From contig JAKPGL010000143.1 of assembly GCA_029550925.1 (NCBI GenBank), positions 1 to 38,980 on the forward strand: a DNA stretch of 38,980 nt, written 5' to 3'. The notes under the pieces were generated by a model, which saw only the letters and a program-made list of their open reading frames with translations, made no database searches and had not been told where the DNA came from. The translations under genes were made by a program, and so were the position numbers. Positions 1-38,980 of the stretch are shown here, in pieces; positions within the stretch are counted from its first letter, which is position 1, and each line of letters starts with the position of its first letter. This DNA is from Planctomycetota bacterium. GTDB taxonomy: Bacteria; Planctomycetota; Planctomycetia; Pirellulales; Thermoguttaceae.

Positions 1-1041
1 GGAGGAGGCCACCCCGTGTTTTTGGCACCACTGTTGCAAGGCGCCGAAATAGCGGTCGGCTACCAGGTCGGCCACGGCGGCCCAGAATTGACGCCGGATG
101 CGGCGGTCGTCCGGCTGGTCGCCTTCAAAGAGGCTCTTGAGATGCGGTTTCAGTTCTTGGCCCCATCGTTGCCGATAGACCTGTTCCAGATCGTCGCACC
201 AAGGGATGGTGGGCAGTTTTGGGGTATTGGGGTCCGGCTTATCCTGGACGGGCACTTTACTGCCGGCGGGTTCAGGAATCGAGCCTAAATCGACCGCCAT
301 CAGCGACGGTTCATCGGTGAAAAAGGCTACGATCGTTTTGCCGAAATGCTCCTTCAGCCGGGCGTAATAGGCCTCATGGGTAAGCTGGATAAACCTGGCC
401 GTGACCCGCCCCTCCAACAGATTCGGATACCGGCGCACTGCATGATAATTGTTGGCGGCGTGGGTATGCTCAAACGCCCGACGCAAAAAGAACTCGGGAC
501 TCTTGGCCGGGTCTCGGGCCAAGACGAGGGCCTCTAGGTCGGGATGGTCTTTGAGGACCAATCCGCCTGCCGCTGCGCTGGGATAGCCTCTTTCGTCGTA
601 AATCCATACAGGCATCCCGAGCTGGGCGCAGAGTTCCACCGCCTGGACCAAGGTCTTCCAGTGGGTTTCGGACTCCAGATAGTCTTGGAAACTGACATTA
701 CAGACCAGGCCGCCCCGGCCCCGCCGGAGATAATAGGCCAGCCCTTCGTCGATCTGCGGCTGCTGGGCGGGCTGCTGGAGGATTTGGGCTATGGAATCAG
801 TCCCTACCATCTGGGGACTTAGGCTGTGCACAATCTGCAAAGGCCGATCCGCTAGGCGCGGCTGTTCCCAAGCGGGCTTCCACTCAGTCGGCATTTGCGC
901 GGGGCACTGATGCATGAGGGGTTCGGACAGCAAGCCGAAGACCCAGCAAAACCAGATCACCGCCGCCCTCCCACACCGGAACACCCAATCGCTTGGGATC
1001 GCCGTTACCGCATGGCCGTCCTTTCTGCTTCCCGGCTTCAT
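1..1041 (-). CDS. Secreted glycoside-hydrolase-like protein (GH106/rhamnosidase-like), N-terminal part
   Basis: The minus-strand frame is open from an ATG at 1041 to the window edge: 347 codons, no stop, C-terminus outside the window. A GGAG ribosome-binding site sits about 7 nt upstream. The N-terminus has a basic stretch and then a hydrophobic run (AAVIWFCWVFGLL, about residues 26-38), so export or membrane anchoring is likely. Two stretches suggest a TIM-barrel glycosidase: VWIYDERGYPSAAAGG, close to a motif I associate with GH106-like alpha-L-rhamnosidase relatives, and AFFTDEPSL further on, whose acidic residues could be catalytic. The substrate cannot be read from this fragment. It lies downstream of the oxidoreductase gene but behind a terminator, so it probably has its own transcript. 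The assignment to a glycosidase fold is moderate; the exact family is a guess. Confidence 0.6.
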   Translation of the reverse strand, partial: MKPGSRKDGHAVTAIPSDWVFRCGRAAVIWFCWVFGLLSEPLMHQCPAQMPTEWKPAWEQPRLADRPLQIVHSLSPQMVGTDSIAQILQQPAQQPQIDEGLAYYLRRGRGGLVCNVSFQDYLESETHWKTLVQAVELCAQLGMPVWIYDERGYPSAAAGGLVLKDHPDLEALVLARDPAKSPEFFLRRAFEHTHAANNYHAVRRYPNLLEGRVTARFIQLTHEAYYARLKEHFGKTIVAFFTDEPSLMAVDLGSIPEPAGSKVPVQDKPDPNTPKLPTIPWCDDLEQVYRQRWGQELKPHLKSLFEGDQPDDRRIRRQFWAAVADLVADRYFGALQQWCQKHGVASS

Positions 1042-1064
1042 AGGAAAACTCCTATTATCCATCG

Positions 1065-1101
1065 AATAAAAAAAGCCGCCCCTCCGCGAGGGACGACTTT
1101 T
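1065..1101 (-). terminator. Rho-independent terminator after the oxidoreductase gene
   Basis: On the minus strand a 10-bp stem (arms 1088-1097 and 1075-1084, two G-U pairs, 3-nt loop) is followed by seven T residues (1074-1068). It lies 58 nt beyond the stop of the Gfo/Idh/MocA gene and just before the ribosome-binding site of the glycosidase-like gene, so it should separate their transcripts. Confidence 0.85.
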
Positions 1102-1154
1102 CCAGTCGCCTTCTTGCCAATAGACATCACGGATATGAAAAATCAAGCGAGGTT

Positions 1155-2339
1155 TTACCGCACTTCGTCGATTTTCACTGGGCGGCGTTCGGCGGCCGAA
1201 ATCAGGGCCGCTTCCAGCACCCGTTGGGTCTGGTAGGCGTCTTCGAAGTCGGGGATCGGCACCGTCGGCTCCTGGCCGGCGATCACCCGCAGGATGTCGT
1301 AAGCCTCGTTGGTAAAGCCGTGTTCGTAGCCGATGATGTGGGCGTCCGGCCACCAATTAGCCACGTAGGGATGGTCTGGGCCATGGGTGCACATGATCGT
1401 CGTCCAACCCTGAACGGCTCGCGGCAGGGTGGCGTCATAGTACTGGAGTTCGTTCATTCGTTCGAAGTCGAACTTCAGCGCCCCTTTCGTGCCGTTGATT
1501 TCGAACTGGTTGCGGTTTTGGTTGCCGGTGGCCTGTCGGGCCGCCTCGAAGCTGGCCACCGCGCCGCCGGAAAAACGGGCCAAAAACAGCACCGTGTCAT
1601 CGACGGTAACATCGCCCATCTGCTCGCCGCCTTTGCCGGCGCCGAGCGTTTCGCCGGCGGGGCCGGTAGGGATTTTACGTTTTTTGATGAAGGTCTCGGC
1701 AATGGCGCCGACCACTTCGGTGATTTCCTGTCCGGTAACGAATCGGGTCATGTCAACGATATGGGCGTTCAGGTCGCCGTGGGCGCCGGAGCCGGCCAAA
1801 CTTTTATCAAATCGCCAGAGCAGCGGCACGGCTTCGCTGGCCCAATCCTGGAGATAGACGGCCCGGACGTGGCGGATTTCGCCTATCTTGCCTTGTTTTA
1901 CCAGTTGATGGGCCAGGGCCACCGCCGGGCATCGTCGATAGTTGAACCAGACAAAGGATTTGCCTTTGGCCTTTCGAGCGGCCTCGGCCATGGCGCGGGC
2001 GTCGGCCAGTGCGCCGGCCAAGGGCTTTTCACAAGCCACGTGTTTGCCCGCCTCCAGGGCGGCGATGGCCACCGGAGCGTGCATGTAATTGGGCGTAACC
2101 ACATCGACTAAACCGATCTCCGGCGAGCGGACCAGCGCCTGCCAGTCCCGACTGGCATGTTGCCAACCCCAATTTTGGGCAAACTCTTCCGGCGTGGGTT
2201 TTTCTTCTGGCATTCCGAAGACGGTGTGCATGACAGCCCGGATCGGCGGTTTGAAGAACTTATTGACTTGTCCCCAAGCGTTTGAGTGCGACCGCCCCAT
2301 AAACCCCTGACCAATCAGTGCGACATTGATGCTTTGCAT
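1155..2339 (-). CDS. Gfo/Idh/MocA family NAD(P)-dependent oxidoreductase
   Basis: A 394-aa protein, the usual size for this sugar or polyol dehydrogenase family. The N-terminal Rossmann fold begins with VALIGQGFMG (GxGxxG at residues 10-15), the EKP motif with the conserved lysine is at residues 104-106, and GDLNAHIVDMTRF near residues 188-200 matches the family's catalytic Asp/His region. The enzyme probably oxidises or reduces a sugar-type substrate in the cytoplasm; which one is unknown. I chose the ATG at 2339 because GGAGGAGAA lies 5 nt upstream; an in-frame ATG at 2357 has no such site. Planctomycetes carry many paralogues. The neighbouring glycosidase-like gene fits a carbohydrate role, but a terminator separates them. 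Confidence 0.9.
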   Translation of the reverse strand: MQSINVALIGQGFMGRSHSNAWGQVNKFFKPPIRAVMHTVFGMPEEKPTPEEFAQNWGWQHASRDWQALVRSPEIGLVDVVTPNYMHAPVAIAALEAGKHVACEKPLAGALADARAMAEAARKAKGKSFVWFNYRRCPAVALAHQLVKQGKIGEIRHVRAVYLQDWASEAVPLLWRFDKSLAGSGAHGDLNAHIVDMTRFVTGQEITEVVGAIAETFIKKRKIPTGPAGETLGAGKGGEQMGDVTVDDTVLFLARFSGGAVASFEAARQATGNQNRNQFEINGTKGALKFDFERMNELQYYDATLPRAVQGWTTIMCTHGPDHPYVANWWPDAHIIGYEHGFTNEAYDILRVIAGQEPTVPIPDFEDAYQTQRVLEAALISAAERRPVKIDEVR

Positions 2340-2439
2340 GAGAACTTCTCCTCCCAAAACGAACCCGCTTTAACAGTCCATCACACGCCAGAGCGCAGCC
2401 CCGTAGGCCCTTCTCGGCCCATCCATATCTTGAAGCCCG

Positions 2440-2467
2440 GTTATACCCAATCTACCGCCGTTTGCAA
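2440..2467 (-). promoter_or_regulatory. Candidate sigma-70 promoter for the oxidoreductase gene
   Basis: On the minus strand TTGCAA (2467-2462), a 16-nt spacer and TATAAC (2445-2440) resemble -35 and -10 elements. The implied leader is about 95 nt. This is a match to consensus only, in a planctomycete whose promoter preferences I cannot test here. Confidence 0.4.
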
Positions 2468-2649
2468 GCGGGGCCGGGCGGTTGGGGGGGAAATCCAACG
2501 GGCGGAGGAGTGCCGCGGGGGAATCTCCCTGAGTCGGCCAGAATGCATCGGTTCCGGTTCGGAATCTGCGATCTTCGGGAGTACTCCGCTGGGGGCGGCA
2601 GAAAACAGAAAGCAGCAGAAAACAGAGATTTGGGGCAGGAAGTAAAGAA

Positions 2650-2678
2650 TTGACCTCTCTTCTAAGCGGAATTAAACT
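2650..2678 (+). promoter_or_regulatory. Candidate sigma-70 promoter for the kinase gene
   Basis: TTGACC (2650-2655), a 17-nt spacer and TAAACT (2673-2678) form a reasonable -35/-10 pair about 240 nt upstream of the kinase start. The leader between them holds two small inverted repeats: TGCAAAAA/TTTTTGCA (2811-2829) and GGGGA/TCCCC (2838-2851). The rest of the 2340-2918 intergenic region shows no gene I would accept. Confidence 0.4.
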
Positions 2679-2918
2679 AAAAGGTTAGAGCGATTTCAGG
2701 CAGTTCCCCTTTTTTGGGGGGGCTGAGGTGGGATGGCTTTTCCTATTCCTATAGGGCGTTCGCCGGGGTTGGGACGCTTGTCGAAAGATACGAGTCCTCC
2801 TTGCGGGGGGTGCAAAAACATTTTTTGCAATAATATCGGGGATATTTCCCCAGCATTGCCGCCGGTGGACGAGATTCGTGTGAAGCGAGAATAACTTTTC
2901 TTTTGCGGAGAAGAACGG

Positions 2919-4496
2919 GTGCCATCTTCCACGTTGGGCCAGCCGACAACGCCGTCCGAACGGCCTTCGGGAGAAATTCCTATTGCCGGCGGATCGTCCC
3001 GGGTGGAGTCGCCCGGTCGGCTGGAAGAGCAGCCTACGGTCATTTCCCAAACTCCTCCGCTGACGCCGGCAGAATTGGGGGGACGGAGCGATCGTCTGCA
3101 ACCAGGGACTCGGCTGGAACATTTTGAGATATTGGAGTTGATCGGCGGCGGCGGTATGGCGCAGGTGTATCGCGCCCGAGACACCCGGTTGGATCGGATC
3201 GTGGCCGTCAAAGTCCTCACCGCAGAACACGCCGCGGAACCAGAAACCCGGCAACGTTTTCAAAACGAGGCCAAATCCGCCGCGCAGTTGGATCACGAAA
3301 ATATCGCCCGGGTCTATTATGTGGGGGAGGATCAGGGATCGCCGTTCATTGTGTATGAATACATCCAAGGGACCAATCTGCGGGCGATGGTCGAACGGCG
3401 GGGACCGTTGCCCTTGGCCGAGGCCGTTCATTATGCCCTCCAAGTGGCCGAGGCCCTGGTACACGCCTCCAGCCGAAACATCGTCCATCGAGACATCAAA
3501 CCTTCCAATATCCTGATCACACCGGAAGGCCGGGCCAAACTGATCGACCTTGGCCTGGCCCGCATCCATAAACCGTTGGCCGAAGGACATGATCTGACCG
3601 CCAGCGGCGTTACCCTGGGGACCTTCGATTACATTGCGCCGGAACAGGCCCGGGACCCACGAACCGCCGATGTTCGGAGCGATGTGTATTCGTTGGGCTG
3701 CGCCCTTTTCTTTATGCTGGTCGGTCGGCCGCCATTTCCCGAAGGCACGGTGCTTCAAAAACTCCTGCAACACCAGACCGAGGACCCGCCGGACCCTCGG
3801 ATATGGCGGCCTGAATTGCCCGAAGCGCTGATCCGCATCTTGCGCACCATGTTGGCCAAGAACCCAGCAGACCGCTATCAAGAGGCGGAAGACCTGGTGG
3901 CGGACCTGTTGGTGTTGGCCGATCTGCTGGGACTGCCGGCGACAGGGCGGGCCCGAACCGTCTGGATTACCCCTCGGCATTCGCGACTTTCGTATTTAGA
4001 ACGGCATCTGCCTTGGCTGGTTCCCTTGGCTGCCTTGCTGGCCGGGGTGTTGGTCTTGGATTGGCTTTGGTCGTCGGGTTCTCAGCCGGAGGGCTTGCCT
4101 CCCCCATCGGTTCAAGGGCCGTCTTCCTTGGGGAATCCGCAGAATCCTCCTGTGCCCTCTTCTAATCTCCCTCCGATGGGGACGCCTTTCCAAGGAACTC
4201 CCCCGATCCCTTCCTCTATCGAGGGGCTTGGTCCCGAAGGAAAAGCTCCGAGTATGCCTTTCCCGGAAAAAGTTCCTTCTTCTGGGTCTTCTGGGGAGAT
4301 GGGCAATATCACTCCTTCAGGGGTACCGAATTCCTTAAATGGTGGGGCTTCTTCTGAAAAATCTCCCGCCGGAAAGGGAGGGACTTTTCCGCCCCAGACT
4401 GGGGATGCCATTTCTCCGGAGAGGTTCCAAGGCGGAATTTCTGGCGCAGAATCCTTTGGAGGGGAAATCCGGGGCGAAAAAATCCCCCCTGAATAG
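2919..4496 (+). CDS. Membrane-anchored Ser/Thr protein kinase, PknB type
   Basis: A 525-aa protein starting at GTG, with GGAG about 8 nt upstream. A 66-residue low-complexity leader precedes the kinase domain (about residues 69-335). Visible motifs are the glycine loop IGGGGMAQV (75-83, with Ala where GxGxxG usually has its last Gly), the ATP-anchoring Lys98, Glu117, catalytic HRDIKPSN (Asp192, Asn197), metal-binding DLG at 210-212 and APEQ at 240-243. All residues needed for phosphotransfer are present. One transmembrane helix follows (about 366-384), then some 140 residues rich in Pro, Ser and Gly with no recognisable sensor domain. The kinase domain should face the cytoplasm and the tail outward. 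Next to groEL1, but a weak terminator and a separate promoter lie between them. The target is unknown. Confidence 0.93.
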   Translation: MPSSTLGQPTTPSERPSGEIPIAGGSSRVESPGRLEEQPTVISQTPPLTPAELGGRSDRLQPGTRLEHFEILELIGGGGMAQVYRARDTRLDRIVAVKVLTAEHAAEPETRQRFQNEAKSAAQLDHENIARVYYVGEDQGSPFIVYEYIQGTNLRAMVERRGPLPLAEAVHYALQVAEALVHASSRNIVHRDIKPSNILITPEGRAKLIDLGLARIHKPLAEGHDLTASGVTLGTFDYIAPEQARDPRTADVRSDVYSLGCALFFMLVGRPPFPEGTVLQKLLQHQTEDPPDPRIWRPELPEALIRILRTMLAKNPADRYQEAEDLVADLLVLADLLGLPATGRARTVWITPRHSRLSYLERHLPWLVPLAALLAGVLVLDWLWSSGSQPEGLPPPSVQGPSSLGNPQNPPVPSSNLPPMGTPFQGTPPIPSSIEGLGPEGKAPSMPFPEKVPSSGSSGEMGNITPSGVPNSLNGGASSEKSPAGKGGTFPPQTGDAISPERFQGGISGAESFGGEIRGEKIPPE

Positions 4497-4510
4497 GGGC
4501 CTTCTTTTTC
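4484..4510 (+). terminator. Weak terminator overlapping the kinase stop codon
   Basis: CCCCT (4486-4490), loop GAAT and AGGGG (4495-4499) form a short stem that includes the TAG stop, followed by CCTTCTTTTT. The 5-bp stem is short, but the position between the kinase and the groEL1 promoter suits a terminator. Confidence 0.4.
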
Positions 4511-4636
4511 CTGGGATGTTCTGCCAGGCGAAACAGAATCCTGCCAAAGTGGCATGTTCGGGGTGTCCTTCCCAGGTTCAGCCAAACGGCGTCTGTATAA
4601 CTTCTTACTGGGAAATAGGTTAAGAAGAGGTTCTTT

Positions 4637-4653
4637 TTGGCACAAGGCTTGCT
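4637..4653 (+). promoter_or_regulatory. Sigma-54 (-24/-12) promoter upstream of groEL1
   Basis: The sequence TTGGCAC, five bases, TTGCT matches the RpoN consensus, with GG at 4639-4640 and GC at 4651-4652, exactly 10 bases apart. A start near 4664 would give a leader of about 150 nt. Farther upstream CTGCCA occurs at 4521 and 4541, the second within TGCCA-AAG-TGGCA (4542-4554). These lie about 85-120 bases before the -24 element, where an enhancer-binding protein could sit. No CIRCE (TTAGCACTC/GAGTGCTAA) is visible. The rest of 4497-4812 holds no gene. Confidence 0.6.
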
Positions 4654-4812
4654 TTATAGAGGGACAGTTTATTTTCGTCTGCCAATTGCGCAGGGAGGGT
4701 GGGGAAATATGTGGGAGTCGAGTGGGTAGGCACATTTTTCCCTCCGTAAGGGGCCAAACCGGTCGGCCTTCCCAGACTTGGGCATTCTGTTTGCAGACAG
4801 GAGGAAACCGCA

Positions 4813-6465
4813 GTGGCAAAACAACTGATCTTCGAGGATGAGGCCAGACTGTCTCTGGCTTCTGGCGTTACCAAGTTGGCCCGGGCTGTTCGATCTACCT
4901 TGGGACCCCGGGGCCGAAATGCTGTATTGGATAAAGGGTGGGGGTCGCCCAAAATCACCAAAGACGGTGTTACCGTGGCCGAGGACATCGACCTGGATAA
5001 CCCCTACGAAAACCTAGGGGCACAATTGGTCAAAGAGGCGGCCACCAAAACCAACGAACTCGCCGGCGACGGAACGACCACCGCCACCGTATTGGCCGAG
5101 GCCATCTTCAAAGAAGGTCTCCGAATGATTGCGGCGGGCGCCGACCCGATGGCCTTGGCCCGCGGCATCCACAAAGCGACCGATGCTGTGGTCAAAGAGA
5201 TTCAGAAACTCTCCAAGTCGGTCGATCCGAAAAGCAAAAAGGAAATTCAGCAGATTGCCACCATTGCCGGCAACAACGATCCGTCGATCGGCGGCGTGCT
5301 GGCCGAGGCGTTCATGAAGGTCGGCAAAGACGGCGTGATCACCATCGAAGAAGGCAAACAGAGCGAAACCTATGTGGAAGTGGTCGAGGGGATGCAGTTC
5401 GACCGAGGTTTCCTCTCGCCCCATTTTGTTACCGACGTGGAAAATCAAAAGGTGGAGTTAGAGGATTGCCTCATCCTGGTCCACGAGGAGAAAATCTCCA
5501 GCGCCAAGAATCTGATCCCCTTGCTCGAGGCGGTCAGCAAGGCCAATAAACCGCTGTTGATCATCGCCGAGGAGGTGGAAGGCGAAGCGCTGGCCACCTT
5601 GGTGGTCAATAAACTGCGAGGGATTCTCCGTTGCTGCGCCGTGAAGGCGCCCGGCTACGGCGATCGGCGTAAAGCCATGCTGGGCGACATCGCCATCTTG
5701 ACCGGCGGGCAGCCGATCTTCAAAGACCTGGGCATCCAACTGGATTCGGTAAAACTGAAAGACCTGGGAACCGCCAAAAAGGTGATCGTCGATTCGGAGA
5801 ATACGACGATCGTCGGCGGCGGCGGCGACAAGAAGGCCATCGAAGGCCGGATCGAGCAAATCCGCCGAGAGATCGAGACGACCACCAGCGATTATGATCG
5901 GGAGAAGTTGCAGGAGCGGTTGGCCAAGTTGGCCGGCGGCGTAGCCCAGATCAATGTGGGGGCGACCACGGAAACGGAAATGAAGGAGCGGAAGACGCTG
6001 CTGGAGGACGCCCGCGCCGCCACGCAGGCTGCTTTGGAAGAGGGCATTGTGCCGGGCGGCGGGGTGGCCCTGTTGCGGGCCGCCAAGGCCCTTGAAAAAT
6101 TCCAGTTGGATGGCGACGAAGGGTTGGGCGCTAAGTGTGTGCTCAACGTCTTGGACGCTCCCCTGCGGGCGATCGCCCAAAACGCCGGGCTGGACGGCGC
6201 GGTGGTCGTCAATCGCGTTCGGCAGATGAAAAACAAGACCGAAGGGTTCGACGCCGAGCGGCAGGTCTATTGCGACCTGGTGGACGCCGGGATCATTGAC
6301 CCGACGAAAGTGGTTCGCACGGCGCTGCAGAACGCCGCTAGTGTGGCTTCCTTGTTGCTGACGACCTCGGCCTTGGTAACGGAAATTCCTAAGAAGGAGG
6401 AGAAGAAAGGCGGCCGGGGCGGCCCAGGCATGGAGGATATGGGCGGCGACATGGATGAATTCTAA
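4813..6465 (+). CDS. groEL: GroEL-type chaperonin, first copy
   Basis: A 550-aa group I chaperonin, a normal length. GTG start with AGGAGG 7-8 nt upstream. The nucleotide motif GDGTTTATV begins at residue 85, and the equatorial signature [13 protein letters not shown] is intact, so ATP-driven folding in the cytoplasm is expected. The N-terminal region departs from the canonical sequence: [20 protein letters not shown] replaces the usual KSFG...AKEIEL type seen in the second copy. The C-terminus ends in a Gly/Met-rich tail ([15 protein letters not shown]), the type found in housekeeping GroELs. groES follows 82 nt later. A sigma-54-like promoter precedes the gene. The two groEL products appear to be diverged paralogues rather than a recent duplication. 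Confidence 0.97.
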
Positions 6466-6547
6466 TCCATCGGAACAGAATCGACTTTCGGAAACGAGGA
6501 GTTTAGGGAATATACATTTTTCCATTCTTTGATTGAGGGATAGAGCG

Positions 6548-6850
6548 ATGGCCAAGAGCATGAGTCTTCGACCTTTAGATGATCGTGTGGTTGTCGAACC
6601 GAAGGAAGCCGAAGAAGTTACCGCCGGCGGCATTGTGTTGCCGGACACCGCCAAGGAAAAGCCGCAACGGGGCGTGGTCATTGCCGTAGGCCCCGGTCGG
6701 CTCCTGGAAGGCGGTAAACGGGCCGAAATGGCGGTGGCCGTCGGCGATGAGGTGATCTTCGGCAAATACGCCGGCACGGACATTGAAGTGGACGGCCGAG
6801 AACTGAAAATCTTGCGCGAAAGCGACATCCTGGCCAAGATCGTCCAATAA
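6548..6850 (+). CDS. groES: GroES co-chaperonin
   Basis: A 100-aa protein of standard GroES length. It caps the GroEL ring during the folding cycle. The [12 protein letters not shown] opening and the mobile-loop region [16 protein letters not shown] are clear, and it ends in the family-typical block around [18 protein letters not shown] chose ATG 6548 (GAGG about 9 nt upstream) over an in-frame TTG at 6533. The order groEL-groES-groEL is unusual, since most bacteria have groES first. One GroES would have to serve both ring proteins here unless another copy exists elsewhere. Confidence 0.96.
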
Positions 6851-7001
6851 CCGACGATGGAAGGTCGGGGTCGGCGGTGGAAGAGGCGCTTGTTGGGTTT
6901 GTCTGCCGGTCCGGACGCCGTTTGGCGGGGCTGGCGCAGAGGAAAAGAAAACGAGTATCCAGGTAGTTTGGTGATTTCCTTATTCAGGAAGGGACGCGAC
7001 C

Positions 7002-8618
7002 GTGCCCAAGCAACTACTCTTTGAAGATCACGCCCGGCAGCGGTTACTCCGGGGAGTGGAAAAACTGGCCGATGCAGTGGCCGTTACCCTGGGACCTACC
7101 GGGCGAAACGTCATCTTGGACAAATCGTTCGGCGGCCCCACGGTTACCAAAGACGGCGTAACCGTGGCCAAGGAAATCGAACTGGAAGATCGGTTCGAGA
7201 ACATGGGCGCCAAGCTGGTCAACGAGGTCGCCTCGAAGACCAGCGACATTGCTGGCGACGGCACCACGACGGCCACCATCCTGGCCCGCGCCATCTACAA
7301 GGAAGGCCTTCGGCAGGTAACCGCCGGGTCCAATCCGACGGCCATCCGCCGCGGGATCGACAAGGCCGTCCAGGCTGCGGTCGAACACTTGCAGTCGATG
7401 GCGAAAAAAGTAACCAGCAAAGAAGAAATCGCCCAAGTCGGCGCCATTAGCGCCAATAACGATGTGGAGATCGGCAAGCTGCTGGCCGACGCGATGGAGG
7501 CCGTGGGCAACGACGGCGTCATTACCGTCGAAGAAGGTAAAACCGCCGAAACCACCTACGAGCGCGTCGAAGGAATGCAGTTCGACAAAGGGTATCTGTC
7601 GCCCTACTTCATCAACCGGGCGGAAACGATGGACTGCTACCTGGAAGACCCTCTTATCCTCCTCCATGAAAAGAAGATCAGCAGCCTTCGGGAGCTGATC
7701 CCCATTTTGGAGAAGGTGGTCCAGAGCGGTAAACCTTTGCTCATCATTGCCGAGGACCTCGAAAACGAACCGCTGACGGCCCTGGTGGTCAATAAACTGC
7801 GGGGCGTATTGCCCTGCTGTGCGGTAAAGGCCCCCGGCTTTGGCGATCGGCGGAAGGCCCTGCTGCAAGACATCGCCATCTTGACCGGCGGCACGGTGAT
7901 CAGCGAAGACCTAGGCATTAAGCTGGAAAACCTCACGTTGGAGCAGTTGGGCCGGGCCAAAAAGATCACCGTGGATAAAGATTCCTGCACCATCGTGGAA
8001 GGCGGCGGCAAACCGTCGGAAATCAAAAACCGCATCGAACAACTCAAACACATGATCGAAACCACCGACAGCGACTACGACCGCGAAAAATACCAAGAGC
8101 GGTTGGCGAAACTTTCCGGCGGCGTGGCGGTGGTGAAAGTAGGTGCTCCCACGGAGGCGGAGATGAAGCAGAAGAAGGCCCGGATTGAAGACGCCCTGCA
8201 CGCCACCCGAGCCGCCGCCGAAGAAGGCGTCGTGCCCGGCGGCGGAGTCGCCTTGCTCCGGTGCCTCGAAGCGGTCGAGGCGGTTCGCGCGTCGGCCCGC
8301 GGCGACGAAAAGATCGGCGTCGATATCGTTCGCGAGGCCCTCAAGGCCCCGCTCAAGCAGATTGCAGAAAATTGCGGTCTGGACGGCGCCGTGGTTGTCG
8401 AAGAGGTTCGGGAAAAGGGCGGCAACATCGGCTTCGACGCCAACACCGGCAAATATGTGGATATGTTCAAGGCAGGCATCATCGACCCGGTCAAAGTGGT
8501 GCGGGCGGCGCTGGAAAACGCCGCCAGCATCGCCGCGTTGATGCTCACGACCGAAACCCTGGTTACCGACCTCAAAAAAGAGGACAAAGAAAAGGAAGTG
8601 GAAGGAGCGGTCCGATAA
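7002..8618 (+). CDS. groEL: GroEL-type chaperonin, second copy without Gly/Met tail
   Basis: A 538-aa group I chaperonin starting at GTG, preceded by GGAAGGGA. The N-terminus is canonical ([20 protein letters not shown]), with GDGTTTATI from residue 85 and [13 protein letters not shown] near residue 410. In contrast to the first copy, the C-terminus lacks any GGM repeat and ends in the charged run [14 protein letters not shown]. The GGM tail projects into the folding chamber and influences cycling in E. coli GroEL, so this copy may handle clients differently. The 151-nt gap after groES shows no convincing promoter, so co-transcription is possible. A strong terminator follows the gene. Confidence 0.97.
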
Positions 8619-8671
8619 CTCCTTGGGGACCAGCTCTCCGTCCAAGAGAAGACAGATCGATGGTAAAACAC

Positions 8672-8712
8672 AAGCGGGCCACCGGCGAGGCAACACGCCG
8701 TGGCCCGCTTTT
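8672..8712 (+). terminator. Rho-independent terminator after groEL2
   Basis: An 11-bp perfect stem (8672-8682 with 8700-8710), extended inside by GGCG/CGCC (8684-8687 with 8696-8699), is followed by TTTT. It lies about 55 nt after the groEL2 stop and ends the chaperonin cluster. Confidence 0.85.
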
Positions 8713-8778
8713 GTGCCTCCGTACGGGACACTCGTGGTTTAAGAAATCCTGCCTCTTGAAACATCGCTCTAGGAAGGG

Positions 8779-8809
8779 ATTGTACAAAGTTTTCAGGGCG
8801 ACGTACAAT
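8779..8809 (+). promoter_or_regulatory. Candidate dnaJ promoter with an inverted repeat over -35 and -10
   Basis: TTGTAC (8780-8785), an 18-nt spacer and TACAAT (8804-8809) could act as -35 and -10. The two boxes are arms of an exact inverted repeat, ATTGTAC and GTACAAT, so the same bases could bind a dimeric regulator. The sequence does not resemble CIRCE. The leader that follows holds a small hairpin, TCCTCT-TCGGT-AGAGGA (8874-8890). Confidence 0.4.
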
Positions 8810-8985
8810 GACGGTTTATGTCGCCCACCAAGCCCCTTTTTCCGGCCCAAAACGCCGAACAAAAGAGAAAACGTCCTCTTCGGTAGAGGAAGAAGGTGCT
8901 ATGGTTAAATAGACGCTGGGCCGAGAGATCGACCCAGAACAAACCCTTCCTTGAGGCCGTGGTAAACCGACCGGCCATGAGGACC

Positions 8986-10149
8986 ATGGCAACGAAACGC
9001 GATTATTATGAAGTCTTAGGCGTTCCGCGGACGGCCGGAAGCGAGGAGATCGCCCAGGCCTATCGCCGTTTGGCCCTCAAGTACCATCCCGACCGCAATC
9101 CCAACGATCCGGAAGCGGTCGAAAAGTTCAAAGAAGCCTCTGAGGCGTTTGAAGTTCTTCACAATCCGGAGAAGCGGCAGATTTATGACCGATACGGCCA
9201 TGCGGGCCTGGAGGGCGGCGGCGCGCCGCAATTCCGCGACATCGAGGACATCTTTGACGCCTTCAGCGACATCTTTGCGGACAGCATTTTCGGCGACCTG
9301 TTCGGCGGTTTTCGGCAACGGCGGACCAGGCGTCGGGCGCAACCGGGGGCGGACGTCCGCTGCGATCTGACGATTGATCTCCTGGAAGCCGCCCAAGGAA
9401 CAACGAAAACCATCCGTTTCCAACGGCGGGAAATATGTCCCCATTGCAACGGCTCCGGCGCGAAACCCGGAACCCAACCCGAATCGTGCCGCTATTGCGG
9501 CGGAGTGGGACAGATCGTCCAGCGATCCGGTTTCATTTCCATCCAAACCACCTGTCCGGCTTGCCGAGGCGCAGGTGTGGTGATTCGAGAAACCTGTCCC
9601 GAATGCCGCGGCGAGGGGACGGTGCAGAAGCAGGTCCAGCGGGAAGTCCGTATCCCGCCCGGCGTCGATACCGACAGCCGATTACGCCTCGAAGGCGAAG
9701 GGGATGTCAGCCTGCGGGGCGGCCCCCGCGGCGATTGCTATGTCTTCATTACCGTGCGGGAGCATCCGTTTTTCCGCCGCGAAGGCCAACATCTGATCTG
9801 CCAAGCGCCGATCAGCTATTCCCAGGCGGTTCTGGGAGCGACGATCCAGGTGCCCACTTTGGAAGGACATGTAGAGTTGACCATTCCTCCAGGCGTCCAT
9901 AGCGGCGAAGTGTTTCGGCTTCGAGGACGCGGGATGCCCGATCCCCGCTATCGAGGCCGGGGGGACCTCTTGGTCGAAGTCGTTATCGACGTGCCGAAAC
10001 GAATCAGTGCCGAACACGAACGCCTCTTGCGGCAATTGGCCGAGATCGAACACGCCGAGGTAACCCCCCGGCGCAAATCCTTCCTGGAAATGCTGAAGAA
10101 CTTGTTCACTCCTAGCGCCGATTCGGAAAGCAAGGAGAAGAAACGATGA
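8986..10149 (+). CDS. dnaJ: Chaperone DnaJ
   Basis: A 387-aa Hsp40 co-chaperone that delivers clients to DnaK and stimulates its ATPase. The J domain opens with KRDYYEVLGV and has HPD at residues 34-36. A short Gly/Phe-type linker with Asp and Phe (about 75-110) follows, then four zinc-binding CxxCxGxG repeats (Cys151/154, 168/171, 190/193, 204/207) and the C-terminal substrate domain. The start is uncertain: ATG 8986 matches the family, but its GAGGA is only 2 nt away, whereas an in-frame GTG at 8896 follows AGAGGAAGAA and would add 30 residues. The gene overlaps grpE by 4 nt (ATGA), suggesting translational coupling. No dnaK is in the window. Confidence 0.95.
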   Translation: MATKRDYYEVLGVPRTAGSEEIAQAYRRLALKYHPDRNPNDPEAVEKFKEASEAFEVLHNPEKRQIYDRYGHAGLEGGGAPQFRDIEDIFDAFSDIFADSIFGDLFGGFRQRRTRRRAQPGADVRCDLTIDLLEAAQGTTKTIRFQRREICPHCNGSGAKPGTQPESCRYCGGVGQIVQRSGFISIQTTCPACRGAGVVIRETCPECRGEGTVQKQVQREVRIPPGVDTDSRLRLEGEGDVSLRGGPRGDCYVFITVREHPFFRREGQHLICQAPISYSQAVLGATIQVPTLEGHVELTIPPGVHSGEVFRLRGRGMPDPRYRGRGDLLVEVVIDVPKRISAEHERLLRQLAEIEHAEVTPRRKSFLEMLKNLFTPSADSESKEKKR

Positions 10150-10937
10150 AGAAAGAAAAACATTCGGCCAAAGCAGGTCCTGAAAAACAGGCGTCCGAGA
10201 AAGAAGCGCATCCTTCGGAGCAAGGAAGGGCGCCGACGCCTGAAACGAGCGGGGTAGAGGCGACCGGCGCGGCCGGGTCGGCTGGGGTCGAAGCGGCCGG
10301 GTCGGTTTCGGCGGCCTCTGCGCCGCAGGCGTCGTCGCTGGTTGAGGAGTTGGAGCAATTGCGTCGGGAGTTGGCCGCCGCTCAAGAGGCCCGCACTCGG
10401 GCCGAGGCCGAACTGGCCGAGGCCAACCAGGCAAAACTCCGCGCACTGGCTGAGCTGGAAAACTTCCGCCGTCGCACGGCGCGCCAACTCGAAGAAGATC
10501 GCCGCTACGCCCTGTTCCCCTTGGTTCGGGACTTGCTGCCGGTCTTGGACAATCTCCGTCGGGCGGTGGAGTCGGCCCAAACCAGCCAGGACGCTTCCGC
10601 GCTATTGGCGGGCGTCCAGTTGGTCCATAAACAACTTCAGGACGTACTTCAGCGCCATCATTGCGTGGAGATCGAGGCCCTGGGCGCGGCGTTCGATCCT
10701 CATCTGCACGAGGCCGTCGGCCAGACGCCAACCCAGGAACATCCGCCCGGGACGATCATCCATGTGGCTCAGGCGGGATTTCGACTCCACGACCGGGTGG
10801 TTCGGCCCAGTTTGGTGGTGGTCGCCGCCGCCCCGGCGGCGCCGTCTCCGGAGGAACCCAAAGGCGATCATCCTCCGTCATCGGACGAAGGCCCGCAGCC
10901 TGCGTCGCCTCCTACGGACGGTTCTTCTTCGAGCTGA
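10146..10937 (+). CDS. grpE: GrpE nucleotide exchange factor
   Basis: A 263-aa protein, longer than the usual roughly 200 because of extensions at both ends. GrpE releases ADP from DnaK. Residues 1-65 are low complexity and rich in Ala, Gly, Glu and Ser. The long coiled coil follows (about 65-120, with ALAELENFRRRTARQLEEDR). The conserved beta domain begins near FDPHLHEAVGQTPTQEHPPG and ends with the VRPSLVVV block. The last 40 residues are Pro/Ser-rich. The start codon overlaps the dnaJ stop, with AAGGAGAAG just upstream. I see no defect in the core. Confidence 0.93.
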   Translation: MKKEKHSAKAGPEKQASEKEAHPSEQGRAPTPETSGVEATGAAGSAGVEAAGSVSAASAPQASSLVEELEQLRRELAAAQEARTRAEAELAEANQAKLRALAELENFRRRTARQLEEDRRYALFPLVRDLLPVLDNLRRAVESAQTSQDASALLAGVQLVHKQLQDVLQRHHCVEIEALGAAFDPHLHEAVGQTPTQEHPPGTIIHVAQAGFRLHDRVVRPSLVVVAAAPAAPSPEEPKGDHPPSSDEGPQPASPPTDGSSSS

Positions 10938-11029
10938 ACAGGAACATAACACCCCTTGGACGTGGAAGGATTTCGTCAACATTCGTTTTGCTTCTCAGAG
11001 AGTTCGAACAAACCCAAAGGAGCGGTCCT

Positions 11030-11305
11030 ATGCCAACCTATGAATATCAATGTGAAGCGTGCGAACATCAGTTTGAGCTTTTCCAATCGATCACTGCCAA
11101 ACCGGAGCGGCGATGTCCGCGGTGTGGTCGGCTGAAGTTGCGTCGGCTGATCGGTCCGGGAGCGGCCATCGTGTTCAAAGGGTCCGGTTTTTACAAGACC
11201 GATTACCGGAGCGAATCCTACAAGAAAGCCGCCGCCGCCGACAAATCCAACGGCAACGGCGCCGATACCACCAGCTCCAAAAAAGAAAAAACCGCCAAAA
11301 AGTAA
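11030..11305 (+). CDS. FmdB-family zinc ribbon protein
   Basis: A 91-aa protein starting at ATG 11030, with AAAGGAG 7 nt upstream. The N-terminus MPTYEYQCEACEHQFELFQS is the typical FmdB/CxxC_CxxC_SSSS opening, with zinc ligands Cys8/Cys11 and Cys29/Cys32. The GSGFYKTDYR segment is also characteristic. The tail is Lys/Ala/Ser-rich and probably disordered. The family's biochemical role is poorly defined; FmdB was named as a putative regulator of an amidase/formamidase gene. It lies 92 nt after grpE and could be part of the same transcript. Confidence 0.88.
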   Translation: MPTYEYQCEACEHQFELFQSITAKPERRCPRCGRLKLRRLIGPGAAIVFKGSGFYKTDYRSESYKKAAAADKSNGNGADTTSSKKEKTAKK

Positions 11306-11364
11306 CCCAACCAAAAGAGGTTTTTCTAATCGCGGGACCTAGCCTCCCGTAGGATACAAGGGCC

Positions 11365-11607
11365 ATGCGGCAGCATCCGTGTCCTGTGTGCGGCCGACCG
11401 GTCGATCCGGCTACCACGCCGGCCATGCCGTTTTGCAGCGATCGGTGTCGGCAGATCGACTTGGCCCGCTGGCTGGGCGAACGGTATCGGGTACCCGGCC
11501 CGGTACGCCAGCCGGAAGAAGCCCTCGAAGAATCTCCGTCGGAACAATCCTCATCCGCTGAGGCGGGGTCGTCGCAAGATGAGGAACCGTTCGATGGGGA
11601 TGGTTAA
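11365..11607 (+). CDS. yacG: DNA gyrase inhibitor YacG
   Basis: An 80-aa zinc-binding protein. The YacG fingerprint is complete: CPVC (Cys6, Cys9) and CSDRC (Cys24, Cys28), followed by RQIDLARWLGERYRVPG. E. coli YacG binds GyrB and inhibits gyrase, and the same role is inferred here. The C-terminal 30 residues are acidic and Ser/Glu-rich. It is the last plus-strand gene of the block and converges on the minus-strand cluster; the 53-bp gap shows no obvious terminator. Confidence 0.9.
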   Translation: MRQHPCPVCGRPVDPATTPAMPFCSDRCRQIDLARWLGERYRVPGPVRQPEEALEESPSEQSSSAEAGSSQDEEPFDGDG

Positions 11608-11660
11608 GTCGCTGGAGTTCGCCCCCATAAAGCCCAAAAAACTACTCCGACGCGGAAATG

Positions 11661-13772
11661 TCAGATGCGGTCCAGGGCGTCGATCCAGCGGAGCAGTTCG
11701 GTCATTTCCTCGGCGGTCAGCTCTCGCACTTTTTCGCCCACGTTTTTCACCACGACCGGATATTTGGCCGCTCGAAGCCTTTCGACAAACGCGTCCACCT
11801 GGGCCGCTCGTTGATCTTTTTCTGGCCGGGCGATGTAACACGAGAGGGGATAGGCCGGGTCGTTTTCCGGCGGGGGGAACATGATGGGTTCCGGGCACAG
11901 GGCGGCCACGGCCCGAACGCCCTCCCGATGCTGAAACGCCGCCAAACAGGCAAACCCAGCGCCGGCCCCGTCGCCAATGGCTGCGATGCGATTGGGATCC
12001 ACATGGTATCCGGCCCGCAGGTTTTCCAAAAGCTTTTTCACCAGTTCGATCTCTCCGGGTTGCCATTGGGGCGGATTGCCGTGGGCCGCCTTCGGTGCGA
12101 CAAAAATCAGGTCATACGCATCGCACAGCGGTTTCCACCGGGCGATCAGTTCTTTTGGATCGACTGCGGTTCTGCCGTGCATCCAAAAGACCACCCCATA
12201 GGAAACAGCCGGATCATAACTATCGGGCACATAGGCCCAGACTTCGTGCGGCATTTCGGGCACTTTCAGTTCTACGGCGCCTACCTTCAGCCCTTCAGGA
12301 ACCGGTTGGGGTTTACCGGCGATCCGGGCCGGCGGCAATGCACCCGGGGGTATATCTTCTGGGAATACACCGAGAGTTACTTGTTGTTTCTGTTCCTGTC
12401 CGTCTCGGCGTAAGACCAATTCCACCGCCTGGTTCGGCTCGTGATCCGCCGCCAATTGGCGAAGACCGGCCGCATCTTTTACCTCCTGACCGGCAAACCG
12501 GACGATCAGATCGCCCGGTTGCACGCCGGCCTTACTGGCCGGGCTATCCGGATACACATACCGCACCACCACGCCCGGCGGATGCTCTGCCGGTTGGCTC
12601 CGCATGGGCAGGACGCCCAAAAACGGCCGGACATAAGGGGCGATTTCCGCGGCCAGTTCCACTTCGCACTCGATACGGTCTTTGCCCCGCTGCGCCACTA
12701 GCCGGAGTTTGTCCCCGGCGTATCGTTTACTGATTTCTTCTTTGAGTTCGGCGGCTCGGCTGATGGGGCGATCATTCACCTGGATGATTTTGTCCCCGGC
12801 TTTCAGGCCCGCTTTGGCCGCCGGCGAGTTCGGCCGACTGCTGCCGATCTCCGCTTCGCTGATATGGAGAGCGGGACTTTTGAACTGGATGCCCAATAGG
12901 CCGGGTTTCAGGTCTTTGCCTTCTTTCAGGCGGGGCAATACCTGGAGGATGTCCTCCAGCGGAATGGCAAAGCCGATGCCCGAATCGTACCACTCCACGC
13001 CGGCGAGTTCGGAGCCGCCCTGGGGCGACAGCGGCGCCAGCAGCCCCAGCACCCGGCCGTGGATGTCCACGAGCGGCCCGCCGTAATTATTGGGCGAGAC
13101 GGCGGCGTCGGTCTGAATGGCTTTTCCCCAGATACGGCTTATCGCGCTGACGATGCCGACGGTCGTATTGGGTTTTTGTTCGCCGAAAGCGCGTCCAACG
13201 GCGATGGCCCACTGGCCCACCCGTATCTGGCCCCGAGGCGCAGCCTCAGGGACCGGCAACGGTTTGTCCACCTCGATCTTCAAGAGACTGAGCATCCGAT
13301 TGGTGTCGTTGGCCACCAGTTTGGCCGCCTTGCGCGTGCCGTCTGGCAGTCGCACCAGGATCGAACTGGGCTTATTGACGAAATTGAACGCACTGGAAAC
13401 GATATACCCTTGGGGATCGACCACCAGACCGGTCGTTGGTCCAGTGCCGAAAAGCACCTGTCCCACCTTTTCCAGGCCGCCGATGGTTTCGATCATCACC
13501 ACGGAAGGAGCCACCCGATCCACCGCCGCCTGAAACGCCTTCTGCTCCAGCAGTTCCAGGTCTTCTTTCGGCGTCTCGGTGGTCGGCGGTGTTTGACCGG
13601 CGTCTTGTTTCGCTGGGGCGGTCGGGACTTTCGGCGGCGTCGGTTCGGCGGCCCAAAGAATCGGACAGGTCGCCAGCCAAACAGCCAGGCCGCCCGCTCC
13701 AATTACCGCCCACACGGTTGCTTTCATTCCCCCGAACCTATGGGATTTTGGTTGCCAAAATGTTTTTCTCAT
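11661..13772 (-). CDS. Secreted pseudoprotease: dead trypsin domain, two PDZ domains, degenerate alpha/beta-hydrolase domain
   Basis: A 703-aa protein. The N-terminus carries a signal-like hydrophobic segment (about residues 17-42) and a Pro-rich linker. An HtrA-like trypsin domain follows (about 75-285), but all three catalytic positions are changed: the His of the usual TNNHV is Phe129 (SSAFNF), the Asp before LALLKI is Met160 (RMLSLLKI), and the Ser of GNSGGP is Tyr230 (PNNYGGP). Two PDZ domains follow (about 292-375 and 384-468). Residues 500-703 resemble a PHB-depolymerase or esterase-type alpha/beta hydrolase (VWAYVPDSYDP, VVFWMHG), but the nucleophile elbow reads GDGAG (600-604), with Gly602 where Ser is expected. 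Both enzyme domains therefore look inactive. The ATG overlaps the upstream stop (ATGA); an in-frame ATG at 13727 would give a neater signal peptide. A binding or adaptor role is inferred. Confidence 0.85.
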   Translation of the reverse strand: MRKTFWQPKSHRFGGMKATVWAVIGAGGLAVWLATCPILWAAEPTPPKVPTAPAKQDAGQTPPTTETPKEDLELLEQKAFQAAVDRVAPSVVMIETIGGLEKVGQVLFGTGPTTGLVVDPQGYIVSSAFNFVNKPSSILVRLPDGTRKAAKLVANDTNRMLSLLKIEVDKPLPVPEAAPRGQIRVGQWAIAVGRAFGEQKPNTTVGIVSAISRIWGKAIQTDAAVSPNNYGGPLVDIHGRVLGLLAPLSPQGGSELAGVEWYDSGIGFAIPLEDILQVLPRLKEGKDLKPGLLGIQFKSPALHISEAEIGSSRPNSPAAKAGLKAGDKIIQVNDRPISRAAELKEEISKRYAGDKLRLVAQRGKDRIECEVELAAEIAPYVRPFLGVLPMRSQPAEHPPGVVVRYVYPDSPASKAGVQPGDLIVRFAGQEVKDAAGLRQLAADHEPNQAVELVLRRDGQEQKQQVTLGVFPEDIPPGALPPARIAGKPQPVPEGLKVGAVELKVPEMPHEVWAYVPDSYDPAVSYGVVFWMHGRTAVDPKELIARWKPLCDAYDLIFVAPKAAHGNPPQWQPGEIELVKKLLENLRAGYHVDPNRIAAIGDGAGAGFACLAAFQHREGVRAVAALCPEPIMFPPPENDPAYPLSCYIARPEKDQRAAQVDAFVERLRAAKYPVVVKNVGEKVRELTAEEMTELLRWIDALDRI

Positions 13773-14848
13773 GGTTTTCCCGTTGTTGGCAAAGGATCCG
13801 AAGGGGCCTTCAATTTCACCTCCACAAGTTCCAAGCCCCGAAGCAGGGTCAATTTGATCTCCGCATCGTATTCGATAAACTCCAGTTCCTTTTGAAGCAT
13901 CTGGCAGGAGTGGATGAGCCGATCGTTCAATAGGATGATCAAATCATCCGGTTTGACGCCGGCCTGGGCGGCGGGCGAACCTTCCCGCACCCAATCCACA
14001 TACGGCGGCGTCCGGGGCAGCAGATCCGGCACCAGCACAATCCCTAGCCGAGCCAGTTCCAAACACCGCTGCGGCCGAGGCGGCGATTCCGGCTCCGGTT
14101 TGGCCACCATGCCGCCTTTGGCGATAATCTGTTCGACCGAAGGTCGCAGAGCGTCGATCGGCACGGCGTAGTTCAGCCAGGTGTTATTCAACGTATTTCG
14201 CACTTCTTTGCCGATCATGCCCACCAGTTCGCCCCGGTAGGTTACCACCGCTCCGCCGGCGGCCCCGGGGTTATTGGTAACGGCGTCGATCACATAGACC
14301 GGGCCGTTGTAAAGCGTTTCAAACGCCCCCCGTCGGGCCGACAGATGCGTCCGTACGGAGACGATCCCCTGCTGGACGCTGACCGGCTCGTTGCCCATCG
14401 CCACCTTAAACAGGTTGCTGAAGGCCAGGATGCGTGCAGCCGGTTCTACCTCCACCGCCTCTTCCAGCTTGAAATGGGGCAGGTGTTCCTCCTCGATTTT
14501 TAGCACCGCAATTTCCAGCCGGGGATCGGCCCCCAAAAGCTTGGCCTGGAAACGGCGTCCGTCATAGAGCACCACGGTAATTTCGTCCGTGTCCAGCACG
14601 TAGCTCCAGACGGTCAAAATATGTCCATGCTCGGAGATGAGCATCCCGCTCTGATATTCTTCCAGGCCGCGGAAACCGCCGGCGCCGTAGATTTTGACCA
14701 TTTTCGGCTGGACTTCGGCGATCGTAGCGGCGATGCGGCTTGTCGTTGCCGCCGGCGCGCCGACGGCAAACCAGACGGCCGCAAGCCATACCGCCCCGCC
14801 GACGCCCCGTCGCAGTACGATCCAACAACTATCCGCACTTCGTCTCAC
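13769..14848 (-). CDS. Secreted pseudoprotease: dead trypsin domain with C-terminal PDZ
   Basis: A 359-aa protein starting at GTG, with AGGAG 9 nt upstream. A signal peptide is likely (hydrophobic run about 17-34). The trypsin-like domain (about 38-245) keeps HtrA landmarks, but the catalytic positions are Ser82 instead of His (GHILTVWSYV), Glu112 instead of Asp (DPRLEIAVLKI) and Ala197 instead of Ser (NPGAAGGA). Glu for Asp alone might be tolerated, but loss of both His and Ser should abolish proteolysis. A PDZ domain occupies about 265-345. The gene starts 12 nt after the active homologue and overlaps the next pseudoprotease by 4 nt, so the three should be produced together. Confidence 0.85.
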   Translation of the reverse strand: MRRSADSCWIVLRRGVGGAVWLAAVWFAVGAPAATTSRIAATIAEVQPKMVKIYGAGGFRGLEEYQSGMLISEHGHILTVWSYVLDTDEITVVLYDGRRFQAKLLGADPRLEIAVLKIEEEHLPHFKLEEAVEVEPAARILAFSNLFKVAMGNEPVSVQQGIVSVRTHLSARRGAFETLYNGPVYVIDAVTNNPGAAGGAVVTYRGELVGMIGKEVRNTLNNTWLNYAVPIDALRPSVEQIIAKGGMVAKPEPESPPRPQRCLELARLGIVLVPDLLPRTPPYVDWVREGSPAAQAGVKPDDLIILLNDRLIHSCQMLQKELEFIEYDAEIKLTLLRGLELVEVKLKAPSDPLPTTGKP

Positions 14849-14860
14849 CGATTTGGTCTC

Positions 14861-17173
14861 CTAAGAAGAACTGTTTTCTTGGATTGAAGGTTTGGAAGGG
14901 GTCTTTTCTTTGGATGACTTTTCTTGAGATGATTTTTTAGCGTCCGACGGCGATTCGGAGGGTTTTTCCCCGGCCGGTTTGGTCTGAGTCGATTTTTCCT
15001 CGGCCGGTTTGGTCTCCGAAGGCTTTTCCGTTTCGGTCTTTTCTGGAGAAGGTTTTTCTTGAGGCGTCGTTTTTGGCGATTCCGCCTCTGACGGCGTTTC
15101 GGCGGCGGACTTTTCGCCTGGTTTTTCTTTGGGCGGCGCCTCTTCCGGCCATTGGCCCTTCTCAAACTCCATTTGGTTTAGCAGGAATACGCCGAAAACG
15201 ATGTCGCCGTACCGGACTTCCATCCGCTGCGGCAACCATCGGCCGTTGGTGGGCCGGTAGTCGTGGAAATAGATTTCACAAGGGTCCAGTTGTTCGTCGC
15301 CGAACAGTTCCACCAGCACCAGATGCCCTTCAGCGGGGTCGAAATAGAATCGACCTTCGACGCCGGCGTATTGACCTTCCAGTACGTCGGCAAGTCCAGA
15401 GCGGCCGAGGATCGGGGCGGTCCCCCAATAACTCACTTCGCCGAACCGGCCTGCACCCAACAGGGCCAATCGCCGCCAGAGATACAGGGCCGGGAACAGC
15501 CCGCCGCTATGCTGCGGCTCTAACAGCACACTCAAATCCGGCCCGGCCGTCCAACGCAACTGGTTGGCCCCTACCTTCATGCTAAGGCCCTGGTTCGTCA
15601 GCACCAGCTCGAACTCCGAGCCGGTGTCCAGTTTGCCCCGCAGCGTCCAATCGCCCGCATAGCCATCCACAGGGAACTTCTCTTTCCATGCCTTGAGTAC
15701 CCGGTCCCGATGGAGCTTGTTGAAATAGTAATTCGCATAACCCCGTTTGGCCTCGAAATGCTTCTTGACGATCTCCGGCATCGGCGCCGGCGCCCTCGGC
15801 ATCATTCCGGGGATAGGCGGCTGGCCTGGCTGGGGCAGGGGAATGGGGATCGGTTTAGCTGTGGGTTTAGGGGTGGGTTTGGTCGTGGGTTGTTTTTCGC
15901 TTGCAGGCTTTTCCATAGGTTGTATTTTTCCGGTCGGGGTCTTTTCCCCCGGCTTTTCTACAGAAGGTTTTTCCGCCGCAGGTTTTCCCTCAGCAGGCTT
16001 TTCTGGGGAGGGGTTCTCTGAAGCAGGCTTTTCCGCTGGGGCTTTTTCTCCGGAGGGTTTTTCAGACGAAGGTTTTTCCGGCGTTGGTTTTTCGGGGGTT
16101 GGTTTTTCTTCCGGTTTGGGCATGGGCATGGGGCCGCCCCGACGGCGTCCTTCCAGCAGTTCCAGAAGTTCATCCGTCCGATGCACCCCGGCCAGCCGAA
16201 CATGGACATCGTACCGCTGTCCCTCATGGATAAAGGAGAGCGGCACGCGCCAGCCTTTCGGATAAATGCCCAGGACGTTTTTGAAGTGATTGGGCGTGGT
16301 GATGGGCCGACCGGCAAAGGAGATGATTTCATCGTCCGGGTTCAGACCCCGTCGGTAGGCGTCGGAGCTTTCGAGGATATGATTGACAATGACTCGGCCT
16401 TTATCGTCTGAGGTAACCGTAGCGCCCAGGGTGGCGTGATCGACGATGCGTCCGCTGTGCAATTGGCCGAGGAAGTTTTTGATCTGGTTAATGGAAATCG
16501 CATAGCCGACGCCCACATTGACCCGCCCTCGCTTTTCAAACGAACCGCGCCCGTTGATCCCGATCAGTCGGCCCTTGGCGTCGAAGAGCGGACCGCCCGA
16601 ATTGCCCGGGTTGATCGAGGCATCGGTTTGGATGCAGTCGGTATATTCCAGGATGGTGCCGGCCGGCGGCTGATACCGATGCACGCCGGAGACAATGCCG
16701 TAGGTAACGGTCGGCTGGAAGTCATTGGCCAGCATGAACGGGTTGCCCATGGCGAAAACCCAGTCGCCCATCTGAACCAGGTCGCTATCGGCCATTTCGG
16801 CGGCGGGGAAATCATCGCGGCCGAAAAGTTTTATCAGGCCCACATCGCCCGTGGGGTCCAAGCCGACCACCACGGCGTCATAGACTTTGCCGTCCGGCAG
16901 ACCGCACTTCATCCAGTTGCCGCAGGGTCGGACCACGTGGAAGTTCGTCAGGGCATAGCCATCCCGGGAGATCAGCACTCCGGAGCCGCCCCCAGCCCCA
17001 TTGGGCGGAAAAATAGCCACCACCGAAGGTTTCGCTTTTTCCATGGCGGCGATCCGCTCCGCTTCGGCCTGCAACACGGCCTGCGGCGTTTCCGCCGCAA
17101 GAGCCGGCGGAGAACTTATCGTTCCAACAGCAAGCCCCAACCATCCTAAAAACCACACGGCATTTTGTTTCAT
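14861..17173 (-). CDS. Secreted HtrA-like serine protease with PDZ and E-K-P-rich linker
   Basis: A 770-aa protein with an intact triad: His79 (LTNFHVV), Asp110 (DPTGDVGLIKL) and Ser192 (NPGNSGGPL). A signal peptide ends near residue 27 (PALAAE). The protease domain spans about 30-240 and a single PDZ about 249-330. Then come about 85 residues of repeated Glu-Lys-Pro units (354-440) and a Pro-rich stretch. A C-terminal domain of roughly 230 residues (about 465-700) matches nothing I recognise, and the protein ends in a second Glu/Lys/Pro/Ser-rich tail. DegP/DegQ relatives are usually about 450 aa, so this is much enlarged. It probably cleaves misfolded or specific proteins outside the cytoplasmic membrane. 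It is the only one of three adjacent homologues with a full active site. Confidence 0.9.
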   Translation of the reverse strand: MKQNAVWFLGWLGLAVGTISSPPALAAETPQAVLQAEAERIAAMEKAKPSVVAIFPPNGAGGGSGVLISRDGYALTNFHVVRPCGNWMKCGLPDGKVYDAVVVGLDPTGDVGLIKLFGRDDFPAAEMADSDLVQMGDWVFAMGNPFMLANDFQPTVTYGIVSGVHRYQPPAGTILEYTDCIQTDASINPGNSGGPLFDAKGRLIGINGRGSFEKRGRVNVGVGYAISINQIKNFLGQLHSGRIVDHATLGATVTSDDKGRVIVNHILESSDAYRRGLNPDDEIISFAGRPITTPNHFKNVLGIYPKGWRVPLSFIHEGQRYDVHVRLAGVHRTDELLELLEGRRRGGPMPMPKPEEKPTPEKPTPEKPSSEKPSGEKAPAEKPASENPSPEKPAEGKPAAEKPSVEKPGEKTPTGKIQPMEKPASEKQPTTKPTPKPTAKPIPIPLPQPGQPPIPGMMPRAPAPMPEIVKKHFEAKRGYANYYFNKLHRDRVLKAWKEKFPVDGYAGDWTLRGKLDTGSEFELVLTNQGLSMKVGANQLRWTAGPDLSVLLEPQHSGGLFPALYLWRRLALLGAGRFGEVSYWGTAPILGRSGLADVLEGQYAGVEGRFYFDPAEGHLVLVELFGDEQLDPCEIYFHDYRPTNGRWLPQRMEVRYGDIVFGVFLLNQMEFEKGQWPEEAPPKEKPGEKSAAETPSEAESPKTTPQEKPSPEKTETEKPSETKPAEEKSTQTKPAGEKPSESPSDAKKSSQEKSSKEKTPSKPSIQENSSS

Positions 17174-17210
17174 GGTTTCGCCTTCATCCCTACTCGGATT
17201 GGGATTGCAC

Positions 17211-18407
17211 TTATTGGACTAATTTCATGTCGCCCAGCAGCAGATGGTCGCCGATGTCCGCATCCTGGCCGAAATCTACCAGGATCACCAGCCGCCGCAC
17301 GCCGCTAATATCCAGGTCGATCGGTTTGGGAGGCTGGGTGCCGGAGACGGTCTCGTCCAGCAACACCTTGTCGTCGCCTCGGATGACCAGTTGGACATGG
17401 CCGGCCGGGCGTATCTGATCGTCGATGCCCACGACGGCCTGTAACCGCCGGAACGCCCGAGGCAACCGGTAGGTCATTTCGGTTCGGCTGTGGATGGCCA
17501 ATCCTTTTGCATATTTTTTGCCGCCCAACTGGATGGGCCGAGGTTCCAAGGCCCGGTCTTTGCGGGGGGCAAAAAACTCGGCCTGGCTTGCCGGCGTCTC
17601 TGCCGGACCGAAAAACGGCGTCCAACGCACGGACTGCGGCGTCAGATCGCTCAGATACACAATTTTACCTTCCGAAAAGTCCAGCCGAACCAATTCTGCC
17701 AACGGCGTCGCCCCGCTCAGTCCCGCCGGACTGGTCCATCGGAGGGTCTCGCCCTCCAAAACCACCTTCTGCACATACCACTGGTTGCCGTTTACGTCGT
17801 GCAATACGCCCACCGAGGCGGGCAGGTTGCGCCCCTCCGGACGCCGAAACACGAGCCCGAAAATTCGGCTCCGTTTTACCGGAATCCGTTCCCGATCCAG
17901 TTCAAATTGCACTGTCTCGGCGGTTACGTCGTGGATGACGCCCCGGTGGTAGTCCAGCCCCTGATCGGTCCGCAGCACCAGAATATCGGTATCGGTTTTG
18001 CTTTCTAGCAGGCGTTTCCAGGCGGGGCCGAGGGCTTCGGTTTCCGGTTGCAAGCGGACCCACGCCACGTCCCGTCGGGTACACTCCAAGGGCGCAGTCG
18101 AACCGGCCGGTTGCAGACGCACCTTTCCGTCCTGCAATAGGAATTCTTGCACCGTCGCCCGTGCGCCATCGACCAGTTGCACCAATACTGCGCCTCCGGG
18201 TTTTACCGCCGGCGGCGTTTTCGGTGCGAGTTCCGCCACCCGTTCTAAGGGCGTCTGTACCGGCCCACTGCCGGTCTGCAAGCCGATCGCTTGTTCCGAC
18301 AGGGCGGTTAATGCGCCGCTGTGTACCTGACCGTCCAGCGTGCGCACCTCGACCTCCAAAGCGCCCAACGCGATCATTCCGTAGCAAAGGCAAAGGGTGT
18401 ATCCCAT
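17211..18407 (-). CDS. Secreted NPCBM-domain protein
   Basis: A 398-aa protein with a short signal-like start (YGMIALGA). Residues 1-260 form beta-rich segments I cannot assign. Residues about 265-398 look like an NPCBM/NEW2 domain (novel putative carbohydrate-binding module): YAKGLAIHSRTEMTYRLP, then AVVGIDDQ and a C-terminal strand with DHLLLGDMKLV. This module is often fused to glycosidases; here no catalytic domain is present. AAGGGAG precedes the ATG. The gene lies 37 nt before the active HtrA-like protease gene and 38 nt after its upstream neighbour, so it belongs to the same transcription unit. Binding of a cell-surface glycan is inferred. Confidence 0.8.
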   Translation of the reverse strand: MGYTLCLCYGMIALGALEVEVRTLDGQVHSGALTALSEQAIGLQTGSGPVQTPLERVAELAPKTPPAVKPGGAVLVQLVDGARATVQEFLLQDGKVRLQPAGSTAPLECTRRDVAWVRLQPETEALGPAWKRLLESKTDTDILVLRTDQGLDYHRGVIHDVTAETVQFELDRERIPVKRSRIFGLVFRRPEGRNLPASVGVLHDVNGNQWYVQKVVLEGETLRWTSPAGLSGATPLAELVRLDFSEGKIVYLSDLTPQSVRWTPFFGPAETPASQAEFFAPRKDRALEPRPIQLGGKKYAKGLAIHSRTEMTYRLPRAFRRLQAVVGIDDQIRPAGHVQLVIRGDDKVLLDETVSGTQPPKPIDLDISGVRRLVILVDFGQDADIGDHLLLGDMKLVQ

Positions 18408-18445
18408 CCGAACGTTTCTCCCTTCAAGGACGTTTTGCGAGCAGG

Positions 18446-19786
18446 TTAGGGGGACTTTTTCGTTTCGGTCGATTCGGCCAATTTTCGGAAGTATTGTTCG
18501 ATTTTGTCGCGGTATTGGGCGGGAAAATCGCGGCCGATCTGCTGAAGGACTTCTTCCCGCTGTTTGGGCGGCAGGTTGCCCCAGCCGCTGCCGGAGCCAA
18601 TCTCTCGCTTTTCCACTTCGCCGGGGCCTTTGCCGCCAATGATTCGGCTATCGGGCGCCGGGCTGGTGGAGCGGATGGTGCGTCCGCCGGCCGAGCCGCC
18701 GCCGCCCTGCTGTTGCTGTTGCTCTTCCAGGCGTTTGATGATCTTGTCGAGGTCTTCGACGATTTTATCTTCGATTTGGCGGACCTTCGGCCCAGCCCGG
18801 TGCAACCCGAGCCGACGCTCGACGTCCTTCATTCGTCGGGCAATGTGATCTAATGTTTCCTCCTTGAGATTTTTGAGGTCTTCCTGCATGAGGGTGGCTA
18901 GGGCCGTGTATCGGCGCGGACAACGGTCCGGTTCCCGCAGGAGGGCCTCCAGCCGCCGAAGCCCCTCCTCCTGACGGAGCAGAAAGTAATTGGCCGCCGA
19001 TTGATAGAAGAGCAGGGTGGCCGGATCGGCCACGTCATCCGTCTTTAAATCGCCGAGCATCTCCAGGGCTTCGTCGTAGAGCATTTCGTGGACCAACCAG
19101 CGCCCGTAAAGCAGCCGCAAATTGGCCGCCATATAGGGATCGGTCTTCGGGTCCTTCAGCCAGGGAAAACTAGGCAGCACGAGGTGGATCCGAGGCACAG
19201 AACATAATTTCACTAATTCTGCCGCCTGCCCGTCCACCAGGGCATAGCTCAACGCCGTCCGTAGGAGCAGGTCCATACCGCTCAAGCTGTTCAAGTCCAC
19301 CGCCCAAAGCTGCTCAATTTTAGACCGCATGTCGGCCGGCACAGATCGACCATCCAGCCAGGCAAACACTTTGGCTCGCACCTCCTCGGCCCGAGGCGGC
19401 TGCCAGGGGGGCAAGGGAGGCAACTTCGGCTTGGGCGGCGCCGAGGGCGGCGTCTTGCCCGGAATCACCTTCTCGATCCGCCCTGGTGTAGGAACCTCCT
19501 GCTTTTCTTCGATGATTTTTACTTTGGGTGTTTTCTCTTCGCTCGGCTTGGGTTGTTCGGCGGGTTCTTTTGGAACTCCCGGGGGTTTTTCAGTCGGTCT
19601 TTCGGCTGGCGGAACAACTTTTTCCACCGGGCCCGGTGGAGGGGCCTTTTCCTGCTCGGCCAAAAGCCCGGTTTGGCTTTCCGAGGTTGCTAGAGTGTGG
19701 GACCCGGCTAGCACCTGGCCGCCGCCGACTGCTAACAACCCCATCCCCGCCGCTAGCGCAACGAACGGGACAAATGTGCGTTTCAT
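18446..19786 (-). CDS. Secreted Pro/Glu/Lys-rich protein of unknown function
   Basis: A 446-aa protein. A signal peptide is clear (hydrophobic residues 7-27, ending QVLAG). Residues about 45-135 are dominated by Pro, Glu and Lys, similar to linkers in other products of this cluster. The middle (about 140-345) is helical and may contain TPR-like repeats. A coiled-coil stretch ending in a Gln run (EEQQQQQGGGG) follows. The C-terminus has the block LPPKQREEVLQQIGRDFP and then IEQYFRKLAE. From memory, similar blocks end other secreted proteins in VWA/DUF4175-type clusters. The start is 2 nt after the previous stop and its ribosome-binding site lies inside the previous gene, so translation is probably coupled. 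Confidence 0.75.
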   Translation of the reverse strand: MKRTFVPFVALAAGMGLLAVGGGQVLAGSHTLATSESQTGLLAEQEKAPPPGPVEKVVPPAERPTEKPPGVPKEPAEQPKPSEEKTPKVKIIEEKQEVPTPGRIEKVIPGKTPPSAPPKPKLPPLPPWQPPRAEEVRAKVFAWLDGRSVPADMRSKIEQLWAVDLNSLSGMDLLLRTALSYALVDGQAAELVKLCSVPRIHLVLPSFPWLKDPKTDPYMAANLRLLYGRWLVHEMLYDEALEMLGDLKTDDVADPATLLFYQSAANYFLLRQEEGLRRLEALLREPDRCPRRYTALATLMQEDLKNLKEETLDHIARRMKDVERRLGLHRAGPKVRQIEDKIVEDLDKIIKRLEEQQQQQGGGGSAGGRTIRSTSPAPDSRIIGGKGPGEVEKREIGSGSGWGNLPPKQREEVLQQIGRDFPAQYRDKIEQYFRKLAESTETKKSP

Positions 19787-19788
19787 GG

Positions 19789-21660
19789 CTACCGGTTCCT
19801 CCCTGTTTCGATGTCTCGAGTGATTTTATGGATGCGTTGTTCCTGCTCGGCCAATTTTTTCAAGGCGGCCTGGAGTTCCGGCACTTCGGTGGACTGGTCG
19901 CCCTGCACGAGCCGACGATAACGCTCGGTCCGATTGTTGACGCGCAGTTGCATGGCCTTGATCATTTTCAGTTCGGCGATCAGATCCACCAGAGCCGGGT
20001 CCTGCTGCTGGCCGCCTTGCTGGCCCTGCCCGCCTTGTTGCTGTTGTTGTCGCTCCTTTTGCGCCCGTTGCAACGCCTCGATCATCTCCTCCAAGGCGGC
20101 GATGATGTCCAACTCGATCTGTTGGGTGATCTGGTTGACCTTGGCCTGGGCCAATCGCTCGGCCACCTGCTCCATATCTTCCCGGACCTGCGTAGTGGCT
20201 TCGATGAAGGCCACCGCAGTGCCGTCTTCCTTCAATAGGGCCAACGCCTTCTCTGCCTCCAGAACGATTTCCAATTCTTTGCTGCTCAGTCGGCTGGCCT
20301 GGATTTCATGGCTGTAGGTACGTTCCCATTCCGGCACTTGATCCAGCCGAACCGTCCCTTCATAGACCTCCCGCTGCATCTGGAGCATCTTCTTGAACCG
20401 GGCTTCCAGCACGGCCAAAAGACGGCGGATTTCCTCCTCCCGTAGTTGCCGAAGGATTTCTTCCAGTTCTTTCTTGGCTTGTCGGAGTTCCTCCAGGGCC
20501 TTTTCTTGTTCTTGGATGGCCCCTTCACGTTGGGCCTTTCGGAGTCTTTCCTCGGCTTCTCGCATCCGGCGTTCGGCTTCTTCCAACCGACGGCGCACCG
20601 GATGGCCTTCCTGCTGAGGCTGACCTTGACCTTGCCCTTGCCCTTGGCCTTGGCCCTGACCTTGACCTTGCCCTTGCCCCTGGCCTTGCCCCTGACCTTG
20701 ACCTTGACCTTGCCCCTGGCCTTGACCTTGACCTTGACCTTGCCCCTGGCCTTGACCTTGCCCTTGACCTTGGCCCTGACCTTGCCCTTGACCTTGGCCC
20801 TGACCTTGACCTTGACCTTGGCCCTGACCTTGACCTTGACCTTGGCCCTGGCCTTGACCTTGACCTTGCCCCTGGCCTTGGCCTTGGCCTTGACCTTGAC
20901 CTTGGCCCTGGCCTTGACCTTGCCCTTGACCTTGTTGACCGGGTTTAGAGCCTTCGCCAGGTTTACCGGATTGGCCCTGACCCTGCTGGCCTTGGCCGCT
21001 TCGGCCAGCTTCTTCATTGCGTTGGATACGACGTGCCAGGTCGCCGGTCTGTCGGCCCAGTTCTTTTTGTTCCTCGGCCAGTCGGCCCATATTGCCGCCG
21101 CCAGCGGTGCGCCCTTGGATACCCGACTCGCTCTTGATCAGCCGATTGATCTCCCGCAGATACGCCTGGTGTCGGGCGATTTCCGAGGCCAATTGGTCCC
21201 CGCGGGTTTCACTCAGCAAGAGTTCCAAAAGAGCTGCCAGGTCGGCTTTCAATTCTTTTTGGTTATCCAGGGCGTCGGCCAGTTTTTCTTCTTTGAGCAG
21301 TTGGACGAGCCGTTCAAATTGCACGTTGATCAGCTCTTCGTTGCTCATTTGGACGGCTTTTCGCAAGAGGGCCGCCCGGCGCGGGTCTTGGGAGGCCGTC
21401 AGCTCGGCCATGCGCAGAAGGACCTGTTCGAGCCGACGGTACCGTTCGGCCAAGGCTTGCTGCTCGGCGGAAAGTTTTTCCGCGGGGCGGGCCGATTGGG
21501 ACCCGTCGGCCGGAGCGTCGGAAGAAGCCTCTTTCTTTTCTGGTCCGGCGGACGGATTGTTTTCTTTGTCAGCCTGTCCGCTTTGCGCCCACGGGCTGCT
21601 CCAGACCAGCACCGAAGCGGCCAGCAGCAGCACAGTCCACCCTAGGCAACTTCGCTTCAT
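19789..21660 (-). CDS. Secreted coiled-coil protein with 52 tandem Gly-Gln dipeptides
   Basis: A 623-aa protein. A signal peptide is likely (MKRSCLGWTVLLLAASVLVW...WAQ). Residues 60-220 are predicted helix with many charged heptads. Residues 241-347 are GQQ followed by 52 uninterrupted Gly-Gln pairs. Residues 355-430 are strongly coiled-coil (Glu/Arg/Lys-rich) and the rest is helical with a second, short Gln/Gly stretch. It follows the DUF4175-like gene. In Alphaproteobacteria, DUF4175/TIGR02302 proteins carry a Gln/Gly-rich region in the same chain, so this gene may be the detached C-terminal part of that family. GAGGAG lies about 9 nt before the ATG. Confidence 0.8.
   Translation of the reverse strand: MKRSCLGWTVLLLAASVLVWSSPWAQSGQADKENNPSAGPEKKEASSDAPADGSQSARPAEKLSAEQQALAERYRRLEQVLLRMAELTASQDPRRAALLRKAVQMSNEELINVQFERLVQLLKEEKLADALDNQKELKADLAALLELLLSETRGDQLASEIARHQAYLREINRLIKSESGIQGRTAGGGNMGRLAEEQKELGRQTGDLARRIQRNEEAGRSGQGQQGQGQSGKPGEGSKPGQQGQGQGQGQGQGQGQGQGQGQGQGQGQGQGQGQGQGQGQGQGQGQGQGQGQGQGQGQGQGQGQGQGQGQGQGQGQGQGQGQGQGQGQGQGQGQGQGQGQGQGQGQPQQEGHPVRRRLEEAERRMREAEERLRKAQREGAIQEQEKALEELRQAKKELEEILRQLREEEIRRLLAVLEARFKKMLQMQREVYEGTVRLDQVPEWERTYSHEIQASRLSSKELEIVLEAEKALALLKEDGTAVAFIEATTQVREDMEQVAERLAQAKVNQITQQIELDIIAALEEMIEALQRAQKERQQQQQGGQGQQGGQQQDPALVDLIAELKMIKAMQLRVNNRTERYRRLVQGDQSTEVPELQAALKKLAEQEQRIHKITRDIETGRNR
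20620..20940 (-). repeat. Hexanucleotide repeat tract encoding poly(Gly-Gln)
   Basis: 321 bp made of 6-bp units of the form GGN-CAR on the minus strand. Gly codons alternate among GGT, GGC and GGG, and Gln among CAA and CAG, with no stop in any of several overlapping frames. The mixture of synonymous units argues that the dipeptide is kept at protein level, while the tandem form allows slippage. Confidence 0.95.
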
Positions 21661-21712
21661 GACCTGTTCTCCTCATTTTGGTAGGGAACCATCCTCGTAC
21701 TTCCTTTGTATT

Positions 21713-24292
21713 CTATTCCCCTCCGAGTTTCCGGAGACGTTCTTTGTGGTATTTTTGGGTTTCTTCGTGGAGTTTTTGTTGGGCTTCGATGATGGCCCGC
21801 AGGGCGGCCACCGCTTCGTTGAAGGTTTCCAGTTCGATCATCTGATGCAGCACTTCTTGCAGTTGCAGCAGGATGGCGTCCAGTTGTTGGACGGCCAAGA
21901 GGCGATTCCGAGGGCCTTCCTCCGGGTGATCCAGGGTGGCTTCCAATTCGTGGAGCCGTTGCTCCAGTCGGGGGAACGGATCTTGGGCTATCCGACGAAG
22001 CGGGTCCGCAATGCCCTCTTTGAGCCGACGACGCAATTTCTCGCTGTCAATGCGATTGTTGATCAATTCCTCACGTATTTCGTCGAAGGCGTCGGCGATT
22101 TCCAGGATGTCGTTTCGGTCTTTGAGGAGGGTGTTTTGCGCTCGTTGGACGGCCAGTAGGGCCCGGTTTCGGATTTGTTCCGGCGTACGGGCTTCCGGAG
22201 TTTCTGGTTCTTCGCCCGGTTCCAAAGCGCCCGGGGCGGTTCGGCCCGGTTCGGACGGCGGCGATTTGGCCGGCGGAGCGGCTTCGGTTGGCGGCGGGGC
22301 CTCCGAGGGAACTTTTGGCCCGGCGGTCGGCTTTTCTACTTTTTCTGTTTCTTCCGCCGCGGCCAAAAGCGAAGCAAACGGCCAAGACCTTGACGCCGAC
22401 AACGCGCCGGAGGTGGTGGGCGGCGGCTTCGGTTGGGGCTTTGGTTGGGGATTCGGCTTAGGTTCCCCTTTGGAGGCCGAAGAGGGGAATTCCATCCGGG
22501 TCAAAAGTTCCCGGGTCTCTTCCACTTCGCGGAGGATCACTTCAAAGCGTTGACGGAGCGTCAGTTCTCGGCCTTCCAGCATCAGACGCAATTGGTCCGG
22601 CGTTACCACATCGAGCATCCATCGGTCGCTTGAGCCGACGTTCGGACCGCCCTGGCGATCGCATCGGTCCGCCGCTTTGACGGCCAAGAGCAGCTTTTGT
22701 CCCGGCTGGATGTTCAACTCGCTGGCTTCCACGGCAACCTCCAAGGGATGTTCCATAGGAGGATTCTGGAAGGAGGCAATTTGCACTTGCTCTGTTTTTT
22801 CCGGCGTTACGGGTTTCTCGGTAGGGGCCGGTTTACCGTCTGGCGAAGGTTTCTCCGCGGTCTTTTCTGGATTGGCGGCTTCAGGCCGGGGCGATTTTTC
22901 CTGGGGCGTCTGGATCGTGTATTCCCACCAGATACGGGCTAGGCCGTAGTCGTCCGTCAGCCGACCTACCGCCGGTATGCGCGCCTGCGGTGTAACGGCC
23001 TGGCCGATGCCCCGGAGTCGCACTTCCAGTTGGGGTTTTTCGTCGGCCACGGCGGCCAGGCTCAACCGGACCGGCTCCCGGCTGCGGATGCCGTCGGCGT
23101 CCAAAAGCGTAAACAGCAGCGCCGTATCCTGTTCCAGGCTCGGGATGGTGTATTGGAAATGTTGTGGGTCTGGCCAACTAGGGTCGCACCGAAGCTCCAC
23201 CGGCGGTCGGCTCGGCTCCAATACCGAATGGATTTGCACCATCTGCAGGTCTTTATTGGCCGTCGCGCGGATGGTCAGTTTTGTACCTTGCGGCACAGGC
23301 ATCACGCCGGTAACCTCCACGGTTCGCCGCGCTCGGGCCATATAGGCCGGATATTCATATTCCAGTTCCAGGCGGGCCAGGGTAGGATTATCGACCACGT
23401 CGATCTGGAGGCCCTCGATCCAGGCGTCGCCGCCGTGCAGATCGAACTGCACGTCCGAGAGCAGGCCCTGGAACGTGTAGGCGTAATCTTGGTATTTGTC
23501 TTTGCCGGGCTGGGCGTTGCCGATACGATTCATGACGGCCCGAATGCGGGCGCCTTCTTCGGTTCGGCCTCGGATATAAATCGCCGACGGAACTAGTTCC
23601 GACTGTTCCAAATCGACCCGGGCGATCAGTTCCAAGTCGCCGCCCCGTCCGACCTTGACCGGCTTTTCAAAACCTTCCACGACCAGCACGGTCCGTCGGG
23701 GCCAGAGTCGATCCGATAGGCCCAGCACCCGATCGCTCCACACGCCGAAGGCTTCGGGATACAGCCCCGCCCACATGGCAATGCTTACGGCCAGCAACAA
23801 GGCGGAAATGGTAACTTTGTATAGAGGCCGAAAATTAAACACCTCCCGCAGCCGAATCGGCCTTAACCGTTTTTCTGCTTCCTGGCAGGTATGGGCCAAC
23901 ATCTGAGGGTTGAACCGGCGTGCTCGCTCGGGCCGGGACGCTATTTCTACGGTTGTCAGCAGCGTCTCGTTCAGTTCCCGGAATCGCCGCTCCAGGACCA
24001 TCGCCAAATTGGCCTCGGTAAACCGAACCGCCAGACGGCGAATCGCCTGCCAGAAGAAAATCCACGCCAGTCCCCCGCCGACGGCCACCCAGAACAGAAT
24101 CCGCACCTGCCGGGCCGGTTCAAAAAACCAATCGACCACCAGCGTCAGCCAAAAGGCCGCGCCTAACCAGACCAAACCCGCCATCAGGCCTTCCCAACAG
24201 ACATAGGCCCGAATCCACCCTCGGAGCCGTCGAAGCCGCTCCTGAATGGTCGGCGGAATACGGTTCGCACCACGTTCCTCTGAAATTGCCAT
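21713..24292 (-). CDS. DUF4175-like membrane protein with large extracytoplasmic domain
   Basis: An 859-aa protein. Three hydrophobic segments lie near the N-terminus (about 36-58, 66-85 and 160-180). A beta-rich middle part follows (about 190-480), interrupted by Pro/Glu/Lys linkers (about 500-530 and 625-720), and a long helical C-terminal region (about 720-859). Length, topology and position after the VWA genes match my memory of the DUF4175/TIGR02302 family of Alphaproteobacteria, but the Gln/Gly-rich part is in the next gene here. The ribosome-binding site is weak (GAG, 7 nt). The upstream gap is 117 nt. The biochemical function of the family is unknown. Confidence 0.7.
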   Translation of the reverse strand: MAISEERGANRIPPTIQERLRRLRGWIRAYVCWEGLMAGLVWLGAAFWLTLVVDWFFEPARQVRILFWVAVGGGLAWIFFWQAIRRLAVRFTEANLAMVLERRFRELNETLLTTVEIASRPERARRFNPQMLAHTCQEAEKRLRPIRLREVFNFRPLYKVTISALLLAVSIAMWAGLYPEAFGVWSDRVLGLSDRLWPRRTVLVVEGFEKPVKVGRGGDLELIARVDLEQSELVPSAIYIRGRTEEGARIRAVMNRIGNAQPGKDKYQDYAYTFQGLLSDVQFDLHGGDAWIEGLQIDVVDNPTLARLELEYEYPAYMARARRTVEVTGVMPVPQGTKLTIRATANKDLQMVQIHSVLEPSRPPVELRCDPSWPDPQHFQYTIPSLEQDTALLFTLLDADGIRSREPVRLSLAAVADEKPQLEVRLRGIGQAVTPQARIPAVGRLTDDYGLARIWWEYTIQTPQEKSPRPEAANPEKTAEKPSPDGKPAPTEKPVTPEKTEQVQIASFQNPPMEHPLEVAVEASELNIQPGQKLLLAVKAADRCDRQGGPNVGSSDRWMLDVVTPDQLRLMLEGRELTLRQRFEVILREVEETRELLTRMEFPSSASKGEPKPNPQPKPQPKPPPTTSGALSASRSWPFASLLAAAEETEKVEKPTAGPKVPSEAPPPTEAAPPAKSPPSEPGRTAPGALEPGEEPETPEARTPEQIRNRALLAVQRAQNTLLKDRNDILEIADAFDEIREELINNRIDSEKLRRRLKEGIADPLRRIAQDPFPRLEQRLHELEATLDHPEEGPRNRLLAVQQLDAILLQLQEVLHQMIELETFNEAVAALRAIIEAQQKLHEETQKYHKERLRKLGGE

Positions 24293-24409
24293 AACTACTC
24301 GCTAGGAAATATCAAAAGGTGATGTTTTAGGTCCTAGTTCAACTCGTTCGATCCCGTTTTCCGTTGCCATCGTTACGCTGCGATTCCTCCGGAAGGAGCA
24401 TTTCGAGTT

Positions 24410-26977
24410 TTACGCCAGGCGCAGGAGGCGTCGGATGGTCCACTCCAAAAATAGGCAGCCGCACAAGACGGCCAGGATCACCTGGAGCCACTGTTCTTTC
24501 TGGGGCCGGTTCGGCGCATCCAGCAGCACGGTAGTCCGGGTTTTGTCTTTGAGCAGGGAAAGCAGGGAAGGTTTGCCGCCCGCACCGTGGAGGGCCTCGT
24601 CAAAACTGAGATAGTATTGGCCGGGTTCCGGCCCTTGGGTCAGTCGGCTCAGCAGGTCGTCCCGACGTTGCGGGGTTTCGCTTTCCAGCTTTGGCATTCG
24701 GACTTTGACGGTTTGCACCAGCCGTTCGTCGGCGCTTTCGGGGATCGCGAGTTCCAGGCGATACACGCCCTCTTTGGCGGCGGTAAACTGGCCGGCAAAA
24801 GCGCCCGCTCGGGCCGGATCGGCCGTCAAGGTGAGATTCTGGACAGAGCCGGTTTCCACGTGCAACACCTGGGCCGTTACCGAGGGGGCCTCCAACGGCT
24901 GCATTTGGGCGTTGGTCAATTGCGCCCGGACCTCGACGATATTGCCCAGTTGGTATTGTTCCTGCCCGACCAGAAGCACGCCGCGGGGCGAACCACGCAG
25001 GAGCCGACCCTGAGATACATGCCGAATCAGTTTCGTATAAAAGGTTTCGAAATACTTTTCATCGACGGCCCGCAAACGCCACATTTCGCCGCTGCCCATG
25101 TAGAAGACCCGACCGGAGCCGTAAAATTGGGTTACGAAGTAGGGCGCCCCTTCGCCGCCGGCCCCGGAGCGGGGGTCGGAAAACCGGGCCAGCACCGTAG
25201 CACCCGGCTTCACACCTCGCACCGGGAAGAAGCTATAGACGCCGGGGAAGCTCTGCCAGGCGCTTTGGCTGGCCGAGGCCGTATCGCCCAACCAGAGATA
25301 GTCGGCCTCCAGACCGGCCCGGGTGAACTCCAGCGGCCAAGGTTCTTCGGCAGCGTATTCGGCGGGCGATGTAAACGTAAGTTGCCTATGGAACTCGACC
25401 GGATAGAGCGCCCGGATTTTGGCCAACGAGGCGTCCTCGGTCCAGCCGCCGACCGATTCGCCCATGTGGACCGGCCCGGCCACTAGGACCAATCCGCCGC
25501 CCTGTTCCGCCACCCAGCTTTCCAGCGTATCGGCGGCCTGCGGCCCGATCTGTCGCCAATCGGGATCAAACGCCACGAGGCAATCGTACTGGTACATTTC
25601 CTGTCGGAGCGCGGGGAAATCGTCGAGGATTTGGTCGGCTTCTTGCGAGACGCCGGGTTGAGCGGTCTGTAAATAAATATCCACCGTGGTGGATTTATCC
25701 CGATAAAGCAAGTTTCGCAGGAATTGGTACTCTCGGCTTGGACCGCCGGCTACCAGAAGGACCTTGTTTTTCCGTTCGACCACTTCGAGTTCCGTTTCGC
25801 GGAAATTGTCGGCCGGATCGCTATCGCCGGCCGGAGGCTGGATGCGGACGCAATAGATACGTCGGCCGGGTTCGGGCGAGGCGATCTCGAACTTGACGGG
25901 GACGATTTCGCCGTCGGCGCCCAGGATAATCCGTTGGGAATCTTGCAGTTGGCCGCCGCCGGCATCCTGCGGGGAAGTCGCCGTAGCAGGCCGGACCAAC
26001 AGTTCTACCACCGCCTCTCGTTTGGCCAGTTGCTGGGCCTGGATGTAGGCGGTGATGGTCAGCCGATCGCCCGGATAGGCCCTGGCCGGGGCCAGTAGGT
26101 CCGACACCCGCACATTGACTGGTTTTTTATCCGAGCCAATGCCGATGGCGAAAATGGGCGTTTTCATTTCTTCGGCCAGCGGCAGAGCGGTTTCGGGCGA
26201 TGGGCCGGCGTTGTGGCCGCCGTCGCTGATGAGGATCACCCCGGCCAATGGCGCCGCACGCTCTTCGACCAACAGTTGCCGCAGACACTGGCCCAAGCGG
26301 GTCTCATTGCCCACGGGACGGAGCAGTTCGGCCCAAGAGGGTTTGGGCGGTTGCTGGCCGGCCCCTGACCGATCTGAACCCGGGGAGATGGTTTCTTGGG
26401 CGCCGGGATTGGCGGGGTTACCTGTCTCATCGCCCGCTTGGCCGACCTCGGACGAACCCGTCTGCCGCTCCAATTGGAGCAACCGTTTCAACTCCTGGTC
26501 GAACCGCCAAATGCTCACCTGATGGGTGCGGCGGAGATGATCCAACAGCGGAGTATTTTCCAGTCCATGGGCGGCCAATTGGGCCCGGCTGGCCGAGAGC
26601 GTGGTGCCCGGAAGGGTAACGTCCGTCATACCCATGCTGAGGCTCGTATCCACCAACACCGCCACCCGGGACGGATGGATCACTTCGCGTTCAGTCCGCC
26701 AGGTGGGGTCCAGATAGAGAACCAACAGGGCCAAGAACACGGCGGAACGGAAGAGCGTCAGCACCCAACCGAGCCACGCAGGCAACTCTCGGCTGTCCTT
26801 CTGGTACATGAGCCGCACATAGAGCAAAAACAGCACACACGCCGCCACCGGTAGGATCCAATCGACGTTCGATTGGATGCGCGCCCATTCAAAGTGGATG
26901 CGCGGGGCCTCCGCCTCGGCCCACAGGGGACTGGGCAAAGGAGAAGCTATCCAGTTCGGCCAAAGGAGCGTGTTCAT
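24410..26977 (-). CDS. VWA-domain membrane protein with glutamine-amidotransferase-like region
   Basis: An 855-aa protein starting at ATG 26977, which overlaps the upstream stop by 4 nt and has AAGGAGAA at good spacing; the frame is open farther upstream but only as antisense noise. Two hydrophobic segments (about 40-57 and 70-88) precede a von Willebrand A domain with MIDAS residues DTSLS (Asp110, Ser112, Ser114) and the later ISDGGHNAG. The central region (about 390-620) resembles the class-I glutamine-amidotransferase-like fold found in DUF1355-type proteins; I see no convincing catalytic Cys-His pair. A final helix (WLQVILAVLCGCLFLEW) anchors the C-terminus. The VWA domain should bind a metal and a protein partner outside the membrane, probably with MoxR's help. 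Confidence 0.83.
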   Translation of the reverse strand: MNTLLWPNWIASPLPSPLWAEAEAPRIHFEWARIQSNVDWILPVAACVLFLLYVRLMYQKDSRELPAWLGWVLTLFRSAVFLALLVLYLDPTWRTEREVIHPSRVAVLVDTSLSMGMTDVTLPGTTLSASRAQLAAHGLENTPLLDHLRRTHQVSIWRFDQELKRLLQLERQTGSSEVGQAGDETGNPANPGAQETISPGSDRSGAGQQPPKPSWAELLRPVGNETRLGQCLRQLLVEERAAPLAGVILISDGGHNAGPSPETALPLAEEMKTPIFAIGIGSDKKPVNVRVSDLLAPARAYPGDRLTITAYIQAQQLAKREAVVELLVRPATATSPQDAGGGQLQDSQRIILGADGEIVPVKFEIASPEPGRRIYCVRIQPPAGDSDPADNFRETELEVVERKNKVLLVAGGPSREYQFLRNLLYRDKSTTVDIYLQTAQPGVSQEADQILDDFPALRQEMYQYDCLVAFDPDWRQIGPQAADTLESWVAEQGGGLVLVAGPVHMGESVGGWTEDASLAKIRALYPVEFHRQLTFTSPAEYAAEEPWPLEFTRAGLEADYLWLGDTASASQSAWQSFPGVYSFFPVRGVKPGATVLARFSDPRSGAGGEGAPYFVTQFYGSGRVFYMGSGEMWRLRAVDEKYFETFYTKLIRHVSQGRLLRGSPRGVLLVGQEQYQLGNIVEVRAQLTNAQMQPLEAPSVTAQVLHVETGSVQNLTLTADPARAGAFAGQFTAAKEGVYRLELAIPESADERLVQTVKVRMPKLESETPQRRDDLLSRLTQGPEPGQYYLSFDEALHGAGGKPSLLSLLKDKTRTTVLLDAPNRPQKEQWLQVILAVLCGCLFLEWTIRRLLRLA

Positions 26978-29211
26978 GGTCGTTCTCCTTTCGCCGTTGC
27001 GGTGGGACTGGCGGGATGATAACTCGCAGAGTAGGCTAACATCTGTTCTGCTACCAAGAGGATCAGTAAACCGTACAAAAGCGCCTGAAACAGATTCAGA
27101 CCGGCTTCTTCGGCTTGATATTGGAAGGCGTCGGCCGCGGTATAGGTGAAATGGAGCGGGTCCAACGCAGCCGTCAGTTGTTCCCGGCTCGTGAGCTTCA
27201 GGTTTCCTTCGGTCGGATCGACGTTGTAGGCGACCAGACGTTCTTCTTGAGAGGCGTCCTTTTTCGTAAGTTGCACCCGATAGACGCCCTGCCGGTAGGT
27301 ATCCAGGAAGGAGGCCGTTGGCGGGCCGTCCGGGACCGCCGCAGCGTCCACCACCTGCGGCAGACCCTCGGCGCCCATCGGCGGGATGATGCGAACTTGG
27401 GACTCGTACTGGGCCGGGTCCAGAGGCGTTTCTAACGGAGCGCCCACCTGACGGGAAGACTCTCCGAGCGGCTGATTGGCCAAGTAGGCCTGCATCTGGA
27501 GCATGGCGATCACGAAACTGGGGTCTTTGGCCCAGTTGTTCCACTGCGGAGCGGCGGTGGTGGTAAAGGCGATCACCCGGCCTTTGCCGAACGGTTTTTC
27601 AACGACCAACGGGGCCCCGTTGCGCAGGCGGGCCAGAATCCGAACTCCAGATTCGGCCGGCGGTTTCCACTCCCGAGGCGCCGCGAAATACTGCTCCACC
27701 ATCACTGATTGTAAAAATTTATATCGTTCGCTGGCCAAGAGGCCAAGAATGGGATGCCGGGGGTCGGCCACTTCGATATCCGGGGTCCGTTCCAGATAAT
27801 CCACCCGGAGGATCGTGGGCGAAGCGACCGGCATGGGAAACAGCCCCTTGCCTTCCCGGTAGAGTTCGTCGTTGATGAACTTGGTGCGCCAGACAGGGCC
27901 GAGGAAAAAGGCCACTCCGCCGCCGGCCGCCGCATATTCCTCCAAGGCTCGGATCCCCGAGGCGTCCAACCGGTCGATATTGACCAAATAAATGCTATGG
28001 AACTTTTGCAAGGGTTGGAGGCTCAAGAACCGGGGCTGTTCGATCTGAGGCAAGATGCCGGTCCGCGCTCTGGGATCGGATTCCAGAGCCAGGGCGATGA
28101 ATCGGCCTTCGCCGCCGGCCGGATCGCCGTCGATAATCAAGACGGGCAGTCCAGCCGGTACATCGAGGGCGGCGTACCGATAGTTGTCGGCGGCCACGGC
28201 GTCGGTCTCCAACCGGGCGGTAATGAAATGTTGCCCCGCCTTTTCAAAATGGACCCGGAACCGCTCCCGCACCGTTTCGCCCGGCCGGATGTGCCGCAGG
28301 GTAACGGCCGGTCGAGGCGAGCCGTCCTCTTCCAGCGAGATCGGCACATTGCTGGCCGGGCTATCGCCGTGGTTGGTAACGGCGATTTCCATGAACATTT
28401 CTGCCCCCACAGCCCGGACGCCCGGCAGCGGCGTTAGCTCCGCAATCCCCAGATTGTCGTGCATCGACTCGACGCATTGGACAAAAAAGAGCCGAGCGCC
28501 GCGCTTCTGGAACTGGAGCAATTGGTCTTTGACATCGGTGGGCGAAGCCCAGTCTTTAGTGCGAAAATCGGAAATCAGGTAGATCACCAGTTCGCCGGTT
28601 TCTTCCTGCTGGCCCAGGAGTTGGCCGACGGCTTTTAAGGCGGGCAGCGGGCCGGCGGCGGTCTGCGACGCCTCCAACGGGCCGATCCGGTCTTTGACCT
28701 GTTGGAGAAACTGGGTATCGACGGCGGTTTGCAGCAGGTCGGGTTGTCGGTTTCCGGGTCGGTCGGCCTGGGAGAATCGCAACAAGGTAACCTCCTGCGG
28801 GGTGGGCTGGGCCATGGCCGACTCGGCGATCCGATAGATCACTTCTTTCGCCTTGTCAAAGGCGTTGCCGGCCGACCACCGGTCCGACATCGAGTAGCTA
28901 TCGTCCAGCAGAATGATGTGGTGAGTCTTCACGCCGCCGAGCAGTCGGCCCAACTCGCTCTGGAGCTTCGGATGGGGAATCAGAAAAACTATAGCAGCGA
29001 TAGCACCCATCCGCATCAGCAGCAGTAGCAGTTGCTTCAGGATGACCCAGGTGCGGTTTTTCTTTTGGCTAATGAGCAGAAATTCCATCGCCGCCCACTG
29101 GACCCGGCGATGGCGCATCATATTGATCAGATGGATGAGGATCGGCACGGCGACGAGCGCGGCCGCCGCTACGGCGCCAACCCATGCTCCTGGATACAAA
29201 AAACTGGTCAT
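26974..29211 (-). CDS. BatA-like VWA membrane protein
   Basis: A 745-aa protein. The N-terminus has the BatA/aerotolerance-regulator signature: a hydrophobic helix, then ILIHLINMMRHRRVQWAAME, then a second helix (about 57-79). A VWA domain follows, with MIDAS residues DDSYS (Asp103, Ser105, Ser107). Residues 260-350 look like a CARDB/Ig-type strand region, and 355-560 like an amidotransferase-type alpha/beta fold (LPVLIIDGDPAGG) without an evident catalytic cysteine. A C-terminal helix (FQALLYGLLILLVAEQML) follows. Related BatA or DUF4159 proteins sit beside MoxR and DUF58 genes in many bacteria. The ribosome-binding site is weak, and the gene is preceded by the hairpin-repeat region instead of being coupled to DUF58. 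Confidence 0.85.
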   Translation of the reverse strand: MTSFLYPGAWVGAVAAAALVAVPILIHLINMMRHRRVQWAAMEFLLISQKKNRTWVILKQLLLLLMRMGAIAAIVFLIPHPKLQSELGRLLGGVKTHHIILLDDSYSMSDRWSAGNAFDKAKEVIYRIAESAMAQPTPQEVTLLRFSQADRPGNRQPDLLQTAVDTQFLQQVKDRIGPLEASQTAAGPLPALKAVGQLLGQQEETGELVIYLISDFRTKDWASPTDVKDQLLQFQKRGARLFFVQCVESMHDNLGIAELTPLPGVRAVGAEMFMEIAVTNHGDSPASNVPISLEEDGSPRPAVTLRHIRPGETVRERFRVHFEKAGQHFITARLETDAVAADNYRYAALDVPAGLPVLIIDGDPAGGEGRFIALALESDPRARTGILPQIEQPRFLSLQPLQKFHSIYLVNIDRLDASGIRALEEYAAAGGGVAFFLGPVWRTKFINDELYREGKGLFPMPVASPTILRVDYLERTPDIEVADPRHPILGLLASERYKFLQSVMVEQYFAAPREWKPPAESGVRILARLRNGAPLVVEKPFGKGRVIAFTTTAAPQWNNWAKDPSFVIAMLQMQAYLANQPLGESSRQVGAPLETPLDPAQYESQVRIIPPMGAEGLPQVVDAAAVPDGPPTASFLDTYRQGVYRVQLTKKDASQEERLVAYNVDPTEGNLKLTSREQLTAALDPLHFTYTAADAFQYQAEEAGLNLFQALLYGLLILLVAEQMLAYSASYHPASPTATAKGERP

Positions 29212-29247
29212 AGCGAACTCGTTTTGGTGAACTCAGGTTGCCAATGT

Positions 29248-29372
29248 AACGCCGACTGTTAGTCGGCGCTTAGCTCAGCCTGGACAGGCTAAGCTACGTA
29301 ACGCCGACTGTTAGTCGGCGCTTAACTCAGCCTGGACAGGCTAAGTTACGTAACGCCGACTGTTAGTCGGCG
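29248..29372. repeat. 52-bp-period tandem repeat of paired hairpins
   Basis: Three exact copies of CGCCGACT-GTT-AGTCGGCG begin at 29250, 29302 and 29354. Between them lie two copies of a second hairpin, AGCCTG-GA-CAGGCT (29277-29290 and 29329-29342). The outer arms of that second hairpin are TAGCT/AGCTA in one copy and TAACT/AGTTA in the other, a paired change that keeps the base pairing. There is no coding potential and no T tract for termination. It sits within the minus-strand cluster, between the DUF58 and BatA-like genes. Confidence 0.9.
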
Positions 29373-29374
29373 TC

Positions 29375-29402
29375 GGAATACCGTCTGGCCAGACGGTGTT
29401 CC
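29375..29402. repeat. 28-bp near-perfect palindrome
   Basis: GGAATACCGTCTGG (29375-29388) is followed directly by CCAGACGGTGTTCC (29389-29402). Thirteen of 14 pairs match and the odd one would be a G-U pair if the plus strand were transcribed. It abuts the tandem hairpin array and ends 63 bp from the DUF58 stop codon. Confidence 0.85.
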
Positions 29403-29465
29403 AAAGGGACTGCGTTCTGTTCGGAACCGCCGCTGCCTATGCGGCGCGGCGTTGTTTCTGTTTTC

Positions 29466-30383
29466 TTATCTTCCTTTTCGCACGCCTCGGCGATGTCGGC
29501 CGAGTCGATGACTCAAAAAGGCGGCCAGCGCCGCATCCAACGGCTGGCTGGTGCGCAGCAGGACGTAATCGATGGCCAACCGGGAACAACCCCGTCGCAC
29601 TTCGTCCAAGTAGGCGCCCAGGGCGGCCAAGTACCCTTCGCGCAGCGCCCGGGGATTGCAATTCAGGTGGATCATCTCCTCCAGCCCTTCAAACCGGGTG
29701 GGGCCGCTAAAGGGAAAATCCAATTCATCGTCGTCCAACACGTGAAACACCAAGATATCGTGGTCTCTCGCCTTCAGCAGTTTCAGACCCCGGAAGAGAC
29801 CTTCCCGCTCGACCAACAGGTCCGAGACCAGCACCATGAGGCCGCGCCGGGGATAACTTTCCGCCGCGGTCGTCAACACGCCGCTCATATCGGTCTTGTT
29901 GCGGGGTTCGGCGATGTCGAACGCTTGGAGGATAGCGTCCAGGTGGTTGCGTTTGGTTCGTTGCGGCACGACGATCCGGGCCGATTCGTCGAACGCCGTA
30001 CAGCCGACCGCGTCCTGTTGGCGAAGGGCCAAGTAGGCGAGGCTGGCCGCGATGGTGCAGGCGTATTCATATTTATTCATGGCCCCTCGACCGTACCGCA
30101 TACTGTTCGACACATCCACCAGCAGCGTACAGCGCAGGTTGGTGTCTTCTTCGTATTGTTTGACGTAGTAGCGGTCCTGCTTGGCCCAGACTTTCCAGTC
30201 CACGTCCCGCAGGTCGTCGCCCCAGGCGTACTGGCGGTGTTGGACGAATTCGGGCGATCGGCCGTAGTAGGGGCTGCGGTGCATCCCGGCCAGGAAGCCT
30301 TCCACAATGTGCCGGGCGCGCAGCTCCAGACGCGAAATTCGCTTGATCGCCTCAGGATGCAAAAATCTTTTGGAATCGGGCAT
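29466..30383 (-). CDS. DUF58 protein (VWA-like, MoxR partner)
   Basis: A 305-aa protein. The start region [20 protein letters not shown], the block [20 protein letters not shown] and VKQYEED are the classical DUF58 signatures (residues 21-80). A VWA-type fold follows with a MIDAS-like DVSNS motif (Asp90, Ser92, Ser94). There is no transmembrane segment, so it is probably cytoplasmic or peripheral. Its first 32 nt overlap the end of the MoxR gene, consistent with co-expression and with the known MoxR-DUF58 pairing. The final residues are Arg-rich ([14 protein letters not shown]). Confidence 0.93.
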
Positions 30384-31404
30384 CGCTGGTCAACTCATCT
30401 TCACGAGTAGGGGTAACAGCCAACAGTTGCTCCACGACCTGATCGGTGGTAACGCCTTCGCTTTCTGCGGTGAAGCTCAGGACCAGGCGATGCCGAAGGA
30501 CCGGCTTGGCCAGGGCCTGGATGTCCTCGACGGTAACATAGGTTCGGCCATAGAGCAGGGCGCGGGCCTTGCCGCCGATGATCAAAAACTGGACCGCTCG
30601 GGGGCCAGCGCCCCAACTGAGCCGCTCGTCCACAAAGTCCGGCGTGCCGGGCAGGCCCACCCGCGTCTGCCGCACTAGCGCCAGGGTATATCGGATAATA
30701 TGGTCTGTTACCGGCACTTCCCGGACGATCCGCTGCAGGTCCAGAATTTCTTCGCCTGTCAGCACCGGTTCGACCTCTTCGCTGAATACGGCGGTGGTCC
30801 GCCGGGCGATCTCGAACTCTTCGTCGAAGCTCGGATAGTTGACGAACACCTTGAACATGAACCGGTCCTGCTGCGCTTCGGGCAGCGGATAGGTGCCTTC
30901 TTGTTCGATGGGGTTTTGGGTGGCGAGGACGAAGAACGGATCGGCCATCGGATGCCGGACTCGGCCGATGGTTACTTGCCGCTCCTGCATGGCTTCCAGC
31001 AGGGCCGCCTGGGTTTTGGGCGGGGTTCGGTTGATTTCGTCGGCCAGGATCACATTGGCGAAGATCGGCCCTTCCAGGAACCGGAATTCCCGGCCGCCGG
31101 TCGCGCGGTTTTCTTCGATGATTTCGGTGCCGGTGATGTCGGCCGGCATCAGGTCTGGCGTGAATTGGATGCGTTTGAACGAGAGGTTCAGGGTTCGGCT
31201 CAGGGTGCTGACCATCAGGGTTTTGGCCAGTCCGGGCACGCCCTCCAGCAGGCAATGGCCCCGGCTGAAAAGCGAAATCAGCAATTCCTCGATCACCTGC
31301 TGTTGGCCAACGATCACCTGCGAAAGTTGGCTGAGGATCTTTTCACGGGCGCGACCGAGTTTTTCAATCGCTGCCGTATCATGGGAGTTGAACGTTTCAC
31401 TCAT
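30352..31404 (-). CDS. MoxR-family AAA+ ATPase
   Basis: A 350-aa cytoplasmic ATPase. Walker A is GVPGLAKT (residues 55-62), Walker B ILADE (119-123), followed by [18 protein letters not shown], a MoxR hallmark. [20 protein letters not shown] gives the sensor region, and DRFMFK follows. MoxR proteins act as chaperone-like ATPases that load cofactors or remodel VWA-domain partners. Three VWA or DUF58 genes follow immediately downstream, the expected context. GAGG lies 7-8 nt before the ATG. Confidence 0.95.
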
Positions 31405-31478
31405 ACAACAACCTCATGGAAATAAGGACATTAGTGTTCGGCAAACCCCGCCAGGGTTTGTCCGTGGGAACAAAACGG

Positions 31479-32576
31479 TTATCGCTGGTAAATGGGCAGA
31501 GCGGCTCGTTCGAGTTGCAGGATGGTCAGGTTGATGCTGGTCGTAAACACCGGGCCGATGTAGCCCTGGGTCCAGGCGCCGTCCGGCCCGGCTTCGCGAA
31601 CGATCCGCTCGAAAATCTTGTCTCGATATTCTTCCCACTTTTTACCGCCTTCGCGGTAAAGCACTTGGGAGTAATAATAGTGTGCATAATGCCAGTGGCC
31701 GAACCCCTCGTGTTGGATGTTGGAAAGGTTCTTTTCGCAGTAGTTGAGCAGCCGGGGCACATACTCGCTGTCGTACTCGCCGGCGTTGAACAGGCAGGCG
31801 ATGGCCGCCGCGGTAATGGCCGGGCGTCCGCCGCCGCCCTGGGAATTGTACTGCACGCCGCCGTCCGGCAAGGTGCAGCGTTTGATGTAGTTGATGGCCT
31901 TGTCGATGACTTCTTTAGGCACTGGCACGCCGGCGTTTCGGCAGCCGCGAAGCGCCTGCACTTGGGTGATGGTGGTGGAGCCTTCGTCGAACCCTTGGCC
32001 GTCCTTGGCGCTGACATACCCCCAGCCGCCCGCCTGGGTTTGCGCCCGTCCGGAAAACTCCGCCGCCTTGGTCAATACGCGGACCAATTCTTCGCGGCGC
32101 TGCTGGTCTTCTTCTTCGCCCAACACCTGGGAGAGGAAGAGGGTGGCAAACCCGTGGCCGTAGGTGTAGCGGTCGTCCCGGTGCGGATCGCCGATCAGTC
32201 CGTTGGGCCGGGCCTTGGTCAACAGAAAATCTACCGCCCGCCGGATATTCGGGGCGTATTTGCCCTGGGTGGTGGTGGAGCCTTCACTCAATAGGGCCAG
32301 CCCAGCCAGGCCGGTCATCGCGGTCGGATACTGCCCGTTGTTGGCCGTCCAATGTCCGGCCCGGGATTGATTCTTGGCCAACCACTCTAAACCCCGTTGC
32401 ACCACCTGCTGGACCTTCGGGTCCTTGAGGTCCACGCCGGCGGTTGGACTGGTGAACCCAAACAGAACCATCCCCCAGCCAACCAGGGCGGCCGCTGCCA
32501 GCCCACGCCGATTCCGGAGAGGCCAATTCATCGCTCCCCCAGCCGAGATGATGGGCAAATGAACAAATTTCCTCAT
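31479..32576 (-). CDS. Secreted squalene-cyclase/prenyltransferase-fold protein
   Basis: A 365-aa protein starting at ATG 32576 (AAGGAG 10 nt upstream). An in-frame ATG at 32531 would give a better signal peptide (MNWPLRNRRGLAAAALVGWG). Repeated helical units typical of the alpha/alpha toroid follow: LEWLAKNQSRAGHWTANNGQ, QAGGWGYVSA and LPDGGVQYNSQGGGGRPAIT. Catalytic DxDD-type acids of true squalene-hopene cyclases are not evident, and the protein is only about half their length. Planctomycetes have many secreted proteins of this fold with unknown roles. It lies 74 nt before the MoxR gene. Confidence 0.8.
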   Translation of the reverse strand: MRKFVHLPIISAGGAMNWPLRNRRGLAAAALVGWGMVLFGFTSPTAGVDLKDPKVQQVVQRGLEWLAKNQSRAGHWTANNGQYPTAMTGLAGLALLSEGSTTTQGKYAPNIRRAVDFLLTKARPNGLIGDPHRDDRYTYGHGFATLFLSQVLGEEEDQQRREELVRVLTKAAEFSGRAQTQAGGWGYVSAKDGQGFDEGSTTITQVQALRGCRNAGVPVPKEVIDKAINYIKRCTLPDGGVQYNSQGGGGRPAITAAAIACLFNAGEYDSEYVPRLLNYCEKNLSNIQHEGFGHWHYAHYYYSQVLYREGGKKWEEYRDKIFERIVREAGPDGAWTQGYIGPVFTTSINLTILQLERAALPIYQR

Positions 32577-32712
32577 AACCGCCGCTCTCCTTCTTCCCAA
32601 CTCTCTTGCCATTCCCCAAAAAAGGGTTTCAAAACTAGGTCGTTGTAACTTTCGGGAAGCAATCCTCGTTGTGGAGAAACTACTTGACATGCTCAGGATG
32701 AAAAACATCGGT

Positions 32713-35700
32713 TTATCGGGTATCCGGCTGCGGTACAGGCACAGGCGCCGGAAGTGGAATTGCCTGGGCGGGTATTGCCGGTTGTACTTCTGAATCAAAC
32801 TCCTCGAAGGGATTGGGTGGTTCTTCTGGCAGAAAGGTTTTTCGGATGCTTCGCCACAGACCCTCCCGCAAAGTGGACGGTTTTTTGGTTGCTCCCTTTT
32901 CTTTTTCTTTGGCGGAAGCCGCATTGGCCGACGCCTCTTCCTCCGCCGGCCAGGGCTGGTCGGTAAAGGTGAGGGTCGTTTTGTCTCGCTGGAGCAGGAT
33001 ATCGACGGTGTGTTTTTCCGGGTCGCCGGTAATCTGGAAGATATTCGTCGTATAGGGGAACTTTTCTTCCAGCAGTTTTCGGCCTGTTTGTTTGTGGATG
33101 ACCAGAAGCTGGACATGGAACGTACCGCCGCCCTGATTGCGCCGCTCGAACTGTTGGGTGGCAAAGATCACCACCGGCAAACCCGCCGGCTGGCTGAAAA
33201 GCATATTCTGCTGGCGGAGTTCCAACGGCTCAGCCCAGAGGCGTTTGCCTTCCAGCGAGTAGGCATAGACCCGGCCAAACGGGACCTGTCCGCAGTGCAT
33301 TCCTGGAATCGGCTGCTGGGGCATGTGTTGGAATCCCTGCGGAATGCCGAAAGGAGTTACCAAGTACAGATCGCCCAATCGCATCAGGTGCATCCCTTGG
33401 AGGCTCTCGGCGATCTCTCGGATGTTCAATTTATCTTGGACCACCACCTGGCCGTCGGCGATCCGCACCAAGGTAAATTGCCCGTTTGGCTCCAGCAGGC
33501 CGACCGCCTCTTTTTCGACTAAGGCGGTCCGCGTCCCCAAGGGGAACCGGATCGGCCCCCAAACATCTTTTTGTTCCCACAGATCATAGAGCCGAAGCGA
33601 TTGTTTGTCCCCTTCTCCATAGCAAAGCAGAAGCCGACCGCCAATCGCCGTCAGGCAATACTGCCGAAGCATCTGGGGCATGGCCGCTTGGGCAACATCG
33701 GCCGCTTGCTGTCCCGGGACGCCTGGAGGAAACACCTGGCCAGGAACAGGCGGGCCGTCTGCCAAAGAGCCTAATTTCGGCAAGGGGCGTTTCTCGATCA
33801 GTTTGCCGTCCCTCGGGTGCAGCACGAGCATGTCGGCTTTGTCCGGCGGCAGCACAAAAAGCCGTTTCTCATCGCCGAACAATGCACAGCCTGCCGGCAG
33901 ATCGCTTCGGACCCACAAAGGCTGACCGGTGAGCGTATCCACCGCCATTAAATGCCGAAGCCGTTGGAAACACATGACCCGATCCGAAACCAAGCGGATC
34001 GTTGTACTACCCGGTCGGCCTGGCATCTGGCGCCACGGCATGGCCGGAAACGCCGCCAAGACGATTCCTTCTTCCTCGTTCCCAAGCCGACCGGCTTCGA
34101 GCAGGTCCTGCGACCAGAGCATTCGGGGGCCTTCGCCGCCCGAAATCCCCATCAGATCATACGCCTGGAGACTAGTCCCGGTGGAAATGACCATCAGACG
34201 CCCTTGCAGGTACACCTGCCACCAGGAGCGGTTGAAGCCAAAAAAGCGATTCGGATTATTGCCGAAAGAGATGGGGAACGGTTTCCACAGTTCTCGGCCG
34301 AACCGGTCGTAGCCCAACAGCAGCCGCCGGTTTTGGTCGAACACGATCTGAGCGTCTTGGAAGGTCGGATCGGTGATGTTTTCGGTGGAAAGGAAGAACC
34401 GGCCATGATAGGCAACTTGGAGGGTCGCGCTGTTGGCGGGCACAGGCGACCGTTGGACCTGCACCCGGCCTTGGGGCCATTGGCTCGGCTGCAAGCAGCG
34501 GCGAACCGGATCGTCTTGCGCCAGGGACTGGACGATCTGCTTGCCGGTCTTGCCGTCCAGACAAACTTCATCCGCCCATTGTTCGGCCAACTGCTGATAA
34601 TAGACGGCGGCCTCAGCCGGTCGGCCCGCCCGACGCAACAGATCGGCCAACTGGGCCGTTGCCGACCGCTTTTTAGCCGAATCCTCCGAGCGGGCTTGCT
34701 CTCGAAGCAACAGTTCTGCTTCCAACCATCGCCCGCCGGAAACCAGTCGGGTTAAAAGTTCCTGCCGGGCACGTTCGGCGCTTGGGTGCTCCCCATACAG
34801 ATTCACAAATTGGACCAAACCGCCGATCGGGTCCGAACTGCCAAGAACTTTTTCCAATTGCTCTTGAATTTGCCGATCCATCTGTTGCACTAGCTCCGGC
34901 GGCGCTTTCCGGCGAAATTGTCCCCATTGATCTTCAAACCATCGGTCCCGACGTACCGCATAGGATTTGCTAATCTGTTCCAATCGGGCGAGCGGCTCTT
35001 TGCGCTCCGCCAGACGCTGATAGGTCTGCCAGGCGGACGCATATTCTCCCGCCTGCAATAATCCCTCGGCCAGCAGACGTTCATAGCGGGCGCGGTGTTC
35101 TTCGGAGTCCAGGAGTTTTTCTAGCTCCGGCAGATGCCGACGATAGGCAACGAAGTCCTCTTGCAGCCCCTCGAACAGGGTTTCTCGAAGGAATTGTTGA
35201 GTGCGGGGATCGGCCCGCTGAGCTAAACTGCGCTGGAAGGCTTCGATGGCTTCCGCACGTCGGCCTTCCTCCAGGAGGATTTCGCCCCGGATGGCCAAGG
35301 CGTCTGGGTCGTTCGGATTCTGGGCCAGGCGAGCCTCGGTCTGCGATTTCAAAGGTTCCAGTTGCTCATACAGCTCCACGCCGCTGGGACTTTGGGAGAT
35401 CACTTTGTCCCGCACACAGATCAGGTTCCCCGGCACTGCCCCGGTGCGGGACCGGCTCCGATGCACAATTTCCCCTTTGCTAAGATCGACGGTGGCCACC
35501 TCCCCGGTGCTAAGCGGCAAATAATACTTATCGCCGCTCAAAAACCCCAATCCACTGGGCACCGCCCCGTCCGGTAGGTCCAGGGCCAATCGGCCTGAAA
35601 CTTCCGGAGCAACAGCCGCTGCATCTCCGGAGGGAAGAACAGGAACATCAGGGGATGCACCGGGCATTCCATTCTCCAAGCGACTGTTTCTTCGTAAAGC

Positions 35701-37884
35701 AGCGGACGAGTAGGCGGAAACTGCGGCGCCGGAACTTCCGACAGGCCAGGCGGGCTGGCCGTCGGCCAACCGGAAGGCGCCCACCCGGTGTCGGCCTACC
35801 CAGACCACCTTGCCGTCATGGACACAGGCCACATACAACCCATCCGGGCAGGTTTGTTTCCAGAGTTCTTTTCCGTCGGCCAAGTTCAGGCAATAAATGT
35901 CCCGGCTTTCCGGCGTGGTCAACAAGACCCGGCCGTCGGCCAACATGCATGTCGTTTCCATCCATCCTTCGGAAGGCGCCGGTGCCATCTGGCCGGCAAA
36001 GGCCATCTGTTGGATCAGGATCATCCGCCGTTGGCCGGCCTCCATCTGGGGCAGATAGGCATACGCCCACAAGAAGGTTCGGCTGGCCAAGTCCAAGGCC
36101 ACCAATGCCCCCTGGCCCGTGGGGCACACCAAAATACCCTCGGCATAGGAAGGCGAAAGCCCTAAGAATCGGCCGGTAAATGGTTGGCCGTCCATATCGA
36201 AGTTCGGCCCGCCTTCCTGCCCGACCACGCCCAATTGCTGCGACCAGAGCAACCGACCGGTCTGCGCCTCCAACACCAAAAGCCGAACGTCATTTCGGGT
36301 TTCGCCCAGCACATATAATTGTCCCATCAGCGGCAGCGGCGCCCCTAAGAAAGCGGTCCCGGCCAGGGGCAGGGCGTATTCCTGGTCTTCCGGCCCGCCC
36401 ACTTCCCATTGGAGTTTGCCGGTCCGGATGTCATAGGCTGCCAGTCGGTTGGCAGGCGAACTCCGTCGGCCTTCTTTCATTCGTTGTCGGATAATCAGAA
36501 TCTGCATCTGCGGCGCGACGCCCGGCGTCGGAGCGCCCCAACCAGAGTCTTCTTCAATACAAAAAACCAACTTGCCGTCGCTGCTGAGTCGGCTGTAGGT
36601 GGCGTCAAGCCAAATCCGCTGCGCCATGCGGGCCTGCAACACGGTGGCCTGGCCTAAGTTGATCGGCTGGTCCTGACCGGCCAGGATCGTATCCACCGGC
36701 GCGGCCACCGGCGATTCCCACCGCCGTTTCCCGGTCTGCACATCGACCGCCACTAAGTTCTGCACCGATCGCAGCAGCACCGTATCGCCCACAGCCAACG
36801 GAATTCCCTGGGCGACGCAGGGAACCCCCTGGTCTTCTAAATCCTGTTGCAGCCGCTGGATCCATTGATCCAATAGGGGATGGTCTGCCGTAGGCACGCG
36901 CCATCGGAGATTCAGCAGCGGTCGGCCGCCCGAACTGGCCGCATTCCGCCCAGGGCTATTTCGCACCATCAAATACCCGGCGTCTTCCTGACTTGGGCCT
37001 CCCAGAGCTGGATTGCCCGCCCACTGGGCCAGCCACGCCAAGACGTCCTTTTCTCGTCCAAACCAGGCCGCTTCCCGACCTGCCAATTGGAGCGGTTTGC
37101 CGCCATGAGACGCCTTCAATCGCACCAGCACCGCCTGGGCCTGTTCGGGCATTTTCGCCCGATACCAGGCTGTTGCCAGGGCCAGCGATAAGGTGGGTTC
37201 TAATCGCCCCGGATTCGTGCAAGACTTCTGAAGCCGATCCAAAACTAACGCCGCCGCCAACACCCGGCCGCTCCGTAAATGGTGCAGCCCTAAAAGCAAA
37301 CTGGCTTCATAACCGGCTTCGGTGTGGTAAAAGGTGCGGGAAATTTCGCTGAGTTTTTCCGGGTCCCCTTCGGCGACCGCCTGCCGAAGCAACTGCCGGG
37401 CCTGCGGACCGTAACGAATTTCATACATCTGCCGGGCTTCTTCCGGCATCTGGCCCAGCAGGCGCTGGGCCTCGGTTTTCAGACTCAGGCGGGTCGGCCG
37501 GCTTCGATCCGGCTGAAAGAAGTAGTCTTCCGCTGCGGTCAAGATGGCCTGCAAAAAGCCGACGGCTTCGCTCAACCGGCCCTGCTCCAGGAGCCGTTGC
37601 GCGTCGCGCAGATTTTTCATGACCTCCCGCGGGGGGGGCACGAAAACATCCACCCCCTTTTCATTTTCTTCTTGGTTTTCCTTTTCCTCTTCTGCCTCCT
37701 GTTGGGCCTGATTAGGGGGGCGAATAATAGCTGGTACAACCGCCCGTTGTCCTACCGCTGCCGGGCCTAGAGCCGCCCAGCAGCTTACCGTCCCCCCAGA
37801 GGCCTCCCGCACTTCCGAAAGGCCGCCCAGTCCAAAAAAAAGGCCCCCTACCAGGGCCAATACCACTCCTATCCACCGATCCAT
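32713..37884 (-). CDS. Giant secreted PQQ-propeller/TPR protein
   Basis: A 1723-aa protein. I prefer ATG 37884 to the ATG at 37890 because AGAGAGG lies 6 nt before it. A signal peptide (WIGVVLALVGGLFFGLGG) is followed by an acidic Glu/Asn stretch and a TPR-like helical region (about 80-300). Next come PQQ-type beta-propeller blades (about 310-850, for example LVAVDVQTGKRRWE and LVALDLASRTFLWAYAYL). A second TPR region (about 860-1160; PNDPDALAIRGEILLEEGRR) and a second propeller (about 1170-1640; LMAVDTLTGQPLWVRSD) follow, then a Pro-rich end. PQQ-type blades do not imply a PQQ cofactor; BamB has the same fold without it. A scaffold outside the cytoplasmic membrane is a reasonable inference. 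First gene of the minus-strand cluster. Confidence 0.85.
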   Translation of the reverse strand: MDRWIGVVLALVGGLFFGLGGLSEVREASGGTVSCWAALGPAAVGQRAVVPAIIRPPNQAQQEAEEEKENQEENEKGVDVFVPPPREVMKNLRDAQRLLEQGRLSEAVGFLQAILTAAEDYFFQPDRSRPTRLSLKTEAQRLLGQMPEEARQMYEIRYGPQARQLLRQAVAEGDPEKLSEISRTFYHTEAGYEASLLLGLHHLRSGRVLAAALVLDRLQKSCTNPGRLEPTLSLALATAWYRAKMPEQAQAVLVRLKASHGGKPLQLAGREAAWFGREKDVLAWLAQWAGNPALGGPSQEDAGYLMVRNSPGRNAASSGGRPLLNLRWRVPTADHPLLDQWIQRLQQDLEDQGVPCVAQGIPLAVGDTVLLRSVQNLVAVDVQTGKRRWESPVAAPVDTILAGQDQPINLGQATVLQARMAQRIWLDATYSRLSSDGKLVFCIEEDSGWGAPTPGVAPQMQILIIRQRMKEGRRSSPANRLAAYDIRTGKLQWEVGGPEDQEYALPLAGTAFLGAPLPLMGQLYVLGETRNDVRLLVLEAQTGRLLWSQQLGVVGQEGGPNFDMDGQPFTGRFLGLSPSYAEGILVCPTGQGALVALDLASRTFLWAYAYLPQMEAGQRRMILIQQMAFAGQMAPAPSEGWMETTCMLADGRVLLTTPESRDIYCLNLADGKELWKQTCPDGLYVACVHDGKVVWVGRHRVGAFRLADGQPAWPVGSSGAAVSAYSSAALRRNSRLENGMPGASPDVPVLPSGDAAAVAPEVSGRLALDLPDGAVPSGLGFLSGDKYYLPLSTGEVATVDLSKGEIVHRSRSRTGAVPGNLICVRDKVISQSPSGVELYEQLEPLKSQTEARLAQNPNDPDALAIRGEILLEEGRRAEAIEAFQRSLAQRADPRTQQFLRETLFEGLQEDFVAYRRHLPELEKLLDSEEHRARYERLLAEGLLQAGEYASAWQTYQRLAERKEPLARLEQISKSYAVRRDRWFEDQWGQFRRKAPPELVQQMDRQIQEQLEKVLGSSDPIGGLVQFVNLYGEHPSAERARQELLTRLVSGGRWLEAELLLREQARSEDSAKKRSATAQLADLLRRAGRPAEAAVYYQQLAEQWADEVCLDGKTGKQIVQSLAQDDPVRRCLQPSQWPQGRVQVQRSPVPANSATLQVAYHGRFFLSTENITDPTFQDAQIVFDQNRRLLLGYDRFGRELWKPFPISFGNNPNRFFGFNRSWWQVYLQGRLMVISTGTSLQAYDLMGISGGEGPRMLWSQDLLEAGRLGNEEEGIVLAAFPAMPWRQMPGRPGSTTIRLVSDRVMCFQRLRHLMAVDTLTGQPLWVRSDLPAGCALFGDEKRLFVLPPDKADMLVLHPRDGKLIEKRPLPKLGSLADGPPVPGQVFPPGVPGQQAADVAQAAMPQMLRQYCLTAIGGRLLLCYGEGDKQSLRLYDLWEQKDVWGPIRFPLGTRTALVEKEAVGLLEPNGQFTLVRIADGQVVVQDKLNIREIAESLQGMHLMRLGDLYLVTPFGIPQGFQHMPQQPIPGMHCGQVPFGRVYAYSLEGKRLWAEPLELRQQNMLFSQPAGLPVVIFATQQFERRNQGGGTFHVQLLVIHKQTGRKLLEEKFPYTTNIFQITGDPEKHTVDILLQRDKTTLTFTDQPWPAEEEASANAASAKEKEKGATKKPSTLREGLWRSIRKTFLPEEPPNPFEEFDSEVQPAIPAQAIPLPAPVPVPQPDTR

Positions 37885-38201
37885 CGCCATCCTCTCTTGG
37901 GGAATTGATGTCCTAACTCGCTAAAAAATAATAGGTTGCAAAAAACCTTCCCTACCGCTCGAAGGCCGGCCAAAAAAGACAAAAACCAGCAAAAAAGCCA
38001 CGTTCGCCCCTTGGCCGCCGAAGAACCCTTCGGAGGGCCACCCCTTGGGCCTCTGCCCCTTGAAAAATCCGATCTTCCTTAAAATTTAAACCCCGCACCG
38101 GTTCCCAAAGGTCGAGGACTCCTTACCCTGGGAGAGAAAACAGCTAAACTTTTCTGTTTATGCGGGTTAAAAGGAGGCCGTTTGTGCCAATAACGGGTGG
38201 G

Positions 38202-38207
38202 TATAAT
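38202..38207 (+). promoter_or_regulatory. Perfect TATAAT box in the leader upstream of the HU gene
   Basis: TATAAT lies in GTATAATAC, so the opposite strand also reads TATTAT and the site could work either way. No good -35 hexamer is visible at 16-18 nt (TTGTGC is nearest, with a 14-nt spacer). If used rightwards it would give HU a leader of about 420 nt. The 37885-38630 region otherwise contains A/T tracts, a CCGAAG-AACC-CTTCGG hairpin (38018-38033) and no acceptable gene. Confidence 0.3.
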
Positions 38208-38630
38208 ACGCCCCCTATTTTGGTTATAACAGAACGGGGGGTAAGTTCACCTACCACAATTTTCCCCCTTTTACCAATGAAAATGATACTTTAGAATAGA
38301 TGCCCCAAAGGAGGGAGAATCTATTTTTTTACGGACCCTGGGATTGTTTTTTTCGCAAAAGAGCTTTCTAATCATGCCTGCTGGGAGAAATAGGGGAGTC
38401 TTTCCGCCGTGTGGCGAGACCGCAGAAGAGCGGTTGGCCGTGGTATGCGCCAGGAGCAAGAATCCCAATGGCTGTTTTTTCCCGGGGGTTACCAGTTTTC
38501 ATGGAGTCCCGTTTTCGCGTGAATGCCGCTTTTCTCCCCTTGGTATCCCACAAACAAACATTGTCGCTACATGCCTTCCGAGCCGACGGAAGGGGTAAAA
38601 CGTTCCTTACTATATTGGAGGGTGATTGCC

Positions 38631-38980
38631 ATGTGTGCACAAAGTGGGCCGAAACCTCTCAGTAAAACAGAACTGGTTCGGCGGTTAGCCGAAACGACCG
38701 GTGTAGAAAAGAAAGTGGTCGGCCAAATCATCAACGCCCTAGAAGCCGAGATGCAAAAGGCCTTGGGACCGGAGGGACCGGGCGTATTTGCTCTGCCGGG
38801 GTTGGTCAAGATCGAAAGAAAACTGGTTCCGGCCCGGCCCGCCAAAACAGGGGTTCCTAATCCCTTCCGACCGGGGGAACTGCGGGACATCCCAGCCCGG
38901 CCAGCAACCCACAAGGTACGGGTTCGTGCCCTAAAGGCCCTCAAACAGATGGTACAGACCCCGGCCGCTCCTTCGGAAGG
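38631..38980 (+). CDS. HU-like DNA-binding protein, planctomycete type (truncated by window end)
   Basis: 116 codons are visible and the frame is still open at the edge. ATG 38631 follows GGAGG at 8 nt. The helical N-terminal half (SKTELVRRLAETTGVEKKVV) and the GPGVFALPGLVKIERKL block match the HU/IHF fold. The arm region has PNPFRPGELRDIPARPATHK and then VRVRALKALKQMV, a pattern I associate with planctomycete HU homologues. It should bend or coat DNA without strong sequence preference. The C-terminal extension starting at TPAAPSEG continues beyond the window, and many planctomycete HUs have a Lys/Ala/Pro-rich tail there. Confidence 0.9.
   Translation, partial: MCAQSGPKPLSKTELVRRLAETTGVEKKVVGQIINALEAEMQKALGPEGPGVFALPGLVKIERKLVPARPAKTGVPNPFRPGELRDIPARPATHKVRVRALKALKQMVQTPAAPSE

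Follow-up and report, generated by a model that had tools for sequence, protein, structure and literature searches.

The window analysed here is a stretch of 38,980 nucleotides from a planctomycete of the family Thermoguttaceae (contig JAKPGL010000143.1 of assembly GCA_029550925.1). On its minus strand it carries three adjacent, co-directional genes, here called H1, H2 and H3, whose products all gave significant Trypsin_2 and PDZ profile matches (Pfam). H1 (14861-17173, 770 aa) is an HtrA-like protein with an intact triad, His79 (16937-16939), Asp110 (16844-16846) and Ser192 (16598-16600), which spans 16598-16939. Its Trypsin_2 domain (residues 63-206) is followed by a PDZ domain (∼246-327), a Pro/Lys/Glu-rich linker, a LolA-like domain (456-690) and a low-complexity tail. 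H2 (13769-14848, 359 aa, GTG start) is a pseudoprotease with Trypsin_2 at residues 67-211 and one PDZ domain at 268-347; its former triad (span 14258-14605) reads Ser82 (14603-14605), Glu112 (14513-14515) and Ala197 (14258-14260). H3 (11661-13772, 703 aa), the second pseudoprotease, combines Trypsin_2 (114-244) with two PDZ domains (291-373 and 402-456) and an esterase-like region (∼505-703), and has Phe129 (13386-13388), Met160 (13293-13295) and Tyr230 (13083-13085) at the triad positions (span 13083-13388). H1 and H2 are separated by 12 nt (14849-14860) and H2 and H3 overlap by 4 nt (13769-13772). The first-pass annotation had reported these genes, and its coordinates, strand, lengths, gap and overlap were exact on re-check. 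The triad letters re-read from the translations were identical, and an alignment to DegP/DegQ (HMMER) agreed with the positions assigned, with the proviso that HMMER places a gap near the His site of H3, where the ungapped reading is Phe129. The start of H1 looks like a signal peptide, and we infer that the trio is exported, the signal peptides having been judged by eye only. From its triad, H1 is presumably proteolytically active. The second PDZ domain and esterase-like tail of H3, the LolA-like tail of H1 and a conserved gene run upstream of the trio had been absent from the first-pass annotation.

The C-terminal domain of H1 (residues 456-690, 15104-15808, minus strand) is predicted to have a LolA-type fold. 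The AF2 model of this region had a mean pLDDT of 90.3 and matched 3buu in Foldseek (E 3.6e-6). In structural comparison it was closest to 3bk5 (Z 12.6, rmsd 4.2 over 176 residues), followed by LolB and, more weakly, RseB (Z 6.9). A sequence search of the PDB with the same region gave nothing below E 0.5. Weak matches to DUF4292, a family that we take to belong to the LolA clan, were present in 28 of 56 members of the H1-tail set (best E 2.5e-4) and not in the window's own copy. For H2, the model (mean pLDDT 85.1) points to a DegQ/DegP-like fold: it aligned to 4ynn with Z 26.7 (276 aligned residues, rmsd 14.4), and its protease part aligned to 2z9i with Z 25.2 and an rmsd of 2.3 over 190 residues. 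The C-terminal alpha/beta-hydrolase-like domain of H3 (11664-12260, minus strand) appears, from profile similarity, to be related to PHB-depolymerase-like esterases. It matched LC-Est1C in the PDB (E 6.1e-14) and PF00756 at 24.0 bits (cut-off 22), and it scored below the NCBIfam cut-offs for esterases of this type. At the nucleophile site (GxSxG) it has Gly602 (11967-11969, GDGAG), and none of 70 members of the H3-tail set had Ser there. Among the 163 H3 frames, 42 stop no more than 120 aa past the matched region, some of them at contig ends. As these include 20 of the 21 loci outside the class, the tail was apparently acquired later, and some H3 frames within the class are without it. Matches of the H3-tail profile to TAL effectors were scattered over the repeats and were set aside.

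Upstream of H1 lies a run of genes on the same strand, which in the order of transcription encodes a MoxR-type ATPase, a DUF58 protein, a BatA protein, ORFs of 1044, 859, 623 and 446 aa, and an NPCBM-domain protein. The MoxR-type AAA+ ATPase and the DUF58 protein occupy 29466-31404 (PF07726, E 1.6e-64 and PF01882, E 1.3e-48, respectively). The BatA/VWA protein (745 aa; PF07584, E 1.3e-11) and the 1044-aa ORF, which has a weak MG2 match, lie at 24410-29211 in conserved order; because the 1044-aa ORF as listed overlaps the BatA/VWA ORF, its start is probably set too early. The ORFs of 859, 623 and 446 aa (18446-24292) matched no Pfam family over cut-off and keep their order in relatives, and the NPCBM-domain protein (17211-18407; PF08305, E 1.7e-28) is a conserved neighbour of H1, found in the same place in relatives. 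Of 20 upstream stretches from relatives, 13 contained MoxR, DUF58 and BatA, all in this order. Three further stretches extend as far as BatA before they end (L287, L293 and L296, the last two taking in DUF58 as well), and in the remaining four (L285, L286, L295 and L297) none of the three was found. A defence system was rejected as a reading, PADLOC having given matches that were only weak and generic.

We then compared the triad positions across orthologues at loci selected through H2 or H3 matches. Identical segments were merged (H1 from 181 to 160, H2 from 192 to 169, H3 from 184 to 163), segments below 100 bits were dropped and incomplete rows (4 of H1, 2 of H2) were left out of the counts, in which near-identical rows of a genome fetched twice may persist. 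H1 had His-Asp-Ser in all 156 complete rows. A full triad occurred in none of 167 H2 rows, which include L265 (G072) although the H1 and H3 matches of that genome are generic, and in none of 163 H3 rows. The His site of H2 was occupied by Ser in 143 rows, Asn in 10, Thr in 6, Gly in 6 and Gln in 2, and its Asp site by Glu in 93, Asp in 40 and other residues in 34, so that it was acidic in 133 of 167. The Ser site of H2 held 13 residue types (Ala 120, Gln 12, Gly 9, Pro 7, Tyr 5, Ser 3, others 11), and these counts lean to the dead form, since the peptide patterns that led to loci L138-L217 included the H2 dead-Ser motif. The first 52-locus set and loci L218-L277, found without that motif, likewise contained no full triad. 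H3 was more uniform at its Ser site, with Tyr in 162 rows and Val in one; Phe stood at its His site in 133 rows and Met at its Asp site in 98, and neither His nor Asp occurred at its own site in any row. Misalignment does not account for the dead Ser sites, as the register is fixed by flanking NPGxxGG and SPxNYGG motifs. As a control, the eight other HtrA-like genes of the same genome with all three sites covered were all His-Asp-Ser; three more aligned incompletely, and one other went unscored. The orthologues thus share family-specific substitutions. The loss of all three residues, as first described, holds for H2 and H3 of the window, but across the H2 family only His is gone from every member.

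Within the order to which the organism belongs, all three genes were found in 51 of 60 genomes (its own included), none in seven (G016, G021, G022, G026, G027, G031 and G033) and two in G003 and G025, where the missing gene falls at a contig edge. The seven genomes without the trio may go back to one loss. In the class, H2 matches at E <= 1e-30 were obtained in 109 of 148 genomes, of which at least one (G103) is a generic HtrA. Among the class genomes listed as unmatched (20 of 39), H2 was not found in at least 18 members of family f21; the H3 matches of the f21 and f25 genomes tested (nine and one, respectively) were generic only. Across a sample of 199 genomes of the phylum, 32 had H2 matches at E <= 1e-40, 21 of these outside the class, and all 32 also matched the H3 profile (weakest 2.3e-72). 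Seven more matched H3 at E <= 1e-60 with no H2 match, most of which look by their extent like generic two-PDZ HtrAs, and one, G373 (H3 profile 2.2e-87), may be a true H3 with no H2 detected. The trio is therefore widespread in the class, whereas elsewhere in the phylum only a minority of genomes have it.

Gene order was also mostly kept. Among loci L078-L217 (n=140, some genomes represented twice), H1, H2 and H3 stood in order, on one strand and in separate frames in 111, and three more had H1 fused to H2; at the rest, many of them short loci or loci at an edge, only one gene or two were present or, in one case, matches were doubled. Among loci L218-L277 (n=60) the ordered trio was present in 52, and two more had an H1-H2 fusion followed by H3. 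L257 had all three genes in overlapping frames, and the trio was not shown at L223, L227, L265, L268 and L274. Elsewhere the genes are dispersed: the trio is scattered yet complete in G075, G125 and G136, and H2 and H3 lie at separate places in G078, where the search covered these two genes. The dispersed copies show the same site signatures as the clustered ones.

The tree, built from 73 domains, placed the H2 domains in one group (100/100) and the H3 domains in another (100/100), while H1 was one group at only 47/89; seven other HtrA genes of the same genome fell outside the H2 and H3 groups. H2 and H3 are old families and not the outcome of recurrent recent losses. The dN/dS values from three same-genus pairs (Nei-Gojobori; rough values, as dS was mostly ∼1 or above) were 0.034-0.064 for the H2 protease domain and 0.019-0.054 for that of H3, which puts the two dead domains at 0.019-0.064, alongside 0.022-0.043 for the protease and PDZ domains of H1. 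Constraint in H3 was weaker on the PDZ pair (0.11-0.16) and the esterase-like tail (0.07-0.12) than on the protease domain. If the tandem duplicates were simply decaying, catalytic residues would be expected to be gone from both copies, as they are, but such decay is scarcely credible given the open frames, the single old group of each family, its broad retention, the dN/dS far below 1 and a replacement Tyr that is nearly invariant. The proposal of the first-pass annotation that these are selected pseudoproteases is borne out by the shared substitutions, the mostly kept order and the low dN/dS.

What the dead domains have retained can be judged from the distribution of conserved positions, for which the row sets overlap with the first 52-locus set. 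The best conserved 12-mer of H2 was its former L1 stretch (residues 188-199), and those of H3 were 260-271 and 226-237 (the loop names L1, L3 and LD are ones that we take to carry over to H2 and H3 by homology). Loop L3 of H2 was average (top-residue frequency 0.61 vs 0.59), loop LD of H3 was below average (0.58 vs 0.61), and the PDZ domains were average or lower. Because L3 and LD are conserved no better than average, regulation of subunits through neighbouring loops is not favoured; with the pocket stretches conserved and the regulatory loops not, we lean to substrate binding. The conserved stretches would fit pockets that still bind, and the conservation of L1 may be structural in origin.

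The same positions bear on two other readings. One is that H2, H3 or both are catalytic by another mechanism with non-standard residues. No part of H2 is better conserved than its former active-site stretch, Lys52 of H2 is conserved at 0.98 and the Tyr of H3 is almost invariant; on the other side, the Ser site of H2 varies over its 13 residue types, and in the protease-domain columns of the wide sets no His is common to either whole family (best 0.76 in H2, at H76, and 0.40 in H3). We therefore hold this to be very unlikely. By sequence, a triad with its His elsewhere in H2 or H3 likewise finds no family-wide candidate, though H76 of H2 reaches 0.92 in the 64-row alignment A4. The other reading, which that histidine could favour, is that the domains were repurposed for another ligand, e.g. 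a metal, as in MamO, whose dead HtrA domain has become a metal-binding scaffold (PMC4794232). MamO, however, uses two surface histidines, which the His columns of H2 and H3 do not match, and the MamO model (NF040961) scored only 43.1 bits for H2 and 27.3 bits for H3 against a cut-off of 800; we hold such a repurposing, too, to be very unlikely.

Identity of H2 or H3 with MamO was ruled out by score, domain and residues: the di-His signature is missing, and TauE was not found among their Pfam matches at E <= 0.1. MamE and MamO are among the closest known systems, as there too one HtrA keeps its active site beside a retained, catalysis-dead relative. According to PMC4794232, MamE-dependent proteolysis requires MamO but not the active site of MamO, which aids MamE through a C-terminal transporter (TauE) domain, its protease domain binding metal. 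Because this help runs through a domain that H2 and H3 lack, the precedent is partial. The trio differs further in having two dead families, changes at both the His and Ser sites and a LolA-like domain on the active partner.

Five natural fusions of H1 to H2 were found: L116, L126 and L127 (family f1), L244 (f64) and L258 (f60). No hydrophobic stretch was seen by eye at the junctions before H2. Three of the five come from one family, and an assembly error may still lie behind them. Together with the co-retention of the genes, the fusions favour joint action of H1, H2 and H3; inherited gene order is a weak sign of contact. Alternatively, H2 and H3 could each stand alone as a homotrimeric chaperone or binding protein, non-proteolytic and serving the same envelope pathway with no complex with H1. 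Inactive DegP retains chaperone activity, the pocket stretches are conserved without catalysis, and the dispersed genes in G075, G078, G125 and G136 indicate that linkage is unnecessary. Tighter coupling is favoured by the five fusions and by the near all-or-none presence of the genes in the order, and we judge the free-standing alternative to be rather unlikely. We consider it moderately likely that the three genes form an old envelope protein-quality-control set in which purifying selection has maintained H2 and H3 for non-catalytic work, probably in mixed HtrA oligomers with H1.

In such a periplasmic set, H1, H2 and H3 would most likely act together outside the cytoplasmic membrane, and their assembly into mixed oligomers is probable. 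H2 and H3 would supply non-cutting binding pockets that capture, present or spare substrates, and would thereby set what H1 cleaves and when; the data suggest that the active protease is assisted or regulated by its dead copies. If LolA and RseB are a guide, the LolA-like tail of H1 might bind or detect a ligand that is hydrophobic or lipid-modified. The upstream MoxR-DUF58-BatA proteins could be clients of the trio or could couple an ATPase to it. The physical complex, the direction of regulation, the LolA-like ligand and the MoxR link are all inferred here. A fuller version, namely a planctomycete hetero-oligomeric HtrA machine with one active and two dead subunits, in which the dead sites serve as substrate or signal pockets, a lipoprotein-like ligand is bound through the LolA-like domain and the whole is coupled to the MoxR AAA+ ATPase and vWA proteins as a counterpart of an envelope-stress protease system, is possible but on balance doubtful.

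RseB and MucB, which regulate the DegS/AlgW stress pathway, are LolA-like proteins. They share the LolA-type fold predicted for the H1 tail, which in H1 is fused to the protease itself, and the structural match to RseB was the weak one. With DegP, DegQ and DegS the trio shares the fold and the protease-PDZ layout, and H1 also the full triad, but H2 and H3 are triad-less and H1 bears the LolA-like tail; the TIGR02037 scores (H1 215.2, H2 116.3, H3 217.3 bits) all lie below the cut-off of 416.2. Plant Deg5 and Deg8 form hetero-hexamers of which only Deg8 is active as a recombinant protein (PMC4754418). That chloroplast system and Deg7 involve two partners or one polypeptide, whereas the trio consists of one active and two dead genes.

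HtrA pseudoproteases as such are already known. The words 'inactive' and 'catalytic' are absent from the main text of a survey of microbial PDZ proteins (PMC6411480). Inactive trypsins beside MoxR-vWA genes have also been reported: PMC7159879 describes conflict systems, present in planctomycetes, that link MoxR and vWA proteins with trypsin-like domains lacking catalytic activity. In the ternary systems the trypsin effector domains are fused to vWA, whereas H1-H3 are separate (no vWA match in Pfam), carry PDZ domains and lie next to a run of the DUF58/BatA type; neither DUF58 nor BatA is mentioned in the main text of that source. A description of the trio was not found in the literature searched, which covered few subscription papers. 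New here are the LolA-like tail of H1, the nucleophile-less, esterase-like tail of H3 and the MoxR-DUF58-BatA run before the trio. Two HtrA pseudoprotease families stand beside one intact-triad partner in the majority of the class genomes sampled and in a smaller share of those outside it, and their near-fixed replacement residues, with the few natural fusions, allow a direct test of whether dead subunits tune an HtrA protease. The trio also points to an uncharacterised planctomycete envelope system. Bat (Bacteroides aerotolerance) clusters likewise have adjacent MoxR, DUF58 and BatA N-terminal/VWA genes, but here the conserved run ends in the HtrA trio. As the function of Bat proteins is reported as unresolved (PMC3557215), the trio offers a handle on what MoxR-DUF58-BatA clusters do.

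In the trio, an HtrA-like protease with an intact His-Asp-Ser triad (H1, 14861-17173, minus strand) is followed by two triad-less pseudoproteases (H2, 13769-14848, and H3, 11661-13772, both minus strand). The H3 protein of the window consists of a protease domain, two PDZ domains and an esterase-like C-terminal domain lacking the nucleophile Ser, while H3 stops shortly past the first PDZ domain in 20 of the 21 loci from outside the Planctomycetia (H3 orthologues L239-L258). Because H3 is short in nearly all of these loci, its second PDZ domain and dead esterase-like domain look like later acquisitions. H1 and H2 are joined in a single open frame in five genomes from three families (loci L116, L126, L127, L244 and L258), and inspection of the five fusion junctions by eye revealed no second signal-like segment. 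Two trio copies are present in genome G044 (L128 on contig C12 and L111 on C33); the second has diverged, and its H2 carries Gly/Gln/Ser at the triad sites. Locus L140 lies on a contig labelled 'Candidatus Nealsonbacteria', yet its encoded H2 is 65% identical to that of the window, and the contig looks like a mislabelled planctomycete MAG.

The trio ends a long co-directional gene run that includes MoxR, DUF58 and BatA/VWA proteins (14861-31404, up to 37890), and genes for these three proteins were found in order in 13 of 20 upstream stretches from other planctomycetes. A 623-aa ORF (19789-21660) contains a long Gly-Gln dipeptide repeat, the DNA of which is also open over long distances when read in alternative frames or from the opposite strand.

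The plus strand at 4813-11305 carries a group of genes convergent to the trio: a pair of GroEL type, one resembling dnaJ, grpE, and a small gene for a zinc-ribbon protein. Among 60 loci, dnaJ/grpE adjoined the trio on the far strand only in L078 and L079, both from the same genus as the window. The zinc-ribbon gene appears FmdB-like by eye.
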